Positions 1-64,000 of a DNA stretch of 64,000 bases are shown in pieces. The stretch's first letter is position 1. The number at the start of each line of letters is the position of its first letter. The stretch comes from a virus. The DNA lies in IMG/VR virus record IMGVR_UViG_3300046660_000488, positions 186,001-250,000 of that record; one strand, written 5' to 3'. Both the position numbers and the translations under genes were made by a program. The notes beneath the pieces are model-generated. The model had not been told where the DNA came from. It saw only the letters and a program-made list of their open reading frames with translations, and searched no databases.

Positions 1-762
1 ATGGTCGCCCAGACTCCCCGCGATTTGATGATCAAAGACATTCGCATCGCACTTGGCGGCACGATTGTCCGCGTCGAACTTGAACGCGAAGAATACGATT
101 ACTGCATCAACGTAGCGTTGGATCGCTACCGCCTGCGGTCCGGTAACGCCGTCGAGGAAAGCTTCACGTTCCTCGACGTTCAGCCGGACACGTCCTTCTA
201 CAAACTGCCTGAAGAGATTCAGGAAGTGCGTGAGGTCTATCGTCGTATCAACGGCAACAGCGGCGGCGCCACCATCGACCCGTTCTCGCTGGCCATGACG
301 CAGAACATCTACATGATCCAGAACCCCGGCGGACTCGGCGGCGGCGGCTCGGGCCAACTGGCGACCTACGATTTCGCCATGCAGTATCAGAAGCTGGTCG
401 GCCGCATGTTTGGCCGAGACCTGACCTTCACGTGGAATGCCTCGACGAAGATGATCAACTTCCACCGCCAGTTCAACGCGGTCGAGCAGGTCGGCCTGCA
501 CGTCTACAACGCCAAGCCGGAAAGCATCCTGCTGGTCGATGTCTACGCCAAGCCGTGGCTGCGTTCCTACGCCATCGCTCAGGCCAAGTACCTTCTGGGT
601 CAGGCCCGTAGCAAGTTCGGTAGCTTCGCTGGTCCGCAAGGCGGCATCACCCTGAACGGCGACGCCCTGAAGTCCGAGGCTCAAGCCGAAATGGACAAGC
701 TGGAAGAAGAGGTCAAGAACCTGATCGACCAGAACATGGGCTACGGCTTCACCATCGGATAA
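1..762 (+). CDS. Putative T4-like neck / head-completion protein
   Basis: 253 aa. The N-terminus (residues 8-60: LGG-IVRVEL, then a helix with ALDRYR, then an acidic EESFTFLDV strand) resembles the pattern I associate with the gp13-type neck proteins of T4-like marine phages. A Gly-rich loop (about residues 110-118) and an acidic C-terminal helix follow. No enzyme motif is visible. Such proteins join the filled head to the tail. It starts at base 1 with ATG, so an upstream in-frame start outside the window is possible. The family call rests on remembered pattern, not alignment. Confidence 0.5.
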   Translation: MVAQTPRDLMIKDIRIALGGTIVRVELEREEYDYCINVALDRYRLRSGNAVEESFTFLDVQPDTSFYKLPEEIQEVREVYRRINGNSGGATIDPFSLAMTQNIYMIQNPGGLGGGGSGQLATYDFAMQYQKLVGRMFGRDLTFTWNASTKMINFHRQFNAVEQVGLHVYNAKPESILLVDVYAKPWLRSYAIAQAKYLLGQARSKFGSFAGPQGGITLNGDALKSEAQAEMDKLEEEVKNLIDQNMGYGFTIG

Positions 763-769
763 TATTGTT

Positions 770-805
770 GTCCATGCTCCGGTACTGTTATGCTGGAGCA
801 TGGAC
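770..805 (+). repeat. Inverted repeat covering a start codon
   Basis: GTCCATGCTCC (770-780) and GGAGCATGGAC (795-805) form a perfect 11-bp stem around a 14-nt loop. The ATG of the next gene (800-802) lies in the right arm, so the hairpin would hide the initiation site. Confidence 0.75.
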
Positions 806-1546
806 GACAAACATCACCAACTCAAAAAAGACCTCGCAATGCTGGAAGCCATCGACCGCCAATCGTGGTCGCCGGGTCAGCACGCCAAGGACATCGCCCG
901 GCGGGCTGGTGAGGCGTTCCATGGGAGTCTCGCGGCGCTCGGGGCCACGACCAACCGCCGGACGCTGGACACAGGCTTCCAGCACGAAGAAGACCTGTTT
1001 CGTCCGGAGAACATCGACCACGTCGTCTACAGCGTCGTCCGGAACATCGAAGGCGAGTTGAGCGCAGGGATCAGCAACTACCTGCAACGCCTGCCAGCCA
1101 AGACCGTCTACGACTGCACCACCACCATGGGCATGGACAAATTCGTCGATGATCTCACGGTGATTCTCGCTGGCGCGCCCGGCGGGACCGTCGCGCTGAT
1201 CAGCAATGACGTCTACAACGTGGTGCGGACCGCGCGGAAAACGAAATTCGTTTACGAGCCCATGCAGACGGACCAAGTCATCGCCAAGGTCGGGACCATC
1301 CTGAACCGGGGCATTTTCCTCGACCTCAACGCCAAGCGCAACACGCCCGCGTACATCTGCTATCCGGGCTGGATCATGGCGCCGCCAAGAGACCATCTGG
1401 TCGAGTACACCGGCTTGAAGCAATTTGGTCTCGTCGGCCCGGCATGCCACACCTTCGACACCAATTACGCGCCGTCGTTCCACCTCAGCCGCATCACACC
1501 GCTGGGCGTCGAGTTCGATTCACCGAGCGACATCCCGTTCGCCTAA
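800..1546 (+). CDS. Unknown protein, possibly structural
   Basis: 248 aa, not recognised. The N-terminal 30 residues are charged and helical. The middle and C-terminal parts alternate hydrophobic strands and turns, as in a globular beta-rich protein. It follows the neck-like gene on the same strand, so a virion or assembly role is possible. The ATG at 800 lies in an inverted-repeat stem with GGAG only one base upstream, too close for normal pairing. ATG 839 is an alternative start. Its 3' end overlaps the convergent gene by 4 bp. Confidence 0.7.
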   Translation: MDDKHHQLKKDLAMLEAIDRQSWSPGQHAKDIARRAGEAFHGSLAALGATTNRRTLDTGFQHEEDLFRPENIDHVVYSVVRNIEGELSAGISNYLQRLPAKTVYDCTTTMGMDKFVDDLTVILAGAPGGTVALISNDVYNVVRTARKTKFVYEPMQTDQVIAKVGTILNRGIFLDLNAKRNTPAYICYPGWIMAPPRDHLVEYTGLKQFGLVGPACHTFDTNYAPSFHLSRITPLGVEFDSPSDIPFA

Positions 1547-2241
1547 GCGGCCTTTTCCTTGGCCAGCGAGACGAACATGCGGGCCATGATCCACAGCGTC
1601 TCGTTCTCTTCGATGGTCAGGATGTGGCCGTGTCCACGGCGTTCGTCCTCGTGGATCGACCAGTTGACGCCATGCAGCAATTGCTCAAGGCCCTCAATCT
1701 CCCAATCGTCTATGCGATAGGCGGCGAGGCGCTTGGGGAACCCGTCCAGCAGGGCGCGTAGCTCGTCGAACCGCTTTGGTGTCCGAACGTAGAAACAGCG
1801 CTCGTGCATGTCGCGGTAGGCTGGATCGTCGGCCACACGGAAATCCTTGGGGTACTGGGCGGCGAAGGCTTCGACCGCCTCGATCTCTTTGTGCCCAAGG
1901 CCGTAGATGGCCACGCCGATCCAGTGTAGGTCGTAGAGCCGCATTTCGGCCAGCCAGCGGGGGCCGTCGTTGTAATTAGGGCGTCCGGTCGTCCAATAGG
2001 TCAAGACATGGTCCGGCATCTGCATGCCGCTGCGAACGTGGGGACGGTGGACGCCATGCTTGTGGAAGAACGCCCAATTGCGAGCGCGTTCCTTGCGATA
2101 GATGCCCGCCATGTGCTTGCGGAACCGGGCACTCTCGGGGTTGCGCTTGTCGAGCAGGTCGTTGGGGTCATAGGGAGGCGGTGGCGGATGCCACGTCACC
2201 TTCCAGACATGCGTATATGTTGCAATGGGATTGACCGCCAT
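1543..2241 (-). CDS. Unknown protein
   Basis: 232 aa from ATG at 2241; four codons upstream there is only a TTG. The N-terminal part has a proline run (residues 19-23), then an Arg/Lys/His-rich segment and several Trp/Tyr pairs. The C-terminal half is helical and acidic. No known domain recognised. A TTGACA (2272-2277, minus strand) sits upstream and may be a -35 element. No clear ribosome binding site. It converges on the preceding plus-strand gene. Confidence 0.65.
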   Translation of the reverse strand: MAVNPIATYTHVWKVTWHPPPPPYDPNDLLDKRNPESARFRKHMAGIYRKERARNWAFFHKHGVHRPHVRSGMQMPDHVLTYWTTGRPNYNDGPRWLAEMRLYDLHWIGVAIYGLGHKEIEAVEAFAAQYPKDFRVADDPAYRDMHERCFYVRTPKRFDELRALLDGFPKRLAAYRIDDWEIEGLEQLLHGVNWSIHEDERRGHGHILTIEENETLWIMARMFVSLAKEKAA

Positions 2242-2283
2242 GTAGACGGTCAAAGCATTTCAAGTAGAGATTGTCAAGGCTGC

Positions 2284-2955
2284 TTATCCGCGCGCGTACA
2301 CGCGATTGCGATCAGCGAATTTCTTCGACATCATGATCTCGCCGCCGAGCGATTCCACGTGCTTGGCGTACGCGACTGCTTCTTCGGTGGTGGGGAAATC
2401 GGCCCACGTGTTCCAAGCGCCGCCCAGAAGGCCGGTGTGGCGCGCGTTGAACTGGTCTTGAGCGATACCGCAGAGGTTCCGCAGGGCGGGGTTGCCGGTG
2501 GGACCTTCCTCGTCTGCACTTTCGAGGTCGATGGTGCGCTTCTTCATGTTGCCCAGATCGACCGTGCGCTTGCGGACAACGTCGAGACCGACAGCACGCT
2601 GCATGGGAGGACCCAAATCGGCGGTGACACCACCAAGTGTTCCTTCCTGCTCGGCTCGGGCCTGTGCAGCGGCATCAGCGTAGTTGTTGTTGAAATCGGC
2701 ATCTTGCTTGGTCACACCGACCTGATTACCACCGCCACGGTGATAGTCCAGTGCTTCCTTGCCAGCCGGAATAGCAGCGCCAGCCAGAGCGCCCATCGCT
2801 GCGGCGCCGATGGCCAGATCGCGCCATTTGCCCTCGTCAGTTCGACCCCAGCGAGCGAAGCCCTCGAAGACCGGCAGGCCGTGCTCAACCGGACCAAATT
2901 CCTTGGCGTTCTCAATGTTGTCGAGCAGGTTACGCATGTCGTCGCTGCGGTTCAT
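2284..2955 (-). CDS. Unknown late protein with one hydrophobic segment
   Basis: 223 aa. A helical N-terminus (residues 1-20) precedes a short Ala/Gly-rich hydrophobic stretch (about 49-64), then a hydrophilic middle and a C-terminal domain with DFPTTEEAVAYAK (about 190-202). It has its own late promoter core at 2980-2985 and GGAG before the ATG, giving a predicted leader of about 19 nt. That timing suggests a virion component, but no family was recognised. Confidence 0.7.
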   Translation of the reverse strand: MNRSDDMRNLLDNIENAKEFGPVEHGLPVFEGFARWGRTDEGKWRDLAIGAAAMGALAGAAIPAGKEALDYHRGGGNQVGVTKQDADFNNNYADAAAQARAEQEGTLGGVTADLGPPMQRAVGLDVVRKRTVDLGNMKKRTIDLESADEEGPTGNPALRNLCGIAQDQFNARHTGLLGGAWNTWADFPTTEEAVAYAKHVESLGGEIMMSKKFADRNRVYARG

Positions 2956-2979
2956 CGGGTGTCTCCACTATAGGTACAG

Positions 2980-2985
2980 TATTTA
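2980..2985 (-). promoter_or_regulatory. T4-type late promoter core
   Basis: Minus-strand CTAAATAC lies 24 nt upstream of the ATG at 2955. The predicted leader is about 19 nt and carries GGAG, so this is a conventional late unit. Confidence 0.6.
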
Positions 2986-3040
2986 GCAAGCCCTTCTGGA
3001 ACCTATGCTTCTCGGAACAAATCGACATAAAAGCACCAGA

Positions 3041-3046
3041 TAAATA
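3041..3046 (+). promoter_or_regulatory. T4-type late promoter core
   Basis: GATAAATA upstream of the YibB-like gene. The predicted start near 3052 gives an 18-nt leader containing TGGAGG. It probably drives the four-gene glycan cassette. Confidence 0.6.
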
Positions 3047-3069
3047 TACTCACTTCTGGAGGCTTTTCT

Positions 3070-3900
3070 ATGAGCGATATTTCTATTGTTACGGCGTTCT
3101 TCGACATCGGCCGTGGGAACTGGACGCAGGCCATGGAGCAGCGCGGTGGTCCACTTCCGCACTACCTTGAGCGCAGCAACGACACCTACATCGACCGGTT
3201 CTCGCACCTCGCGACGCTCGACAACGACCTGACGATCTTCACGACCTACCAGTTCGCGGGCAAAATCCAGCAACTGCGCGACGAGCGCGGGCTGACCGAC
3301 AAGACCAAGGTGGTCATCGTTGACCTGAACGACTGGGCCGAACGCCGCGCGCAGATTCGCGCCGTCATGGACGACCCCGAGTTCCCGGCAAAAATCAACC
3401 CGCAACAAATCCGCAACCCGGAATACTGGTCGGAAGACTACGTGCTGGTGATGTCACTGAAATCCCATTTCGTGGCCGAGGCCATCGAGCACGGCTACGC
3501 CAAGAACGACACCGTGGCGTGGATCGACTTCGGCTACTGCCGCGACGCTGCGGCGCTGGGCGGCGCGACGAAGTGGTCGTACGATTTCGACCCCGAGAAA
3601 ATCCACCTGTTCAACACCAAGGATTTCCCGAAGGACGACCCGAACGCATTGGTCACCCACGCGGTGGTCAACAACGATCCGATCATCCTTGGCGCGGCCA
3701 TCGTCGCCAACAAGGATCACTGGCGCCCGCTGTCGGAGAGCATGCAGGACAGCCTGACCATGCTGATCAACCAAGGCGTCGTCGATGACGATCAGAGCCT
3801 GTGGCTGATCTGCTACTTCGGCGGTCCGGAGCACTTCGAGCTTCACCCGATCAACTACCAAGATGCGTTCATCGTCTTCCGAGACTTCAACGACAAATGA
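3070..3900 (+). CDS. HtrL/YibB (WlaTC) family protein, putative glycan-modifying enzyme
   Basis: 276 aa. The N-terminus SIVTAFFDIGRGNW is the hallmark start of the WlaTC/HtrL/YibB family, found in lipopolysaccharide and capsule loci and usually considered glycosyltransferase-like. Further family-like features are the VAWIDFGYCRD stretch (about residues 149-159) and DDDQSLW near 240. It opens a run of four genes overlapping by 4 nt or nearly so, all predicted to act on surface sugars or small acceptors. It is preceded by a late promoter core and TGGAGG. Substrate unknown. Confidence 0.75.
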   Translation: MSDISIVTAFFDIGRGNWTQAMEQRGGPLPHYLERSNDTYIDRFSHLATLDNDLTIFTTYQFAGKIQQLRDERGLTDKTKVVIVDLNDWAERRAQIRAVMDDPEFPAKINPQQIRNPEYWSEDYVLVMSLKSHFVAEAIEHGYAKNDTVAWIDFGYCRDAAALGGATKWSYDFDPEKIHLFNTKDFPKDDPNALVTHAVVNNDPIILGAAIVANKDHWRPLSESMQDSLTMLINQGVVDDDQSLWLICYFGGPEHFELHPINYQDAFIVFRDFNDK

Positions 3901-4661
3901 AGATCATCCTCGACTGCACTGCCAACCTTGGTGATTTCCTGAATGCCATGCCGGTGCTGTCGGGTATCGCCAAGACCTGTGGCCTGATCGACTTCACGAT
4001 CCGCGATGACATGTCGAAGTTCACGGGGATCAAAGAATTCCTGATGTTCCAAGGCATCTTCTCGGACGTGCGGTTCATCAGCGAGCGAGCCGCAGTCGGG
4101 GACCTGACCTTCCACGCCAACATCAGCAGTTGGACCCGCGAGGACAAGGCCAACGACGACCGGCCGACCGAAACCTGCCGCTACGAAAACTGGATGCGGG
4201 ACCACTTCCCGCATATCCCGTTCGAGGTGGACGACAAGTTCGAGATCAAGGCGCCGGTCTATGTCGATGTGCCGATCATGGACGGATTCTACGCGGGCGA
4301 CCGCTGGCATCACAAGACCGATCCGCGCCGCCGCGAGAACATCATTTCGCACCTCGACGGATGTCACTTCCTCGATTTCACCCAGCCTCTGCTGGTGAAC
4401 GCCTACATCATCAAGAACAGCACCAAGCCGTTCGTGTCCTGCTTCACTGGCGTCGGCATCCTGTCCGACCTCATGAACAAAGAGACCTACATCGTCTGGA
4501 AGCCCGAAGACTTCAACGAAGAATTCAGGCGAGGTGACGACAACATATGGTGGGACAACAAAGATATTCACCAAGTTTTCCGAAAACACTATTATGGGGA
4601 TCGGAAATCTACTCTCGTGCTCGCGCGGGACGCCAACAAAGTCATCTGGGGCCGCGAATGA
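3897..4661 (+). CDS. Putative GT9-like (heptosyltransferase-like) glycosyltransferase
   Basis: 254 aa, starting at an ATGA overlap with the YibB-like gene. The N-terminus MKIILDCTANLGDFLNAMPV matches the opening strand-loop-helix of family 9 glycosyltransferases (xLGDxxxxxPxL), with GD at residues 12-13. The rest is divergent and shorter than a full heptosyltransferase (about 320-350 aa), so it may be a trimmed or acceptor-specific variant. Its neighbours support a role in glycan synthesis. The exact donor and acceptor cannot be read from sequence. Confidence 0.55.
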   Translation: MKIILDCTANLGDFLNAMPVLSGIAKTCGLIDFTIRDDMSKFTGIKEFLMFQGIFSDVRFISERAAVGDLTFHANISSWTREDKANDDRPTETCRYENWMRDHFPHIPFEVDDKFEIKAPVYVDVPIMDGFYAGDRWHHKTDPRRRENIISHLDGCHFLDFTQPLLVNAYIIKNSTKPFVSCFTGVGILSDLMNKETYIVWKPEDFNEEFRRGDDNIWWDNKDIHQVFRKHYYGDRKSTLVLARDANKVIWGRE

Positions 4662-5188
4662 GCTATCTACCGAGTCTGATCCACGACAAGCGAGTGATCC
4701 ACGAAATGGTGCAGATCGCGGGCGCGACGCCCGAAGGCTGCATCGTCGAGGTCGGCGTCTACCAAGGCGGTAGCGCCTCGTACCTGACAGAACTGGCCGA
4801 GAAACAAGGTCGGCAGATTTTCCTCTACGACACCTTCGAAGGCATGCCGGTGTCCGGTGAGCACGACATGCACCCGGTGGGCGATTTCGCCGACACCAGC
4901 TTCGAGAAGGTGCGCGACGCACTGCCCTACGCCACGGTGACCAAGGGGTTCTTCCCCGACAGCGCCATCGACATGCCCGACGTGGCCTTCGTCCATATCG
5001 ATGTGGACCAGTACCAGTGCTACGTGGACTGCATCAACTATTTCAGCCCTCGGATGGTCAAGGGCGGCGTGATGTGGTTCGACGATTACGAGTTGAAGGG
5101 TGCACAGATGGCCGTTGACGAACTCATCGGCAAGGAAAACACCATCGCGGCTGCTTGCGGCCACCACAAACGCTACAAGATTTTCTAA
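4658..5188 (+). CDS. TylF-like SAM-dependent methyltransferase
   Basis: 176 aa, start coupled by an ATGA overlap. Motifs in order are EVGVYQGGSA (about residues 26-35, SAM-binding loop), LYDTFEGMP (about 51-59), FVHIDVDQYQ (about 107-116, metal/catalytic Asp region) and GGVMWFDDY (about 130-138). This order is typical of the macrocin-O-methyltransferase (TylF) family, which methylates sugars or small molecules using a divalent metal. Within this cassette it probably methylates a glycan residue. Confidence 0.8.
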   Translation: MSYLPSLIHDKRVIHEMVQIAGATPEGCIVEVGVYQGGSASYLTELAEKQGRQIFLYDTFEGMPVSGEHDMHPVGDFADTSFEKVRDALPYATVTKGFFPDSAIDMPDVAFVHIDVDQYQCYVDCINYFSPRMVKGGVMWFDDYELKGAQMAVDELIGKENTIAAACGHHKRYKIF

Positions 5189-5198
5189 GAGATACTTC

Positions 5199-5690
5199 AT
5201 GGACATTGTTGAATACAAGGGAGTGGCCTACCCTGAATTTCAGGCCAAGGGGTTTTCGTCGCAATTTGCGTTCCCGTTCGCCGCACATTTCTGCAAGGGC
5301 GACGGCTTCGACATCGGCTGCAACCGGCTGGAGTGGGCTTTCCCCGGCGCCCAGCCCATCGACCTGAACTTCGACGACGAGTTCGAGGCCTATAATCTGC
5401 CTGACCGTCAGGTGGATTACATCTTTTCGAGCCACTGTCTGGAGCACCTTCCCGACTGGACGAAGGCTCTCGACCACTGGCATGAGCGTCTGAAGGTCGG
5501 CGGGACGATGTTCCTCTACCTGCCGCACTACGATCAGGCCTACTGGCGTCCGTGGAACAACCGCAAGCACCTGCACGTGTTCACGGCCGAGATCATCGCC
5601 GACTGGCTGCGTGACCACGGCTACGTCAACGTCTTCGCCTCCGGGCGCGACCTGAACCACTCGTTCATGGTGGTGGGGGAGAAAGCCTGA
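5199..5690 (+). CDS. Class I SAM methyltransferase (Methyltransf_11-like)
   Basis: 163 aa, ATG 10 nt after the previous stop. GFDIGCNRLEW (about residues 31-41) is the SAM loop. DYIFSSHCLEHLPDW (about 66-80) and LKVGGTMFLYLPH (about 91-103) are the usual motif 4-6 region of small-molecule methyltransferases. Last member of the glycan cassette. The target is unknown but probably a sugar, from context. Confidence 0.75.
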   Translation: MDIVEYKGVAYPEFQAKGFSSQFAFPFAAHFCKGDGFDIGCNRLEWAFPGAQPIDLNFDDEFEAYNLPDRQVDYIFSSHCLEHLPDWTKALDHWHERLKVGGTMFLYLPHYDQAYWRPWNNRKHLHVFTAEIIADWLRDHGYVNVFASGRDLNHSFMVVGEKA

Positions 5691-5782
5691 TGTGGAAAGA
5701 CGTCAAGCCCAAGCCGGTCGCTGCACCGGCCAAGCCCTACGTGATCCGTTCGATCACGGTGAAATCGAGCTTCAAGCGGTGA
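5690..5782 (+). CDS. Very small basic protein
   Basis: 30 aa, rich in Lys and Pro. Its ATG overlaps the preceding TGA and its TGA overlaps the next GTG, so it sits in a strictly coupled series. No family recognised. Coupling is the main evidence that it is translated. Confidence 0.4.
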   Translation: MWKDVKPKPVAAPAKPYVIRSITVKSSFKR

Positions 5783-5895
5783 AGCGTTTCGCCCCCATCG
5801 TGGCCTCGATTTTCCTGATCGCGGCCAACCCCGTGGCGTGGGTCACCTACCCGCTTTTGATCGCCTGCAAACACCTGTACGTTCGGCCGCGATAG
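5779..5895 (+). CDS. Small single-pass membrane protein
   Basis: 38 aa from a GTG that overlaps the previous stop (GTGA). After VKRF, residues 5-31 are almost all hydrophobic and could cross the membrane once or form a hairpin, followed by a basic tail. No known small phage membrane protein was recognised. Confidence 0.45.
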   Translation: MKRFAPIVASIFLIAANPVAWVTYPLLIACKHLYVRPR

Positions 5896-5899
5896 GCTG

Positions 5900-5928
5900 T
5901 TGCCATATCTGGTAAACCAGATTAAGCA
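5900..5928 (+). promoter_or_regulatory. Sigma70-like promoter with palindrome in the spacer
   Basis: TTGCCA (5900-5905), 17-bp spacer, TAAGCA (5923-5928). The spacer contains the perfect ATCTGGT-AA-ACCAGAT operator-like palindrome. It lies just before the three-paralogue operon. Confidence 0.45.
5907..5922 (+). repeat. YTGGTNRACSA operator-like site (best palindrome)
   Basis: Seven-base arms ATCTGGT/ACCAGAT around AA. Member of a group of 11 intergenic sites in this window, and the most symmetrical of them. Confidence 0.6.
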
Positions 5929-5935
5929 TCATCGC

Positions 5936-6478
5936 ATGTACCGTTACGACAGCACCTGTTCATGTCCCCCGCCCCCGGCGCCGAAGATGACCACCACGGT
6001 CACGCGCACCGATCTGTTCATCGCGTTCGACAAGGCCGAAGCCTTCTACACGGCCGCGTTCGAGCAGGACAAGCTCGACCATGAGACCACGGTCAGCAAG
6101 GCCTACAAGGACTATCAGAAGCGATTGAAAGAGCGCAAGGATGCTCTGAAAGCTGAGATCGCTCGGCTTTTGGCCGCGCCCATCGTGATTCGCGACAAAT
6201 TCCTGTGGTTCAAGGCGAAGACCCGGACGCGGACGCAGGAAGAAGCTGAATCGGATGCGAAGGCTGGCCTTCATCGGCTGTTCTATCCGATGGGTCCGTT
6301 CCAGAAACCGAAGCTGTATTCCTCGAACCAGCATCGCCTCACGCGCGTGCAGGAAATGCGCGCGGCGTCGCTCTGCGATGGCTTCGACACCTTCACCCTG
6401 CCGGAGAATGACATGGTTCTGCTCAGCAATGCAGAGGCCATCGCCGAGGCCACGCCTGAGCCCGAGACTGCCGAATGA
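5936..6478 (+). CDS. Unknown protein, paralogue group A
   Basis: 180 aa from ATG 5936. It has a cysteine/proline-rich start (CSCPPPPAP), a long charged helix (about residues 30-80), and a C-terminal helix ending RAASLCDGFDTFTLPENDMVLLS. That last segment recurs in the next two genes, so the three form a tandem paralogue group. Function unknown. It follows a promoter carrying a palindromic spacer. Confidence 0.65.
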   Translation: MYRYDSTCSCPPPPAPKMTTTVTRTDLFIAFDKAEAFYTAAFEQDKLDHETTVSKAYKDYQKRLKERKDALKAEIARLLAAPIVIRDKFLWFKAKTRTRTQEEAESDAKAGLHRLFYPMGPFQKPKLYSSNQHRLTRVQEMRAASLCDGFDTFTLPENDMVLLSNAEAIAEATPEPETAE

Positions 6479-7032
6479 GCGGGATCAACCAAACCGGCTT
6501 CACGGCCGAGATCAGCCGTGTGGCGCTCATCGAACGTCTGGAGATCGCCGCCAAGGCGTATCGGACGAAGCACGACGAATTCAAGGCTGCGTGGGTCGCG
6601 AGAAATGAAGAATCGCTCGCCAAGCAAAAAGTCAATGCAGAGCGCACCCGCCCCATCCACGATGCGGCGAAAGCAGCCTTCATCGCCGAGCGTCTGAAAG
6701 ACGACGTGATGATTCCGGGTTGCCATTCGTGGATGAGGCCGACGCCTCGCAAGAAAACGTTGAAGGAAGCCACGGACGGTTGGTATCAGGAATGGCGTCG
6801 TCTCTGCGAAGAAGACAGCACCCTCTGTTACAGCTTCGAACAAATGCCATACTTTCCTGATGGCGAAGCAATGTGGAAGTCGATCTTCGAGGATGGTCGA
6901 GGCCATCGGCATCACAACTTGCAGTGTGCTGATCGCTGTGACGCTCTTCTGAAACTCGCCGTGGACGAAGACTTGATCAACATCCGCCTCGACGAGCACG
7001 ACATCAAATTGATCAACATGGCTTGGGATTGA
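6475..7032 (+). CDS. Unknown protein, paralogue group A
   Basis: 185 aa, ATGA overlap with the previous gene. Helical and charged throughout. Its end, LAVDEDLINIRLDEHDIKLIN, aligns with the ends of both neighbours. The N-terminal helix (ERLEIAAKAYRTKHDEFKA) is also related to theirs. No catalytic motif seen. Confidence 0.65.
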   Translation: MSGINQTGFTAEISRVALIERLEIAAKAYRTKHDEFKAAWVARNEESLAKQKVNAERTRPIHDAAKAAFIAERLKDDVMIPGCHSWMRPTPRKKTLKEATDGWYQEWRRLCEEDSTLCYSFEQMPYFPDGEAMWKSIFEDGRGHRHHNLQCADRCDALLKLAVDEDLINIRLDEHDIKLINMAWD

Positions 7033-7038
7033 AGACCA

Positions 7039-7413
7039 ATGGCCCACAATGACAAGCCTCCGGTCACCGCCGAGATCGACCGGTGCACCCTGCTCGACCG
7101 GTCCACGGCCGTCGCCGCGCACTATCAGGCCATCGTCGATGACGAGCAAGCCGCGAGGAAAGAGCGTGAGGCCATCGAGCGGGAAGAGGGCATCCAGCGC
7201 CGGATGACGTTCTGTTTCTTCTTCAAGCGCTCGCGAGAGAAAGCCGAGGCCATTTACCTGCGGGAGGAAGGGCGCTGGTTGGGCCACAATTGGCCGACCT
7301 CAGCGCAGTACCGCCTGAGCCGCGCTGAATCGCTCATTCGGATGGCGAGCGATGAAACGCTGACCTCCATCCGCATCCCCGAAAACGACATCTACCTGTT
7401 GAACGTCGAGTAG
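7039..7413 (+). CDS. Unknown protein, paralogue group A
   Basis: 124 aa, the shortest of the three. It keeps the N-terminal LLDRSTAVAAHYQAIVDDE helix and the C-terminal MASDETLTSIRIPENDIYLL motif and lacks much of the middle. The threonyl-tRNA synthetase gene starts 4 nt after its stop, so it is probably cotranscribed with it. Confidence 0.6.
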   Translation: MAHNDKPPVTAEIDRCTLLDRSTAVAAHYQAIVDDEQAARKEREAIEREEGIQRRMTFCFFFKRSREKAEAIYLREEGRWLGHNWPTSAQYRLSRAESLIRMASDETLTSIRIPENDIYLLNVE

Positions 7414-7417
7414 CACC

Positions 7418-8725
7418 ATGAGTGACGAAATCCCCGCAGGCGACCACCGCCGCATCGGTCGCGAACTCGACCTGTTCCACCTGCAAGAAGAGGCCTCGGG
7501 GTCGGTCTTCTGGCACGAGCGCGGCCACACGCTGTTCCGCACGGTCGAAAACTACATCCGCACCCGGCTGGCCAATGCGGGCTACGGCGAGGTCAAGACG
7601 CCCCAACTCTACAGCCAGTCGCTGTTCAAGGCGTCGGGTCACATGGACATGTACGGAGACGCGATCTTCCAGACCGGCGGGGCCTTCATTCCGGAAGAGA
7701 TTCGCTACAATCCCATGGGTCCGGATGATCCGGGCATAACCACGGTGAAGGGCGATCCTCTCGTCCATCCGACTCACGCGCTGAAGCCGATGAACTGCCC
7801 CGGCCACGTTCAGATTTTCAAGGCCGATACCGTCAGCTATCGCCAGCTTCCGTGGCGTATGGCCGAGTTTGGCTGCTGTCACCGCAACGAGCCGTCCGGT
7901 TCGATCCACGGCATCATGCGCGTCCGCCAGTTCACGCAGGATGACGCCCACATCTTCTGCACCGAAGAGCAGGTGGCCGAAGAGACGAAGGCGTTCTGCG
8001 AATTGCTGCTGAGCGTCTATCGCGACTTCGGCTTCACCGACATCGAGATCGGTTTCTCGACCCGGCCGGACGTGCGCGCCGGGACGGACGAGGTCTGGGA
8101 CAAGGCTGAAGAAGCGCTGGCAACCGCCGTCAAGGCGGCGGGCCTGATCTACAAGCTCCAGCCCGGTGAGGGCGCGTTCTACGGCCCCAAGCTGGAATTT
8201 GCGCTGCTGGACAACCGTGGCCGTCGCTGGCAGTGCGGGACGATCCAACTGGATTTCGTCCTTCCCAAGCGTCTGGGCGCCGAGTATGTCGGCCCCGACA
8301 ACGTCGAGCGCCAGCCGGTCATGCTGCATCGGGCAATCCTCGGGTCGCTGGAACGCTTCATCGGCATCCTGCTCGAAAACTACGAGGGCAAGCTTCCCGC
8401 GTGGCTGGCCCCGCAGCAGGTCGTCGTCGTCTCCATCAAGCCGGAGACGAACGATTACGCCAAGGAAGTGTTCGAAACGCTTAAGGGCATGTGGGTCCGC
8501 CCGATCCTTGACATCCGCGACGAGAACGTATCGCAGAAGATCAAGGAGCACAGCGAAATGGCGATCCCCTACATCGTGGCGGTCGGCCCGCGTGACGAGG
8601 ACAACCGCACCATCGCGATCCGCAAGCTGGGCGACAAGAAACCCACGGACTACGAGCTTTTCGAAGGCTGCGGCATGATCGAGGAAGATTGCTTCCCGAT
8701 GGAGCTTCGGAAACACAACTGGTAA
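7418..8725 (+). CDS. thrS: Threonyl-tRNA synthetase, catalytic plus anticodon domains only
   Basis: 435 aa class II synthetase that charges tRNA-Thr. Core zinc ligands are visible: Cys127 in MNCPGH, His178 in DDAHIF and a His near 304 in HRAILGSLERF. Motif 2 is FGCCHRNEPSG (151-161) followed by the ASP-binding VRQFTQDDAH; motif 3 is the GSLERF segment. The anticodon-binding fold occupies about 330-420. Bacterial ThrRS is about 640 aa; this one lacks the N-terminal TGS and editing domains, so it probably cannot remove misacylated Ser. Such trimmed forms occur in some archaea and mitochondria. It lies between small unknown genes and the GcrA-like gene. Confidence 0.93.
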   Translation: MSDEIPAGDHRRIGRELDLFHLQEEASGSVFWHERGHTLFRTVENYIRTRLANAGYGEVKTPQLYSQSLFKASGHMDMYGDAIFQTGGAFIPEEIRYNPMGPDDPGITTVKGDPLVHPTHALKPMNCPGHVQIFKADTVSYRQLPWRMAEFGCCHRNEPSGSIHGIMRVRQFTQDDAHIFCTEEQVAEETKAFCELLLSVYRDFGFTDIEIGFSTRPDVRAGTDEVWDKAEEALATAVKAAGLIYKLQPGEGAFYGPKLEFALLDNRGRRWQCGTIQLDFVLPKRLGAEYVGPDNVERQPVMLHRAILGSLERFIGILLENYEGKLPAWLAPQQVVVVSIKPETNDYAKEVFETLKGMWVRPILDIRDENVSQKIKEHSEMAIPYIVAVGPRDEDNRTIAIRKLGDKKPTDYELFEGCGMIEEDCFPMELRKHNW

Positions 8726-8727
8726 TT

Positions 8728-8738
8728 CTGGTTGACCA
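8728..8738 (+). promoter_or_regulatory. YTGGTNRACSA site with embedded -35
   Basis: CTGGTTGACCA contains TTGACC (8732-8737). A weak -10 candidate (GTAGAG, 8755-8760) follows at 17 bp. It precedes the GcrA-like gene. Confidence 0.45.
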
Positions 8739-8767
8739 AAACACAGGTCATAGGGTAGAGGTAGCGT

Positions 8768-9028
8768 GTGCCTAAGATTCAGACTGACGACTGGGATTCG
8801 ATGGATGGCTACTACGACTGGAGCCAAGAACCACCGAAGCCCGTAAAGCCGGTTTTTTGGACCGACGACAAGGTCGAAATTCTGAGAAGGTGGTGGTTGT
8901 GGGGTGTCAGAACCGTCGTGATCGCCAGCGAATTGGGCACGACGAAAAACGCTGTGATCGGTAAGGGCACTCGAATTGGCCTGACCGGTCTCCACGGATC
9001 GGAACCCCGGCCCGCGCAAATCTATTGA
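8768..9028 (+). CDS. GcrA-like cell-cycle regulator
   Basis: 86 aa from GTG 8768, with AGAGG 6 nt upstream. Residues 31-72 (WTDDKVEILRRWW, then a helix, then TTKNAVIGKGTRIGL) match the DNA-binding half of GcrA, whose typical form is WTDERV...LWLDGLSASQIA...TRNAVIGKVHRLGLSGR. GcrA of Caulobacter binds sigma70 and m6A-marked GANTC promoters. Here the N-terminus is extended by 30 acidic and aromatic residues and the C-terminal sigma-binding region is nearly absent. It could redirect or compete with the host regulator; that is inference. Own promoter-like region upstream. Confidence 0.75.
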   Translation: MPKIQTDDWDSMDGYYDWSQEPPKPVKPVFWTDDKVEILRRWWLWGVRTVVIASELGTTKNAVIGKGTRIGLTGLHGSEPRPAQIY

Positions 9029-9040
9029 AGGAAGTGGGCC

Positions 9041-9712
9041 ATGTCCCTATTCGACGACATCAAGGCCGCCCAACTCCGGGCGCGTAAGGACCGCAACACG
9101 GTCAAGGCCACGCTGCTGACCACGCTGATCACCGAAGCCTCGACGGGCCTCGCAGCGACGCTGCGGACGGAAGCCGAGAACGCGATCAACAAGCTCGCCA
9201 ACGGCGACAAGACCAAGCACGAATGGCCGCCCGGCCGTCTGGACGTCGCGCTGGCCGCCCTCAAGCAAGAGGCCAAGGCCGAAGGCTGGGACGAGGACGC
9301 CTACAAGGCCAAGGTCGCCGACCTCAACGCTCTGGCGGAGTCCGAAGGCTGGCCGCTGGGTCGCCGTGACGCCGAGATTGCCAAGGTCAACGCCCAGTTC
9401 AACAAGGACTGGCTCCCGTCCGACGAGCAAGTCGAGAAGGTCATCGGCAAGTTCGTCAAGGCCGGGCGCGACAACCTCGCGGTCTTCGAGCAGCGCGGCA
9501 ACGCCGAGAAGGTGGACGAGGTCAAGCAAGAGCTTGAAATCCTCACGGATTTCCTGCCCAAGCAACTGACCGAGGGCGAGTTGACGGAGGTCATCAACAA
9601 CTTCCGCGCCGAGCATCCGTCCGCCCAGATCGGCCAGATCATGGGCCACCTCAAAGCCAGCTTCCAAGGTCGCTACGACCCGAAGATGGCCAGCCGCCTC
9701 GCGAACGGGTGA
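9041..9712 (+). CDS. YqeY-like protein (GatB/YqeY fold)
   Basis: 223 aa. The first 35 residues (MSLFDDIKAAQLRARKDRN...LLTTLITEA) and the C-terminal half (LAVFEQRGNAEKVDEVKQEL, LTDFLPKQLTEGEL, IGQIMGHLKASFQGRYD) match YqeY, a helical protein related to the tail domain of the GatB amidotransferase subunit that probably contacts tRNA. It carries an internal insertion with a twice-repeated EGW..., so it is longer than usual (about 150 aa). Its neighbour ThrRS suggests a translation-related job. A second protein with this tail is at 60941-62026. Confidence 0.75.
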   Translation: MSLFDDIKAAQLRARKDRNTVKATLLTTLITEASTGLAATLRTEAENAINKLANGDKTKHEWPPGRLDVALAALKQEAKAEGWDEDAYKAKVADLNALAESEGWPLGRRDAEIAKVNAQFNKDWLPSDEQVEKVIGKFVKAGRDNLAVFEQRGNAEKVDEVKQELEILTDFLPKQLTEGELTEVINNFRAEHPSAQIGQIMGHLKASFQGRYDPKMASRLANG

Positions 9713-9715
9713 TCC

Positions 9716-9946
9716 ATGGCTGACATTCAAAGCGTCGTCGAAGAGATTCAGGACACGGCTGACTTGGCCGAAGCCCTCGAATTGCTGGAGAAGCGCACCG
9801 GCGATCCGGCGGCGAGAGTCGTCGTCGCGATCCTCAAAGACCTGAGCGACCGCAGTGGTTTCTTCGAAGACCTCGACGGCGACATCGAGTCGGAGATCGT
9901 CGGCGAACTCTACCAGAAAGCCAACGCGGCTCTCGAAGACGGATGA
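9716..9946 (+). CDS. Small acidic helical protein
   Basis: 76 aa, ATG 4 nt after the YqeY-like gene's stop. It is strongly acidic and alpha-helical, and its size and charge resemble small adaptor or anti-host proteins, but no family was recognised. It overlaps the next gene by 4 nt. Confidence 0.6.
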   Translation: MADIQSVVEEIQDTADLAEALELLEKRTGDPAARVVVAILKDLSDRSGFFEDLDGDIESEIVGELYQKANAALEDG

Positions 9947-10407
9947 CCTTCGTCGGCCCGAAATGGTCACGCAGCCGCAAGAAAGCCAAGGCGCGCGTCA
10001 ACTTCCAACGGAAGCGATGCGCGTGGGGCAAGTACGTGCGCGGCTGTCGTGGCCATCCGGGCATCGTGATCGAGACGTGGTTCTCCGACGCCGACATCCA
10101 CGGCAACAGCGTGGATATTCGGTCGTTGGTCGATGGAGAAGAGGAATCCTGTTCTCTTCTCCATTGCTCTCCCACGCCGATGACCAAGGAACGGGCTGAA
10201 GCCGAGGCCGCCTACTGGCGCCTGTATGGCAAGGAAGCCGCGTGGCTGAAATTCCAGCCCGACTGGCTCGCCTACCTCACCCAGCAATGGGAAGAGCAGC
10301 AAGGCGATCCAGACCGGGCCGAGTGGTATCGCAAGCCGATCCACGAATACCTTCACCTGACTGAAGAACAATACGACCTGTGGGTCGTTCGCGGGGAGCT
10401 TCCGTAA
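9943..10407 (+). CDS. Unknown protein
   Basis: 154 aa. The N-terminal 30 residues are very basic (SRSRKKAKARVNFQRKR), which suggests nucleic-acid contact. A C-terminal helical region is rich in Trp (YWRLYGKEAAWLKFQPDWL) with paired acidic residues. Coupled to both neighbours by start/stop overlaps. Function unknown. Confidence 0.6.
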   Translation: MTFVGPKWSRSRKKAKARVNFQRKRCAWGKYVRGCRGHPGIVIETWFSDADIHGNSVDIRSLVDGEEESCSLLHCSPTPMTKERAEAEAAYWRLYGKEAAWLKFQPDWLAYLTQQWEEQQGDPDRAEWYRKPIHEYLHLTEEQYDLWVVRGELP

Positions 10408-10928
10408 TGGGCAGTCGTGCCGGTTTTTGCTATGCCAACCCCGATGATTACACCGTCGATGTGACGACGCTGGAAACGGGCACGCCTCTCTACTTCATCA
10501 TGTACGAGGAAGCCAACAAGCGCAAGTGGAGCGATCTCGCCGACTACACGCTCGTGCGGCTTATCTTCAAGGAAGCAATTGTTCGCAGTCAAGAAGTCAA
10601 CATCTACGACGGTGTCAAGACTGAGCGTATCGAGTATCAGCTTCAATTCGAAGATGACGAGAACCATTACTTCACATGGGTTCTCGGCAACCATGACCGG
10701 CGAGGGTACGACTCGAAAGTCCGCATATACCGCACGCCGGAAGAGGCTCAGGCATGGATCAACCAATCCATGTATGAGCAGGTCAAAGAGGCTGAAGAGG
10801 CTTTGAAAGACCACAAGGCCCAAGTCGCGTGGCTCAAGAAACGCCAAGCCCTGCCGATGAAGGTTTACGCCCCCAACGGGGTGGACCAATACAAAGACCC
10901 CAAGTACGCCGCGCTGAAGGAAGGTTGA
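10407..10928 (+). CDS. Unknown protein, paralogue group B
   Basis: 173 aa, start in a TAATG overlap. A beta-rich N-terminal part (LYFIMYEEAN, LVRLIFKEAIV, IEYQLQFEDDENHYFTWV) is followed by a coiled-coil-like C-terminal helix (about residues 110-150, EQVKEAEEALKDHKAQVAWL). The same order of strands, with matching spacing, is seen in the next gene. No known family. Confidence 0.65.
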   Translation: MGSRAGFCYANPDDYTVDVTTLETGTPLYFIMYEEANKRKWSDLADYTLVRLIFKEAIVRSQEVNIYDGVKTERIEYQLQFEDDENHYFTWVLGNHDRRGYDSKVRIYRTPEEAQAWINQSMYEQVKEAEEALKDHKAQVAWLKKRQALPMKVYAPNGVDQYKDPKYAALKEG

Positions 10929-10932
10929 GCCG

Positions 10933-11451
10933 ATGGTGAAGAAGTATCTCCACTACACCGACCCGACACCTGAGCCGGAGTTTGATCCGACCAAGCACAA
11001 TCCGGACCTGCCGATCTACTTGATCTGCGTCGTGGACTCCAGCTTCCAAGACCTTGGGGAATACACCATCCTGCAAAACTGGCTGGTCGTCGAGGCCTTC
11101 ATCGAAGACGTGTTCCTTCGTGAGGACAGTGTCATCTATGACACGGACGGCTCGCGAGAATATCGGCGGCGGGAATGGGTGCTCAAATTCAAGGACGGAA
11201 GCTCGGCCTACTGGGTTGAGGGACGGCCCCGTGAACGAGCGATGGGCGATCCGCCCAAGGTCGGCGAAAGCGTCTGGATCAGCGACGACAAGGAATTGGC
11301 ATACAGCAGGGTGGCCGAGCGCGATCAGGCTGAGATCAGCATCGTCGAGTCGCAGGTCAAGGAATACCGGGCCAAGCTCAACTACCTGACGGCCAAGCGC
11401 GACCGTGGTCGCCACCTGTTCAATATTCACCTCGAACCAATTTCTGGTTGA
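10933..11451 (+). CDS. Unknown protein, paralogue group B
   Basis: 172 aa. Shared features with its upstream neighbour are an IYLICVVD strand, VVEAFIEDVFL, EWVLKFKDGSSAYWVEG and a C-terminal coiled-coil (about residues 125-155). The pair looks like a tandem duplication that has diverged strongly. Function unknown. Confidence 0.65.
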   Translation: MVKKYLHYTDPTPEPEFDPTKHNPDLPIYLICVVDSSFQDLGEYTILQNWLVVEAFIEDVFLREDSVIYDTDGSREYRRREWVLKFKDGSSAYWVEGRPRERAMGDPPKVGESVWISDDKELAYSRVAERDQAEISIVESQVKEYRAKLNYLTAKRDRGRHLFNIHLEPISG

Positions 11452-11454
11452 CGA
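11444..11454 (+). promoter_or_regulatory. YTGGTNRACSA site with embedded -35
   Basis: CTGGTTGACGA at the very end of the paralogue B gene. It contains TTGACG. The same 11 bases recur at 32542-32552. Confidence 0.45.
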
Positions 11455-11477
11455 AAACAAAAATCAAGCGCACCCTA

Positions 11478-11491
11478 ACTGGTAGACCAGT
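11478..11491 (+). repeat. YTGGTNRACSA palindrome
   Basis: ACTGGT-AG-ACCAGT, followed directly by a -10-like GTTAAT. It lies upstream of the 34-aa membrane protein gene. Confidence 0.5.
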
Positions 11492-11519
11492 GTTAATCTG
11501 GCCCGTAGGAGGTAGCGTC

Positions 11520-11624
11520 ATGGGTTATTTCGTTGGACTGGTCGCGGCGTTGTACGTCGTCACGATGATCGTCATTCAGCCCAAGGTTCTTGCGGCTCTT
11601 GGCCGCGCAATGTTCGGTCGCTGA
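11520..11624 (+). CDS. 34-residue membrane protein
   Basis: ATG 11520 is preceded by a perfect AGGAGG (11507-11512) at 7-nt spacing, one of the strongest ribosome binding sites in the window. Residues 4-19 (FVGLVAALYVVTMIVI) form a single membrane segment, followed by a short basic tail. It overlaps the 3' end of the convergent HExxH gene by 53 bp. Small phage membrane proteins of this size often affect lysis or superinfection, but there is no specific match. Confidence 0.6.
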   Translation: MGYFVGLVAALYVVTMIVIQPKVLAALGRAMFGR

Positions 11625-12402
11625 TTTTCTTCTTCAGCAAGTCGTAGAACTTGTACAGGCGCTTATCGAAGCGTCTCTGGTTCTCTGGCGTCAGGTAATC
11701 CCTGAACCCACGATCAAAATCGAACAGGTGTGCGCGCTTGAAAGCGTCGAAACTGGCCAGCGCCTTGAAATTGGCGCTCGGCTTGAAGTAATGGCGCTCT
11801 GATCCGATGATGTAGCTGCTGATGACGTTGTGCATGCCCTGCTGGAAATAGGCATTGAATTCCAGAGGACTGTTGAAATAGGCCTCCGGGTCCTTGCTGC
11901 TGACGGCTTGGACTTTCTGATTGAATTTCCCGCGCGTCGGCGTCGTCTGCCGGGAACGATCCTGATAGTGCGTTAGCTCGTGGACCATGTGCCCGAACAA
12001 GTTGGTCCAGTTGAGGCTATAGCCCAATTCGGTCTTGTCGCCGATGTCGCTGTCCACGCTGATCACGATGTAATAGATGGGCTTGCGCTCGGCGACGTTG
12101 CGACCCTGAAGCATACTGGCCGGGTTCTCTTCGACGTTCAGGCCCGGCGTATAGGCGAAGCCGATGAACAGGTCGTCTGGACCACCAAACTGATCGGCGT
12201 TGACGATGTAGAGCTTGGTCCCGTCGCGGATCATGCGCGCCTGCATCAGGTTGCGGATCGGCGTGTCCGCGTTGTTCTTACCGATCCAACGACCGAATTT
12301 CTGGACGAGCTTGTAGGCCTCAGCCTCCGAGGCGAATTGCTTCTCAGAGGGGTGTTCCGGCTGGTTTTTGTCTAGCGTGTCAAACAGTTCGTTCAGGATC
12401 AT
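11572..12402 (-). CDS. Putative zinc metallopeptidase-like protein (HExxH)
   Basis: 276 aa. HMVHELTHYQDR (about residues 138-149) contains HELTH, the HExxH zinc-protease signature, on a predicted helix. A downstream acidic/helical region could give the third ligand. Similar HELTH(A/Y) proteins occur among T4-like phage late genes as presumed virion proteins. The first residues (MILNELFDTLDK) resemble short N-terminal leaders of such proteins. It is last in a minus-strand trio with 4-nt overlaps, transcribed from the late promoter near 13308. Confidence 0.6.
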   Translation of the reverse strand: MILNELFDTLDKNQPEHPSEKQFASEAEAYKLVQKFGRWIGKNNADTPIRNLMQARMIRDGTKLYIVNADQFGGPDDLFIGFAYTPGLNVEENPASMLQGRNVAERKPIYYIVISVDSDIGDKTELGYSLNWTNLFGHMVHELTHYQDRSRQTTPTRGKFNQKVQAVSSKDPEAYFNSPLEFNAYFQQGMHNVISSYIIGSERHYFKPSANFKALASFDAFKRAHLFDFDRGFRDYLTPENQRRFDKRLYKFYDLLKKKISDRTLRGQEPQEPWAE

Positions 12403-12950
12403 TCAAAGCGCGCATCCGAGACGATGCCCTCCAAGGGTTTGGGCGCCTCTTCGGCGCTCCAGTATTTAACCTCGCCGTGGAGGTAGACGCGGTTCTCGTA
12501 GATCGTGGCGCGCTCGGCCGAACGAACGGCGCGGCCGTCGTCTTCACGAACGAACAGATGGCTGGTCTTGGGGTTGAACCGGACCACCGCCGTGGCGCCT
12601 TTGGTCCCGTGTCCCCAGCGTGAGAAATTGCCGACCACGGCCGCCATGGGACGCTTGTTGATCTCACCCTTGGCGATCTTCGCGCGAGCGGCTTGGTCGA
12701 TGTAGAACTCGACGTCGCTGAGCCCCACGACCTTCTCGTAGCCGATCACCCGGCCGCGTGGCGTAGGAGCCCCGTGGACCGTGTGGACCGGCCCTTGGAC
12801 GTTGGCGTTCAGGTTTAGACGGACCGCCACCCGGCGGCCGTCCACGGCGGCCAGTGCCGTCATGAAAAGCTTGTCGGCGATGTGCCGGGGCAAGTGCTCG
12901 CGAAATACCTCGCGGAAATCCTCGTAGGTCGAAAGCTCCGCCTTGGTCAC
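12399..12950 (-). CDS. Unknown protein
   Basis: 183 aa, overlapping both neighbours by 4 nt. Alternating beta-strands (VDGRRVAVRLNLNANV, AVVRFNPKTSHLFV, RVYLHGEVKYW) suggest a compact beta fold. No motif recognised. Position in the late minus-strand trio suggests a virion or assembly role. Confidence 0.65.
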   Translation of the reverse strand: MTKAELSTYEDFREVFREHLPRHIADKLFMTALAAVDGRRVAVRLNLNANVQGPVHTVHGAPTPRGRVIGYEKVVGLSDVEFYIDQAARAKIAKGEINKRPMAAVVGNFSRWGHGTKGATAVVRFNPKTSHLFVREDDGRAVRSAERATIYENRVYLHGEVKYWSAEEAPKPLEGIVSDARFE

Positions 12951-13303
12951 AAACGCTCTCCGTCTTCAGCGGCGGCGATGATCTCGTTCATCCGGCTGCT
13001 GGCATTCACCCATCGTTTACCAGATTCATCAAGCGCGTACAACGACTTGCGGCCGGAATTATCACCGACGAGCAGGAACGGTTGGAAGGCGCGCGGGTGT
13101 TTCTTGAACACCTGCATCAGCATCAGGACACGGTCTTCAACGAGGTCGCGATCCTTGAATCGGGCGTTCAACTTGGCCACGTCAAGCAAGGCTCCGACTC
13201 CACCGTCGAGGGGAAACGCGACTGCATCGATCCCATGCAAAGCGGCGTAGACGCTCAGTCGCATCTGGCCGTGGCTCTTGTAGAATGTGGCGTCTTCTTG
13301 CAT
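12947..13303 (-). CDS. Unknown late protein, predicted leaderless
   Basis: 118 aa, first gene of a three-gene minus-strand unit. The late promoter core ends only 4 nt before the ATG, so the predicted transcript starts at or within one base of the start codon. The protein is mixed alpha/beta with a hydrophobic N-terminal half and a basic stretch (RFKDRDLVEDRVLMLM). Not recognised. Confidence 0.65.
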   Translation of the reverse strand: MQEDATFYKSHGQMRLSVYAALHGIDAVAFPLDGGVGALLDVAKLNARFKDRDLVEDRVLMLMQVFKKHPRAFQPFLLVGDNSGRKSLYALDESGKRWVNASSRMNEIIAAAEDGERL

Positions 13304-13307
13304 CCTC

Positions 13308-13313
13308 TATTTA
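13308..13313 (-). promoter_or_regulatory. T4-type late promoter core, leaderless arrangement
   Basis: Minus-strand CTAAATAG followed by AGG and the ATG at 13303. The predicted start is within one base of the A of ATG. Confidence 0.6.
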
Positions 13314-13322
13314 GAAAACCGC

Positions 13323-13350
13323 TTGACTACTTCATTCTGTGCTATATGAT
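13323..13350 (+). promoter_or_regulatory. Sigma70-like promoter
   Basis: TTGACT (13323-13328), 16 bp, TATGAT (13345-13350), with CTGTGC in the spacer. A leader of about 26 nt carries GGAGG before the gene at 13383. It diverges from the late promoter at 13308. Confidence 0.65.
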
Positions 13351-13382
13351 GCAGTTCTCGAAGTTTCCACGGAGGACCCCGC

Positions 13383-13859
13383 ATGACGATCACGGTGTTT
13401 TATCAGAAGCTGAATGACACCCGTCGTGTGGATGATGCGTTCTTCGACGCCAAATACAGCGCCTATGATGCCGAGACCGAAAAGCTGACCCAGATCGAGG
13501 GCGATCCCGCGCCGCGTATCGCGACCGCCATTTCGCGTCTGGTTGTGTTCGGCCGGTGCTATCTGCCCGTCGCCAAGCTGGACACGACCGACTTGGACGA
13601 AGCGTGGAAGGCCACGCAGAGCATCGACAGCGCGTGGACCGAAGGCCCGCTGGTCAAGGAATTCCTGTTCGACGACAGCAAGCACATCTACCCGGCTGAA
13701 GGCCGTCGCTCGGCGATGGTCGGCGACATCTACGCCATGGATGAACCCACCGAATTCGGCGTCCAGACCGTGGCCTACGTCGTCGCCAGCACCGGCTTCA
13801 TCAAGATCGCCGGTCTCGCGGCTCGCCGCCTGATGAATCAACTGTACGAGGTCGCCTGA
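13383..13859 (+). CDS. Unknown protein
   Basis: 158 aa with a good GGAGG ribosome binding site and its own sigma70-like promoter, so probably early or middle expressed. The protein is acidic and mixed alpha/beta. A Gly/Ala-rich helix near the C-terminus (VVASTGFIKIAGLAARRL) could be amphipathic. No family recognised. The stop overlaps the next start by one base. Confidence 0.65.
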   Translation: MTITVFYQKLNDTRRVDDAFFDAKYSAYDAETEKLTQIEGDPAPRIATAISRLVVFGRCYLPVAKLDTTDLDEAWKATQSIDSAWTEGPLVKEFLFDDSKHIYPAEGRRSAMVGDIYAMDEPTEFGVQTVAYVVASTGFIKIAGLAARRLMNQLYEVA

Positions 13860-14299
13860 TGCTGAAGAACACTGAAGGCGACCGCATCGCGTGGGCAGAC
13901 ATCGAAGGCAAGTACGTCTTGCTGGTCGGTGGTTTCATCAACGTAGGCTTCGACGGCGAGTTTGGCGCGCTCGACGACGGCTCAAGACTGCAATGGACTA
14001 TCGCGCGCGTCGATGATTACAGCGACATGGCCGAGGCCATCGTCAGCCGCCATTACTACACCTACTATACGGCCAAGTACGAAAACCGAAACAAGACGCG
14101 CGGCTTCGAAACCATTTCGCCGAGCAAGCACGCGGCCCCGGTTCACGGAGCGATCCACTCGATCTATCCATCGAGGTCCATTGCGATGAAGGTCAAGAAA
14201 ACCCTCATGCCAATCAGCGACGCCGCGTTCGAGCAAATCGCGAGCGCTCAACAGCGCCATCGGAGACTATTGGACCAATATTCCCAGCCGGGCTCTTGA
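13859..14299 (+). CDS. Unknown protein
   Basis: 146 aa, coupled by TGATG to the gene before it. The N-terminal beta part (WADIEGKYVLLVGGFINVGF) is followed by a Tyr-rich segment (HYYTYYTAKY) and a basic C-terminal helix. Not recognised. Confidence 0.6.
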   Translation: MLKNTEGDRIAWADIEGKYVLLVGGFINVGFDGEFGALDDGSRLQWTIARVDDYSDMAEAIVSRHYYTYYTAKYENRNKTRGFETISPSKHAAPVHGAIHSIYPSRSIAMKVKKTLMPISDAAFEQIASAQQRHRRLLDQYSQPGS

Positions 14300-14326
14300 C
14301 TATACAGCACAGGTGTGCTTTATAGT
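14296..14326 (+). promoter_or_regulatory. Sigma70-like promoter
   Basis: TTGACT (14296-14301). The best -10 is TTTATA (14319-14324, spacing 17) or TATAGT (14321-14326, spacing 19). The spacer holds AGCACA-GG-TGTGCT, an inverted repeat. Confidence 0.5.
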
Positions 14327-14352
14327 CATTTCTGACAGCGAGGGAGACAGTT

Positions 14353-14943
14353 TTGCGGATCGACTTCGACGACCTGATGGAGAAATACGCGGCGGCTTCG
14401 GTCGAAGAACGCGCGTTCATTTCTCCGCGTGCTGTCATGTCGTCCGCTCTCGGCGTCGAGATCGACGGTTTCACCATGGACGCCAAGCGCGTCAAAATCC
14501 GCATCGACCCCGAAGACTTCGACCTGACCTCGCTGATGAAGCACACCTTCGTCCGCAACAAGCGCGAGATCGGCGTGTTCCAACTGGACCGCGACCGCGA
14601 TGGCCGGGTTGAGATCACCTACGCCGCCATCACCGAAGGCGAGGCGATGGACGAGACCAAGCTGCGCGACGCGGCGGCTCTGGCCATGTCGATGATCGAA
14701 TCGGCCGACCGCTATGCTCGCTACAACCCCGATGCGACTCGCGAAATGGTCAAGCGGGTCATACGCGAAGCCACGCCGCAGGTTGACCCGACTTCGGTTC
14801 TGGTCGAAGAGGAAAGCAACGACCGTCTGGCGTTGCTGCGCGAGCAACGTCGGGGCCAATGCTTCGACGAGCCTAAGCGCTCAGCCGTCAAGGGCGCCCA
14901 GAAGGTCGCCTACACCGACCGTCAGTCCGCGAAGGCCCTGTGA
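14353..14943 (+). CDS. Unknown protein
   Basis: 196 aa from TTG 14353, chosen because AGGGAG lies 6 nt upstream. Helix-rich, with DDLMEKYAAASVEERAFIS at the start, a central beta section (KRVKIRIDPEDFDL) and a basic C-terminal tail after residue 150. Possibly nucleic-acid associated because of that tail, but no domain was recognised. Confidence 0.6.
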   Translation: MRIDFDDLMEKYAAASVEERAFISPRAVMSSALGVEIDGFTMDAKRVKIRIDPEDFDLTSLMKHTFVRNKREIGVFQLDRDRDGRVEITYAAITEGEAMDETKLRDAAALAMSMIESADRYARYNPDATREMVKRVIREATPQVDPTSVLVEEESNDRLALLREQRRGQCFDEPKRSAVKGAQKVAYTDRQSAKAL

Positions 14944-15128
14944 CCGTACCGCACACCAAGACCGCTCTGGAACGCCTCGCAGCGGCCACACGCGCCCAAA
15001 TCACCAAGGCCGTTGAGAACCACGACCATGCGGGTAAAATCCTGCTGGAGCAGCGTCTGGTCGCCGTGAACACGCTGCAATTCGACAAGGATGCGGTGAG
15101 GATGCTCACGAACGCCCTGAAGCTTTAG
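14940..15128 (+). CDS. Small helical protein
   Basis: 62 aa from GTG 14940, which overlaps the previous TGA. Two helices with a regular heptad-like pattern (LERLAAATRAQITKAVENH; AGKILLEQRLVAV). No family recognised. Confidence 0.55.
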   Translation: MTVPHTKTALERLAAATRAQITKAVENHDHAGKILLEQRLVAVNTLQFDKDAVRMLTNALKL

Positions 15129-15157
15129 TCGCCCACTCGTTTGACGTGTCGCCATGA

Positions 15158-15163
15158 TAAATA
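15158..15163 (+). promoter_or_regulatory. T4-type late promoter core, leaderless arrangement
   Basis: GATAAATA six nt before ATG 15170. The predicted leader is about 1 nt. Confidence 0.6.
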
Positions 15164-15169
15164 TTACTC

Positions 15170-15478
15170 ATGGCAAGCTCTCATATCTTCGAAGCACTGA
15201 CGAACGTCCACGAGGACAATTTCGGATGGGTGCGTAAGCTGACCGGTACGCAGCCGAAGGAACAGCCTGCCGTCATCGTGGACAAGTCCGCGACCAAGAT
15301 TCGCCTGAAGGTCGGCGGCAATCGCTACTACACGATCACGCGGTCAGCCGACATCTTGAACCCCCGCACCAAACAACTCTCGTATCTGTGGACGGCGCGC
15401 ACGGATGACGGCAAGCCGCTGGGCATCGAGCACAGCGATCCGGCGGAAGTCATCAAGCGTCTGAAAATGCGGGGATGA
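15170..15478 (+). CDS. Unknown late protein, predicted leaderless
   Basis: 102 aa. Beta-rich centre (AVIVDKSATKIRLKVGGNRYYTITR) and a basic C-terminus. The late promoter core lies 6 nt upstream and no Shine-Dalgarno sequence is present. Its stop directly abuts the tRNA 3' end on the other strand. Not recognised. Confidence 0.65.
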   Translation: MASSHIFEALTNVHEDNFGWVRKLTGTQPKEQPAVIVDKSATKIRLKVGGNRYYTITRSADILNPRTKQLSYLWTARTDDGKPLGIEHSDPAEVIKRLKMRG

Positions 15479-15553
15479 TGGTAGACACGACAGGGATTGA
15501 ACCTGTGACCCCTACCATGTCAAGGTAGTGCTCTACCGCTGAGCTACGTGTCC
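15479..15553 (-). tRNA. tRNA-Val (anticodon GAC), CCA encoded
   Basis: The minus strand folds as a 75-nt cloverleaf. Acceptor GGACACG/CGTGTCT has a G-U first pair. The D arm is GCTC/GAGC, the anticodon stem CTACC/GGTAG with loop TTGACAT, and the T arm ACAGG-TTCAATC-CCTGT. The discriminator is A and CCA is encoded. GAC reads GUC and GUU codons, which would suit a GC-rich phage. A late promoter core starts 11 nt upstream. Confidence 0.95.
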
Positions 15554-15563
15554 ACGCCGCATC

Positions 15564-15569
15564 TATTTA
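15564..15569 (-). promoter_or_regulatory. T4-type late promoter core of the tRNA gene
   Basis: Minus-strand CTAAATAG. The predicted start lies about 5 nt before the mature tRNA 5' end. Confidence 0.5.
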
Positions 15570-15579
15570 GCACCGAAAA

Positions 15580-15891
15580 TTATTGGTGCAAGCGCAGGTC
15601 AAGCTCGGCGGCCATGGCTCGTACCTGACCACCAATCCACCCAATGATCAGACGTCGGATTTCCGTTTTCCACGGCGGGTTTTGGCATTTCTTCCACCGG
15701 ACAATGGTTGTGCGGTGGACATTGAAATGCTTTGCCAACGCCACCGCGTCAACTTGATGGATGTCAATACCATGCTGGACGATCATCCCAAATTCGACGG
15801 CGTCGAGCGCGCACGGCTGCGTGAGGCAATCGGCGAACGCGAGAAGACTGTCGCGTCGCGCGGCCAGCAATGCGATTTCGAGTGCGCTCAT
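15580..15891 (-). CDS. Helix-turn-helix protein
   Basis: 103 aa from ATG 15891, which overlaps the stop of the membrane gene upstream. Residues 49-68 (AVALAKHFNVHRTTIVRWKK) form a helix-turn-helix typical of small DNA-binding regulators. The N-terminal helix (IALLAARRDSLLAFADCL) may be for dimerisation. Its target is unknown; the operator-like sites in this window are candidates only. Confidence 0.6.
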   Translation of the reverse strand: MSALEIALLAARRDSLLAFADCLTQPCALDAVEFGMIVQHGIDIHQVDAVALAKHFNVHRTTIVRWKKCQNPPWKTEIRRLIIGWIGGQVRAMAAELDLRLHQ

Positions 15892-16427
15892 CGGAAATTC
15901 AATACCGCGCTGATGGTTGCTATCCGGGGCATTTGCACCCGGCGCCATGCGTTGTCCAGCGTCTTCCCGGCCAACATCCATTTGGTGCGCGGGATATAGA
16001 GGCCCATCAGGTTGGCGAGGTTCTGAGACGCGAAAATCAGGTTCAGGGTCAGGTGGTAATTGTGTTTGCTCATGATCATTCCACCACTGGCCATGTAGGG
16101 CAGATGGAACAGCATCTGGAAAATGGTGCTGGCGATCAGGTAATTGAACCAGAGGTGCACGCTCTTGTACGTCGCCTTGATCATGACCAAGACGGTCAAC
16201 ATGACCACATCGAGATATGGGAATGAGAGATCGCCTATCGTGGGGATAGCCACATGCACGTAGGTGAGGTTGGACCACACCCACGACAGAACGAGCGTCA
16301 ACGCCACAGCGAACTGGGCGCCGACGACCTTTCCACGCCGGAATCGTGAGATTCCCGACGCTATCAGCACTGAGGTGCACAGCGCGCCATAACCGAGCGC
16401 GATCAAACCGAACTTAGGTGAAAGCAT
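15888..16427 (-). CDS. Polytopic membrane protein
   Basis: 179 aa with about five or six hydrophobic segments (roughly residues 5-25, 35-52, 57-75, 75-95, 93-112, 127-146) separated by short basic or polar loops. No transporter or holin family recognised. It lies between an 86-aa gene and the HTH gene on the minus strand and is translationally coupled to the HTH gene. Confidence 0.65.
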   Translation of the reverse strand: MLSPKFGLIALGYGALCTSVLIASGISRFRRGKVVGAQFAVALTLVLSWVWSNLTYVHVAIPTIGDLSFPYLDVVMLTVLVMIKATYKSVHLWFNYLIASTIFQMLFHLPYMASGGMIMSKHNYHLTLNLIFASQNLANLMGLYIPRTKWMLAGKTLDNAWRRVQMPRIATISAVLNFR

Positions 16428-16444
16428 CGCCCCCGCGTTGCCGG

Positions 16445-16705
16445 TTACCCGTCTTTTTCAGTGCCACCCGACAAAGTGGATGGCGGAACACCGAAGAAAC
16501 CGGCGAGAGCAACCGCGCTCCCGTTCAGATAGTTGTGGTGTACCAATTTCAACCGTTGCAGTCGAGTCTTTTCTGGAGAGTCAGGCAAAGCGTTGATCGC
16601 TTCACCCAGTTCCACAAGTTGGGACTTGGTCTGGGAGGCTCGTTCGGCGGCCAGTTGAATCGCGGCGGCGGTGATGGACTGGATGTTGGGGGCGTTATCA
16701 CTCAT
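16445..16705 (-). CDS. Small helical protein
   Basis: 86 aa with AGAGG 9 nt upstream of the ATG. Mostly helical (IQLAAERASQTKSQLVELGEAINAL). A C-terminal FFGVPPSTLSGG resembles a short HTH turn but is too short to assign. First gene of the minus-strand group leading to the membrane and HTH genes. Confidence 0.6.
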   Translation of the reverse strand: MSDNAPNIQSITAAAIQLAAERASQTKSQLVELGEAINALPDSPEKTRLQRLKLVHHNYLNGSAVALAGFFGVPPSTLSGGTEKDG

Positions 16706-16796
16706 CAGTACTTTCCTCTGCGATCCTAACGATCACAGAAACGACCATATCAGTGCTCGATGAACATGGTAAAGCTTCATTAACCAAGTTATCCAC

Positions 16797-16827
16797 AAGA
16801 AAAAGCCCCGGCTTTTCGACCGGGGCT
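16797..16827 (-). terminator. Rho-independent terminator of the giant fibre gene
   Basis: Minus strand: AGCCCCGG, 8-nt loop, CCGGGGCT, then a T-run interrupted by one C. It lies just after the stop of the 3591-codon gene. Confidence 0.85.
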
Positions 16828-16835
16828 CTTCGCAG

Positions 16836-19800
16836 TTAGCCCCTCGGGAAGGGCTTATTCGGCGGGGTGAAATTCGCCGTGTAACGAGCGACCCCCTTGG
16901 TGTAGCGGAAATCGTTGATCTGACCGATGTGGCTGTTGCCAGCCGCTTGGGTCTCATAACCACCGACCGTCAGGCGTTTCGTACCGGCCGCCAGCGTTCC
17001 AGTGAAACTGGAGTTCGTGGCGAACTGTGTACCGTTCATGTAGAAACGGCTGACGCCCGAGGCTCGGGTCCAAGCCATGTGAACCCATTGATCCTTCGGG
17101 AAGGTGACACCGCCAAGCGCGACCGAACCACCACCGACGTACAGGGTGATGACACCAGTCGCCGTCGTGTAGAAGATCGTGTCATTGGCCGTGCCAGCGT
17201 TGTAGGCGCCGAAGAAATTGTCGAAGCCGCCCGTGCCGTAGGCCGTCTTATAGAACCATCCTTCCATGGTGAAATCGCCGGATGCCGCCAGAGCGCCGTC
17301 CGTGTTGTCGATGTACATGAACTGGTTGACCAAGGACGTGAGCGACGACGATCCCCACTTTCCGCGAACCGTCGTGATGGTCGAGGCGGTGGTGATCGTG
17401 CGGCCAGACTTCAGTTCGACCGGAGCCGAACCCTGCGCGCCCGTGAGAGGCAACAGGACCATGGTGTTGGCATAGTACGGATCGACCGGGGTCGAGCCCA
17501 CGTATTCGACAGCGAACGTCTGGTCGGCGGTGTAATCACCAACCGAGGCGCGGACGACGATGTTGCTCGTCGCCGAAGCCACGCCCGTGTTCGCGAACGA
17601 ACCGGTGAGCGTGCCATTGCTGTTGAACGTGACGCCGCTCGGGAGCGTGCCCGACACCAGCGAGTAGACCGGCGTTGCCTGCGACGGCGAGGTCGCAACG
17701 ACCGCCGCCGTGTTCAGAACCGTGTTGGCATAACCAGCCGCGACCGTGGCGTTAGCAGCGGTCGTAAACGTCGGCGCGGCCAGACCGCCAATCGCGTCCG
17801 GCGGGGTGAAGGTCGCGGTGTAGCGAGCCTGACCCACCGTCATGCGGAAATCGTCGATGTAGCCGTTGAACTGGTAGCCGTGGGTCGAGTCCGTCGTGTA
17901 CGGGTAGAGGCCCAGCGTGATCGCGTCGGAATTGACGTTGAACGGGATCGCTCCGGCCGCTGTCGTCGATCCAACTTGGACACCGTTCAGCCACAGGGTG
18001 AAGGTCGTGCCACGACGTTGCAGAGCAATGTGATGCCACGTTCCCGTCGTGATCGGCAGGCCGAAGACGCCGTTCAATTGGAACACGTATCCGCTGGCGT
18101 CGGCGTTCTGACCACGGAATTCGACGGCCGTGATCGTGTTCGCATTACCAGCACCGATGGTTCCACCGTAATAGTAGAACTGGATCGCCTTACCGGCATT
18201 GCCGCCGCTGTTCGTGCCAATCGAAATGATCTCGCTCAGCCAACCATCCGCCGTCGCGACCAGAGCCGTGATGTTGGACTTGAACTCGATGGTCCAATCC
18301 TTCGTGCCGAGGTTGAATGCCGCCGGGAGACCGCTCGAACGGATGTAGTTGGTCAGGACGTTCTGGGCGCCGGTGACGCTCAGAGCGCCGGTGTTCAGCG
18401 GCGTGGACTTTGCAGTGCTGTATCCCCCGTTGCCCGAACCCGCCCACGTGATCAGACCCATGGAATCGGTCAGGGTCGGGTTGGCGCGCAGCACCGACAA
18501 CGTGTTGGCGATGAACGGATCGGCTTCGTTGGTGATCGACAGCGTGGCGTCGCGGGTGAAGCCCGTGGCCACGGCCGTGATGGTCGAGTTGGCCGTAGAG
18601 TTGGCAATCGACGTCGCACCAAAGAGCAGACCAGAGTTGCTGATCGACAGACCCGCAGGCAGAGCGCCAGCGGTCACCGTGTAGGTGGTGGCAGGAGGAG
18701 CCGACAGCGGCAGGAGCACCGATGCGTTCGCCGACGTGCGATAGGTCATCGCATTGTTCGTCCACGTCGGAACCGGGTTGCCCATCGACGGGAACGGCGC
18801 GGACGGCGGTGTGAAAGTTGCCGAATAACGGGCTGTTCCAACCGTGATGCGCGGCTCATCCATGTAACCGTACATGTTGTACTGGAAGCCGTTGATCGAC
18901 GTGCCACCAAGGAACAAGGTTGAAGTCGCCTGTGCTTGGAGTGCGGCCGAACCGATAGCCGTGTTGGCAACCGGGGTCAGCTTCACACCGTTGACGAAGA
19001 AATTGATGACCGTTCCTTCGCGCGTGACAGCAACGTGGTTCCACGTGTTCAGCGTGAAATTGGCTCCCATCGCCGCGTAGTAATCGGCGATGACGCCACC
19101 CGACGTGTTGTACGCACGGAACTTGATGTTCGTCGGCGTGGTCGCGTTGGAACCTTGGATGCCAACGTTCCACGAGTGCGTCTGGTTGTTCGTCACATCC
19201 GGCGCCACGTAGGCCATCAGCGTGGACAAGAAAATGTCGTAGGTGCTGACGTTCGACAGGTTCACCCAGCTTTCGATGGTGAAATTGCTGCTTCCGATGA
19301 CCACAGAGTTGGCCTGCGTGCGAGCAAGGTTCCCCGAGTTCCAGTCGTTGGTGTTGAAGAAGAGCGCCGTGTTGCCGAATTTCGACGACGCAGCGCTGAT
19401 TTTCGCGTTGCCAAGATAGATCGTGTTACGACCCGTCGTGTCCGTGGCGTAAGTCACCACGTTGGCTTGAGCATCGGCGTGGTACAGGAACGCGACGTTC
19501 GAGAAATTCTGGTCGAATTCGGCCAGCGTCGTGTAGGTGTAGCTCTTGGTTTTCGACCGACCGGACGTGTCCGTCGCCTTGATGACGAAGGTGTTGTCGG
19601 TGTTGGTCGAGACGTCGGCGAGAACGCCCGAGACTGTACCGGCGTTGGTCAGCACCGTGTTGCCCGGCAGAGTTCCGGACATCAACGTGTAGGTATTTAC
19701 CGCAGCGCCGTTCGCCACGGCGGTGACCGGGATGGCGACGTTGGCGGTCTTGTAGAATGCACCCAGTGATTGGGTCTTGGTCGTGAACGACGGGCCGTTG

Positions 19801-22800
19801 TCTTGGAAATTACCGAAGGCGGCAGTCGGCGGCGTGAAGGGTTCGACGTAACGAGCAACGCCCGGCGTAACGCGCATTTCGTCCATGTAGCCGTTGAACG
19901 CGCCTTGGAAGTTGTTGATGTTGATCGAGCCGTACTGCATGAACGTCTGGCCTGCGATCATCGGCTGCACGAAGCCAGCCGGAAGCTGCAAGGTCGCGAC
20001 CATGTTGCCGTCGATGAATGCGGTCAGGCTGTCACCCTTGCGAACCAAGGCGAAGTGGTGCCATGCGTTCAGCGACACAGCCGGGATCGGAGCACCAAAT
20101 TGCGCGCCGGGGACCAGCGGGCCGGTGTCGGTCGCGTAGCGGGTCTGGATTGTCAGGTAATCCATCGCCGGTGACGTGTTACCGATGAAGATACCCAAGT
20201 GGTTGCCGATGTTGTTCGACGTATTGCCGTTCGTCAGGTTGAGCAAGCAAGAAGCATAGCCCCCGTTGCTATGGGTCGTCAGACCGGACGAATAGAAGAA
20301 CAGTTCGAACGTGTAGTCGTTGGTTCCGAGCGTCGGCATCAAACCCGTACGAACGATGGAGTCCACCGCGCCGTTGAACTTGATCGAAGACGAACCAAAC
20401 TTGGCCTGCTCCGTGCTGATGACCGCTTGCGATCCTAGCGTGTACGTCGGGAAGACGTAGCCGTTATCGGTCAGGTCTTCGGCATGGATGAGCGACGCAA
20501 CATTGGAGTAATAGACGTCACCCGTCGTACCCAGAAGACGATAAGTCCGCGACGGGGTGGTGCGACCATATTGGTCGGTCGCCGAAACCGCGACGTTGGC
20601 GTACACGCCATCCGCCGGACCGGGGCCGGTTACCAGACCATTTGCGGCGGCGGTGTAGCCGTTGGAGACCGTATAGCTGACGGTAGCGTTGCCGAACGTC
20701 GTCGCCGGAGTGGCCAACGCGATAGCAGCATCCGCCTCAACGTTTGCAGTCGTCGCAGCCGTGAAGTACGGTTGGAAGAAGCTCTCCCAAACCGGCGTGA
20801 AGTTTTCGGTGTACTTGGCGATTGACCAGATGTTCAACGAGCGAACATAGGTGTTCATCAGGTTGTTGACCGAACCGGTGTTGCCGTTGTCGTACGCACC
20901 CAGCGTCAGGTTCTGCGAATCAAAATACGTCGAGGCCGGGGTAACCACGGTAACCGTCGCGGTCAGTGTGCCGTTGAGGTACATCCGCATCGTCGTGCCG
21001 ATCTTCACCACAGCAAGGTGGGTCCACACGTTGAGCGTGGTCGCACCGATCTGGCCGGTCGATCCGTTGTACGACCAATTCCACGTGTTCGTTCCCGGTG
21101 CGTAGACGATGTTGAAGCGTTCTTGAGTCGTGCCGACGTTGATCAGGATGCGAACCGTGGTGGTCCCCGGCGTTGCCGTGGCGTAGACCCACGTTTCGGC
21201 CGTGAAATCACCGACCAGTGCGCGAATGCTTGTCGTACCCGAGGTGAATTTAGCGACCGCCGCGTTGAAGTAAGCACAGGTTTCCCCCGGATAACCCGGC
21301 GCCACAGCCATGAGCGGGCCAGCGGCGTAGGTGATCGGAGCGACCGTGCCGACTTCCGGCGTTAGGGTCGTGTAGGCCACGCCGGTGTTGGCGTTGTTCA
21401 GACGCCACGACAGTGACAGCGCGTTGGCGGTGGTCAGGGTCGGGGCGACACTGAAGGTGCGGGCCGGGGTCTTGTTGCCGTTGCCGTCCGTCGCAATAGC
21501 ATCGAACGACACGGCCGTGGCAGTGTAGGTCGGATACGAACCGGTGATCACACCGTTGCTCAGCAGGCTCAGGTCGCCGGGCAGGGTCGAGTAGGACGCC
21601 AGTGCATAGGTGAGGTGACCGGTCGCATACGGATCGGTCGAGACGAGAGCCACGTTGCTGACGGCCGACTTTTCGTTTCCGCTGGAAACGACACCCGAAA
21701 GCGTCGTCCACTTCGGCAGGCTCGGCGACGAGACCGGAACGTCGTAGCTCGCGCCGGAATAACGCGCAGCATTGGTCAGACGGACTTCGTCGATGTAGCC
21801 GTTCAGACCACGGTGGGTCGCCGTGGCGTCACCGTTGATCAGCAGCGGCGTCGTCAGGTTCTGACGGGTGTACTGCGACGTGGCGACGCGAACGCCATCC
21901 ATGTAGAAAGTCAGGTTCGAAGCGCTGTCGCCGACGATGGCGATGTGATGCCATTCATTCAGCGACACGGCGTTGGCCGAAGCCGCCGTGACCGTCGATC
22001 CGCCCGTGCCCGTGTAGTAGACAACACCTTCCATCTTGCGGTCCGATCCGCGAACGCGCATCGCGAAATTGACCGAAGCATCGGCGTTTTTCTTCAGGAG
22101 GACAGTCGAGTTAGCCGTCTGAGAGGACGTCTGGTAGAACCATCCTTCAACCGTGAACGGGGCCGAGGTCGAGATCGAGTTGAAGGCATAGTTGCCCGAG
22201 GTCGAAGGAAGCGACAGGGCGACCGTGTTGGCGACCGCCAGTGCAGCGTTGCCGAACTTCGAGAAAGACGTGCTCGGAACAACCGAACCGCCCAGTTGTT
22301 GGGTCGGAATGGCGTAGTAATCTTGCAGCGGCATCTGCATTGCAGCAGTCGGGACGGTGATCGTCGCACCCGAATAACGAGCTTGCCCGACAGTCACGCG
22401 GAAGTCGTCGAAGTTGCCGACGTAGGCGTTGTTCGCGACACCACCGGCGCCGAACAGGAAGCCCGACGCTTCGGTCAGGTTGTAGCCCGGAACCTGCGTG
22501 GTGAACGAGCGCGTGCCGTCGAGGTAGCCCGTGAAACCGGTCGCATCACCTTGGATGACGACGTGGTGCCAGTTGGTGTCCGCGACGGTGCCCATGGTCA
22601 TCGGGATGCCAACGCCATACTTGATGTTGAAGACATTTCCAGCCGAGAAATCGAACAGCAGCGAGTTGGCGGTCGCGCCGTTGCTGCCCAGCCATGCCAG
22701 TCCTTCGTACAGACCGATGCGCGAACGCTTGAACCAGAATTCAATGGTGAACGCTTGGGTGTTGATCGCGCCGTTCGGGAACGCCAAATTGGTGGTCGAG

Positions 22801-25800
22801 TTGAGGGCGATAGCCATGCTGGCCGTGCCGAACTTGATGTTGGTCGTGTCACGGCTGTGTCCCGAACCGGTCAGTTGGTTCGACGAGCCATAATTCAGCA
22901 AATCAGCGTCGGCGGGGATGAACGAAACGACGTTGGCCCAGTACTGATCAACCGTGTCGTCGTAGTGGCCCAGATAGGCGACGGCGTTGGAGTAATTGTC
23001 GCTGAAAGTCGTATCGCGCAGGACGGTGATGGCGAACGAACGGTCTGCGAAGTTGCCAACCGGGTCAGTGACGCGGACGTCGAACGGCGTTGTGGTATCC
23101 GCACCAACCGTCGTCGGAGCGCCACGGATGACGCCGTTCGAACCGTACAGCGTCATGCCGCTCGGAACGGTGGTCGAGTTGACCAGCGAATAAACCAGCG
23201 CACCATTTTCCGGATCGGTCGCCGACAGCGTGAACGTGCCGTTGACGCCTTCGGTGACGTTGCCCAGCGTTCCGGCCGGGGTGACCCAGACCGGCGGACG
23301 GTTGTCCAGAACGGTCAGCGAGAAGGTGCGAGCCGTGGACAGCGTGCCGTCCGAAGCATCGACCGTGAAGTTGTAGGCCGTGTTGGAGGCGACGTTCGGC
23401 AGAGCGCCGACGACCAGACCGTTAGAGCGCAGCGCCAGTGTGCCCGGCAGGGTCGAAGCGTTGAGGCTGTAGGTGACCGTCTTGCCTTGCGGATCGACGG
23501 CGAGCAGCGTGGTGCTGTAGCCCGTGTTTTCCAGACCGCTCGGCAGAGCGCCAGCGTTCGTGGTCCAGACCGGAGCCGTGTCCTTCTGCGAGGTGATCGT
23601 GAAGGTACGATCCGAGCGGATCGCGCCGTCGAAAGCGCCCAGCGTGAAGGTGTAGACGGTGTCGGTCGAGACAGTCGGCAGGTTGCCGCTCAGAACGCCG
23701 TTGGCGGCGTCGAAGGTAGCGCCGTCAGGAAAAGCGCCGGAGATCAGCGAGAGTGTGACGGGCGTGCCGTTCGGATCGGTGGCGACGAAGGTCTTGGAGA
23801 AAGCCGTGCCAGCCAGATCGGTCAGGACGTTGCCAGCAGCCGTCGTCCAGACCGGAGCCACGTTCAGTTGAACCGAGATCGAGAATGCACGATCCGTGGT
23901 CTTGTTGGTGAGCTTATCCTTGGCCGTGATGTAGAACGGATAGGTCGTGTCGTTGGTGACCGCCGGAAGCGTTCCGCTGATGACGCCGGTGTTGGCGTTC
24001 AGGGTCATGCCGCTCGGCAGGAATTCTCCGGTACGGACCGAGTACTCGATGGGGTGACCGTTGGCGACAGCGTTGACCGTGTAGGACTGCGCGGTTTGCT
24101 CCAGAGCCGAACCCAGCGAACCCGCAGCCGTGGTGAACGACGGCGCGGCCGAGAACATGACCGTGTAGCTGAAGCTACGCGACGAAGTGCGCTTGGAATC
24201 CGAGGCCGTGACCGTGAAATTGTAGTCGGTGTCGGTCGAGACCGTTCCAATCGTGCCCGAGATCAGGCCCGTGAACGGGTCCATGCTGAGGCCGCTCGGG
24301 AGCGAACCCGAGGTGATCGAAAGCGTGACCTGTTGGTTTTCCGGATCGGTGACAACCACCGTGTTAGAGACCACGGTTCCTTCGATGTACGTACCGAACG
24401 AACCGGCCGGGGTCGTGAAGACCGGGTCAAGGTTCTTCAGCACCGTGATGCTGAAGGTGCGCTGAACAACGTTGTTGCCGTCCGTGACTTCGAACGTGAA
24501 GGTATAGGTCGTGTCGGTGTAGGTGAGCGGAAGGAACGCACCGCCCGTGCTGATGTAATTGCCGCTGACGGACATGTTCGGCGGAAGCGTGCCGCTGACC
24601 ATGGTGTAGGTGAGCGGCAGGCCTTCCGGATCGGTCGCCACGACGCTGAAGCCAGCGGTGTAGCCCGAGAGGGCCGTGCCCAGCGAACCAGCAGGCGTGG
24701 TCCAAACCGGCGGAGCGTCGGTGGCCACGGACATGGTGAAGGCGCGGTCGGCATAATGGATGCCGTCCGAAGCACGAACCGTGAAATTGTAGGACGTCGT
24801 GGTCGTCACGTTCGGCGTCGTGCCGGTGATGACGCCAGCCGGGGTCATGCCCATACCAGTCGGCAGAGCGCCGCTGATGATGCTGTAGGTCATGACCTGA
24901 CCTTCGGAGTCAGCCGCCGACAGAGCGACCGAAACCGATTTGTTCTTGATGAAATTGCCCAGCGAACCGGCCGGAGTGATCCACGTCGGGGTGCTGTCGG
25001 CCAGCAGCGTGATGCTGAAAGGACGGTCGGCGCTCAGGACGCCATCGCTGGCGCGAATCGTGAAATTGTAGGACTGGCCTTCCTGAGACAGCGTCGTGAT
25101 CCGGCCGCCGATGCTGCCGTTGATCAGAGACAGACCAGTCGGGAGCGCGCCTGACACGACGCTGTAGGTCAGCGACTGGCCATTGGCATCCGTGGCGCTC
25201 AGATTGATGTTGACGGCTTCGTTGGTGCTGAAGCTACCCAGCGAACCGGAAGCCGTGACCCACACCGGAGCCACGTTCTTCTCGACGCGCATGGTGAAGT
25301 CTTGTGTGGCGTCCTTGATGCCGTTGAACGCCTTGATCGTGAAGGCGTAATCTTCAGCATCCGTGACCGCCGGGAACGAGCCACTGAGCAGGCCGCTCTT
25401 GGACATCGTGATGCCGACTGGCAGGACGCCGCTCTCCAGCGTGTAGATCATCGGACCATTGCCGACGCCGCTGGCTTCGAGTTGACGGCTGTAGGCCAGA
25501 CCTTCGATTTGCGTGCCGAGGCTCGGGTTCGTGATCCAGACCGGCGGCGAGTTGAACTTCGTGGTGATCGTGAAGGTGCGCGCCGTGCGGCTCGACTGGT
25601 TGTTCGAATTGTCGTCCGCGTACAGCATGAAGCTGGTCGTGACGTCGTTGTTCACCTTCGGAAGCGAACCGTTGATCACGCCCGTCGCCTGATTGAGCGA
25701 CAGACCCATCGGCAGGATGTTGCCCGGTGCGTTGTAGAAGGCAATCGGACGGCCTTCCGGATCATTCGCCGCGATGGTGGCGCTGAACGGCATGGTCTCG

Positions 25801-27611
25801 AAAGCCGAACCCAGCGAGCCAGCAGGCGTGATCCACACCGGCGGCAGGTTGACCTGCACGACGAGGGAGTAGGCTTGGGCGACCGGAGCGTTGACGCCGT
25901 CGCTGGCGCTGATCGTGAAATTGTAGGTGGTCTCGCTTCCAACGTCCGGCGTGACGCCGCTGATGAGGCCCGTGGAGCCGTTCAGCGTGATACCGGCCGG
26001 AAGCATGCCCGCCGTGATCGAATAGGCCACAGACGTGGCGTTGGGGTCTTGGGCGACCAGTTGCGCGGAGAAATCCGACTTGCCGAGCACAGTGGCGATC
26101 AGGCCAGCGTTCGACACCCAGATCGGCGGGATGTTGTTGCGGACCACGAAGGAAAACGTCTGCGTCGTCTTCTGCTCACCGATGGCGGCTTCGACGTCGA
26201 AGCTGTAGTTGGTATCCGACGCAACCGTGCTCAGCACGCCGCCCAGCAGACCGGTGTTCGCGTCGAGGTTCAGACCAGCCGGGAGCGCGGCCAGAGCCGT
26301 GTAGGTGACCGAACGGTTGGCGCCGGTGCTGTCCGTGGCCTTCAGGGTCTTCGAGACCGGATAGCCTTCGATGCCTTCGCCCAGATCAGCAGCGGTGTTC
26401 CACACCGGCGGCATGTTCTTCAGGGTGGTGATTTGCAGGCTGCGCGACGCGGCGTTGACGCCGTCGTTGGCGACGACCGTGAAGTTGTAGTTGGTGTTGG
26501 TGACGACATCCGGAAGCGTGCCCGAGATCGTGCCCGTCTCTTCCATGGTCAGGTCGCCCGGCAGGGTCGAGCCATTGGCCAGAGTATAAGTGACGAGGTC
26601 GCCGTTCGGATCGGTCGCGTGGGCGTTGAGGACGATGAATTCGCCGCCGAAGCCTTGACCGATCTTGCCAGACGAAATCCAGACCGGTGGGACGTTCTTC
26701 TCAACCTTGATGCGGAAGGTGCGGACCGTGCTCTTGAAACCGTCCGTGGCGGCCACGTTGAACGGGTACATCATGTCGCGGCCAACCGCCGGAGCCACAC
26801 CGGCGACCACGCCCGTGTTGCCGTCGAGGACGATACCGTCCGGCAGAGTTCCGGCGTCGAGGCGGAAGGTAACCGTCTGGCCAGCCGTCGCGTCGGTGGC
26901 TTGCAGTTGGACGTTGAAGGGCTTGCCTTCGACGACCTTGCCGCCGAGATCGCCGCTCAGATAGTCCGGCGTGATCCAGACCGGCGGGGCATTGTACTTG
27001 GTCTGGAAATTGAACGCGCGGTCGGCGGTCATCGTGCCGTCAGAGGCGCGGACGGTGAAGAAGAAATTGGTGTCATCGGTGACCGACGACAGACGGCCGC
27101 TGAGCAGGCCGGTGTTGGATTGCAGCGTCAGACCGCGCGGCAGGGAGCCCGTCAGGACCGAATAGCTGACCGGTGTGCCTTCCGGATCAACAGCTTCGAG
27201 TTGGACGCTGGCGAGGGTGTTGTCGAATTGCGAACCGAGCGACCCTGCGGCGGTCACCCAGACCGGGGCAGAGTTGACAGTGACGTTGGCGGAGAACGTG
27301 CGGGTGGCGGTCTCGCCGTTCGACGTGGCCGACAGTGTGAATTCGTACGAGCCCGCGATGTTGTTCAGCGTGCCGTAGATCGTGCCGGTGTTGATGTCCA
27401 GAGCCGTGCCGGGCGGGAGCGTGCCGCTCTCCAGCGAGAACACCGGCGCCGGACCATTGATGACGCGAACGCGATTGGTCTCTGCAATGTCCGAGCTACC
27501 GACGAACGAGCCGATGTCCCCTTCCGGCGGCGACAGCCAGTCGATCAGGGTCTTATTGGTTGCTGCTTGGTTCAGCCAAGTAAGTTTCAGGCCGTCGTAC
27601 TTAATACCCAT
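16836..27611 (-). CDS. Giant tail fibre / adhesin with Ig-like and LamG-like repeats
   Basis: 3591 aa, the largest gene here. Residues 1 to about 1530 carry about sixteen repeats of 85-95 aa with the putative-Ig (He_PIG/cadherin-like) signature: PVW(V/I)T.AGSLG, DPEG.P..YS, LP.GL.L...TG...G, then TDT.Y.F.V.ASDG. From about 1530 to the end there are seven LamG/concanavalin-like modules, each with WHH.A, a LYLNG-type hairpin and a closing (D/E)(D/E)xRxTxGxARY stretch; the C-terminus ends FTPPNKPFPRG. The start MG(I)K(Y) is shared with the 1801-aa fibre at 42441. These domains bind glycans or proteins, so receptor binding is the likely role. It has a late promoter about 64 nt upstream and a terminator after it. 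Confidence 0.85.
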   Translation of the reverse strand: MGIKYDGLKLTWLNQAATNKTLIDWLSPPEGDIGSFVGSSDIAETNRVRVINGPAPVFSLESGTLPPGTALDINTGTIYGTLNNIAGSYEFTLSATSNGETATRTFSANVTVNSAPVWVTAAGSLGSQFDNTLASVQLEAVDPEGTPVSYSVLTGSLPRGLTLQSNTGLLSGRLSSVTDDTNFFFTVRASDGTMTADRAFNFQTKYNAPPVWITPDYLSGDLGGKVVEGKPFNVQLQATDATAGQTVTFRLDAGTLPDGIVLDGNTGVVAGVAPAVGRDMMYPFNVAATDGFKSTVRTFRIKVEKNVPPVWISSGKIGQGFGGEFIVLNAHATDPNGDLVTYTLANGSTLPGDLTMEETGTISGTLPDVVTNTNYNFTVVANDGVNAASRSLQITTLKNMPPVWNTAADLGEGIEGYPVSKTLKATDSTGANRSVTYTALAALPAGLNLDANTGLLGGVLSTVASDTNYSFDVEAAIGEQKTTQTFSFVVRNNIPPIWVSNAGLIATVLGKSDFSAQLVAQDPNATSVAYSITAGMLPAGITLNGSTGLISGVTPDVGSETTYNFTISASDGVNAPVAQAYSLVVQVNLPPVWITPAGSLGSAFETMPFSATIAANDPEGRPIAFYNAPGNILPMGLSLNQATGVINGSLPKVNNDVTTSFMLYADDNSNNQSSRTARTFTITTKFNSPPVWITNPSLGTQIEGLAYSRQLEASGVGNGPMIYTLESGVLPVGITMSKSGLLSGSFPAVTDAEDYAFTIKAFNGIKDATQDFTMRVEKNVAPVWVTASGSLGSFSTNEAVNINLSATDANGQSLTYSVVSGALPTGLSLINGSIGGRITTLSQEGQSYNFTIRASDGVLSADRPFSITLLADSTPTWITPAGSLGNFIKNKSVSVALSAADSEGQVMTYSIISGALPTGMGMTPAGVITGTTPNVTTTTSYNFTVRASDGIHYADRAFTMSVATDAPPVWTTPAGSLGTALSGYTAGFSVVATDPEGLPLTYTMVSGTLPPNMSVSGNYISTGGAFLPLTYTDTTYTFTFEVTDGNNVVQRTFSITVLKNLDPVFTTPAGSFGTYIEGTVVSNTVVVTDPENQQVTLSITSGSLPSGLSMDPFTGLISGTIGTVSTDTDYNFTVTASDSKRTSSRSFSYTVMFSAAPSFTTAAGSLGSALEQTAQSYTVNAVANGHPIEYSVRTGEFLPSGMTLNANTGVISGTLPAVTNDTTYPFYITAKDKLTNKTTDRAFSISVQLNVAPVWTTAAGNVLTDLAGTAFSKTFVATDPNGTPVTLSLISGAFPDGATFDAANGVLSGNLPTVSTDTVYTFTLGAFDGAIRSDRTFTITSQKDTAPVWTTNAGALPSGLENTGYSTTLLAVDPQGKTVTYSLNASTLPGTLALRSNGLVVGALPNVASNTAYNFTVDASDGTLSTARTFSLTVLDNRPPVWVTPAGTLGNVTEGVNGTFTLSATDPENGALVYSLVNSTTVPSGMTLYGSNGVIRGAPTTVGADTTTPFDVRVTDPVGNFADRSFAITVLRDTTFSDNYSNAVAYLGHYDDTVDQYWANVVSFIPADADLLNYGSSNQLTGSGHSRDTTNIKFGTASMAIALNSTTNLAFPNGAINTQAFTIEFWFKRSRIGLYEGLAWLGSNGATANSLLFDFSAGNVFNIKYGVGIPMTMGTVADTNWHHVVIQGDATGFTGYLDGTRSFTTQVPGYNLTEASGFLFGAGGVANNAYVGNFDDFRVTVGQARYSGATITVPTAAMQMPLQDYYAIPTQQLGGSVVPSTSFSKFGNAALAVANTVALSLPSTSGNYAFNSISTSAPFTVEGWFYQTSSQTANSTVLLKKNADASVNFAMRVRGSDRKMEGVVYYTGTGGSTVTAASANAVSLNEWHHIAIVGDSASNLTFYMDGVRVATSQYTRQNLTTPLLINGDATATHRGLNGYIDEVRLTNAARYSGASYDVPVSSPSLPKWTTLSGVVSSGNEKSAVSNVALVSTDPYATGHLTYALASYSTLPGDLSLLSNGVITGSYPTYTATAVSFDAIATDGNGNKTPARTFSVAPTLTTANALSLSWRLNNANTGVAYTTLTPEVGTVAPITYAAGPLMAVAPGYPGETCAYFNAAVAKFTSGTTSIRALVGDFTAETWVYATATPGTTTVRILINVGTTQERFNIVYAPGTNTWNWSYNGSTGQIGATTLNVWTHLAVVKIGTTMRMYLNGTLTATVTVVTPASTYFDSQNLTLGAYDNGNTGSVNNLMNTYVRSLNIWSIAKYTENFTPVWESFFQPYFTAATTANVEADAAIALATPATTFGNATVSYTVSNGYTAAANGLVTGPGPADGVYANVAVSATDQYGRTTPSRTYRLLGTTGDVYYSNVASLIHAEDLTDNGYVFPTYTLGSQAVISTEQAKFGSSSIKFNGAVDSIVRTGLMPTLGTNDYTFELFFYSSGLTTHSNGGYASCLLNLTNGNTSNNIGNHLGIFIGNTSPAMDYLTIQTRYATDTGPLVPGAQFGAPIPAVSLNAWHHFALVRKGDSLTAFIDGNMVATLQLPAGFVQPMIAGQTFMQYGSININNFQGAFNGYMDEMRVTPGVARYVEPFTPPTAAFGNFQDNGPSFTTKTQSLGAFYKTANVAIPVTAVANGAAVNTYTLMSGTLPGNTVLTNAGTVSGVLADVSTNTDNTFVIKATDTSGRSKTKSYTYTTLAEFDQNFSNVAFLYHADAQANVVTYATDTTGRNTIYLGNAKISAASSKFGNTALFFNTNDWNSGNLARTQANSVVIGSSNFTIESWVNLSNVSTYDIFLSTLMAYVAPDVTNNQTHSWNVGIQGSNATTPTNIKFRAYNTSGGVIADYYAAMGANFTLNTWNHVAVTREGTVINFFVNGVKLTPVANTAIGSAALQAQATSTLFLGGTSINGFQYNMYGYMDEPRITVGTARYSATFTPPSAPFPSMGNPVPTWTNNAMTYRTSANASVLLPLSAPPATTYTVTAGALPAGLSISNSGLLFGATSIANSTANSTITAVATGFTRDATLSITNEADPFIANTLSVLRANPTLTDSMGLITWAGSGNGGYSTAKSTPLNTGALSVTGAQNVLTNYIRSSGLPAAFNLGTKDWTIEFKSNITALVATADGWLSEIISIGTNSGGNAGKAIQFYYYGGTIGAGNANTITAVEFRGQNADASGYVFQLNGVFGLPITTGTWHHIALQRRGTTFTLWLNGVQVGSTTAAGAIPFNVNSDAITLGLYPYTTDSTHGYQFNGYIDDFRMTVGQARYTATFTPPDAIGGLAAPTFTTAANATVAAGYANTVLNTAAVVATSPSQATPVYSLVSGTLPSGVTFNSNGTLTGSFANTGVASATSNIVVRASVGDYTADQTFAVEYVGSTPVDPYYANTMVLLPLTGAQGSAPVELKSGRTITTASTITTVRGKWGSSSLTSLVNQFMYIDNTDGALAASGDFTMEGWFYKTAYGTGGFDNFFGAYNAGTANDTIFYTTATGVITLYVGGGSVALGGVTFPKDQWVHMAWTRASGVSRFYMNGTQFATNSSFTGTLAAGTKRLTVGGYETQAAGNSHIGQINDFRYTKGVARYTANFTPPNKPFPRG

Positions 27612-27674
27612 AGTGGCTCATCCTATATGCAAACAATGTGAGATTTATCGGCGACCGCGAGCACCGAGACGCAG

Positions 27675-27680
27675 TATTTA
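27675..27680 (-). promoter_or_regulatory. T4-type late promoter core of the giant fibre gene
   Basis: Minus-strand CTAAATAC. The predicted leader is about 58 nt, the longest among the late genes here, and includes GGATGAG near the ATG. Confidence 0.55.
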
Positions 27681-27847
27681 GTTGCGACGTGCCGTATAAT
27701 AACGGCTTCCACTGTTCGAAATTTGCTTTTGTAATTCGGGTTAAATTTCAATCACTACTGTATCAAATACTGAGATTTTACGTCTATATTGACGTAGTTT
27801 ACATGCAATACTTGCGGATAACAGCACAGATCAACGTTGGGTACTCA

Positions 27848-27859
27848 TTTGGTAAACGA
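27848..27859 (+). promoter_or_regulatory. YTGGTNRACSA operator-like site
   Basis: TTTGGTAAACGA, seven bases upstream of TTGACA (27866-27871), in the promoter region of the gene at 27920. Confidence 0.45.
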
Positions 27860-27919
27860 GACGGGTTGACATGCTCGCGCCGCTGTGCTTGAACGGTGCT
27901 CGAACCGATTGGAAAGACG

Positions 27920-28252
27920 ATGCGAAAGCCAATTCCCTCCGAAGTCATCGGCGCCTGCCAGATGGAATTCGAAAAACGCGCAGCGTTCCGTTTCAAGGAC
28001 GGCGCGGTCTTGGCCGCTCTGATCGAGACCGATAGGTATCTGAAGAAAAAACTGATGACCTACGCCGGACCGGAGCCCCTGAGCGGCCTCGACACCTACG
28101 AGCGCCACTACCTGTTCGACGTGTTCGCCGCCAAATACATCGACGGGCTGGACCACTGGCCGATCAACAACGATGGTGAGGACAAAAGCATCGCGTTTCT
28201 GGCGGGCATCGAGAAACTGTCCAAGGAAGGCGTCATCGACGTCATCCCATGA
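27920..28252 (+). CDS. Unknown protein
   Basis: 110 aa from ATG 27920 with GGAAAG upstream; a GTG at 27896 is possible. Helix-rich with many charged residues (FRFKDGAVLAALIETDRYLKK) and an aromatic stretch ERHYLFDVF. Coupled to the next gene by an ATGA overlap. Not recognised. Confidence 0.6.
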   Translation: MRKPIPSEVIGACQMEFEKRAAFRFKDGAVLAALIETDRYLKKKLMTYAGPEPLSGLDTYERHYLFDVFAAKYIDGLDHWPINNDGEDKSIAFLAGIEKLSKEGVIDVIP

Positions 28253-29013
28253 ACCTGCCGCAGAAATTCGAAACGCGGCTGGTCTACCAGATCATGGCCT
28301 CCGACCTCGTGCCCGAGATTGTTGAGGCGACGAAACTGCCGATCAAGGACTTCACGCCGATCTACGACACGGTCTTGTACGGACAGCGCGCCATCACGTT
28401 CATGAACAATGGGGCGCCCTTCGTCTTCGAGATCGCCGAGAATGCGGACGGGTCACTGGATGTGATCCGAGAGCGACCGGTCTTCCCGTGGGAATACAAT
28501 CTGATGTCTCCCGCCTTCAATCGCTGGGTGGCGCGAAACACCGTTGAGTCTGGGGGCGCGTTCTGGCGGATCGTTCAAGGCTACATCCACCCGTCCGACA
28601 TCGAATTCAACCTGTACCACTACCGGACCGGCACACGGATCGACGATGACGACGGCCCTACGGAAAAGCTCGTGCGCTTCCGGCCGGTCGCCGCCCCGGA
28701 TTGCCCGCTGCATCTGCATTTTTCGCTGGTCGCTCCCCAGATCGTCAATCACACGGTCGTCACCACCTTCAACCTGACCGAGATCAAGGATTACGCCCCG
28801 GCGAACGAACCGAACGTCCGTGGAGTCGCCATCGGGTTGGGTCCGTCGAGGTCTCGATGCCTGAAAGCATTCACCGATTCTGGCTACATCCTGAACGAAA
28901 CCATCCCGCCGCCGACGTTCAACGACAGCGACCGGTTCAAAACGATCTACAATAGCAAGGGAAAAGCGCTCGTGCGGCGCCGCCTCACGGAACCTCAGAT
29001 TTCAGGCTCGTAG
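28249..29013 (+). CDS. Unknown protein
   Basis: 254 aa. Predicted alpha/beta, with an acidic loop DDDDGPTEK (about residues 129-137) between beta strands and a basic C-terminus (KALVRRRLTE). No motif recognised. The last 19 bp overlap the 3' end of the convergent ADP-ribosyltransferase-like gene. Confidence 0.65.
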   Translation: MNLPQKFETRLVYQIMASDLVPEIVEATKLPIKDFTPIYDTVLYGQRAITFMNNGAPFVFEIAENADGSLDVIRERPVFPWEYNLMSPAFNRWVARNTVESGGAFWRIVQGYIHPSDIEFNLYHYRTGTRIDDDDGPTEKLVRFRPVAAPDCPLHLHFSLVAPQIVNHTVVTTFNLTEIKDYAPANEPNVRGVAIGLGPSRSRCLKAFTDSGYILNETIPPPTFNDSDRFKTIYNSKGKALVRRRLTEPQISGS

Positions 29014-29693
29014 GTGTGAAAATTGCGGCGGATGCCCTGCACCGTCGCAGTTTCGGTTTTCACGTACTTGAAGCGCGTGTTGGGCATGATCAGGAATTCA
29101 AGTTCCTCGGGGTCGTGCGAGTACGGGGCCACGTAGAAACCGTTCTTGAACCCGGCAGGCAGGATGAAATGGAGGACGTGGTCCTCCGGCATCATGTCGG
29201 CCAGCAGGGCGTTGCGGGTGGCTTCCCACTCGTCGGTCTCATCGTCCCGGCGATAGTTGGTGGTCTTGACCGCCACCTTGATGCTCAGCGACGAACTGGT
29301 GAAAGCCGGGGTTGAGAGGACGCCGTCTTCCGTGATCTCGCGGGGATCGAACTCGCCCGTGCCGCTGTAGGTGTGGTGGACCTCGTTGAGCGCCACCCGG
29401 TTGTTCAGCATCAGCAGGGAATAGTACTGGGCGCGCATCGCGCCGTCCAACTGGCTCGGATCGCCACCAGCCTCGATCAACGCGGCGTTGATATCGGACC
29501 CGGCTGTGTAGAGCTTGGTCATGTGAAGCACAGACGCGGTGGTGATCTGGTATTGGGCCGCAAGCTGAGCATGCTCCGCCTCGAAACCCTTGAAATCGAG
29601 GTTGATGTTGGTCTCGATGCGACGCGAGTCATCGTTGCCTACCTCGCTCTGGTAGGAGTCCACGATGTCAATGGCGGCCCGAATCTGCAACAT
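28995..29693 (-). CDS. Putative ADP-ribosyltransferase, late and predicted leaderless
   Basis: 232 aa. The C-terminal half follows the ADP-ribosyltransferase order: a possible first NAD-site strand with HHTYSGTG (106-113), then TPAFTSSS (128-135, like the STS strand), then EELEF (196-200), giving an E-x-E pair at 197/199 before a strand LIMPNTRFKYV. T4 packages an enzyme of this class (Alt) that modifies host RNA polymerase. The first-strand Arg of classical enzymes is not evident, so activity is uncertain. The late promoter sits 7 nt before the ATG, predicting a leader of 2 nt; late timing fits packaging into the virion. Confidence 0.5.
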   Translation of the reverse strand: MLQIRAAIDIVDSYQSEVGNDDSRRIETNINLDFKGFEAEHAQLAAQYQITTASVLHMTKLYTAGSDINAALIEAGGDPSQLDGAMRAQYYSLLMLNNRVALNEVHHTYSGTGEFDPREITEDGVLSTPAFTSSSLSIKVAVKTTNYRRDDETDEWEATRNALLADMMPEDHVLHFILPAGFKNGFYVAPYSHDPEELEFLIMPNTRFKYVKTETATVQGIRRNFHTYEPEI

Positions 29694-29700
29694 GCCCAAG

Positions 29701-29706
29701 TATTTA
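29701..29706 (-). promoter_or_regulatory. T4-type late promoter core, leaderless arrangement
   Basis: Minus-strand ATAAATAC seven nt before ATG 29693. The predicted leader is about 2 nt. Confidence 0.55.
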
Positions 29707-29773
29707 TGGCCGCAGGTGTTGACGGCCGGATGAGCTACCCGTACAAGTTGGGAAACCAAATGGGACGCGAGCG

Positions 29774-30250
29774 ATGAACCGCCGTCATTTTCTGGGCCTG
29801 CTCACAGCGGGCGCCGCAGCTTCAGCCGCAGACGTCGCATCGGCGACCGCCTTTGACCCGCGCTACGGGAAGCTTCTCCGCGCGCAGCGGGACATCATCC
29901 ACGCGAACAATCGCTGGAAGATCAGCCGGAATGTTGAGGATCGCCACACGGTCCGGCTTCTCTTCAATGACATGATGTTCTACGCCTTCGAGGCGTTCCC
30001 GAACATGGAAATGACCGGCGACGTCGCGGCGAAAATGCGTCCAGTCTGGGAAAACAAAATCAACACACTGAGTGAGGACGATCTTCGACAGTACGAAGAC
30101 CCTATCCTCGTGACCGCGCTGGCCCGCGCCGCCATTTCGCAGTGGTTCCTGCCGATAGACAACCTCGAAAAATTCGACGGCAGGCCCAACGCTCTGAGCG
30201 TCTTTGCTACTCGCTACCGTCCGTTCGTTCTGGCCGACGAGAACACCTAG
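29774..30250 (+). CDS. Exported protein with Tat-type signal peptide
   Basis: 158 aa. MNRRHFLGLLTAGAAASA fits a twin-arginine signal (RRxFL followed by a moderate hydrophobic stretch, Ala-rich, possible AxA cleavage near residue 24-26). The mature part is helical, with many charged residues and VRLLFNDMMFYAFEAF. Tat-exported proteins are rare in phages. The product could act in the periplasm during lysis or superinfection control, but no enzyme family was seen. Confidence 0.6.
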   Translation: MNRRHFLGLLTAGAAASAADVASATAFDPRYGKLLRAQRDIIHANNRWKISRNVEDRHTVRLLFNDMMFYAFEAFPNMEMTGDVAAKMRPVWENKINTLSEDDLRQYEDPILVTALARAAISQWFLPIDNLEKFDGRPNALSVFATRYRPFVLADENT

Positions 30251-30498
30251 TCGAGGAACGGTTCTTCGCCGTCCGCGATGCGGAGCCGGTCTTCCTCCAG
30301 CATCCCGTCTTCCGAGACCTGATAGTCGAGGTTCCCCTTCGGGACCTCGCCTTTCTGGAGCTTTCCTTCAACGTACCAGCGGCAGAACAGCCGGTCGTAC
30401 TGATCGACGAAGTCGATCTGGACCTCACCGGCCATGCCGGAATTCTTGGTCCACACCCATACCTGACCGGCGGCGAAGATCATCGGTCCTCCGATCAC
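30247..30498 (-). CDS. Small protein, beta-rich
   Basis: 83 aa; 3' ends overlap by 4 bp with the Tat-signal gene on the other strand. Contains GQVWVWTKNSGMAGEVQIDFVDQYDRLFC and an acidic C-terminus. The start overlaps the stop of the membrane-anchored gene upstream. Not recognised. Confidence 0.55.
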   Translation of the reverse strand: MIGGPMIFAAGQVWVWTKNSGMAGEVQIDFVDQYDRLFCRWYVEGKLQKGEVPKGNLDYQVSEDGMLEEDRLRIADGEEPFLD

Positions 30499-30749
30499 TG
30501 ATAGGTGCAGACGACGCCGGGCGAGCCGACCGTGACGACTTCGTAGCGGCCGTTCCGATAGACCTTGCAGCCCTCGAATTCGGCGACGAGCGTGTAGCCC
30601 TTGGCGCGGTTGGCGCGGTAGATGGCCATTTGCTCGTTCTCGCGTTCAGCCATCAGGAACATCCCGTAGGCGGCGAGGCCGACGATGGCGGCGGCCACGT
30701 ACACGCGCTTCTTCAGACGCGACTTCGGTTGCGGGGTGGCGTCGGTCAA
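30495..30749 (-). CDS. Small membrane-anchored protein
   Basis: 84 aa. A basic N-terminus (KSRLKKR) precedes one membrane segment (residues 17-33, VYVAAAIVGLAAYGMFL), then a soluble C-terminal part with two Cys (about residues 61 and 81) that could pair outside the cytoplasm. The topology fits a type II inner-membrane protein. Coupled to both neighbours. Function unknown. Confidence 0.6.
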   Translation of the reverse strand: MTDATPQPKSRLKKRVYVAAAIVGLAAYGMFLMAERENEQMAIYRANRAKGYTLVAEFEGCKVYRNGRYEVVTVGSPGVVCTYQ

Positions 30750-31045
30750 TTCGTTGCTCCTATGAAATTGCGGCGGATATAATCTGCGACCGGGCCGGGC
30801 ATGGCGACCAGAACGGCGCGGTCTTCAAGTTGATAGTCGCAGCCGGACAGGCCGCAGTCGCATTCGAAATGCTCTTGGGCGCTGACCTCGATCACCGGGA
30901 CCAGATGGCTCTTGCCCTGTGGATCGTAGACCTTGACCGGCTTTTCCATGCCGAAGGCCTTCCACCACCAGACGCCGCCGTCGATCACCAACTTGCGAAA
31001 GCCGGGGCGGGTCAGGGGTAGGCGGCGCGTACGCTTGCGTTCCAT
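30746..31045 (-). CDS. Small protein with a cysteine cluster
   Basis: 99 aa, very basic start (MERKRTRRLPLTRPGFRK). FECDCGLSGCDYQL has three closely spaced Cys after HFE, suggesting a metal site. Preceded by GAGGACACC. Not recognised. Confidence 0.55.
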   Translation of the reverse strand: MERKRTRRLPLTRPGFRKLVIDGGVWWWKAFGMEKPVKVYDPQGKSHLVPVIEVSAQEHFECDCGLSGCDYQLEDRAVLVAMPGPVADYIRRNFIGATN

Positions 31046-31052
31046 GGTGTCC

Positions 31053-31121
31053 TCAGTGTGCGGCGATGACGCAGATCGCGATGATCGCGCCGAAAATAGC
31101 GGGCCAGATTATATCACGCAC
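31053..31121 (-). CDS. Possible 22-residue membrane peptide
   Basis: GTG at 31121 overlaps the end of the gene upstream by 8 nt, and the frame ends 7 nt before the next ATG. Residues 4-20 (IIWPAIFGAIIAICVIA) are a complete membrane segment. No ribosome binding site is clear, so translation would rely on coupling. Confidence 0.35.
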   Translation of the reverse strand: MRDIIWPAIFGAIIAICVIAAH

Positions 31122-31608
31122 TGGGCGCGCTCGTCTTGCCAAGGGCCATGACCGGCATCAGGGCCACGACGTCGTACTCGAATTCGGCCGTGACCATCTT
31201 CAGGAGGGCTTCGCCTTCCTCGTAGGTCTCGACGCCAGCGGCGGCTTCCTGCACTGCTTTCTTGGCGGCTTCCAAGGCCGCGTCGGCGGCGGCCTGAGCC
31301 TTGGCCAGCATGTGGCGCGCCTTGGCCAAGCTGATGGTGGCGCTGTCAACCCAGCGGAACCGAACGTGCGGCAGGTCACGAGCGTCCATCTTGTGGGCGT
31401 CCCAGATGGCCGAAATGTCGAGGGCGGCGAAATCGCCGTTCTCCATCGACAGGTTGGTCACGTGGCTGGTGAACTGTTCGTGGCGCTCGTTGACGTCGCG
31501 CGCCCAGTCCAGAGCCGCATCCAGCCCGTCGAATTCGGTGAACTGAACCTTGGTCGAACCCTTGTCCGCGCCGGAATGGCAGAGCGTGATGATCGTGACT
31601 TCGGCCAA
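31114..31608 (-). CDS. Unknown protein with Ala-rich coiled segment
   Basis: 164 aa from TTG 31608, chosen because GAGGAG lies 6 nt upstream; an ATG at 31662 has no such site. The N-terminal alpha/beta domain (VTIITLCHSG) is followed by a long Ala-rich helix (about residues 100-130, AKARHMLAKAQAAADAALEAA). First gene of the small minus-strand operon. A weak promoter (TTGCAT, 16 bp, TATGTA on the minus strand near 31640-31670) may drive it. Confidence 0.6.
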   Translation of the reverse strand: MAEVTIITLCHSGADKGSTKVQFTEFDGLDAALDWARDVNERHEQFTSHVTNLSMENGDFAALDISAIWDAHKMDARDLPHVRFRWVDSATISLAKARHMLAKAQAAADAALEAAKKAVQEAAAGVETYEEGEALLKMVTAEFEYDVVALMPVMALGKTSAPSA

Positions 31609-31684
31609 GGGGTTCTCCTCGTGAAAGTTGTATCGAAACCCTACATACCACATCCCCGGCATAATGCAAGCCCTATTCTTTGAA

Positions 31685-31707
31685 CTGTGCTTGTTATGGA
31701 AGCACAG
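31685..31707 (+). repeat. Inverted repeat CTGTGCTT/AAGCACAG
   Basis: Eight-base arms around a 7-nt loop. The same arms recur at 54726-54749 with an 8-nt loop. It lies between the minus-strand operon and the promoter of the putative structured RNA. Confidence 0.6.
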
Positions 31708-31755
31708 ATGAAACGGGGACTTGCGCTAAATCGACTCTGCGGGAAATGACTCAAT

Positions 31756-31785
31756 TTGACACAACCTTAGATTCGATTCTATACA
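31756..31785 (+). promoter_or_regulatory. Strong sigma70-like promoter of the non-coding region
   Basis: Consensus TTGACA (31756-31761), 18 bp, TATACA (31780-31785). The predicted start is near 31792. No reading frame of note follows for nearly 800 nt. Confidence 0.65.
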
Positions 31786-31791
31786 GGGACT

Positions 31792-32530
31792 CATATTCGT
31801 TCAGAGCATTATCATCTTCAGCGGCCATGCTCGTCGCGACAACTGGAAAAGGTGGGGCTCACACAGGGTGACCCACGCAGGGGCTGAACGGCCAAGGGAC
31901 GGACGCTCCACGCGGACTGAGCATTAAAGCGCGCGATGAAGGCAACGGCTTCCCACTGTAGACCCTACGGTCTACGACAAAGGCACTGAACAATGATGAG
32001 AGTCGTGTCTTGACCATTTGACACCTCTCTGCACATGGCGGTTCTTTCGACGCCGACCATGTGTGCTTGGCCCTCACGGGCCATAACCGTCTGACATATA
32101 ACGTTCACCAGCTACGCAAGGCAGTCCAATGAAAAGGCGTTCGACGCACATTGAGACAACATGCCCCAAAGGAGCACTCTTCAGGTGGAACAAGTCGGGA
32201 TTGGGTTGCTACAAGCAGGTCTAGGGAGACCGCCTGCTGCCGCTATAGACGCGGCTAAGTGACTACGAAAAGGCTATACGAACTCAGGGCGTTATGCTTC
32301 ACTCCTCCTCTCCGGTACACGTTTCAGTCCAGCACTTCAGACGCATTTTTGTGTCTGGATGCTTGTGACTGGCGTGGACACCGGAGAGGGGGAGAAAGAG
32401 ACCTTAAATCTAGGGCATATGGGATTTGAAAGTTTAAGGCCAAAAGGCCAGATTGAAAGCCCAAGCAGTGGGATGAACGGAGCGCAAGCGGAGTGATTCC
32501 CCTGCTTGCTCAGGGGGCAAATGCCCCCTG
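31792..32530 (+). ncRNA. Candidate large structured RNA (about 740 nt)
   Basis: Gene-free stretch (31609-32580 has no supported CDS) with dense base-paired elements on the plus strand. Helices: 31958-31975 GTAGACC/GGTCTAC; 31998-32029 GAGAG-tc-GTGTC/GACAC-CTCTC; 32032-32063 CACATGG/CCATGTG; 32068-32083 TGGCCC/GGGCCA; 32137-32147 GCGT/ACGC; 32218-32231 GGTCT/AGACC; 32239-32255 GCCGC/GCGGC; 32302-32316 with 32380-32394, a 15-bp helix with one G-U, enclosing CAGTC/GACTG, AGCA/TGCT and the 8-bp hairpin 32338-32357; 32402-32408 with 32433-32439 CCTTAAA/TTTAAGG; 32511-32530, a 9-bp hairpin. Size, phage setting and several hairpins in direct succession recall ornate phage RNAs such as GOLLD or ROOL, but I could not match their conserved cores. 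The 3' end is uncertain. Confidence 0.6.
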
Positions 32531-32541
32531 AAGCCGAAAAT

Positions 32542-32552
32542 CTGGTTGACGA
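32542..32552 (+). promoter_or_regulatory. YTGGTNRACSA site with embedded -35
   Basis: CTGGTTGACGA, identical over 11 bases to the site at 11444. It contains the TTGACG of the promoter for the next gene. Confidence 0.5.
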
Positions 32553-32573
32553 AATCGGAAATTGTGCTACACA
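32546..32573 (+). promoter_or_regulatory. Sigma70-like promoter, leaderless arrangement
   Basis: TTGACG (32546-32551), 16 bp, TACACA (32568-32573), preceded by TTGTGC. The predicted start is about 1 nt before ATG 32581, and there is no Shine-Dalgarno sequence. Confidence 0.55.
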
Positions 32574-32580
32574 GTTCCTC

Positions 32581-32913
32581 ATGAAGCAGAACCCCTACGA
32601 CGTAGACACCAGCGACATCGTCATCGGCTATGCCGGTTACGAGGCGGGGTTCTATTGCTTTCGGGTCAAGCTCGCCGAAGCCGCAGGCATGGCGACCATC
32701 AAGCTTCAGATGGAAATCTCGTCGTGGGCCTTTGACGCCGTGAACGGCCGCTGGCATATGGGAAACGACTTTCCCTACAGCGATCATCCGCCCGTGAAAC
32801 TGACCAACCCCGGCAAGAACGACACCTTCATCATTTTCGAGCGCATGGCTGACGCCGTGGCGTTCGAGAACAAGTTTGAGGTCACCGGCATCACGCCGAA
32901 GATGCTGGTTTAA
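32581..32913 (+). CDS. Unknown protein
   Basis: 110 aa from ATG 32581. Beta-rich (VIGYAGYEAGFYCFRVKL, TIKLQMEISSWAFDAV) with a C-terminal FIIFERMADAVAFENKF helix. It opens a four-gene operon; the next three genes belong to a divergent paralogue family. The last segment resembles their ends only weakly. Function unknown. Confidence 0.6.
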   Translation: MKQNPYDVDTSDIVIGYAGYEAGFYCFRVKLAEAAGMATIKLQMEISSWAFDAVNGRWHMGNDFPYSDHPPVKLTNPGKNDTFIIFERMADAVAFENKFEVTGITPKMLV

Positions 32914-32914
32914 G

Positions 32915-33448
32915 ATGACCGACATCATCGAGATCGACCGGGCCACTTTCGCCGACATGCGCGATTTCGCGCGGCTGGTCATGTGCTTTGGGAAGAAATC
33001 GAGGACCATCAACTTGATGGGCAACGCTCTCCAGTTGAGCCACGCGATCCTGTCGAAAGATTCCATGCGGATCACGATAGCCAACACCACCAAATACTGG
33101 TCGGCCGAGCTTTATCTGACCGTTCCGTACAATCTTCGCGTGCATCTCAAGCCCCCGAACATCAAGGACCATCGGGGTAAGATGCACCAAACGGTCTCAC
33201 TCGGCCTGAGCGGCGTCACTCGTCTGCCTCGATACTACGACGAATTGCACATCCTCAAGCACAACTGCGGCGAGGGGAGAAACACCCGAAACCAGCATGA
33301 CCCTGAGTATTTCGCATTCTGGCTTCTGAGGTTCGGTATTAGGGCCGTGGACAGCAAGTCTGGCTTCCGGGGAAGCAAAGATTCCTTCACCAGCGATTTG
33401 ATCGCCATGAAGATGACCTATCACGACCAGTATTCGGAACCGGGCTGA
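32915..33448 (+). CDS. Unknown protein, paralogue group C
   Basis: 177 aa from ATG 32915. A helical N-terminus, then beta strands (SMRITIANTTKYWSAELYL), ending with SKDSFTSDLIAMKMTYHDQ. That ending has the group signature D-[LMI]-[IMV]-x-x-K-[ML] seen in six genes of this window. Overlaps the next gene at TGATG. Unknown function. Confidence 0.6.
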   Translation: MTDIIEIDRATFADMRDFARLVMCFGKKSRTINLMGNALQLSHAILSKDSMRITIANTTKYWSAELYLTVPYNLRVHLKPPNIKDHRGKMHQTVSLGLSGVTRLPRYYDELHILKHNCGEGRNTRNQHDPEYFAFWLLRFGIRAVDSKSGFRGSKDSFTSDLIAMKMTYHDQYSEPG

Positions 33449-34314
33449 TGACGATCAACAACCAGCACGAACCAACCTGCCATTTTACGGGCGAGAAACC
33501 GGTCCCCATGCCGGAGGACACGAGGGTTCGCGCTGAAGCGCTGGCCTTCATTCTGGCCGCCCGGTGGGACAGCACGCCTCGGATCATGGTCGCCTACATC
33601 CACGAACTGTGGACGGCCCACCATTACGGCCCTGTAAACGACTATACGGACGCCTCCCGCGCCGCTCGCAAGGACATGGCGGCCATCAGCCAAGATTTCG
33701 CCCAGATGTCCCGCGCCCGGCGCGCGGTGGTGGCCGAAATGCGGAAGTCCGAGTTGATCAAGGGCAAGTCGGTTCTCCGTGTCAACGAGCATGAGCACGA
33801 GAAACTGATGAATTTGGTGCGCGACTGCCGCAAGGTCGCCGTTCGGGATTTCAAGTACACCCCCATAGTCAAAGAGACGTACGAAGGCATGGGGTTCCGG
33901 TTCGACATCATCGCCAGCAATAATGGCAACCGCGTTTTCCAGCAGAGAAAGCAGCATTTCGAGTTCGTCTTCAGCTACAAGGACAACCCGGATCGCAACT
34001 CGACGCTGACATTCACGGTGGTCCCGCCCGACATCAAGGTGACGATTGTCGATCAGGCCAGCCACAATGACTGGATCGATTTCGACTATTTCCGTGACAA
34101 GGACTTCCACGATCACCCCGGCGCCAGAGAAGCCGAGATTCTGTTCAACAACCAAGTCTCCGGCACGCCTGTCGAGTACACCGCCCGCAACAACGCCGCC
34201 CGAACCCTGTGGCTGATGCGCTGGGGCGTGCCCGTTCGCGAGACCGTCACCTTCGACGGCAACCGGGAACGGTTCGAGCACGACATGGTCGCCCTGAAAC
34301 TGGCGGTCGGATGA
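33448..34314 (+). CDS. Unknown protein, paralogue group C
   Basis: 288 aa. The N-terminal part has EALAFILAARWDSTPRIMVAYIHELWTAHHYG and a coiled helix, a pattern echoed in the next gene. The C-terminal half is beta-rich and ends RERFEHDMVALKLAVG. It is one of the two longest group members, so it may show the ancestral two-part layout. Confidence 0.65.
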   Translation: MTINNQHEPTCHFTGEKPVPMPEDTRVRAEALAFILAARWDSTPRIMVAYIHELWTAHHYGPVNDYTDASRAARKDMAAISQDFAQMSRARRAVVAEMRKSELIKGKSVLRVNEHEHEKLMNLVRDCRKVAVRDFKYTPIVKETYEGMGFRFDIIASNNGNRVFQQRKQHFEFVFSYKDNPDRNSTLTFTVVPPDIKVTIVDQASHNDWIDFDYFRDKDFHDHPGAREAEILFNNQVSGTPVEYTARNNAARTLWLMRWGVPVRETVTFDGNRERFEHDMVALKLAVG

Positions 34315-35144
34315 TGAGCCGAGAAGAACACCGATACTGGATGGGCGAACTCACTGTCGAGATCGACGAGAGCCTTCGCAACCGCATCGAGAGTGTCGGA
34401 TTCCTCTGGGCCTGCCAGAACGACGTCAACCCGGCCGCCGTCAACCGTCTCATCTATGACGAATACTACCGCTACCATTTCGGGAAGATGGAGAAGGCGA
34501 CGAAGGCTTGGAACCAGTTTCAGAACCAGTTCAAGAATTCGTCGCAGGCCACACACCGCCGTAGGCTCATCCGACACCTGATGCGCGAGAATGGCTGGAT
34601 CGGAGCGCCGGAAGATGCCCCGCCGGTCGAGGCCCACCGTGAGATCGTGCGGCAAATCCGCAAAATCATCAGCAAGGTGCTCTCCGACGAATTCAGCTTC
34701 CCCTATGTTGGAAACGGATTCCGGGTGGCACTGGACTGCATATGCCGTATGGGGATGACGGAGACCGTGGTGGTGATTGACCGGGAATCGTCGGACGAGG
34801 TGAACCGAATCGCGTTCGATCTACTGACGCCCGAAATGGCGATTGAACTGGTTGACCATGTCGATCAGCGCTATCTGAACAGCACCAAGGGTTGGATGCA
34901 CCGTGAGCAGAAGATCACGAATTTCCACGCTCTGCCGTCGTGGCAGGCGACGCGGGAAGTGGTCGAGAAATCGCAGTCTATCAAGCTGACCGGCTGTCGT
35001 ATCGGATTGGCTCTGAACGAAAACCTCACCGATTATTTCTGGCTGAACGCATTCGGCGACGTGGACCGGGCGTCTCTGAAGGTCGAGGGTGATCTTGACG
35101 CCCTGAAACGTGACCTGATGGTCTTAAAGATGGCCCAGTCCTGA
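34311..35144 (+). CDS. Unknown protein, paralogue group C
   Basis: 277 aa starting ATGATG, overlapping the previous stop. Helical N-terminus (VGFLWACQNDVNPAAVNRLIYDEYYRYHFG) comparable to the preceding paralogue, a central domain and the ending LDALKRDLMVLKMAQS. No catalytic motif. The IleRS promoter follows. Confidence 0.65.
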   Translation: MMSREEHRYWMGELTVEIDESLRNRIESVGFLWACQNDVNPAAVNRLIYDEYYRYHFGKMEKATKAWNQFQNQFKNSSQATHRRRLIRHLMRENGWIGAPEDAPPVEAHREIVRQIRKIISKVLSDEFSFPYVGNGFRVALDCICRMGMTETVVVIDRESSDEVNRIAFDLLTPEMAIELVDHVDQRYLNSTKGWMHREQKITNFHALPSWQATREVVEKSQSIKLTGCRIGLALNENLTDYFWLNAFGDVDRASLKVEGDLDALKRDLMVLKMAQS

Positions 35145-35155
35145 CGGGTGGTCGG

Positions 35156-35186
35156 TTGACTTTCAACCGGCGATCAGGCCTATAGA
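35156..35186 (+). promoter_or_regulatory. Possible promoter of the IleRS gene
   Basis: TTGACT (35156-35161) and TATAGA (35181-35186) with a long 19-bp spacer. The spacing is unusual, so this is tentative. Confidence 0.4.
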
Positions 35187-35212
35187 GATTTGGTTTCCCA
35201 AAAGGTATATCC

Positions 35213-38071
35213 ATGAGCCTCTACAAGGACACGGTCTTCCTCCCGACCACGTCTTTCACCATGCAGCGCCCGACCATCGCGGACGAGGCGGCTATGGTGC
35301 GCTCGTGGGGCCACCTCTACCAGAATTATGGGCCGCGCTCCGTCGATCTGACGGATGACGATCCGTTCGTCCTGCACGACGGCCCGCCATACGCCAACGG
35401 CGACATCCACATCGGCCACGCGATGAACAAAGTCCTCAAGGACTTCATCGTCCGGTCGCAGCGTGGCATGAACAAGTCCGTGGACTATCGTCCGGGCTGG
35501 GACTGCCATGGCCTGCCCATCGAGACGCAGGTCGAGAAAATCCTGCTGGAAGAAGGCGTGCAGAAGAAGCGCCTTGGCCCGGTGGCCTTCCGCGACCGCT
35601 GCCGCGAGTACGCGCAAGGCCAGATGGACAAACAGCGCGACCAATTCAAAGCGCTGGGCGTCATGGCCGACTACAAGGCCCGCTATTCCACGATGGACTT
35701 CGCCTCCGAGGCGGCCATCGCCGACCGCTTGCACCTGCTGCTGGTCGCCGGGCTGCTCTATCGCGGCAAGAAGCCGATCCTGTGGAGCACCATCGAGGAA
35801 ACGGCCTTGGCTGAAGCCGAGGTCGAGCACAAGCCGATCAAGGTCACCAGCGCCTATGTCGCTTTCCGCATCTACGCCGAAGGCAAGGACATGCGCGACC
35901 CTTCGGCCGAGTATGTGATCGCGCCGATCTGGACCACCACGCCGTGGACCATCCCGGCCAACCGCGCCATCGCGTTCAACCCCGCCCTCGAATATCGCCT
36001 GTACCGTGTCCTGCATGCGGCTGGAACCGTCCTGAACCACGGCGAACAACTCGTGCTGGCCAAGAGCTTGGCTCCGAAGGTTCTGGCCGAGCTTGGCGTG
36101 ACCGAATGGGAAGAGCTTGAGCGCTACGAGTTGGCGGGCCGCGAGTACTACAGCCCGCTGGCCAATGGTGGCTCCAGCTTCGTCTACAACAACTCCATGC
36201 CGTTCATCGTTGGCAACCACGTCACCGACGCCATGGGCACGGGTCTCGTTCACACGGCTCCGGACCACGGTCCGGATGACTATGCCTGCTGGATGAAGTA
36301 CTGCGAAGACGGCGCCGGTAGCGAATTCTACCCGATCTTGAACGCGGACGGCACGTTCAGCGAGTTGATCCCCGGCATCGGCGGGATGAACGTCCTGAAC
36401 CAGACGCCCAAGGGTGAGTACATCTTCGAGTACACCAATGCGGTGATGATCGAAACGCTTGGGTCCGCCGTTCTCGGCCGGGCCAAGGTCGAGATCAGCT
36501 ATCCGCATTCGTGGCGCTCCAAGGCGCCGCTGGTCTACCGCGTCACGCCGCAGTGGTTCATGTCCGTGGACGACGACCTGCGTGGCATCTGCGACAAGGC
36601 CATCGACGAGGTTCTGTTCCCGCCGGGCCAAGAGCCCAGTAAGGAACGTCTGAAGGCGTCGATGGCGTCGCGCCCGGACTGGCTGATCAGCCGCCAGCGC
36701 TGGTGGGGCACGCCTCTGGCGCTGTTCTTCCACAAGGACACGAACGAACCGCTGCGCGACGAGATCGTCAACGCCCGGATCGTCGAAACCTTCCGCGAGG
36801 AAGGCGGCAATTCGTGGTGGGAGCGGCCCAAGACCTATTGGCTCGAATTGGCTGAGGTCAATCCGGACGATTACGTGCAGTGCATGGACGTGCTGGACGT
36901 GTGGTTCGACTCTGCCTCCAGTCTGGCGCTCATCGAGTTTGGTCAGGCTGACCTCTACCTCGAAGGTACGGACCAGCATCGTGGGTGGTTCGGCTCGTCG
37001 CTGCTCCAGCAGTGCGCGATCCTCGACACCTACGTCGAGAATTACTACGCCCCGTTCGCCCAACTGGTGACGCACGGTTTCGTGCTCGACGCCAAGGGCG
37101 AGAAGATGTCCAAGTCCAAGGGCAACGTCATCCCGCCTGAGAAGGTTGTTGCCGACTATGGGACCGATGTCCTGCGGTTGTGGGTCGCCACCAGCGACTA
37201 CACGCAGGACATCCGCGCCGGGGACAAAATCTTCGACAGCGCGGCCGACATCTACAAGAAACTGCGGTTGACGATTCGCTACCTGCTGGGCGCCCTGCAA
37301 GGGTGGTCCGACGACGAGTGGACGCGGCCATCCAGCCCGCTGGAGAATTTCGTCCTGTCACGGATGAACGATCTGAACGAGGACGTGGCCAAGGCTTACG
37401 CCGAGTACCGGTTCAACGACGTGGTGCGGATGGTGATGAACTATTCGTCCAACACCCTGTCGTCGTTCTTCTTCGACATCCGCAAGGACACGCTCTACTG
37501 CGACCCGTTGATCTCGTCGGTCAAGCGTCGGGAATACCGGACGGCTCTGCTGCAATTGCTGCAAGCGATGACCGCATGGCTTCAACCCATCGTCCCGTTC
37601 ATGATGGATGAGGCGTTCGTGGCGCTCGGCTGGAGCCGGGACCAGCGCATCATCACGCGCGGCTACCCCATCGATTTCGCCGACGACGAGAAGAAGGCGT
37701 TGGAGGACCGTTTCGGCTGCGTGTTCGAGGTGTTGGATTTCGTCAACGACCAGTTGGAAGCCCTTCGCCGCGACAAGACGATCAAGACCGGGCTGGACCT
37801 GTTCATCCAAGTCCACATGCCCGAGCGCCACTTCAAGGCGTTCGAAGGTCTGGACGCGGCCGAAATCCTGCGGGTCAGCCAAGTCGGGCTGTTCGTGAAC
37901 CCGAACCCAAAGGACAACGAGTTCAAATTCGCGCACTACCCCGCCAAGGGTGAGCGGTGCGAGCGCTCGCGCCGGTTCTTCTACGACGTCGGCTCCGACC
38001 CAAACCACCCGACCCTGTCGGCGCGCGATGCGCTGGCGGTCGAGGAATACAAATTCATCAACCAGCCATGA
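35213..38071 (+). CDS. ileS: Isoleucyl-tRNA synthetase
   Basis: 952 aa, near full bacterial length (about 940), charging tRNA-Ile. HIGH is intact at 66-69 (NGDIHIGHAMNK) and KMSKS at about 631-635 (GEKMSKSKGN). The editing (CP1) domain region is present between them, with WTTTPWTIPANRA. The C-terminal zinc knuckle, normally two Cys pairs, is degraded: only the first Cys of CERSRRFFYDVGSDPNHP remains and the last pair has become SARD. The next gene's ATG overlaps its stop. A phage IleRS might resist host-directed attack on translation or suit the phage codon load; that is inference. Confidence 0.96.
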   Translation: MSLYKDTVFLPTTSFTMQRPTIADEAAMVRSWGHLYQNYGPRSVDLTDDDPFVLHDGPPYANGDIHIGHAMNKVLKDFIVRSQRGMNKSVDYRPGWDCHGLPIETQVEKILLEEGVQKKRLGPVAFRDRCREYAQGQMDKQRDQFKALGVMADYKARYSTMDFASEAAIADRLHLLLVAGLLYRGKKPILWSTIEETALAEAEVEHKPIKVTSAYVAFRIYAEGKDMRDPSAEYVIAPIWTTTPWTIPANRAIAFNPALEYRLYRVLHAAGTVLNHGEQLVLAKSLAPKVLAELGVTEWEELERYELAGREYYSPLANGGSSFVYNNSMPFIVGNHVTDAMGTGLVHTAPDHGPDDYACWMKYCEDGAGSEFYPILNADGTFSELIPGIGGMNVLNQTPKGEYIFEYTNAVMIETLGSAVLGRAKVEISYPHSWRSKAPLVYRVTPQWFMSVDDDLRGICDKAIDEVLFPPGQEPSKERLKASMASRPDWLISRQRWWGTPLALFFHKDTNEPLRDEIVNARIVETFREEGGNSWWERPKTYWLELAEVNPDDYVQCMDVLDVWFDSASSLALIEFGQADLYLEGTDQHRGWFGSSLLQQCAILDTYVENYYAPFAQLVTHGFVLDAKGEKMSKSKGNVIPPEKVVADYGTDVLRLWVATSDYTQDIRAGDKIFDSAADIYKKLRLTIRYLLGALQGWSDDEWTRPSSPLENFVLSRMNDLNEDVAKAYAEYRFNDVVRMVMNYSSNTLSSFFFDIRKDTLYCDPLISSVKRREYRTALLQLLQAMTAWLQPIVPFMMDEAFVALGWSRDQRIITRGYPIDFADDEKKALEDRFGCVFEVLDFVNDQLEALRRDKTIKTGLDLFIQVHMPERHFKAFEGLDAAEILRVSQVGLFVNPNPKDNEFKFAHYPAKGERCERSRRFFYDVGSDPNHPTLSARDALAVEEYKFINQP

Positions 38072-38544
38072 CCCGCGAACACACCTACGAGGACGAGCAC
38101 GCCCGGTCTCTCGAAATGACCCTTGAGCCGGGCTATTACTGGGCCACCAACTCCCGAGGGGAGCGCGATCTTGTCGCGTTTGTCCCAGAGAACCCCGGTG
38201 GCCGTTTCAGGAACGCTCGTTCGGAGTGGGGGACCGATCTGTCCTTTGCGGACATCGTAGGGCCTATCAAGCCTCCGGAAACGGACGGCAAAGGCCCCGG
38301 CGTCGTCACGCCCATCGGCTCATACTATTGGGCGCGGGAATACGTCAGCGGCAAGGTGATGGTGGTCTTCGTGGACTGGCGCCGCGACATTCGTCCACTG
38401 GGCGGCGTAACGCGCGGATCGCAATACAGCCACAAACTGATCAGCAAGGCGATTACAGAGGATCGTCTTCCGAGTGATCGTGATCCGAATGGTCATGACC
38501 CGAGTGGTCCTGATGAGCCTCCAGTTCCGCCCGCTGTTCCTTGA
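38068..38544 (+). CDS. Unknown protein
   Basis: 158 aa from ATG 38068, coupled to ileS. YYWATNSRGERDLVAFVPENPGG and SYYWAREYVSGKVMVVFVDWR look like two related beta units, and the C-terminus is Asp/Pro-rich. The last 92 bp overlap the 3' end of the convergent zinc-protein gene, an unusually long overlap. Confidence 0.6.
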   Translation: MTREHTYEDEHARSLEMTLEPGYYWATNSRGERDLVAFVPENPGGRFRNARSEWGTDLSFADIVGPIKPPETDGKGPGVVTPIGSYYWAREYVSGKVMVVFVDWRRDIRPLGGVTRGSQYSHKLISKAITEDRLPSDRDPNGHDPSGPDEPPVPPAVP

Positions 38545-39037
38545 TCGACGAGGCCATCGAGCCAAGGTGGAAGGGTAGAACCTTCAGGGTGCGGTTCAGG
38601 TGCTTGCAGACCACGCCCTTGAGGCCGGGGTTGCGGATGTGCGGGTAACGGACCTCGGGGATGATCGCGGCATCCTTTTGGGTCATGATGTACTGCATGC
38701 CCCAGAATTTGAACGCGGGGCACGGGCAGTGAACGCGGATGTTGCCTGCCCATAGCAACAGGCGCGCGGCGTCGGGCGCCGACAGGTCAGGATCGAGAAC
38801 CTGTTCCTGCCATTCGACGAACTGGATGTAGGTGTTCCAGCCGTTGTATTTGTTGGGCACGAAGAATTTGACAACGTTTCCCTTAGTCCCGACGTAGCGG
38901 ACGTAAGGAATCAGTTTCGAATAGTCGTTGTGGGGGAGCCAGTTTGGGTCCACCTTGACCATGATGTCCTTGTAATACTCCTCGTCAATGACGTGGGGCG
39001 TATCATCATGGAAGTATTTGAGGACATCGGGGTGCAT
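38453..39037 (-). CDS. Late protein with SWIM-like zinc site
   Basis: 194 aa. Cys104 and Cys106 (HCPCPAFKFW) with Cys144 and His146 (GVVCKHLNR) fit the CxC...CxH pattern of SWIM zinc fingers; similar CPC...CKH proteins occur among T4-like phage structural proteins. The C-terminus is a His/Asp/Ser repeat (DHSGHDHSDHDHSEDD) that could bind metal. The late promoter core ends 5 nt before the ATG, so the predicted mRNA begins exactly at the start codon. Late timing suggests a virion protein. Confidence 0.6.
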   Translation of the reverse strand: MHPDVLKYFHDDTPHVIDEEYYKDIMVKVDPNWLPHNDYSKLIPYVRYVGTKGNVVKFFVPNKYNGWNTYIQFVEWQEQVLDPDLSAPDAARLLLWAGNIRVHCPCPAFKFWGMQYIMTQKDAAIIPEVRYPHIRNPGLKGVVCKHLNRTLKVLPFHLGSMASSIKEQRAELEAHQDHSGHDHSDHDHSEDDPL

Positions 39038-39042
39038 CCTCG

Positions 39043-39048
39043 TATTTA
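39043..39048 (-). promoter_or_regulatory. T4-type late promoter core, exactly leaderless
   Basis: Minus-strand CTAAATAC followed by GAGG and ATG 39037. The predicted start is the A of the ATG. Confidence 0.65.
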
Positions 39049-39107
39049 GTTGCTGTCGATTTTTGCGTTTGGTATGGTTTAGGCATAACTTTTATTGGAT
39101 TTTGACT

Positions 39108-39401
39108 ATGAATTTCCGTCCTCTAGGCGACCGCGTTCTGGTCGAGCGCGCCGATGAGATCACCGTTTCGAAGGGTGGCATCCTGCTCGGCGTCAACACT
39201 GAAAAGCCCTCGGAAGGCAAGGTTCTGGCTGTCGGCAACGGCAAGCGCGCCGAGAACACCGGCGAACTGATGCCGCTGGAACTGAAGGTCGGCGACCGGA
39301 TCATGTTCGGCAAGTGGTCGGGCAACGAGATCAAGATCGGCGAAAAGCAATTGCTGATCATGAACGAGTCAGACGTGCTCGGCGTGATCGACGACGCATA
39401 A
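39108..39401 (+). CDS. groES: GroES-like co-chaperonin
   Basis: 97 aa, full Cpn10 length. Begins MNFRPLGDRVLVER, has the mobile loop (about residues 16-30, SKGGILL), a roof turn, VGDRIMFGKWSGNEIKI and ends ESDVLGVI. This is close to bacterial GroES and unlike the divergent T4 gp31, so the gene was probably taken from a bacterium. It caps GroEL during folding and probably helps fold the large fibre or capsid proteins. A possible promoter (TTGCGT, 17 bp, TAACTT) lies upstream, divergent from the late promoter at 39043. Confidence 0.92.
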   Translation: MNFRPLGDRVLVERADEITVSKGGILLGVNTEKPSEGKVLAVGNGKRAENTGELMPLELKVGDRIMFGKWSGNEIKIGEKQLLIMNESDVLGVIDDA

Positions 39402-39418
39402 GCGAAAGAAGATCACCG

Positions 39419-39916
39419 ATGTACGACCTCGACGGACCTGCCCTGCTCGTCTTCCCTCCGATGACCTATTTCAAGCCCGTGGACGCTCCCAAGCCGTCCG
39501 TCTTTCTGGCTGGGTCCATCGAAATGGGGAAGGCCGTTGACTGGCAGGCTGAGGCCGCTGAACGTCTTGAGAAGACGACATCGGTGATCTTCAACCCTCG
39601 CCGCCCTGATTTCTGCCCCACGTGGGATCAGAGCATCCTCGATCCGGAATTCAACGCTCAGGTCAACTGGGAATTGGACCACATCGAGCGGGCCGATTAC
39701 GTCCTGTTCAATTTCGTCGGCGAGACCATGTCGCCGATCACCCTGCTCGAATTGGGGTTCGTGAGCGCCAAAAAGCCCAAGCAGGCTCTGGTCCACTGTC
39801 CGCAAGATTTCTGGCGGAAGGGCAACGTTGACATCGTCTGCAACCGCTATGGGATGCGGATGGTGGAAGACCTCGACGAAGCCTACGACCTTATCGGATA
39901 CCAAGCAATCTGGTGA
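39419..39916 (+). CDS. Nucleoside 2-deoxyribosyltransferase-like protein
   Basis: 165 aa from ATG 39419. SVFLAGSIEMGKAVDWQAEA (about residues 25-44), VIFNPRRPDF (about 57-66), VNWELDHIERADYVLFNF (about 83-100) and SPITLLELGF (about 105-114, catalytic Glu candidate) follow the order of the deoxyribosyltransferase-like fold. Such enzymes cut N-glycosidic bonds of nucleosides or related compounds, so a role in nucleotide salvage or in handling NAD-derived signals is possible. It lies 17 nt after groES. Confidence 0.7.
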   Translation: MYDLDGPALLVFPPMTYFKPVDAPKPSVFLAGSIEMGKAVDWQAEAAERLEKTTSVIFNPRRPDFCPTWDQSILDPEFNAQVNWELDHIERADYVLFNFVGETMSPITLLELGFVSAKKPKQALVHCPQDFWRKGNVDIVCNRYGMRMVEDLDEAYDLIGYQAIW

Positions 39917-39968
39917 CGGTCGGTAACTCGACATTGCCACCCCATTTCCCATCGGTTAGAACTTAGCC

Positions 39969-40337
39969 ATGATCGCAGCCACAGTGGCGTCGTCGGACCT
40001 TTCAATCCGGGCTCTCGCCTCCAACCTCCGTCTACTGCCCCGCGACCGCCGCACAGTGCTGGCCGGTTATCTGATGGCTGAGGGGCTGATGTTTCCTCCG
40101 ATCCACCTGTGGCCCATTTTCTGGGTCCTGCGGCGTATCCGTGGCAAGCAAGGGCTCTACAACTTCGTCGCGATCCTTAGCCAAATCTACCCACGCGCTA
40201 TCGACGGCATCATCGCCGATACCGCCAAGCACATGCTGGACGGCCGCGACACGGAAGATGCTGACTCCGTGGGCGGGTTCTCGCAGCGGGAACTGAACCT
40301 GATTGTCCGGTATCTGAACTCGCAAAACAACGAGTAG
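39969..40337 (+). CDS. Unknown protein
   Basis: 122 aa. Helical, with a hydrophobic middle (LMFPPIHLWPIFWVLRRI) that could contact membrane, and an acidic C-terminal part. Not recognised. Its stop overlaps the first bases of the next promoter. Confidence 0.55.
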   Translation: MIAATVASSDLSIRALASNLRLLPRDRRTVLAGYLMAEGLMFPPIHLWPIFWVLRRIRGKQGLYNFVAILSQIYPRAIDGIIADTAKHMLDGRDTEDADSVGGFSQRELNLIVRYLNSQNNE

Positions 40338-40368
40338 TTGACATCGTCTGGATACTTGCCTATAAATA
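40338..40368 (+). promoter_or_regulatory. Composite promoter: consensus sigma70 plus late core
   Basis: TTGACA (40338-40343), 17 bp, TATAAA (40361-40366), the best sigma70-like match in the window. The -10 is also part of TATAAATA, the T4 late consensus (core 40363-40368). Predicted leader about 3 nt. Confidence 0.7.
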
Positions 40369-40376
40369 CGGGCAGT

Positions 40377-40643
40377 ATGACGAACAGAAACTATGAGGTG
40401 GAACAGGGGTTCTACCAAGCGTGTGCCGAGTTGTTGAACGCGGAGTACACGTACAAGCCTTTCCTGTTTTATAAGCCCACGCGGTGGAACAACAGGGAGC
40501 CCGGCAATGGCCGGTACATTGGACACGGATTCGTCCGGATGTTCGGATCGCGCGCGATCCATGTGCAATTGCACAATCCGAGAGTGAGCGGTTCGTTCAC
40601 CTCTCCGGAAGCGGCTTTGGCCGCGATCCGCGCCGCCCTTTAA
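40377..40643 (+). CDS. Small unknown protein
   Basis: 88 aa from ATG 40377. An aromatic, basic segment (TYKPFLFYKPTRW) is followed by GNGRYIGHGFVRMFGSRAIHVQL. No family recognised. The composite promoter could give both early and late expression. Confidence 0.6.
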   Translation: MTNRNYEVEQGFYQACAELLNAEYTYKPFLFYKPTRWNNREPGNGRYIGHGFVRMFGSRAIHVQLHNPRVSGSFTSPEAALAAIRAAL

Positions 40644-40644
40644 C

Positions 40645-40674
40645 TTGACCGAAAATAACCCCGGCTGAGACAAT
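40645..40674 (+). promoter_or_regulatory. Sigma70-like promoter, leaderless arrangement
   Basis: TTGACC (40645-40650), 18 bp, GACAAT (40669-40674). The predicted start is within 1-2 nt of ATG 40680. Confidence 0.45.
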
Positions 40675-40694
40675 GGCTCATGAGAGAGCCATTG
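40671..40694 (+). repeat. Inverted repeat with start codon in the loop
   Basis: CAATGGCTC (40671-40679) and GAGCCATTG (40686-40694) with ATGAGA between them. The start codon of the gene at 40680 is the loop. Confidence 0.7.
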
Positions 40695-41192
40695 CATTCC
40701 CCGCTGGGGTATTCCTATTACATCCTCGACGAGGATTTCATCGCCCAGCACAAGCTGAAGACCGATAGCGTCTTCACGCCTGACGAGATCAAGCTGCTCG
40801 ACATTTTCGTCGTCCCCGAGAATGGCCAGTCCTACAAGGGCTACAAGATCATCGAGGTCGATCATTTCGTGCTGTCGGCCCGCCGCCTGCTGATGGCGGC
40901 CGTGGTCGAGGACAGTGCGGGCAAGGATCAGTACCTCGCCGAAGACCTCTACCGGATCAATCCCGAGCAGCAGCTTACCGGCATGGGCTCGGTGGGCTTG
41001 CAGGTGAAGCGCGACGGCCTGATGAAATATCTGGAGGGCATTGCCGTCCACAAGCCGCAGCCGATCATCGACCCCAAGACTTTCGACACGGTCCATCCGG
41101 GGACGCCGGAGTACAATGCCTATGTCGAGGGGATCGTGCGGCAGATCGAGACACTGAACCGGCTGATCGAGGAAATGGACCGCTTCGGCTAA
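40680..41192 (+). CDS. Unknown protein
   Basis: 170 aa. Mixed alpha/beta with YSYYILDEDFIAQ near the start and a long C-terminal helix (VRQIETLNRLIEEMDRF). The start codon lies in the loop of an inverted repeat and close to a predicted transcription start. Tail-to-tail overlap of 4 bp with the next gene. Not recognised. Confidence 0.6.
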   Translation: MREPLHSPLGYSYYILDEDFIAQHKLKTDSVFTPDEIKLLDIFVVPENGQSYKGYKIIEVDHFVLSARRLLMAAVVEDSAGKDQYLAEDLYRINPEQQLTGMGSVGLQVKRDGLMKYLEGIAVHKPQPIIDPKTFDTVHPGTPEYNAYVEGIVRQIETLNRLIEEMDRFG

Positions 41193-41560
41193 TCGAAAAT
41201 CTCGTCGCGCCAGTCGCTGTGGGTCATTTTCATGAGGACCATGTCACGGACGAAGCCGTCTTGGTTCTCGACGCCGGGCGCCGACAGCAGGTAATGGGAA
41301 CCGAACACCTCGTAGACGTTCTTGGTGGTGTCCTTGGGTGCGAGGCTGAGGTTGAACCCGGCCACCCAGTCCTGCCCGAGCAGCATGTAGCGCTCGATGT
41401 CCACGTCGGTTTTTCTCATCAGGGCGAGGGACAGTTTGACGCCTTGGGCCATTTCCACCCACTGGCCACCGCCCGGAGGTGTCTTGGCCATGATGGCTTC
41501 ACACACCCGTAGAATGATATCGGCTGGGATGCCGCTGAATGAAGCTACGCCGTTAGCCAT
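41189..41560 (-). CDS. Unknown protein, paralogue group C
   Basis: 123 aa from ATG 41560 with TGAGG upstream. Ends NQDGFVRDMVLMKMTHSDW, the group C signature. The central part (VKLSLALMRKTDVDIERYMLLG) is beta/alpha. It corresponds to only the C-terminal half of the long group members. Confidence 0.6.
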   Translation of the reverse strand: MANGVASFSGIPADIILRVCEAIMAKTPPGGGQWVEMAQGVKLSLALMRKTDVDIERYMLLGQDWVAGFNLSLAPKDTTKNVYEVFGSHYLLSAPGVENQDGFVRDMVLMKMTHSDWRDEIFD

Positions 41561-41650
41561 CGTGTTCCTCAGATGTGCCCCAAGCCCAAGATCAGAACTG
41601 ACGAACGTGACTTTTACGTAATGGTTCCGAGGAATCAACCCACATCGCGA

Positions 41651-42043
41651 TCAAGCGCACCATTCATCCCGGTACATTTTGAAGACAACCATGTCATTCC
41701 AGAACGCATTCGAATCGCCATAAAGTAGACCTCTATTGGGCATCGCAAGGAAGCGATTCGCGATCAAGTAGAGTGAACCACCGTTTGGATGGTTGTCGTT
41801 GGCGGCCTCATAAGCAATTTTGCCGTCGTTGATCAATGAACTTAAATCATGAATGGATGCTTCTATTTCAAAACGCCAGTTGCTACCCAGCAGCGACATA
41901 TTGACGCCGACGTTTTCCACCAAACCTATTTTTCTATTCGCCAGTTCGGTGAAGTATCCGTAACGGCGTTCTTTCCCTTTCCGGCTCACATGCGTGCGGC
42001 CTTGCGCGGTGCAGTATTCCGCCAGCGCACAGAAAAGGTTCAT
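41651..42043 (-). CDS. Unknown protein, paralogue group C
   Basis: 130 aa from ATG 42043, chosen for GAAG 6 nt upstream; a TTG at 42055 overlaps the previous stop. Central NWRFEIEASIHDLSSLI and C-terminal SNAFWNDMVVFKMYRDEW place it in group C. Its third codon positions look more A/T-rich than most neighbours, suggesting a different history. Confidence 0.6.
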   Translation of the reverse strand: MNLFCALAEYCTAQGRTHVSRKGKERRYGYFTELANRKIGLVENVGVNMSLLGSNWRFEIEASIHDLSSLINDGKIAYEAANDNHPNGGSLYLIANRFLAMPNRGLLYGDSNAFWNDMVVFKMYRDEWCA

Positions 42044-42051
42044 GTCGAACT

Positions 42052-42264
42052 TCAAATCAGCAACCCAACGATGTTTTTTGAGCAGGAAGCGATGATGGTG
42101 ACCGTCCCGAGGGCGAAACCGCCCCAGAACAAGCTCCTGACCTGCATGAGTTTTTCAAGGTCCACGATCCCTCGGTGCATGTCGTTTCGAAGCTTGGCGT
42201 AGACGATAAAGCTCGTGGTGACCGCCGCGAAGGCCAGCCACCCCATCATTGATAATGTGGACAT
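42052..42264 (-). CDS. Small two-pass membrane protein
   Basis: 70 aa. Membrane segments at about residues 6-23 and 46-67, joined by a charged loop (KLRNDMHRGIVDLEKLMQ). Size and layout resemble pinholins or superinfection proteins, without a match. Upstream is an AT-rich region separating it from the divergent fibre gene. Confidence 0.6.
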   Translation of the reverse strand: MSTLSMMGWLAFAAVTTSFIVYAKLRNDMHRGIVDLEKLMQVRSLFWGGFALGTVTIIASCSKNIVGLLI

Positions 42265-42409
42265 CGTCCCAGCTTATCAAGCCGTCATATTATCGTAAAC
42301 TAAAATCTAAAATTGTGGTTTACCGTTGTAAAAATCTCCTTACGGTAGCAATACTCAAATGGGGTTTCAGTACAGATCAAACCATCGTATACCCTTATAT
42401 TCTATTGCC

Positions 42410-42415
42410 TAAATA
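42410..42415 (+). promoter_or_regulatory. T4-type late promoter core of the second fibre
   Basis: CCTAAATAC, predicted start near 42421. A small hairpin CCTCGAA/TTCGAGG (42416-42432) overlaps the transcript start and lies just before the ATG at 42441. Confidence 0.6.
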
Positions 42416-42440
42416 CCTCGAAATATTCGAGGGCTATCCT

Positions 42441-45400
42441 ATGGGCGTTCGCTACCAAGGTAAATTCAAGCAAATCAACACTCAACACAACGTGGGCAAT
42501 CGCCCGCCGGTTTGGGTGACTGATGCGGGTCTGATCGACACGGTCGATGAGTCCACGTCCTATTCCTATGCTTTCGAGGCAGTGGACCCGGAAGGCGGTC
42601 AAGTCGCGTACGCCGTTCACAGCGGCAATTTCCCGCTGGGCCTGACGCTGGCCGCTGACGGCACGGTGAGCGGTACGCTCCCGGCGGTCGCGACCAACAC
42701 GTCCTACACCTTCACCGTCCGCGCGGCGGACCCGGAAGGCGCTTACGCCGACCGCCAGTTCATCATCATGGTGGTGGACACCAACGCTCCGCCCGTCTGG
42801 CAGACCGCCAGCGGTTCGCTGGGTAGCGTGAACGAAGGCAACAACTTCACCTCGACCCTGTCGGCCACCGATCCGGAAGGTCAAGCGGTCAGCTTCGCTA
42901 TCTCGAACAACAGCCTCCCCTCGGGCCTCTCACTGGCCGCCAACGGCCTGATCAGCGGCACGACGACCGTTACCGGCGCGAACGCCCTTTCGGTCTTCAC
43001 GGCCCGCGCTACGGACCTCGACGGCGCCTACGCCGAACGCAATTTCTCGATCCTCGTGGTTCACAGCACGACCAAGCCGGTCTGGGTCACGAACTCGGCT
43101 CTGTCGGGCAACGAGCGCACCTCGTACTCGACCACGCTGGTCGCCAACAACGCGATCTCCTACACCATCACGTCGGGCGCTCTTCCGTCCGGCCTGACCT
43201 TCGACCAGTACTCGGGTGAGATCACCGGCAACCTCCCGGCCGTCTCGACCAACACCGGCTACAATTTCACGGTCACGGCCTACAGCGCCGACGACTCGAC
43301 GGCCCGCAATTTCACGCTGACCGTTGTCAACGTGAACGATCTGCCGGTCTGGTCCACGCCGCGTAACCTCGGTTCGCAACTGGAAGGCAACACGGTCAGC
43401 ATCCAACTGACGGCTTCCGACACCCAGTCGCGCACGATCACCTACAACTATTCGAACGGAACTCTGCCGACCGGCACGACCCTGTCGAACACCGGCCTGC
43501 TCAGCGGCACGCTGGCAAACGTCGCCATTGACACCCAGTTCGACTTCGACGTTCTGGCCACCAACGAAGACGGCTCGACCGCTCGCAACTTCAACCTGAC
43601 TGTTCTGGATTCCGGCGCGGCCGTCGCTCCGATTTGGGTGACCTCTACCCTTCCGAACGTCAACGAGCGCGAAGTCTACAACACGACCGTCGTGGCCAGC
43701 ACAGCCACGAGCTACGCGGTCACGGCTGGCTCGCTCCCCGCTGGCCTGTCCCTGAACGCCAACACCGGCGCCATCACCGGCACGGCTTCGAGCGTCAGCA
43801 GCAACACCACGGCCAATTTCACGATCACGGCGACCAATGGCGCTGGCTCGACGCCGCGCGCTTTCTCGATCACGGTGACCAACGTTGTCACGGCCCCTGT
43901 TTGGGTCACGAATGCAGCCCTGCCTTCGGCTTACGAAAGCGCTCCGGTATCAATCCAACTGCAAGCCACGGACGTCGAGAACCGCACGGTCACCTATTCC
44001 CGCCAGACTTTCGTGGGCGCCCCGCAACCGCCGGGTGGCCTGACACTGCTGGCCAACGGTCTACTCTACGGAACGCCGTACGCGGTCAACGCCAACACCA
44101 CGAGCACGTTCATCCTGAACGCGGTCAACGCCGATGGTTCGACGCCGCAGCAGTTCTCGATGACCATCCTGAACAACGCATCCCTGCCGATCTGGGATAC
44201 GTCATCGGGCTTGCTGTTCGAGGCTGACGAAGGCACGAACATCGTGACCATCGGCGTGGCCAACACCATGCAAGCTCACGACTCGCTGGGTCGTTCGATC
44301 TCGTTCTCTATCGCCCAAGGCTCCATCCCACAGACGGCCGCTCTCCACCCGAGCGGCTATTTCTACGGAACCTTCCCGAAGGTCCAAGCCGATACAGACT
44401 ATGATCTGGTCATCGCCGCAACAAATCCGGACGGCTCGTCCTATCAGAACATCACGATCCGCAATAAGAACGTGGCGACGGCTCCGACGTGGAATACGGC
44501 CGCTGGCAACCGCGCCTCGGCGACCGAAGGCTCGGGTTCGTTCAACTTCACCCTGTCGGCCTCTGGTGCTGACGGTACGCCGGTCACCTACTCCATCGTT
44601 GACGGCGCTCTTCCGGCTGGGGTCACGCTGAACCCGACCACGGGCAACATCAGCGGCTCGGCTCCCCGCGTCGCCAACACGACGGTCTACGATTTCACCG
44701 TTCGCGCCGACACCGCAGAGGCTTATGCCGACCGCGCGTTCTCGGTCACGGTCAACAACAACGCGGTCGTCCCGGTTTGGCAGACGGATGGCGGATCGCA
44801 AGGCAACTATTACGAGAACGAAGATTTCCAAGTCTTCTATTTCACGGCTACCCACCCGGACCTCCCGGTCCTGTACCGTCTCGCCGCGAACTCGGCTGTT
44901 CTGCCTTCCCCGATGGTTCTCAACAGCAACGGCGCCATCACCGGCGGCACGCCTCCGGTTGACGGCGGCGGTTCGGTTGATTTTACGCTGGAAGCTTACA
45001 ACTCGGATGGCGTTTCGGCTCGTCGTGCATTCTCGATTGGCGTCATCGACCGTGGCGGCGCCCCGGTCTGGGTCACGCCGAGCGGTTCGCTGCTCACGGC
45101 TAACGAGCGCACGCTGGTCAGCAACACGGTTGTCGCTACGCCTAGCGCCAACTCGAACGCCCTCACCTACACCATCCTCAGTGGCGCTACGCCGAACGGC
45201 GTTGTTCTGGCCGCCAACGGCCTGATCAGCGGCACGCTGGCTGGCGTCACCGCCAACACGACGTCGTCGTTCACGATCCGTGCAGCGACGCCGGATGGTC
45301 ACGCCGACCGTGCGTTCTCGATGACGACGATCAACATCCCGGCCGCACCGGTCTGGGTCACGAACTCGGCCCTTCCGGACCAGAACGAAGGCACGGCCAT

Positions 45401-47846
45401 CAGCCGCACCCTCGTCGCCACCGGTTCGGACGGCATCGCGGTCACGTACTCGCTGGTCAATGCCACGACCCTGCCGGGCACGGTTACCCTGAACGCCAAC
45501 ACCGGCGCTCTGTCGGGCAACGTTCCGCGCGCCAACTCGAACGTCGCGTTCAACTTCGACGTCCGCGCCACCACGGCTGAAGGCACGGCTGATCGTTCGT
45601 TCTCGCTGAACGTCATCAACGTCCCGGTCGCTCCGACGTGGAACACCCCGGCTGGCACGATCCTGTCGGGCACGGCGAACTCGGTTTCGTACCAACTGTC
45701 GGCCACGCACCCGGACAACCTGTCGGTCACCTATACGCTGGCCAACAGCACGACCCTGCCGAACAACATGACGCTGGCGTCGAACGGTCTGATCACCGGC
45801 GATCTGCCGCTGGTCGCCAACAACGTCCAGTACGATTTCACCGTCGCAGCAGCGTCGTCCGAAGGTACGGCGAACCGCAGCTTCACGATCCTTGGCCTGA
45901 CCCCGCTCAAGCCGCCGATCTGGGAAACGGCCAACGCATTCGTTCTGCCGGAAGGCAACGCCACCACTTATCAGATGGTCGCGACGAACAACTACGACCT
46001 GTTCTATGCCAACGTAGTGGCTCAAGCCAGCTTCACGAACGCGGTTCAAGATCAGAGCCCTCTGGCTCAAATCTTCACGAACACCGGTGTCGTCGTTTCG
46101 GCCGCACAGTCGAAGTTCGGTGGCACGTCAGGTCTGTTCAATGCGACGAACACGCCGACCGGCGCGTACCTCGGTTTGAACTCGCAGGGCGGTAACTTCG
46201 GAACGTCTGATTTCACCATCGAAATGTGGTACTTCCAGACCTCGAACGGTGCTCGCACACTGTACGGCCAGCGTGATGGTTCCTTCGTCGGCTTCAACAT
46301 GGTCGCCAGCGAAACGTCTATCCAAGTCTGGAGAGACAATGTCACGATGATCAACTACACGGGCACGTTCGCCATCAATACGTGGCGCCACGTTGCTCTG
46401 GTTCGTCAGGGAACTAACCTCACCCTCTATGTCAACGGTACTTCGGTCGCGACCTACGCATCGTTCGGAGCGTCCTACCCGACCTACACTATTGCCGCGC
46501 GTATCGGCTCGGACAATTTCAACAATAGCTGGGTCGGTTACATGGACAACGTCCGCGTCACCCGCGCAGCGCGTTACACGGCAAACTTCGCCGTGCAGAC
46601 GGTCGATGCTGACAGCCTTGGCATCACCTACGCTTACTCGTCGGGAACCATGCCGACCGGTCTGACCCTGAACTCGAACGGCGTGCTCACCGGCACGTCG
46701 CCGCGCGTCACGGCCAACACGGTCTACACCTTTGCCGCCAACGCGATCTCGAACGGCATCGCCTCGACGAAGACGTTCGCGACGACGGTCTACAACGTCA
46801 ACACGGCTCCGACGTGGACGACGAACTCTGGCATTATCGCGTCCGACTTTGGTAACGCGGCTGTCAGCACTCGTGTTCTCGCCGCCCACATCGACAATGC
46901 GACGATCACGTACGCCTTGGCCAACGCCACGACGCTTCCGAGCGGCGTGACGATGAACTCTGGTGGTTTCATCACCGGTACTCTGCCGATTGTCTCGAAC
47001 ACCACCAACTACAGCTTCGACGTCGCCGCCACGGCGGAAACGCTGTCTGTCGGGCGTAACTTCACGATTCAGGCGCTGAAATCAACTGATCCCTACGCTG
47101 CGAACGTCGTGGTCCTTCTGCACGGCGATGACAATGCAGTCGGTAACTCGATCACGGATGCCTCGGGTCACCAGACCTTCACGATGGGCAACGCAGTCGT
47201 TTCGACGGCCGCCGCCAAGTTCGGAACGAAATCGATCTACGTTAACGGCACGCCGACCACGAACGCTCGCCTCGCTCTTGATTCGATGCAATCGGCGGCG
47301 AATGCAACAGATTTCAATTTCGGAACGGGCGATTTCACGCTGGAAACTTGGGTCAATGTCACAACCATGGGAGCCGGAACTACGTATCCGACTCTCATGG
47401 GGTTCTGTAACCCGACTTCGCAAGCACTGGCCGACATGGCATGGACGTTTGGTATTCGCGGTACTGGTACTGGAGCCTCGGCTATCAACCAAGTGTTCTT
47501 CAATTCCTACTTCAAGGACACAGCTAACGGAAACGCTGCTGTTCAGGTTATCAACCCAACTGTTGGCGTTACGCTCGCTACGGGGGCGTGGCACCACATT
47601 GCGTGTGCTCGTCAGGGAACCAATTTCCGTTTCTTCGTGAATGGAACGATGGCCAGCAACACGACGATCAGCGCTGGAACCACCCTCGCCAATCCGTCAG
47701 GGAACACGTTCCAAGTTGGTATTGGCACGATCTTCAACAGTTTCTATACGCTCAACGGGTACGTGGACGAAGTCCGCGTCACAAAGGGCATCGCTCGATA
47801 CACGGCGACGTTCACCCCGACGAACGGTCCTTTCCCGAACCCCTAA
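42441..47846 (+). CDS. Second long tail fibre / adhesin (Ig-like and LamG-like)
   Basis: 1801 aa from ATG 42441 (MGVRYQGKFKQ). About fourteen Ig-like units of the same kind as in the giant gene (PVWVT..., LP.G..L..NG...G, T.Y.F.V.A....) and two LamG-like modules (closing VRVTRAARYTANF and VRVTKGIARYTATFTPTNGPFPNP). The shared start and C-terminal end with the 3591-aa protein show that the two are paralogous fibres with different repeat numbers. Likely receptor or glycan binding. Expressed from a late promoter and closed by a perfect terminator. Confidence 0.85.
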   Translation: MGVRYQGKFKQINTQHNVGNRPPVWVTDAGLIDTVDESTSYSYAFEAVDPEGGQVAYAVHSGNFPLGLTLAADGTVSGTLPAVATNTSYTFTVRAADPEGAYADRQFIIMVVDTNAPPVWQTASGSLGSVNEGNNFTSTLSATDPEGQAVSFAISNNSLPSGLSLAANGLISGTTTVTGANALSVFTARATDLDGAYAERNFSILVVHSTTKPVWVTNSALSGNERTSYSTTLVANNAISYTITSGALPSGLTFDQYSGEITGNLPAVSTNTGYNFTVTAYSADDSTARNFTLTVVNVNDLPVWSTPRNLGSQLEGNTVSIQLTASDTQSRTITYNYSNGTLPTGTTLSNTGLLSGTLANVAIDTQFDFDVLATNEDGSTARNFNLTVLDSGAAVAPIWVTSTLPNVNEREVYNTTVVASTATSYAVTAGSLPAGLSLNANTGAITGTASSVSSNTTANFTITATNGAGSTPRAFSITVTNVVTAPVWVTNAALPSAYESAPVSIQLQATDVENRTVTYSRQTFVGAPQPPGGLTLLANGLLYGTPYAVNANTTSTFILNAVNADGSTPQQFSMTILNNASLPIWDTSSGLLFEADEGTNIVTIGVANTMQAHDSLGRSISFSIAQGSIPQTAALHPSGYFYGTFPKVQADTDYDLVIAATNPDGSSYQNITIRNKNVATAPTWNTAAGNRASATEGSGSFNFTLSASGADGTPVTYSIVDGALPAGVTLNPTTGNISGSAPRVANTTVYDFTVRADTAEAYADRAFSVTVNNNAVVPVWQTDGGSQGNYYENEDFQVFYFTATHPDLPVLYRLAANSAVLPSPMVLNSNGAITGGTPPVDGGGSVDFTLEAYNSDGVSARRAFSIGVIDRGGAPVWVTPSGSLLTANERTLVSNTVVATPSANSNALTYTILSGATPNGVVLAANGLISGTLAGVTANTTSSFTIRAATPDGHADRAFSMTTINIPAAPVWVTNSALPDQNEGTAISRTLVATGSDGIAVTYSLVNATTLPGTVTLNANTGALSGNVPRANSNVAFNFDVRATTAEGTADRSFSLNVINVPVAPTWNTPAGTILSGTANSVSYQLSATHPDNLSVTYTLANSTTLPNNMTLASNGLITGDLPLVANNVQYDFTVAAASSEGTANRSFTILGLTPLKPPIWETANAFVLPEGNATTYQMVATNNYDLFYANVVAQASFTNAVQDQSPLAQIFTNTGVVVSAAQSKFGGTSGLFNATNTPTGAYLGLNSQGGNFGTSDFTIEMWYFQTSNGARTLYGQRDGSFVGFNMVASETSIQVWRDNVTMINYTGTFAINTWRHVALVRQGTNLTLYVNGTSVATYASFGASYPTYTIAARIGSDNFNNSWVGYMDNVRVTRAARYTANFAVQTVDADSLGITYAYSSGTMPTGLTLNSNGVLTGTSPRVTANTVYTFAANAISNGIASTKTFATTVYNVNTAPTWTTNSGIIASDFGNAAVSTRVLAAHIDNATITYALANATTLPSGVTMNSGGFITGTLPIVSNTTNYSFDVAATAETLSVGRNFTIQALKSTDPYAANVVVLLHGDDNAVGNSITDASGHQTFTMGNAVVSTAAAKFGTKSIYVNGTPTTNARLALDSMQSAANATDFNFGTGDFTLETWVNVTTMGAGTTYPTLMGFCNPTSQALADMAWTFGIRGTGTGASAINQVFFNSYFKDTANGNAAVQVINPTVGVTLATGAWHHIACARQGTNFRFFVNGTMASNTTISAGTTLANPSGNTFQVGIGTIFNSFYTLNGYVDEVRVTKGIARYTATFTPTNGPFPNP

Positions 47847-47852
47847 ACGACG

Positions 47853-47884
47853 AAGGCCCCGGATCACTCCGGGGCCTTTTTCTT
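47853..47884 (+). terminator. Rho-independent terminator of the second fibre
   Basis: AAGGCCCCGGA, loop TCAC, TCCGGGGCCTT, then TTTCTT. The T-run runs into the stop codon of the convergent gene. Confidence 0.9.
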
Positions 47885-49295
47885 AGGCGGCTTCCGCGAC
47901 CCGCTTGTTGCCCCACGGCAGGCCCCAGTTGGACGCGCACTTTTGGCCGTAGCCGACCTCGGTGGAACGCTCGTCCGTCAGCGGCAGAGCGCAGAAGCAG
48001 CACTGGCCGGTCAGCTTGCCGTACTTGGCGGCCGTGCCAGCCGGGTCTTGGCCCAGAGCCGTCAGCAGAGCCACCACCGACGTCATGTTCGGCTGGGCTT
48101 CGCGACGGGCCGACTTGTCAAACTTGCCCGTCTTGGCGATGCGGCCGTACCAGATGTTGTTGTCGAACGAGCCGCCGTCCGTGACGTTCAGCGTGCCCTT
48201 GTGGGCGCTGCGGTCACCGGCCAGCGACAGGACGACGTCCTTGCGGTCGTCGGTGATCAGGCGAATCTTCGGGTACTTGATCTTCGAGTTGCCACGGGCG
48301 AACAGCGCCATGACAGCTTCGAAGTCGGCGGCAATATCGACCGGGCCAGCGGCTTTGATAGCGTCGCGGCGAACGCGCTCTTCCTTCATAGCGAAGACGC
48401 CGACGATGGAGGCGGCCAGACCGCACGAGCGGGGCTCGATGACCACCGCATTGGCGATCACGGCGATGTTGTTTTCGTAGTTGTCCAACTCCCGGCCGCT
48501 GTCGCGCAGGCCGCGCGCCCAGTCCAGAGCACGCTGCGACAGGTCGCGGTCAGCGTCGGTGATCTCTTCGCGAGCATAGGTGTTGAAGTAGGTGTAGGCG
48601 ACCTTGCGGGTCGGGGTGATGCCCTGCTCGAAGGCGGTCTTGCCCGAGACCCAGCCGTGCTTGCGGACAGCGCAGGCGGTCGCCGCGCAGTACTCATCGA
48701 CTTCGATCCAGCGCAGATCGTGCACGGCGGTGCTCTTGGCGACGTCTTCTTCTTCAAGCTCGTCGAGGTCGCTCGACGCGACGGCGGCTTCCCGAGCGAA
48801 GCTCAGGAATTCAGCGGCCTTGGCCATCTTGGCGGGGTCTTGGCCGAAGAATTCGGTCAGGCAGGTCGAGCCGACTTGCTTGTACTCGCCGGTCTCGTCG
48901 TTCAGGACGACGTAGGTGTCGCGACGTTTGCGGTTGTGGTTGCAGTGGTCGCAGTTGGTGGACACCGCGCCATGAAACTTGGCGGGGAGGTCGGCGGCGC
49001 CCGGAATGGTGCGGATGACCGTGCCGGTCTCGTTGGAATGGTCGAGGCAGGCGACGAAGGTCCAGCCCTCGATCTTCAGGATCGGGGTGTTCATCAGGAC
49101 TTCGTAGACCTTGATCTCGCGGCCACGGTGCTTGACCATGTGGTAGGCGAAGACGGCGGGCTTGATCGGCAGACCGATCAGGCGCTCAGCGCGCTTGGAG
49201 AGCTTGGCGATCATGGCTTCGAACTTGGGGTAGTTCGGGGCGGGGATATTGAACAGATTGCGCTGCTCGTCGAGGTCCCAAGAACCGCTTTCCAT
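47883..49295 (-). CDS. Zinc-cluster protein with DUF6011-like tail
   Basis: 470 aa from ATG 49295 (AGGAGAGAC upstream). CDHCNHNRKRRDTY followed by GSTCL forms one Cys cluster (about residues 117-145). At the C-terminus GQCCFCALPLTDERSTEVGY followed by KCASNW matches the small zinc motif known as DUF6011 in phage and actinobacterial proteins. In between is a long helical region with AREAAVASSDLDELEEEDV. Function unknown; nucleic-acid or protein binding is plausible. It has its own sigma70-like promoter, so it is likely expressed early. Confidence 0.65.
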   Translation of the reverse strand: MESGSWDLDEQRNLFNIPAPNYPKFEAMIAKLSKRAERLIGLPIKPAVFAYHMVKHRGREIKVYEVLMNTPILKIEGWTFVACLDHSNETGTVIRTIPGAADLPAKFHGAVSTNCDHCNHNRKRRDTYVVLNDETGEYKQVGSTCLTEFFGQDPAKMAKAAEFLSFAREAAVASSDLDELEEEDVAKSTAVHDLRWIEVDEYCAATACAVRKHGWVSGKTAFEQGITPTRKVAYTYFNTYAREEITDADRDLSQRALDWARGLRDSGRELDNYENNIAVIANAVVIEPRSCGLAASIVGVFAMKEERVRRDAIKAAGPVDIAADFEAVMALFARGNSKIKYPKIRLITDDRKDVVLSLAGDRSAHKGTLNVTDGGSFDNNIWYGRIAKTGKFDKSARREAQPNMTSVVALLTALGQDPAGTAAKYGKLTGQCCFCALPLTDERSTEVGYGQKCASNWGLPWGNKRVAEAA

Positions 49296-49333
49296 GACTG
49301 TCTCTCCTTGCTTTCCGTGGATACCGTGGAAGA

Positions 49334-49361
49334 ACAGTACCACAGTTCCTCGTTTCGTCAA
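49334..49361 (-). promoter_or_regulatory. Sigma70-like promoter
   Basis: Minus strand TTGACG (49356-49361), 16 bp, TACTGT (49334-49339), upstream of the zinc-cluster gene. Confidence 0.6.
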
Positions 49362-49406
49362 GTCACCACCCTGCATTTTTCTTCAAATACTTTGCGGTTT
49401 CTTCCT

Positions 49407-49436
49407 CACCAAGACGGCGCTCGCGCCGTCTTGGTG
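49407..49436. repeat. Perfect 14-bp inverted repeat
   Basis: CACCAAGACGGCGC, TC, GCGCCGTCTTGGTG. It lies between divergent genes. Only a weak T-rich stretch follows on the plus strand, so a terminator role is uncertain; it may be an operator or other recognition site. Confidence 0.7.
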
Positions 49437-49447
49437 CACAGTTTAAT

Positions 49448-49459
49448 TTTGGTAAACAA
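49448..49459 (+). promoter_or_regulatory. YTGGTNRACSA operator-like site
   Basis: TTTGGTAAACAA, 46 nt before the GIY-YIG gene; the second half-site is weak. Confidence 0.4.
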
Positions 49460-49504
49460 TGTTCCGTGGTGGTAGTCTGACCTCATTGTTCAGACCCATA
49501 CTTC

Positions 49505-50311
49505 ATGGAATTTCACATGAGTTCACACCAGAAAGCGGCTGCGAAGCCAATCACAGATGGAAAGGGCGCTAAGTCGGCGAGGCATATTGCGCGTCAACGA
49601 CTTCGTGATACCGCCATCCGCGCAGCAAAAGACTACACCGGCGAAGACGTCGATGTCGATTTTTTCCTCAGCGACGAATACAGCCCCACCGTCTACGAAG
49701 TCAGCATCCGCCCGACTTCTGAACCGAACTCTCCGCTCACCCTGCTCGGCGAGCAAGCCGCCGCCGACGAGCGCTCGTTCCGCAAGGTGATCCTGTCGGA
49801 CCCGCGCCTGCAAAGCCGTGGCGTCTATTTCTTCATGGACGCCCACCGCCGGGTTCTCTACGTCGGCCAAAGCGCCGACTCGAAGGCTGGTCTGGCCGCG
49901 CGCCTGATCCGTCACCTCGCCTACAGCAAGACCGACGCCCAAGCCCAGAACCGCATCGCCGTCAGCGAGATCGCCTACGTGGGGTTCTACGCTCTGCCGG
50001 AAAGCTCTGTCGCCCGGCTGCGAGAGATCGAGAAATCGTTGGTGGCCAAGTTCGCCGCCGAAGGTCACCCGGTCATGCAGACCATCGGCGCCACGACCCA
50101 GACGTTCGACATCGGTGAGCCCGTCGTTCTTCAGGTGATCCCCGATACGTCGATCCACGCTCGCCTCCGCAAAGAACGCGAAGTCGTCACCCAGATCGAC
50201 ATGTTCAAGGCCGCCTTCCTCCAGACCATGATCAACCCCACGCCGGGGTCGAAGACATGCGCTGATCGTCGGTTCAACTTGCTGATGAACGCCTTCAACT
50301 CGAACAGTTAG
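49505..50311 (+). CDS. GIY-YIG domain protein
   Basis: 268 aa. GVYFFMD...RVLYVGQS...LAARLIRHL (about residues 106-138) is the GIY-YIG nuclease core, with Tyr, Tyr, Arg at the expected places, and EIEKSLVAKF (about 178-187) gives the catalytic Glu helix. About 100 N-terminal residues are basic then acidic and not recognised; the C-terminus is helical. Free-standing GIY-YIG enzymes cut or repair DNA, and some phages use them as homing or host-DNA nucleases. It precedes a C5 methyltransferase on the same strand, so a protect-and-cut pairing is conceivable. Confidence 0.7.
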   Translation: MEFHMSSHQKAAAKPITDGKGAKSARHIARQRLRDTAIRAAKDYTGEDVDVDFFLSDEYSPTVYEVSIRPTSEPNSPLTLLGEQAAADERSFRKVILSDPRLQSRGVYFFMDAHRRVLYVGQSADSKAGLAARLIRHLAYSKTDAQAQNRIAVSEIAYVGFYALPESSVARLREIEKSLVAKFAAEGHPVMQTIGATTQTFDIGEPVVLQVIPDTSIHARLRKEREVVTQIDMFKAAFLQTMINPTPGSKTCADRRFNLLMNAFNSNS

Positions 50312-50368
50312 AAATAGCCGTTCGATGCCACTTTCTGTATACTTACTGGTACTTGGGTCGATTTCAAA

Positions 50369-51376
50369 ATGCGTTACATGACAGTGTGCAGCGGCGTTGA
50401 CGCGGTGTCCCTTGCTTGGGAACCGCTCGGCATGACGCCGGTGGCATTCTCTGAAATCGAAGAGTTCCCGAAGGCAGTCCTTGCCCACCGATGGCCGCAT
50501 GTCCCTGATCTGGGCGACCTGACGAAGATCGAGGGCAAGGACTGGGCTGGGAAGGTGGACATCCTGTGGGGGTCCACGCCCTGCCAAGCCTTCTCGCTTT
50601 CCGGCCGGAGAGCGGGGCTGACGGACCCGCGTGGCGCGATCACGCAGGCCTTCGCCGATCTGGCCGACGACATCAATCCAGACTTCGTGCTCTGGGAGAA
50701 CGTAAAAGGGGTCTTTAGTGACAAAAGCAACGCCTTCGGATGCTTACTCGGGGCGCTGGCCGGAGAAGATGTGCCTCTCGTCCCACCAAGGGGCGGATGG
50801 ACGCACGCTGGTTATGTGCTTGGACCAAAGCGCAATATCGCATGGCGACTCTTCGATGCCCAATATTCAGGAGTTCCGCAACAGCGCGACCGCGTGTACC
50901 TTGTGGCCTGTCCTTCAGACGGACTCGACCCAAGAGACGTTCTATTTGAGTCGCACACGAGCAGCCAAACTCCTCCGAGTGGCACAATCGCGCGGAAAGA
51001 CCTTGCCGCCGCTCTTGGCTACAGCGCTGGAGAACGTGCGTTCTCGGCCGCCCTCCGAGGCCGCGACGAAGGCGAGCAAATCGAAATCGGCAACGACGTA
51101 GCCAACTGCCTGCTGGCCGTGGCTGGCGGGTCGTCGGTTCCGATGGCCTTGGTCGATGACGGTGTGTTCCCGGTGGTCCGGACCCTGACGCCTATCGAGG
51201 CCGAGCGCCTGATGGGCATGCCGGACGATCACACCCTGATCCCCGGTCAACCGGGCGGGAAGACGGCCCGCTACAAGGCCATCGGCAATTCGCTGAACGT
51301 CAAAGACGTGCGGTGGATCGGTGAGCGCATTATCGAAACGGTGTTTTTCAGTCCTCGTAAAGGTGAAGCTCGATAA
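50369..51376 (+). CDS. C5-cytosine DNA methyltransferase
   Basis: 335 aa. SAM motif CSGVDAVSLAWE (7-18), catalytic PCQAFSLSGRR (71-81), ENVKG (110-114), QQRDRVYL near 170 and the final RLMGMP...KAIGNSLNV (about 282-315) are all present, so an active enzyme is likely. The target domain lies between about 190 and 275 and its site cannot be read. Phages use such enzymes to hide from host restriction. Its 3' end overlaps the convergent gene by 29 bp. Confidence 0.9.
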   Translation: MRYMTVCSGVDAVSLAWEPLGMTPVAFSEIEEFPKAVLAHRWPHVPDLGDLTKIEGKDWAGKVDILWGSTPCQAFSLSGRRAGLTDPRGAITQAFADLADDINPDFVLWENVKGVFSDKSNAFGCLLGALAGEDVPLVPPRGGWTHAGYVLGPKRNIAWRLFDAQYSGVPQQRDRVYLVACPSDGLDPRDVLFESHTSSQTPPSGTIARKDLAAALGYSAGERAFSAALRGRDEGEQIEIGNDVANCLLAVAGGSSVPMALVDDGVFPVVRTLTPIEAERLMGMPDDHTLIPGQPGGKTARYKAIGNSLNVKDVRWIGERIIETVFFSPRKGEAR

Positions 51377-51968
51377 TCTCGACGGTCGCTGAGTCGATCA
51401 TCACCTCGTTGTCCGATCCGTATCCGTCGTACGGATCGGTCAGCGCGCGATGAAGCTCCGAGCGGTTGGGGATGTCGGGGATGGTCTGGAGGAAGGCGAT
51501 CAGACCTTTCATCGACAGGACCACGGCCGGGGCCTTGACCTTGTAGATGATGATCACTTGCTTGGCGTCGCCGATGGGCGCGTCAACATCATCCTCATCG
51601 AAACTCCGCAGATCACCATTGTGGTGCATGCTGCGCTCGACGTATCCAGCCGCCTCATCGAATGACGGCGTGAAACCCTGCACTCCACCAGTTTTCTGGA
51701 AGCGTGGGGCCATCTGGTGATGGGTCAGCAGGTCTACAAAGGTCTCGCAGACCTCGCGATCCTCTGGCGTGATGTCGTGCCAGAGCGCACGGTAGTAGAC
51801 TCCGGCACCGAACACTTCCTGATAGCCATTGGCGTGGATCACCGCGATGGCTTCCTCAATGCCGTTGCCGTCATTGTGGATGATGTAGTCATGGATGACG
51901 CCGAGCGCGTGGCTCAGGGCGTCATTGCTCAGGTCACCGTCTTCGAGGATGGAAATCAGATCGCGCAT
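51348..51968 (-). CDS. Second ADP-ribosyltransferase-like protein, late and predicted leaderless
   Basis: 206 aa from ATG 51968. An ART-like order is visible: VYYRAL (57-62, candidate first-strand Arg60), GFTPSFDEAAGYV (98-110, in place of the STS strand) and SDNEVMIDSATVEII (185-199, Glu188 as the candidate catalytic Glu). The N-terminal half is helical. The late promoter core ends 4 nt before the ATG and overlaps the stop codon of the gene upstream. Sequence divergence is high, so this is a fold-level suggestion. Confidence 0.45.
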   Translation of the reverse strand: MRDLISILEDGDLSNDALSHALGVIHDYIIHNDGNGIEEAIAVIHANGYQEVFGAGVYYRALWHDITPEDREVCETFVDLLTHHQMAPRFQKTGGVQGFTPSFDEAAGYVERSMHHNGDLRSFDEDDVDAPIGDAKQVIIIYKVKAPAVVLSMKGLIAFLQTIPDIPNRSELHRALTDPYDGYGSDNEVMIDSATVEIIELHLYED

Positions 51969-51972
51969 CCCG

Positions 51973-51978
51973 TATTTA
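51973..51978 (-). promoter_or_regulatory. T4-type late promoter core overlapping a stop codon
   Basis: Minus-strand TAAATAC; its TAA (51976-51978) is the stop of the regulator gene upstream. ATG 51968 follows after CGGG. The predicted transcript starts within a base of the ATG. Confidence 0.6.
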
Positions 51979-52710
51979 GGAGCGCGTTTTTCCGATGGGG
52001 CCGCCGAACGCCGGGTCGGCAAACTGCCGGATGCCTTCGCGGGAGTTGATCTTCAGGCGCTTGACCTGACCATCGGTCACGGTGAATCCCACTTTCTCGC
52101 TGATGGCGTAGGCGATCTGGTTGTCGGTCGCGCCACTCTCGTGGAGCTTGCGGACCTCGTTGACCAGTTCGAGGGTCCATTCCACGGTCTTGGTGTTCTC
52201 GGTCATTTCCGGGTCGATGGTCTTGACCATCTGGAAGACCTCGAACGGGACCGTACCCTTCGTGCCGTAGGAATTGATCCGGGCGACGCTGACGCCCGTC
52301 TGGGCGGCGAAGCGACGTTGCCAGCCCTTGGGCTTGCTGAACCGCTTGATGACCTCCGCCGCGAACAAGGAATAGCTGACGTTGTCGTTCTCGTCAGGCT
52401 TCACCTTGCCCTTGGCGTCGGCGACTTGCTCTTCAAGCTTCACGATGGTCCCGTTCAGCTTGATGATGTTCTTCCGCAGATCGAGGATGGTGTCCTCGTG
52501 CTGCTTGATCACGTTCTGTGTCGTGTCGTAGCTCATGTACGGCGTCGTCGCCGGAGCGGAGACTGGTTGTGACAGCAACTCGCTGAACGTCAGACCACTC
52601 GTGGTCATCATCTTCGCGACTTGGCGGACGGCGTTCAATGCCGTGTGCTCATCGGTGCGCGAGTCACCGGCGAGGTCAAGCATTTTGACCAGTCGTTCTG
52701 TCACAACCAT
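51976..52710 (-). CDS. Putative multi-domain regulator
   Basis: 244 aa, TGGAG before the ATG. Residues 5-45 (RLVKMLDLAGDS...ALNAVRQVAKMMTTSGLTFSEL) resemble the DUF2786 helical motif. About 65-105 is a coiled coil (IKQHEDTILDLRKNIIKLNG). About 112-160 holds an HTH-like region (RRFAAQTGVSVARINSYGTKG). The end (WTLELVNEVRKLHESGATDNQIAYAISEK) has the W-x-hh-...-G-x-x-x-x-x-IA layout of GcrA/Myb-like helices. The combination suggests a DNA-binding regulator. No known fusion of this form comes to mind. Confidence 0.5.
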   Translation of the reverse strand: MVVTERLVKMLDLAGDSRTDEHTALNAVRQVAKMMTTSGLTFSELLSQPVSAPATTPYMSYDTTQNVIKQHEDTILDLRKNIIKLNGTIVKLEEQVADAKGKVKPDENDNVSYSLFAAEVIKRFSKPKGWQRRFAAQTGVSVARINSYGTKGTVPFEVFQMVKTIDPEMTENTKTVEWTLELVNEVRKLHESGATDNQIAYAISEKVGFTVTDGQVKRLKINSREGIRQFADPAFGGPIGKTRS

Positions 52711-52744
52711 GGGGTACTCCAGAGGCTACTTGTGGCGGGAACGA

Positions 52745-53326
52745 TTAGGCGGTGACTTCGCCGCGCAGATCGTTCAGTTGGGCTTGGATCGAGTCCAGCT
52801 TCGACAGGCGGGTGACCGCACGGTCGCGTTCCACGGTGATCGAGCGGATCGTAGCGGCTTGGCGCTCGATGGTCGAGGTCAGGCCGGTGATCAGGTGGTG
52901 CTGGCGAGCTTCGAATTCGGCGCCGAACTTGGCGGCCAGACGGGTCGAGCCGGTGGTGGCGGCGCGGTTGAACAGCGTGATGGTCTCGGAGACGTCCTTC
53001 TGCACGTCGCCCTTGAAGGCGGGCAGGGTCGGAACGACCAGAGCCACCGACGTGGAAGGACGAGCGGCCAGACGGGCGCCCTTGATGCGAGCCCATGCAG
53101 CGACGACGCCACGCGGGCACTTGGCGATGCTGCCGGTGCGGGCGATGGCGCGGCCTTCAGGCGTGTAGCGCAGGATGTTCTTCAGGGTCTGCACGCTGTA
53201 CTTGGTGATGCGCGAGTAGTCGGCGAGGGTGTAGCCCGGACGCATGGCCACGGCGATCTTCAGTTCCTTGATCGCGCGGTTGCTGATGCGGGTCGTCTTA
53301 CCGGTGTCGGTCGAGTAAATAGCCAC
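52745..53326 (-). CDS. Putative HTH / coiled-coil protein
   Basis: 193 aa from GTG 53326 with AGAGG 9 nt upstream. An ATG at 53419 gives 31 more residues but lies in an operator-like region, so I prefer the GTG. PGYTLADYSRITKYSVQTLKNIL (about residues 29-51) looks like a helix-turn-helix, and the last 60 residues form a coiled coil (TIERQAATIRSITVERDRAV). With the gene at 51976 it forms a small regulator pair. Target unknown. Confidence 0.55.
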   Translation of the reverse strand: MAIYSTDTGKTTRISNRAIKELKIAVAMRPGYTLADYSRITKYSVQTLKNILRYTPEGRAIARTGSIAKCPRGVVAAWARIKGARLAARPSTSVALVVPTLPAFKGDVQKDVSETITLFNRAATTGSTRLAAKFGAEFEARQHHLITGLTSTIERQAATIRSITVERDRAVTRLSKLDSIQAQLNDLRGEVTA

Positions 53327-53403
53327 GATAAATTGCCTCTGGAAATGGTTTCGGTTCGAGTGGTTCAGGGCGGCTGCAATTGCCGAAATAACCTGATGTC
53401 GAA

Positions 53404-53414
53404 TTGGTAAACCG
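53404..53414 (-). promoter_or_regulatory. YTGGTNRACSA operator-like site, proximal of two
   Basis: TTGGTAAACCG on the plus strand, 29 bp from the next site, upstream of the HTH/coiled-coil gene. Confidence 0.45.
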
Positions 53415-53432
53415 ACCATTCACCGTTGGCAA

Positions 53433-53443
53433 CTGGTAAACGA
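53433..53443 (-). promoter_or_regulatory. YTGGTNRACSA operator-like site, distal of two
   Basis: CTGGTAAACGA on the plus strand; read from the minus strand it gives TCGTTTACCAG with a -35-like TTTACC. Confidence 0.45.
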
Positions 53444-53451
53444 AAATTATC

Positions 53452-54408
53452 CTAATTTTTTTTGGAACGAATGCGCGATTCAATCACGGATCGCATGTCA
53501 GGATTCTGCTCAACCAACGTGCAGGAAAACCCTTCCAGCAAAGCGCCAGCGCCCGTTGTCCCGGTCCCCGCGAAGGGGTCGAGAATGTGTCCACCCGGCG
53601 GGCAGATCGCGCGACACAATTCCTGCATTAGCGCTACCGGCTTTACGGAGGGATGGAGCGAATTGTGGTCCGATTTCTTGGCCTTGGCGTGGCGGAAGAT
53701 CGTGGTCGGCCACTGTCCGCCGCGTGAGCGCTGGAGGCGGCCGATATTGACCGCGCCCGTGCCGTGGAGCCGGACGTTGTCGATCATCCGTTTCTCGGTG
53801 ATCGGTTTCTGGGCCATCATGATCGGCTCGAAGCAGGGCTTGAAGGTGTTGACCCCGTAGAAGAAGCCCAGCCACTTGCGGGCCTCGTCGGAGACGCCTC
53901 GCGCGAAGACCTTGAATTGCTTGGTCAGGCGCTGCTGGGCGCCATGGACGGCGTTGGCGGCCGTGAAGCCAGACCCAGTCTTCATGCCGATGGCCTTGCG
54001 GTCAGGGACGTTGTCGCGGTCGAATAGCTCGGCGAGGTTGGCGGGCTTGGGCAGGCCACCGGGGAATTCCCACGCCAGCATGGGGTAGAGCTTGAACCCA
54101 GCGTCTTCAGCCGCCACAGCGACCCTGTGGTACAGGCGCGAGGCCGCGAAGGACAGCACGAAGCCGCCCGGCTTCAGCGCCGCGTAGATCAGGTCCCAAA
54201 GCTCGGCCGAGAACGCGATGCCAGTGGAGTCCCACGATTTGCCATGCAGGCCGATCTCGTAGGGCGGGTCAGTGATGATCGCGTCAAACTGACGACCTTC
54301 CGCCACGCATTCTTTCAGGTATTCGAGGCAGTCGCCGATGACGATGTTGCATTTGGACAGATCGACAGCAGGCGGCTGCTCTACTGGCATGAAGTATTCG
54401 CTACTCAT
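53452..54408 (-). CDS. DNA methyltransferase, beta-class (N4-C or N6-A)
   Basis: 318 aa. DPPY at 47-50 (FDAIITDPPYEIG) precedes the SAM motif DPFAGTGTTGAG (about 281-292), the motif order of the beta class to which CcrM also belongs. The region between, with SVKPVALMQELCR, is the usual layout. It lacks the C-terminal extension of CcrM, so its target cannot be assumed to be GANTC. The late promoter core sits 5 nt before the ATG, predicting an exactly leaderless mRNA; late expression would fit marking progeny DNA. Confidence 0.85.
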   Translation of the reverse strand: MSSEYFMPVEQPPAVDLSKCNIVIGDCLEYLKECVAEGRQFDAIITDPPYEIGLHGKSWDSTGIAFSAELWDLIYAALKPGGFVLSFAASRLYHRVAVAAEDAGFKLYPMLAWEFPGGLPKPANLAELFDRDNVPDRKAIGMKTGSGFTAANAVHGAQQRLTKQFKVFARGVSDEARKWLGFFYGVNTFKPCFEPIMMAQKPITEKRMIDNVRLHGTGAVNIGRLQRSRGGQWPTTIFRHAKAKKSDHNSLHPSVKPVALMQELCRAICPPGGHILDPFAGTGTTGAGALLEGFSCTLVEQNPDMRSVIESRIRSKKN

Positions 54409-54413
54409 GCCGG

Positions 54414-54419
54414 TATTTA
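54414..54419 (-). promoter_or_regulatory. T4-type late promoter core, exactly leaderless
   Basis: Minus-strand CTAAATAC, then CGGC and ATG 54408. The predicted transcript start is the A of the ATG. Confidence 0.65.
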
Positions 54420-54456
54420 GGGTTTGTTAAACTCGCCCTTTATTTTATGGACATAG

Positions 54457-54488
54457 CAAAAAGCCCCCGACCGTGGTGGCCGAGGGCT
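54457..54488 (-). terminator. Rho-independent terminator
   Basis: Minus strand AGCCCTCG paired with CGGGGGCT (one G-U), then TTTTT, 28 nt after the stop of the 52-aa gene. Confidence 0.8.
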
Positions 54489-54515
54489 CTTGTTACCTTG
54501 GTGCTGGACTGGCGA

Positions 54516-54674
54516 TCAGTCGTCGGCGAGCGTGCCGTTGACGGAGACGCCGCCGCCGAACTTTTCGGTGGCGCGCTTGCGGGCCTTCGAGAACTTGTCG
54601 TCGTCTGAGGTGAACGAGAAGACGAAGGCGCCCTTGATGCGGTTACGGCCACGGAACACAGCGAGCTTTTGCAT
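54516..54674 (-). CDS. Small basic protein
   Basis: 52 aa from ATG 54674. Basic (FRGRNRIKGAFVF; KARKRATEKF), with an acidic centre DDD. It forms its own unit: a sigma70-like promoter upstream, a GGAG-containing leader and a terminator after it. High-expression layout for a tiny protein suggests an early host-takeover role, but there is no match. Confidence 0.6.
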   Translation of the reverse strand: MQKLAVFRGRNRIKGAFVFSFTSDDDKFSKARKRATEKFGGGVSVNGTLADD

Positions 54675-54715
54675 GATAGGTAAATGTCTCCAAGAAATGT
54701 TGATCCGATGAGCAC

Positions 54716-54743
54716 ATAGTACACGCTGTGCTTTCTTTGTCAA
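54716..54743 (-). promoter_or_regulatory. Sigma70-like promoter
   Basis: Minus strand TTGACA (54738-54743), 16 bp, TACTAT (54716-54721). The -35 lies inside the inverted repeat 54726-54749. Confidence 0.6.
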
Positions 54744-54749
54744 GCACAG
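54726..54749. repeat. Inverted repeat CTGTGCTT/AAGCACAG over a promoter
   Basis: Eight-base arms and an 8-nt centre, with the same arms as at 31685-31707. It covers the -35 of the promoter for the 52-aa gene, as an operator would. Confidence 0.6.
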
Positions 54750-54792
54750 TTTCAAGTATAGATTTCATCAGTGTTTTCAACGACATGACACG

Positions 54793-54822
54793 AAAAAGCC
54801 CCCGACCATGGGTCGAGGGCTT
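54793..54822 (-). terminator. Rho-independent terminator of the MetRS unit
   Basis: Minus strand AAGCCCTCGACC, CAT, GGTCGGGGGCTT, then TTT. It lies 31 nt after the metG stop. Confidence 0.85.
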
Positions 54823-54852
54823 TCAAATAGACGGGCTCTGACTTTCAAATGG

Positions 54853-56562
54853 TCAGGGGTACTGTGCTTCCAATTCCGCGATACGGTCGTCGCTGATCTT
54901 GTCGAACAGGATGCCCGGCGGGTTGACGACCCACGGCCCTCCGACCGGCGTGTCGAAGGCGTTCTTGATTTTCTCGCTGGTGAACGGGATGAACGGCTCG
55001 AAGAACCTACCCAGTTCACAGGCGAAATAGATGCACTGCCGCAGAACCTGCTTGGTCCCTTCGAGGTCACCGGCCGAGTGGAGTTTCCACGGTGCCGCGT
55101 TCTGGAGGAAGGTGTTGGCATACTGGGCCATGTCGCGCAGCAGCGTGGCCGCCTTGACGATCTCGAAATCGCTCATGGCCCTTTGCTGTTGGGCGACGAT
55201 CTCCCCGAACGGTCCGATGTACGGACCCTCCATCAACGGCCTGTCGCTCTCGATGACCATGAGGTCGTATTTCTGGCACATCGAGACGACGCGGTTGATG
55301 AAGTTGCCCAGCTTGTCGGCCAGATCGCTGTTGACCGCTTTCTGGAAGCCGCTCCATGTGAAGGCCGTGTCGTTACTCTCCGGCGCGTTCGACAGCAGAT
55401 ACCAGCGCCAGTAATCGGCGGGGAACAATTCGAGCGCGGCGTCCATGAAGATGCCGCGATTGCCGGACGTTGAGAATTTCCCGCCGTTCCAGTTGAGCCA
55501 GTTGAAGGCCTTCAGGTAATCGACTGTCTTCATGTTCGACAGGTCGTCAAACGGCAGATCGTTTTTCGCGCCCAGCACGGTGGCCGGGAACGAGGTCGTG
55601 TGGAAGGCGACGTTGTCCTTGCCCATGACCTGCACGTAGGTCAGGTCGGATGTGTCGGCAGAAAGCCACGCTCGAACGTGCTGGGATTTGATGTACGACG
55701 TCCTCGCCGATTGCCCGAACTGTGCTTCAAAGACTTCTGATTCCGTGTGGCATGATTCGATGGTCGCCGCATAGTAGGCGATTGGGGCGTCGAACCAGAC
55801 GTAGAAGACCTTGCCGGGCATATCCGGAACAGGGATGCCCCATTTCAGGTCGCGGGTGATGCAGCGATCCTGAAGACCCTCGTTGATGTGCTTGTGGGCG
55901 ATTCCGCGCGCCAGCGTGCTCCAGTGCGCGTCTCGTTCGAGAAGCCACTTGGTGACGTCCGGCGCTGCCTTGGACAGACACAGGAACAGGTGATCGGTCT
56001 CGCGCAGTTCGAGGTTGGTCGAGCAGGAGATCGCCGATTGCGGATTGATCAGGTCGGTTGGGTCAAGAAGCGAACCACATTGGTCGCACTGATCGCCCCT
56101 CGCCATGCCGAACGAACACTTCGGGCAGGTCCCGAGGATGTAGCGGTCCGGCAGAAAGAGGTCGTCGTCAATGCTGAAGTACTGCTTGATCGTGCGTTTC
56201 TCGATCATCCCATTGGCCGACAGCGCCTCGTAGAACCGGCGCGTCAGGCGGTGGTTGGTCTTGGAAGACGAGCGACCGAAATGGTCGAACGACAGGCCGA
56301 ACCGGTCGGCGAGGTCGGCTTGGATAGCGTGCTGCTCACCACAATAGGTCTCGACAGACTGGCCAGCCGCCTGAGCGGCAAGCTCGGCAGGCGTGCCGTG
56401 CTCGTCAGTCGCGCAGATGAACTTGACTTCGCTATCGCCCCGAGCCCGCAAATGGCGCGCAAAGGCGTCGGCGGGAAGCATCGAGCCCGCGAGGTTTCCC
56501 AGATGCTTGACGCCGTTGATGTACGGCAAAGCCGAGGTGATTAGGAAGCGTTGGGTGCTCAT
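54853..56562 (-). CDS. metG: Methionyl-tRNA synthetase
   Basis: 569 aa class I enzyme that charges tRNA-Met. HLGN (20-23) is the HIGH-type motif and GGKFSTSGNRG (about 355-365) replaces KMSKS, as in KFSTS-type MetRS. A four-Cys knuckle CPKC...CDQC (about 144-161) matches MetRS type 1. WFDAPIAYYAAT is the methionine-site helix. The tRNA-binding EMAP-like tail is absent, giving a compact length. Coupled to the gene upstream by a 4-nt overlap and closed by a terminator. Confidence 0.95.
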   Translation of the reverse strand: MSTQRFLITSALPYINGVKHLGNLAGSMLPADAFARHLRARGDSEVKFICATDEHGTPAELAAQAAGQSVETYCGEQHAIQADLADRFGLSFDHFGRSSSKTNHRLTRRFYEALSANGMIEKRTIKQYFSIDDDLFLPDRYILGTCPKCSFGMARGDQCDQCGSLLDPTDLINPQSAISCSTNLELRETDHLFLCLSKAAPDVTKWLLERDAHWSTLARGIAHKHINEGLQDRCITRDLKWGIPVPDMPGKVFYVWFDAPIAYYAATIESCHTESEVFEAQFGQSARTSYIKSQHVRAWLSADTSDLTYVQVMGKDNVAFHTTSFPATVLGAKNDLPFDDLSNMKTVDYLKAFNWLNWNGGKFSTSGNRGIFMDAALELFPADYWRWYLLSNAPESNDTAFTWSGFQKAVNSDLADKLGNFINRVVSMCQKYDLMVIESDRPLMEGPYIGPFGEIVAQQQRAMSDFEIVKAATLLRDMAQYANTFLQNAAPWKLHSAGDLEGTKQVLRQCIYFACELGRFFEPFIPFTSEKIKNAFDTPVGGPWVVNPPGILFDKISDDRIAELEAQYP

Positions 56563-57374
56563 CAGGCGTCTTCAGGCTCGTGTGAGAGTTTCAGGTAGAT
56601 GATGTCGGACCATAGCTGATCCTCACTGCCCACCAAGCGAATATCGGACATGAAGTCCAGTTTACGGTGCATCACGAAGCTCAGCGCCCAAGCACGGTCT
56701 GCCCGTTCCTGTTCTATGGTCCGGATGATGGAGCAGTCCACGAATGGACGACTGTCGTTTAGGGTATGAACCAATTTCAGTTTCGAGCTTCCGGTCACCG
56801 GCAACTCGAATTCATTGGTGTGATCGCCCTTGTTGAACAAGTTCCGCAAGAATGGCGCCAGTTTCCTGATCTTCCCATTGCCGCGTTTGTTGTTCAATGA
56901 TCTGTAGAAACGCAAGAACCGGTCGGCTGCTTCCCGTTCGGTGATCTCGGCCGATGTCGAGAAGACCATTGGGGGTTGGGGAGATTCCACGCGAAAGTAA
57001 GGTCCGGCGGCGAATGGGAAATCGCGATACAGACGGCCGACGAGCGTCCAGCCATCACCGGTCAGGCGGTACTGAAGCGAAAGCTCGTATGCGATGCTCG
57101 AATGCCAGAAATCCTTGTCGGACGGATCGAAGTTGACCGTGATGGTCTCGTCGTCCACGACGAACGACCGCTCCATTGGGTCGAGGATTGATTTTTCGAC
57201 GTCGCCTTTGATCAGGAAGGTCAAGTACCCCGATAGGAAATTGGCTTGCTCATCAGAGCACAGGTAGGCATCGCGCCAAGCATCGTTGTACTCGCCGCCT
57301 TCATGACCGTCCCACATGCGGCCGTGCCAGCCACGGCTCCAGTAAGCGGCCGGATATTTCAGCCTTTTAGGCAT
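56562..57374 (-). CDS. Unknown protein, paralogue group C
   Basis: 270 aa. N-terminal aromatic segment (YWSRGWHGRMWDGHEGG), beta-rich middle, ending SEDQLWSDIIYLKLSHEPE with the group C signature. It is far from the other members and on the other strand, showing that the family has dispersed through the genome. Coupled to metG by overlap. Confidence 0.65.
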   Translation of the reverse strand: MPKRLKYPAAYWSRGWHGRMWDGHEGGEYNDAWRDAYLCSDEQANFLSGYLTFLIKGDVEKSILDPMERSFVVDDETITVNFDPSDKDFWHSSIAYELSLQYRLTGDGWTLVGRLYRDFPFAAGPYFRVESPQPPMVFSTSAEITEREAADRFLRFYRSLNNKRGNGKIRKLAPFLRNLFNKGDHTNEFELPVTGSSKLKLVHTLNDSRPFVDCSIIRTIEQERADRAWALSFVMHRKLDFMSDIRLVGSEDQLWSDIIYLKLSHEPEDA

Positions 57375-57700
57375 GCGAGAATATGGCGGGCCGCGCCCCT
57401 GATCTCTTGGATGGACGAGTCCTTGTCCAAGATGTTCTCGGCGCTGACGCGGATGGCGTAGATGTCGCGATAGCCCAGCGTCAGGAACGCCTGACGGTCG
57501 CCCACGGATTGGTGGGCCTTCATCATGATGTCTTCCACGGCTCCGGCCGTCAGACCCATTTGCTCGTCATCACCCGGCGCGTAGCCGATGGACTCGTTGG
57601 TGATGATGTCGCGCACGCGCGCCCAGTCGTCGGGCTCACCGGTGTGGCCGTGTTCCTCACCCGCCTCGACGGGGACGAGCATGTAATAGGCAACAGGCAC
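57359..57700 (-). CDS. Unknown protein
   Basis: 113 aa from GTG 57700 with CGAGG 6 nt upstream. Helical, with an acidic N-terminal third (VEAGEEHGHTGEPDDW). Overlaps the next gene's start by 16 bp. Its promoter overlaps the terminator of the gene before it. Not recognised. Confidence 0.55.
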   Translation of the reverse strand: MPVAYYMLVPVEAGEEHGHTGEPDDWARVRDIITNESIGYAPGDDEQMGLTAGAVEDIMMKAHQSVGDRQAFLTLGYRDIYAIRVSAENILDKDSSIQEIRGAARHILACLKG

Positions 57701-57714
57701 GGCGGACCTCGTAA

Positions 57715-57747
57715 ACAAAAAGAGGGCCGAGCATAGCCCGGCCCTCT
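57715..57747 (-). terminator. Rho-independent terminator overlapping a promoter
   Basis: Minus strand AGAGGGCCG paired with CGGCCCTCT, then TTTTT, after the gene ending at 57773. Its loop holds TATGCT, the -10 of the next promoter. Confidence 0.8.
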
Positions 57748-57758
57748 GATCTGGTCAA
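57730..57758 (-). promoter_or_regulatory. Sigma70-like promoter inside a terminator
   Basis: Minus strand TTGACC (57753-57758), 17 bp, TATGCT (57730-57735). Confidence 0.55.
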
Positions 57759-57761
57759 CGA
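57751..57761 (-). promoter_or_regulatory. YTGGTNRACSA site with embedded -35
   Basis: Plus strand CTGGTCAACGA; the minus strand reads TCGTTGACCAG with the -35 inside. Confidence 0.5.
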
Positions 57762-57772
57762 GTTCGCGGAGA

Positions 57773-58405
57773 TTAGGCCGCGAGGTCTTTGTCGTACTGC
57801 TTGAACATCGAGTTGGTGATGCCCTCGAACACGCGGATCATCTTGGCGTAGATGATGCGGTACAGGTGGGTGATCGGGTCGTTCAGCAGGGTCCAGACGG
57901 CCGAGGCGGGCCAGTAGGACATCCAGAACATGATGCGACCACGGTTGGCGGCGAGGTTCGGGCGGCTCAGGCGCTTTTCGCCGACGATGCGCTTGAAGAA
58001 ATCGCGGTTGGTCAGTTCGTTGCTGTTGTAGCCACGGTTCTTGCGAATTTCGTTCGACACCGTTTCGTCGGTCAGAGCGCCATGCTTGCTGATGAATTCA
58101 GCCTTGTAGGTCTCGTACTTGGCGGCCAGCTTGGCGACGTAGAACGACCACTTGGCCACGCCCCAGCCCATACCGGCGAGGACGTAGGCGACAAAGGCGC
58201 CGATGATGGTCAGGGGATGATGGACGATCCAGTCAAGCCAGTTGAGGTTGCCGAGGCTGACGAGGGCGACGAACGTGGCAATGACGGTGAACATAGCCCA
58301 GCCGGATCGTTCGTTCTCGACGAGAGCGATCAGGATCAGGAATGGGATGAGGGCGGCGAACCAGAACCACAGGGTTCCGAATTCGAGAAGAGCGAGTAGT
58401 GCCAT
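57773..58405 (-). CDS. Membrane protein
   Basis: 210 aa. Three membrane segments in the first half (about residues 9-29, 35-52, 66-85), then a basic soluble domain, and a semi-hydrophobic stretch near 160-175 (IMFWMSYWPASAVWTLL) that may re-enter the membrane. Not recognised. A terminator follows its stop. Confidence 0.65.
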   Translation of the reverse strand: MALLALLEFGTLWFWFAALIPFLILIALVENERSGWAMFTVIATFVALVSLGNLNWLDWIVHHPLTIIGAFVAYVLAGMGWGVAKWSFYVAKLAAKYETYKAEFISKHGALTDETVSNEIRKNRGYNSNELTNRDFFKRIVGEKRLSRPNLAANRGRIMFWMSYWPASAVWTLLNDPITHLYRIIYAKMIRVFEGITNSMFKQYDKDLAA

Positions 58406-58471
58406 GAAATGGTGTCCAGAATGGGTTAATCCAATCCGAACACCATTTCACGGTAACTAATTTCGGTCAAG

Positions 58472-58485
58472 TTTGGTAAACCAAA
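58472..58485. promoter_or_regulatory. YTGGTNRACSA palindrome
   Basis: TTTGGT-AA-ACCAAA, directly after the stop of the gene at 58486 and before the membrane gene (minus strand). A TTGACC lies next to it on the minus strand. Confidence 0.5.
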
Positions 58486-58968
58486 TTACCCCTTGACGGT
58501 GACCGGCCGGGCCTCGAACACGGTGATCTTGGTGTCGGCCGTGTAGGTGACCACGCCCTTTTGGCCCCAGATGTGCTTCTCGATGATCTCGAAGCCCCGG
58601 ATGTCGGACAGATCGACCATGTCGGTGAACAATTCGTCCAGCTTTTCGCCGGTGGCGCTGCTGTCGTTGTTGTCCGAGAGGAAGCCTTGCAGCATGATCT
58701 CGTTGGCCTTGGTGGCGGCCAATTCAGCCTTGCTCAGCGACGAGTACAGGCCGACGATGGAGACGCCCTCGTAGGGAACGACCACCGCGTAGGCGCGGGT
58801 GTCGCGGGTGATCTCCGCGATCTTGGCGAACTCGGCCTTGGCGTCGTCAGCCAGCTTGCCAGCCTTGGCCTCGACGGTCTCGGCGACAGTGGCGACCTTG
58901 TCGGCCGCTTGATGTGCCAGATCACCGATCTTGGCGGCGGCGCCGGTCAGATGTTCACGCAGGCTCAT
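58486..58968 (-). CDS. Unknown protein with amphipathic N-terminal helix
   Basis: 160 aa. The first 55 residues form an Ala/Lys/Asp-rich amphipathic helix (LAHQAADKVATVAETVEAKA), like LEA or apolipoprotein-type repeats. The C-terminal part is a beta/alpha domain with YAVVVPYEGVSIVGLYSS. Overlaps the next start by 4 nt. Function unknown. Confidence 0.6.
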   Translation of the reverse strand: MSLREHLTGAAAKIGDLAHQAADKVATVAETVEAKAGKLADDAKAEFAKIAEITRDTRAYAVVVPYEGVSIVGLYSSLSKAELAATKANEIMLQGFLSDNNDSSATGEKLDELFTDMVDLSDIRGFEIIEKHIWGQKGVVTYTADTKITVFEARPVTVKG

Positions 58969-59207
58969 GGTAGGTTTCCCGATCTGGCGATTTCCGCCGC
59001 TTGCAATTGAAGCTCCGCCATACGGACGGCTTCATCCATATGGAAATTCGCATCCGGAACGCCAGCCGCCCGAACCTCAAAAGCGGCTTTTCTGATAGAA
59101 ATAACCGCGCGCTTGATGTGGGCGAATTGGATGTCGTTCAGGTTCATTTCGCGATAGGACGCGACCAACGTTTCGAGGGTCGGTCCCTCCGGCGCCGGAT
59201 CAGTCAC
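58965..59207 (-). CDS. Small helical protein
   Basis: 80 aa from GTG 59207, which overlaps the nadE stop by 8 nt; ATG 59249 would give 94 aa with a larger overlap. Helical (NLNDIQFAHIKRAVISIRKAAF; DEAVRMAELQLQAAEIA). Coupling to nadE suggests joint expression. Not recognised. Confidence 0.55.
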   Translation of the reverse strand: MTDPAPEGPTLETLVASYREMNLNDIQFAHIKRAVISIRKAAFEVRAAGVPDANFHMDEAVRMAELQLQAAEIARSGNLP

Positions 59208-60936
59208 CCCGCCAGTGATTAACGATAGGGTAACGCCGGTCTTTTCCATGAATCTTGCTCGTGATCTTGACGCCCGGCGCGGCCTGACGCCGCTTGTACT
59301 CCGCCATGTCCACCAGTTTACGGATTTTCTTCACGAGGTCCAGACGAAGCGCAAGTTCAGTGACGATTTCGTCGTCGCCCAATTCTTCCTCGATCATGGC
59401 CTTCAGGATGCTGTCCAGCACCGGGTACTCCGGCAGGCTGTCGCTGTCCTTTTGGTCCGCGCGAAGCTCGGCGCTCGGCGGCTTGACGATGATCTCTTCG
59501 GGGACGACGTCGATCCCGCTCTTGCCGAGGAAGCCGAAGCTGTCCAGATCGGCGGGCGCGATGGCGTTCCGCCAGCGGCAAAGCTCCCAGACGGTGGTCT
59601 TGTAGCAGTCCTTGATCGGGTTGAAGCCGCCCGACATGTCGCCGTACAGGGTGGCATAGCCGACGCTGACTTCCGACTTGTTGCCGGTGGTCAGCAGCAG
59701 GTGGCCCAACTGGTTGGACAGCGCCATCAGGATGTTGCCGCGCGCCCGTGCTTGGATGTTCTCGTCGGCGACGCCGGACAGGGCGATGATGCGCGGCTTG
59801 AACACGTCGGTCGTGCCGTCCTTCAGACGCAGCGCGCCATGGGTCGCCTGCCGCAATTGTTCCACCACCGGCTCGATGGGGATCAGCAGCAGTTCAGCGC
59901 CCAGACGCTTGGCGCCTTCGAACGCATCCGACTTGGAGTGGTCAGACGAGAAATTGGACGGCAGGCTGACCAACAGGACGTTCTCAGCCCCGATGGCGTC
60001 GCAGGCGATGGCCGCGACCAGACCCGAGTCCACGCCGCCTGAGTACCCGAGGACGACTTTCTTGAAGCCTTGCTTCCGCAGATAGTCGCGCAGGCCCAGA
60101 ACCAGAGCCTGATAGATGGCGCCGATGCTGGTGGGGACGACCTTGGCGTAGCCGTCGAGGCCGATCCGCTTGGTGTTGGGAGCAAGCTCCAGATCGAAAT
60201 AGGTCGTGCCCGCGACGAAGTGCGGAGCTTCCTGCACCTTCTGGCCATCGTAGAGGAACGAGCCGCCGTCGAAGACCAGTTCGTCTTGGCCGCCGACGAG
60301 GTTCACGTACAGGAACGGCAGGCCGACTTCCTTGACCCGGTTGGCGATCACCCGGCGGCGGACAGCGTTCTTGCCAGCCTCGAACGGTGAGCCGTTGATG
60401 GCGATCAGGAAGGTCGCCCCGGTGTCGGCCAATTGCTTGGTCACCTTCGGGAACCAAGCGTCCTCGCAGACCATCAGGCCGATCCGGTAGCCGCGCCATG
60501 TGAAGGCGGCGTTCTCGTAGGACGACGGCTTGAAAATGCGCTTCTCGTCGAAGACGCCATAGTTGGGTAGTTCGGTCTTCATGACCGTGGTGCGCTTGTA
60601 GACCCGCTCGGTGGGGTCGATCATGTAGGCGTTGTTGGTGACGCCGCCGTCCATGGTCAGGCCCTTGGCGGGCGCGCCGAAGATCAGCGCCGCCGTCTTA
60701 CCCGAGGCTTCCACGGCTTGTTGGATCAGCGACACGCGCTGGGCGACCGCGTCCATGAAGCTGTGACGCAGGACGAGGTCTTCCAGCGGATAGCCGGTCA
60801 GCGACATTTCCGGCGTGATGACGAGGTCGGCGCCCTTGTCGGCCGCTTCATGGTAGGCGTCGAGGATGGCTTTCATGTTGGCGTCCAGCGCGCCAACGGT
60901 GGGGTTCGATTGAACGACGGCGATCTTGATTTTCAT
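59200..60936 (-). CDS. nadE: Glutamine-dependent NAD+ synthetase
   Basis: 578 aa two-domain enzyme: nicotinate adenine dinucleotide + ATP + glutamine gives NAD+. The nitrilase-type glutaminase triad is visible as Glu43 (TPEMSLTGYP), Lys120 (MKTELPNYGVFDE) and Cys157 (LMVCEDAW). The synthetase half has the P-loop GYSGGVDSG (about 297-305) and TGNKSEVSVGYATLYGDMSG (about 415-434). All catalytic residues are present. Final step of the Preiss-Handler route; the pncA gene lies two genes upstream in the same operon, with 4-12 nt gaps between genes. Confidence 0.96.
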   Translation of the reverse strand: MKIKIAVVQSNPTVGALDANMKAILDAYHEAADKGADLVITPEMSLTGYPLEDLVLRHSFMDAVAQRVSLIQQAVEASGKTAALIFGAPAKGLTMDGGVTNNAYMIDPTERVYKRTTVMKTELPNYGVFDEKRIFKPSSYENAAFTWRGYRIGLMVCEDAWFPKVTKQLADTGATFLIAINGSPFEAGKNAVRRRVIANRVKEVGLPFLYVNLVGGQDELVFDGGSFLYDGQKVQEAPHFVAGTTYFDLELAPNTKRIGLDGYAKVVPTSIGAIYQALVLGLRDYLRKQGFKKVVLGYSGGVDSGLVAAIACDAIGAENVLLVSLPSNFSSDHSKSDAFEGAKRLGAELLLIPIEPVVEQLRQATHGALRLKDGTTDVFKPRIIALSGVADENIQARARGNILMALSNQLGHLLLTTGNKSEVSVGYATLYGDMSGGFNPIKDCYKTTVWELCRWRNAIAPADLDSFGFLGKSGIDVVPEEIIVKPPSAELRADQKDSDSLPEYPVLDSILKAMIEEELGDDEIVTELALRLDLVKKIRKLVDMAEYKRRQAAPGVKITSKIHGKDRRYPIVNHWRGD

Positions 60937-60940
60937 TGTC

Positions 60941-62026
60941 TCAGCCTTGGAATTCGATGATCGCGGCCCGGACGGTCGCGGGGTCGAGCTTGGTCGGGGA
61001 TGCGCGCATCACCTGACCCATCGCCCAACCGATGACTTTTTGGTCGCCTTCTGCGACCTTGGCGGCCTGTGCCGGATTGGCGTCGAGGACGGCCTTGATC
61101 ATGGCCTTGATCTCGTCGCCGCCCGCTTGGCTGAAGATCGGCTCCAGCACATCGCAGAGGATGGCGTAGAAGACGACCCGAGCCGCGTCGCGCGCCGAAT
61201 AGGTCTCGTCGATCTCGGCGCTCGGCCGCAGGACCAGCAGCACGTCATGCAGTTCGGCGTTGAACCGCGAGAGCAGCGCCGCGTAGAGGTCTTTGCGCGC
61301 CCCGTCAGGGATCAGCCCGGCGGCCAGCGCCGTGCCCAATTCCTTCAGGCCCGCTGCGTGGATGATCCGGTTGCGATCCTCGAACCCAAGCTCGCGTTCC
61401 TTCATCTTGGCGGCCATCGGGCCGAGGATGAAGTTGACGACCTCGTTGACCACGGCCGGGGTGTGCCCACGGCAGAGCCAGTCGAGATAGTAGAAGATGT
61501 CGAGCGTCCGTTCGCCCGACCACGACATCAGGTTGCGGATTTTTCCGTGCTCGACATCGAGCCCGATCATTCCGTTGATGATCTCGTAGGGGCTCTCGCC
61601 GAACCAGCGCGTGGCCCCCACGCCGTCGAGCAACGGAGCAGGCTTGGTCACGAACCGGCTGACGTCCCGATCCCGAGGCGTGACGAGGATGTCGCTGAAC
61701 GCGGCGGCGAAGTCTTCGGCGACCACGTGATGCTCGAAGTCGTAGAGCGACCAGCAGGTCGAGCCGTCGTTGATGACGTGGTAGGGCATGATCTTGGTCA
61801 CGCCATCCTCGTCGGTCACCGGGCGCTCGCCCCAGCGCTCACCCGCCACCCAGACGATCTCGCATCGGCTTTCGTTATCGACCAGCCACTTGATGATCGA
61901 CTGGCGCCGGTCTTCATCGACCGAATCGGTCTTCAGCCACACGGGATTGATGGACGCCCCCTTGCTGAAGGAGTCCTCCGTGGCGACGACCTTGCCATTT
62001 ACGAAGCGAGAGTCCGGGTGGAACAT
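60941..62026 (-). CDS. Protein with GatB/YqeY-type tail
   Basis: 361 aa from ATG 62026. The last 50 residues (NPAQAAKVAEGDQKVIGWAMGQVMRAS) match the tail domain of GatB and YqeY, which contacts tRNA. A helical domain before it (about residues 200-300) may correspond to the preceding GatB domain. The first 190 residues are not recognised and lack GatB amidotransferase motifs, so it is not an ordinary GatB. Its place between nadE and pncA is unexpected. It could link tRNA binding to a new N-terminal activity. Confidence 0.6.
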   Translation of the reverse strand: MFHPDSRFVNGKVVATEDSFSKGASINPVWLKTDSVDEDRRQSIIKWLVDNESRCEIVWVAGERWGERPVTDEDGVTKIMPYHVINDGSTCWSLYDFEHHVVAEDFAAAFSDILVTPRDRDVSRFVTKPAPLLDGVGATRWFGESPYEIINGMIGLDVEHGKIRNLMSWSGERTLDIFYYLDWLCRGHTPAVVNEVVNFILGPMAAKMKERELGFEDRNRIIHAAGLKELGTALAAGLIPDGARKDLYAALLSRFNAELHDVLLVLRPSAEIDETYSARDAARVVFYAILCDVLEPIFSQAGGDEIKAMIKAVLDANPAQAAKVAEGDQKVIGWAMGQVMRASPTKLDPATVRAAIIEFQG

Positions 62027-62037
62027 CGGGTAAGCCC

Positions 62038-62691
62038 TTAGACGCCGAAGTCGGCGGTGGTCGCGAACTGGACGCCAGCGGCGATCAGTTGTTCGGTCAT
62101 GGCGTCGTTCGATCCGTCCGGAATGGCCTTGGTCAGGTCTTCCACGAGCACGGTGTCGAAGGTCGCCTCGGTGTTGACGCTCAGGTCGAGCAGGGTGAAG
62201 CCGACGCAGTAATTGCGAGCCAGACCCACGACGAACACGCGGCGGATGCCACGGCTGAACAGATAGCCGATCAGGCCGGTCGGGGTGATCTTGTCGTTCT
62301 CGTAGGCACCGGAGTAGCTGTCGATGGCCTTGTTCATGCCCTTGCGGACGATGGCCGCCGCCCGCTCGATGGTGTCCACCACGTTCGGGTGGAATTCCGC
62401 GCCGGGCGTGCCTTGGACGCAGTGGTCGGGCCACGCGACTTGGTCGCCGTAGGAGACCTGCACGATGGAGAACGGATCGACGCCATGGGTGCTGGCGAAC
62501 GAGCTATGACCGGCCGGATGCCAGTCCTGCGTGACGACGATCAGGCCGCCGTTCTTGGCGAAATGGAACGACAGGGCATTGATGCCTGTCATGATCTCGT
62601 CGCCTTCGGCCACGGCCAGCGCACCGCCGGGGCAAAAGTCGTTCTGGGGGTCGATGACGATGAGTGCGTCGGTCTTGGAAATCTGGAACAT
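62038..62691 (-). CDS. pncA: Nicotinamidase
   Basis: 217 aa isochorismatase-fold enzyme that converts nicotinamide to nicotinate. The catalytic triad is Asp14 (IDPQNDFC), Lys117 (VRKG) and Cys162 (ARNYCVG). Metal ligands Asp56, His58 and His90 (TQDWHPAGH; WPDHC) are all present. GGGAG before the ATG and a strong promoter upstream. First step of NAD salvage. In a cell it would also remove the nicotinamide released by ADP-ribosyltransferases. Confidence 0.95.
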   Translation of the reverse strand: MFQISKTDALIVIDPQNDFCPGGALAVAEGDEIMTGINALSFHFAKNGGLIVVTQDWHPAGHSSFASTHGVDPFSIVQVSYGDQVAWPDHCVQGTPGAEFHPNVVDTIERAAAIVRKGMNKAIDSYSGAYENDKITPTGLIGYLFSRGIRRVFVVGLARNYCVGFTLLDLSVNTEATFDTVLVEDLTKAIPDGSNDAMTEQLIAAGVQFATTADFGV

Positions 62692-62709
62692 GGGTTTCTC
62701 CCGATTCGG

Positions 62710-62737
62710 GTTATAGGTTGTCGTTGAAACTGGTCAA
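62710..62737 (-). promoter_or_regulatory. Sigma70-like promoter of the pncA-nadE operon
   Basis: Minus strand TTGACC (62732-62737), 16 bp, TATAAC (62710-62715), just after the pncB stop. Confidence 0.65.
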
Positions 62738-62740
62738 CGA
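62730..62740 (-). promoter_or_regulatory. YTGGTNRACSA site with embedded -35
   Basis: Plus strand CTGGTCAACGA; the minus strand reads TCGTTGACCAG, which includes the pncA -35. Confidence 0.5.
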
Positions 62741-62747
62741 AATTGGA

Positions 62748-64000
62748 TCAGACGATGATGGGCGCGCCGTTCAGGCCGTCGTTGCCGAAGACCCGGCGGT
62801 AGCGGGCGACTTCATCAGCGGGTCCAGTGGCCTTGTTGTAATTGTCCGACAGCTTGACGCAGGGACGACCATTGGCGCTGTAGGCCTTGCAGACGAGGCT
62901 CAGCGGCTTCATGAAGTCGTGACCCTTCGGCGAGCAGCCGTAGAAGTCGTTGGTTGCCAGCGTACCCCAGCCGAACGACTGGCGGATGACGCCCCGGAAG
63001 TGCTTGAAGATCGTCGGGATGTCTTCGCCGTGCGGCTTGTGGTGCGGCAGGTGGACGTCCAGACCATCGCTCGGGATCGCCAGCTTGGTGGCCGGGTCGC
63101 GGCCGTGGGCCTTGTAAAAATCGACGTATTCCTGAACGCCGTCGATGGCTTTCTTGGAATCCGGCCGACCACCGGCCCAGTCCGCCATCCACGTCGGCGC
63201 GTCCTTCAGGAATCCGGTCGTGCCGAAGGTGTCGGGAAGCATGATCCGCAGGGCTTGCGGATGATCTTCCTGCCATTCAGCGCACAGCTTGTACGGGGCG
63301 GCCTTCAGTTCCTCGTCGTCACTGGCCAACGCCGAGTAGACCATCGGAAGCTCGTGGGCGTTCGTGCCCCGAGCCTCGACGTTCAGTTCGGTGGCGAGGT
63401 GAACGTTCGACGTGCCGCCAAAGCGGTCGCCGAGGATTTCCTTCATCGTCTGGACGACGAACCGTTGCCACAGGTAGGAGTGACGACGGCGCGTGCCGAA
63501 GTCCGAGACACTGATGCCTTCAAGCTCAGGCGCCGCCAGAGCTTCGAGCTTGTCGTACAGCTTGACCTTCGCGCGGTCGTACAGACGAACCAGTTCGCTC
63601 TTGTCATGTTCCTTCAACAGCGACCGGGCATAAAGCTCCGAAATCACGGTCAGGCAGTGAAGCTCCCAGTCGGTGCTTTTGACCCAGCGGCCGGGGAACC
63701 GGATGTCGTAGTTGCCGGTGTTGTAGCCGACCGTGCCGTTGTAGGCGCGCTCGTGCTCGATGTGGTACTCGGGGAGCTTCGACGTCCGCAGGAAGTCGAT
63801 GTAATCCTTGCCGAAGATGCCGTCGAGGCCCGAGAAGCGCTGGCCTTGCAGGATGACCAGTTCGGTCGGCTGGTACATGACCGTCCGGGCGTGGTCGAAC
63901 TGTTCCTTGATCTCTTCGATGCTGACGAAGTTGGCCAGCGGAACGTCCGAGCGGTTCTTGAACCGGAATTCGACGTCCACGTTCGGGTTCCGCCGCAGGT
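62748..64000 (-). CDS. pncB: Nicotinate phosphoribosyltransferase (N-terminus outside window)
   Basis: At least 417 codons; the frame is open to the window edge and the first visible residues (RRNPNVDVEFRFKNRS) are internal to the family, so about 20-40 residues are missing. Hallmarks are VSDFGTRRRHSY (substrate loop), GTNAHELPM (with the His that is phosphorylated in the family), VGFGIGT-like SFGWGTLATND and the C-terminal KLSDNYNKATG. It makes nicotinate mononucleotide from nicotinate and PRPP, the second step of the Preiss-Handler route. It is upstream of pncA on the same strand. Confidence 0.95.
   Translation of the reverse strand, partial: LRRNPNVDVEFRFKNRSDVPLANFVSIEEIKEQFDHARTVMYQPTELVILQGQRFSGLDGIFGKDYIDFLRTSKLPEYHIEHERAYNGTVGYNTGNYDIRFPGRWVKSTDWELHCLTVISELYARSLLKEHDKSELVRLYDRAKVKLYDKLEALAAPELEGISVSDFGTRRRHSYLWQRFVVQTMKEILGDRFGGTSNVHLATELNVEARGTNAHELPMVYSALASDDEELKAAPYKLCAEWQEDHPQALRIMLPDTFGTTGFLKDAPTWMADWAGGRPDSKKAIDGVQEYVDFYKAHGRDPATKLAIPSDGLDVHLPHHKPHGEDIPTIFKHFRGVIRQSFGWGTLATNDFYGCSPKGHDFMKPLSLVCKAYSANGRPCVKLSDNYNKATGPADEVARYRRVFGNDGLNGAPIIV

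Follow-up and report, generated by a model that had tools for sequence, protein, structure and literature searches.

A conserved folded RNA family, selected for its structure and previously uncatalogued, was shown to occupy an ORF-free interval of a giant phage genome. The family very probably represents a new, stand-alone class of structured RNA of huge phages that acts in trans. This estimate does not cover self-assembly, which is considered separately below. A large structured RNA had been proposed for this interval in the initial annotation; the analysis added a 5′ pseudoknot, a GNRA-capped three-way junction, a long-range helix and three more copies in the same genome.

The source is a 578,292-bp virus record, of which bases 186001-250000 (64,000 nt) form the analysed window. 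In its best segment, the large terminase shared 60% identity with the enzyme of Agrobacterium phage Atu_ph07 (490 kb), which identifies the source virus as a giant tailed phage. An alphaproteobacterial host is a guess drawn from this relationship. A nucleotide search of the annotated phage collection gave no relative. The interval 31609-32580 is flanked by a minus-strand gene (probable TTG start near 31608) and a plus-strand gene (start near 32581). It had been described as holding no gene, and neither strand has a notable ORF between the flanking genes. A conserved protein encoded there would speak against an RNA; all frames across the RNA were interrupted in every member, each with at least two stops within approximately 640 nt. 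The fold of the locus RNA was more stable by 31 kcal/mol than the average for its dinucleotide shuffles (z = -5.4), with 0 of 20 shuffles as low.

Other genes identified in the window code for a class I aminoacyl-tRNA synthetase (Ile/Leu/Met/Val group, 952 aa, 35213-38071, plus strand), a threonyl-tRNA-synthetase-like protein (435 aa, 7418-8725, plus strand) and a glutamine-dependent NAD synthetase (59200-60936, minus strand). Two neighbouring DNA methyltransferase genes were present (50369-51376, plus strand; 53452-54408, minus strand), one of which encodes a C-5 cytosine methylase. Two giant ORFs of 3591 aa (16836-27611, minus strand) and 1865 aa (42249-47846, plus strand) contain many internal repeats with about 55-78% DNA identity, some of them common to both ORFs.

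Diverged copies were located at approximately 97, 389 and 539 kb when the genome of the phage itself was searched at the nucleotide level. All four copies in this genome can be aligned for about 650 nt, within which islands of invariant sequence stand out. The threonyl-tRNA synthetase, DNA patterns and the large terminase led to related giant phages, and copies were sought with a covariance model (R1) of a 132-nt core built from six sequences. In total 18 members (about 40-60% identity) were found in 8 contigs, 14 of them in 7 other IMG/VR phage contigs. The R1 core model found exactly 4 copies in the 578,292-bp genome of the window. The other carriers were IMGVR_UViG_3300046665_000548 (607 kb, 3 copies), 3300046616_000314 (561 kb, 2 copies), 3300050120_000230 (415 kb, 2 copies), 3300047496_000214 (40 kb, 1 copy), 3300021979_000001 (457 kb, 4 copies), 3300025534_000004 (148 kb, 1 copy) and 3300042892_005063 (107 kb, 1 copy). 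Carrier contigs above 400 kb thus held 2-4 copies each, and these numbers are lower bounds because contigs of uncultured viruses come without stated completeness. The weak copy in 3300046665_000548 (E = 3.5e-4) still has the downstream junction and the terminal helix.

Several other relatives of at least 400 kb, including the cultured Agrobacterium phage Atu_ph07, had no copy even with an 18-sequence model, so the wider clade as a whole does not require the RNA. When 84,980 genomes of bacteria and archaea were scanned once with a pattern, 55 matches came up, none convincing by the core model (best E = 0.017). Searching IMG/VR with an exact degenerate pattern of junction hairpin E gave 0 matches. 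Several candidates were rejected. A viral pattern match (L155) looks coding, a nucleotide match in another genome (L024 in G003) was due to chance, and a match of core model R2 in G041 (E = 0.002) fell inside a 579-aa ORF resembling a recombination nuclease.

The features of the locus, in window coordinates, are as follows.

31756-31782, plus strand: promoter, with TTGACA at 31756-31761, 13 nt, then GATTCTAT at 31775-31782.
31788-32440, plus strand: structured RNA body with putative start and 3′ end, aligning with the 3 paralogs and the 14 copies elsewhere.
31804-31837, plus strand: 5′ H-type pseudoknot, GAGCAT 31804-31809 with ATGCTC 31827-31832 and GCGGC 31821-31825 with GTCGC 31833-31837.
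31852-31876, plus strand: helix P2, GTGGG 31852-31856 with CCCAC 31872-31876, read by eye.
31958-31975, plus strand: hairpin P3, GTAGACC with GGTCTAC, followed by conserved AAAGGCAC.
31998-32029, plus strand: hairpin P4, GAGAG 31998-32002 with CTCTC 32025-32029 and GTGTC 32005-32009 with GACAC 32020-32024; UUUGAC is conserved.
32032-32063, plus strand: hairpin P5, CACATGG 32032-32038 with CCATGTG 32057-32063.
32045-32270, plus strand: long-range helix, P5 loop TTTCG 32045-32049 with CGAAA 32266-32270.
32068-32090, plus strand: hairpin P6, TGGCCC 32068-32073 with GGGCCA 32078-32083, running into conserved CATAACCGT at 32082-32090.
32127-32153, plus strand: hairpin P7, CAATG with CATTG, inner GCGT with ACGC.
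32205-32263, plus strand: three-way junction, closing helix GTTGC 32205-32209 with GTGAC 32259-32263, plus hairpins E and F.
32215-32237, plus strand: junction hairpin E, GCAGG 32215-32219 with CCTGC 32233-32237, GNRA-capped as GG[GAGA]CC.
32239-32255, plus strand: junction hairpin F, GCCGC 32239-32243 with GCGGC 32251-32255.
32281-32288, plus strand: conserved box AACTCAGG.
32302-32394, plus strand: terminal long helix, CTCCTCCTCTCCGGT 32302-32316 with ACCGGAGAGGGGGAG 32380-32394, enclosing an inner arm.
32405-32414, plus strand: conserved box TAAATCTAGG.
32510-32531, plus strand: 3′ hairpin, TCAGGGGGC to GCCCCCTGA, terminator-like with no T run.

The promoter had been annotated as TTGACA with TATACA. 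The TTGACA box at 31756-31761 was confirmed and is conserved, but TATACA at 31780-31785 is not the conserved -10. The conserved downstream box is GATTCTAT, which begins exactly 13 nt after TTGACA and a few bases before TATACA. TTGACN-N13-GATTCTAY stands ahead of 12 of the 18 copies (same spacing, with no more than one mismatch in the 8-base downstream box), and TTGAC or a near variant was found in nearly all of the members. Over whole records the strict pattern had 3 occurrences in the genome of the window and 2 in G009, always at RNA copies, while the reversed pattern used as a control had 0 matches in both records. The search pattern was built from these same promoters, so the scan shows absence elsewhere rather than discovery. 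A promoter match in LR756511 at 441799 was discarded, having no RNA alongside and a position that appears coding. The conserved promoter suggests that the locus would be transcribed into an RNA about 650-750 nt long that is not translated. The 3′ limit of the transcript may extend to the hairpin ending at 32531, parts of which (TCAGGNGG and CCNCCTGA) were found again after the paralogs at 97 and 389 kb.

Covariation among relatives, which had been proposed as a test of the RNA, was present and very strong. The 18-member alignment was fitted to the covariance model, which favours its pairing statistics, and in its 133-nt core 94.6% of cells were paired and 19 of 21 pairs showed changes on both sides. 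The covariation score of this core was 0.697, compared to 0.05-0.21 when partners were slid and 0.245 in shuffles, and 0 of 500 shuffles reached it. A structure-free alignment of the first six sequences gave 96.8% pairing, both-side changes in 14 of 21 pairs and a score of 0.632 compared to at most 0.19. RNAalifold predicted 85 pairs from the four same-genome copies, and for 44 of these pairs one or more sequences had both sides changed. The promoter, the pseudoknot, the three-way junction with its GNRA hairpin, AACTCAGG and the terminal helix lie outside the search model and recurred in sequences that only the core model had been used to find. Since they were not in the model, the promoter, the GNRA hairpin with its junction and the terminal helix give independent support for the new members.

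The arms of the pseudoknot, the junction and the P5-loop helix were picked by eye beside conserved anchors, so pairing figures of 100% are optimistic and the informative part is arm diversity. Of the 18 members, 17 could form both pseudoknot stems, for which 11 and 15 distinct arm combinations were counted (arms chosen by eye). Helix P2 appeared in relatives as CCGG/CCGG, CTGG/CCAG and GCCGG/CCGGC, read by eye and without statistics. The four hairpins that had been noticed at 31958-32083 (P3 to P6) recur in relatives with compensatory changes, the first of them by eye. The P3 stem varies in nearly every member (a by-eye reading with no count), most pairs of P4, which lies within the R1/R2 core, show double changes, and P5 has both-side changes in 7 of 7 pairs with 96.8% of cells paired. 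CATAACCGT was found in most members. Hairpin P7 is clear only in a subset, the others having no P7 or a different form.

The closing helix of the junction and hairpin E showed full pairing in 18 of 18 members and hairpin F 95.5% (by-eye arms). The pairing of the closing helix and E was also seen in an independent column count. Hairpin F was misaligned by MAFFT, which makes its column count of 34.6% uninformative, and its arms were anchored by eye. The long-range helix, in which the P5 loop pairs with the strand that follows the junction, could form in 15 of the 18 members; its arms (chosen by eye) make 14 distinct pairs of 5-11 bp, for example CCTCAAATT/AATTTGAGG and GTTGCTCACAA/TTGTGGGCAAC. 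It was also predicted by RNAalifold from the four paralogs. The 15-bp helix annotated at 32302-32316 and 32380-32394 held up, with a long helix of different sequence at that place in nearly all members. A T-loop-like hairpin (stem-UGCAANU-stem) was observed in the variable 5′ domain of copies L007 (about 1558-1582), L055 and L083; its stems differ greatly among the three, one example being CCGG-UGCAAGU-CCGG.

Two syntenic loci, sites X and Y, were identified in five phages each, with flanking proteins only about 25-60% identical. Site X copies are L007, L022, L046, L055 and L153, and site Y copies are L009, L045, L083, L061 and L151. The copy in the window lies at neither site. Site X has a divergent gene on one side (five phages) and an RNase H-like exonuclease gene on the other (four phages). 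By eye the divergent gene looks like a small hydrolase; a Pfam scan of it gave no match. In its five phages, site Y has a small conserved protein on the upstream side, a DnaJ protein on the downstream side, or both. The DnaJ gene at L009 (216-1097, minus strand) encodes a J domain and a C-terminal domain, and its relatives lie beside other site Y copies. Copies tend to cluster within genomes and not by site. Trees grouping all X copies (AU p = 0.013), all Y copies (0.026) or both together (0.003) were rejected, with base composition differing among the genomes and a noisy alignment. Exchange between copies within a genome would explain the clustering and is only a lead; such exchange would be in keeping with RNAs that have to match each other.

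The gene at 32581 is close and co-oriented, and site X copies precede the co-oriented exonuclease gene in four phages, as might be expected of a cis-acting leader, that is, a long riboswitch-like 5′ UTR controlling the gene at 32581. However, the neighbouring genes are unrelated between loci, the next gene after the 389 and 539 kb copies is convergent, and the hairpin at 32510-32531 stands between the RNA and the gene. Because the neighbours are unrelated and sometimes convergent, the RNA is taken to act in trans, and a leader is improbable. A mobile catalytic RNA, either a group I/II intron or an OMEGA/HEARO-type nuclease guide RNA, could account for the multiple copies and the complex fold. 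The copies are, however, intergenic with their own promoter and at conserved syntenic sites, no intron or guide family rose above chance in Rfam, and no such nuclease or reverse transcriptase was recognised among the examined neighbours; this origin is extremely unlikely. Replication origins often sit in phage gaps, and the conservation might reflect such an element, a packaging site or a small protein gene. The interrupted frames, the compensatory helix changes, the G-U pairs and the conserved GNRA and UUUGAC loops fit an RNA instead, as do the 2-4 copies per genome and the promoter at a fixed distance, leaving a protein gene or DNA-level element hardly credible.

Length, phage origin, a pseudoknot and a GNRA-type hairpin recall ROOL and GOLLD (PMC12286853), and a divergent member of ROOL, GOLLD, OLE or HEARO could have been missed by the Rfam models. 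Against this, none of 4227 Rfam families matched beyond chance in the window and 16 other loci, at E ≤ 10 for the window and its 3 paralogs and E ≤ 5 for the 13 further loci. Together with the covariation and the interrupted frames, this supports the initial proposal of a large structured RNA, possibly of a new class, for which a run against Rfam had been suggested. The models for OLE, HEARO, group I/II introns, tmRNA and RNase P had no match in the scanned loci, and GOLLD had none in the window and 16 loci, in a search that had no GOLLD positive control. MicroRNA and snoRNA matches were dismissed as chance matches on long hairpins. The ROOL model (RF03087, family cut-off 99.1 bits) recovered the ROOL of plasmid pMP118 as a positive control (130.4 bits, E = 1.1e-29) and had 0 matches at E ≤ 10 in seven carrier contigs. 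Reciprocally, the new core model had no match in the ROOL locus. As the Rfam, ROOL-model and reciprocal searches were negative, the RNA was not filed under a known family, and a missed divergent member is quite unlikely. No paper describing the RNA was found in a search that covered mainly the open-access literature.

For the favoured reading, a stand-alone RNA acting in trans, the following working model is proposed. RNA polymerase would start at the promoter common to these RNA genes and produce the untranslated RNA of about 650-750 nt. This would fold into the 5′ pseudoknot, the P3-P6 hairpin chain, the GNRA three-way junction, the loop-to-linker helix and the long terminal helix, and would work in trans, not on the adjoining gene. 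Copies from the 2-4 paralogous genes would fold and probably join through loop-linker pairing, as in ROOL and GOLLD, and the product would serve in infection as an RNA particle or as the scaffold of an RNP. Self-assembly as such, suggested by this analogy, is a somewhat doubtful possibility; otherwise the RNA would function as a monomeric RNP or in some other way in trans. The P5-loop helix is by the same analogy a natural candidate for an intermolecular contact and could equally be intramolecular. More speculatively still, paralogous RNAs at two ancient sites, possibly homogenised within each genome, might co-assemble through the P5-loop/linker helix into a homo- or hetero-oligomeric RNA particle, a new class of viral RNA machine with a part in megaphage infection that no known RNA plays.

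Natural RNAs of such size and structure are few (ROOL, GOLLD, OLE and raiA) and two of these are RNA-only cages. A further family from giant phages offers an independent test of whether large phage RNAs commonly form cages. The 18 diverged sequences are enough for guiding structure determination and for a covariation search for intermolecular contacts. The megaphages give several kilobases of tightly packed genome to RNA and not to protein.

OLE is likewise an ornate RNA, about 600 nt long, which dimerises and functions as an RNP (PMC12286853, PMC9723947), but it is bacterial rather than phage-encoded. Phage ICP1 has a comparable unclassified noncoding RNA of about 800 nt in a gap of roughly 1 kb that lacks ORFs, and this RNA is the most abundant ICP1 transcript in infection (PMC7567579). 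Core model R2 had no match in the ICP1 gap, its sole weak match being in a coding region. GOLLD resembles the new RNA as a large, ornate, multi-domain phage RNA in which a GAAA loop is conserved and loops pair with linkers, and it forms a 14-mer cage (PMC12286853). It accumulates during lytic growth and is dispensable in one prophage (PMC7567579). GOLLD is often longer than 800 nt and may carry tRNAs and sit near tRNA islands, whereas the new RNA has none of these traits. ROOL is phage- or prophage-encoded, about 570-660 nt long (env-120, 659 nt), with an elaborate covarying structure, pseudoknots and loop-linker pairing (PMC12286853). It has no known protein partner or function and forms an RNA-only octameric cage, and the covarying loop-linker pairings of ROOL and GOLLD are intermolecular bridges (PMC12286853). 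Unlike ROOL, the new RNA occurs as 2-4 paralogs in each genome and has a promoter specific to the family. ROOL often lies by tRNA islands, which is not obligatory; here the RNA is phage-encoded and the one tRNA of the 64-kb window is about 16 kb from the locus. Long, covarying and pseudoknotted, the new RNA is of the same functional kind as the large ornate noncoding RNAs of phages.
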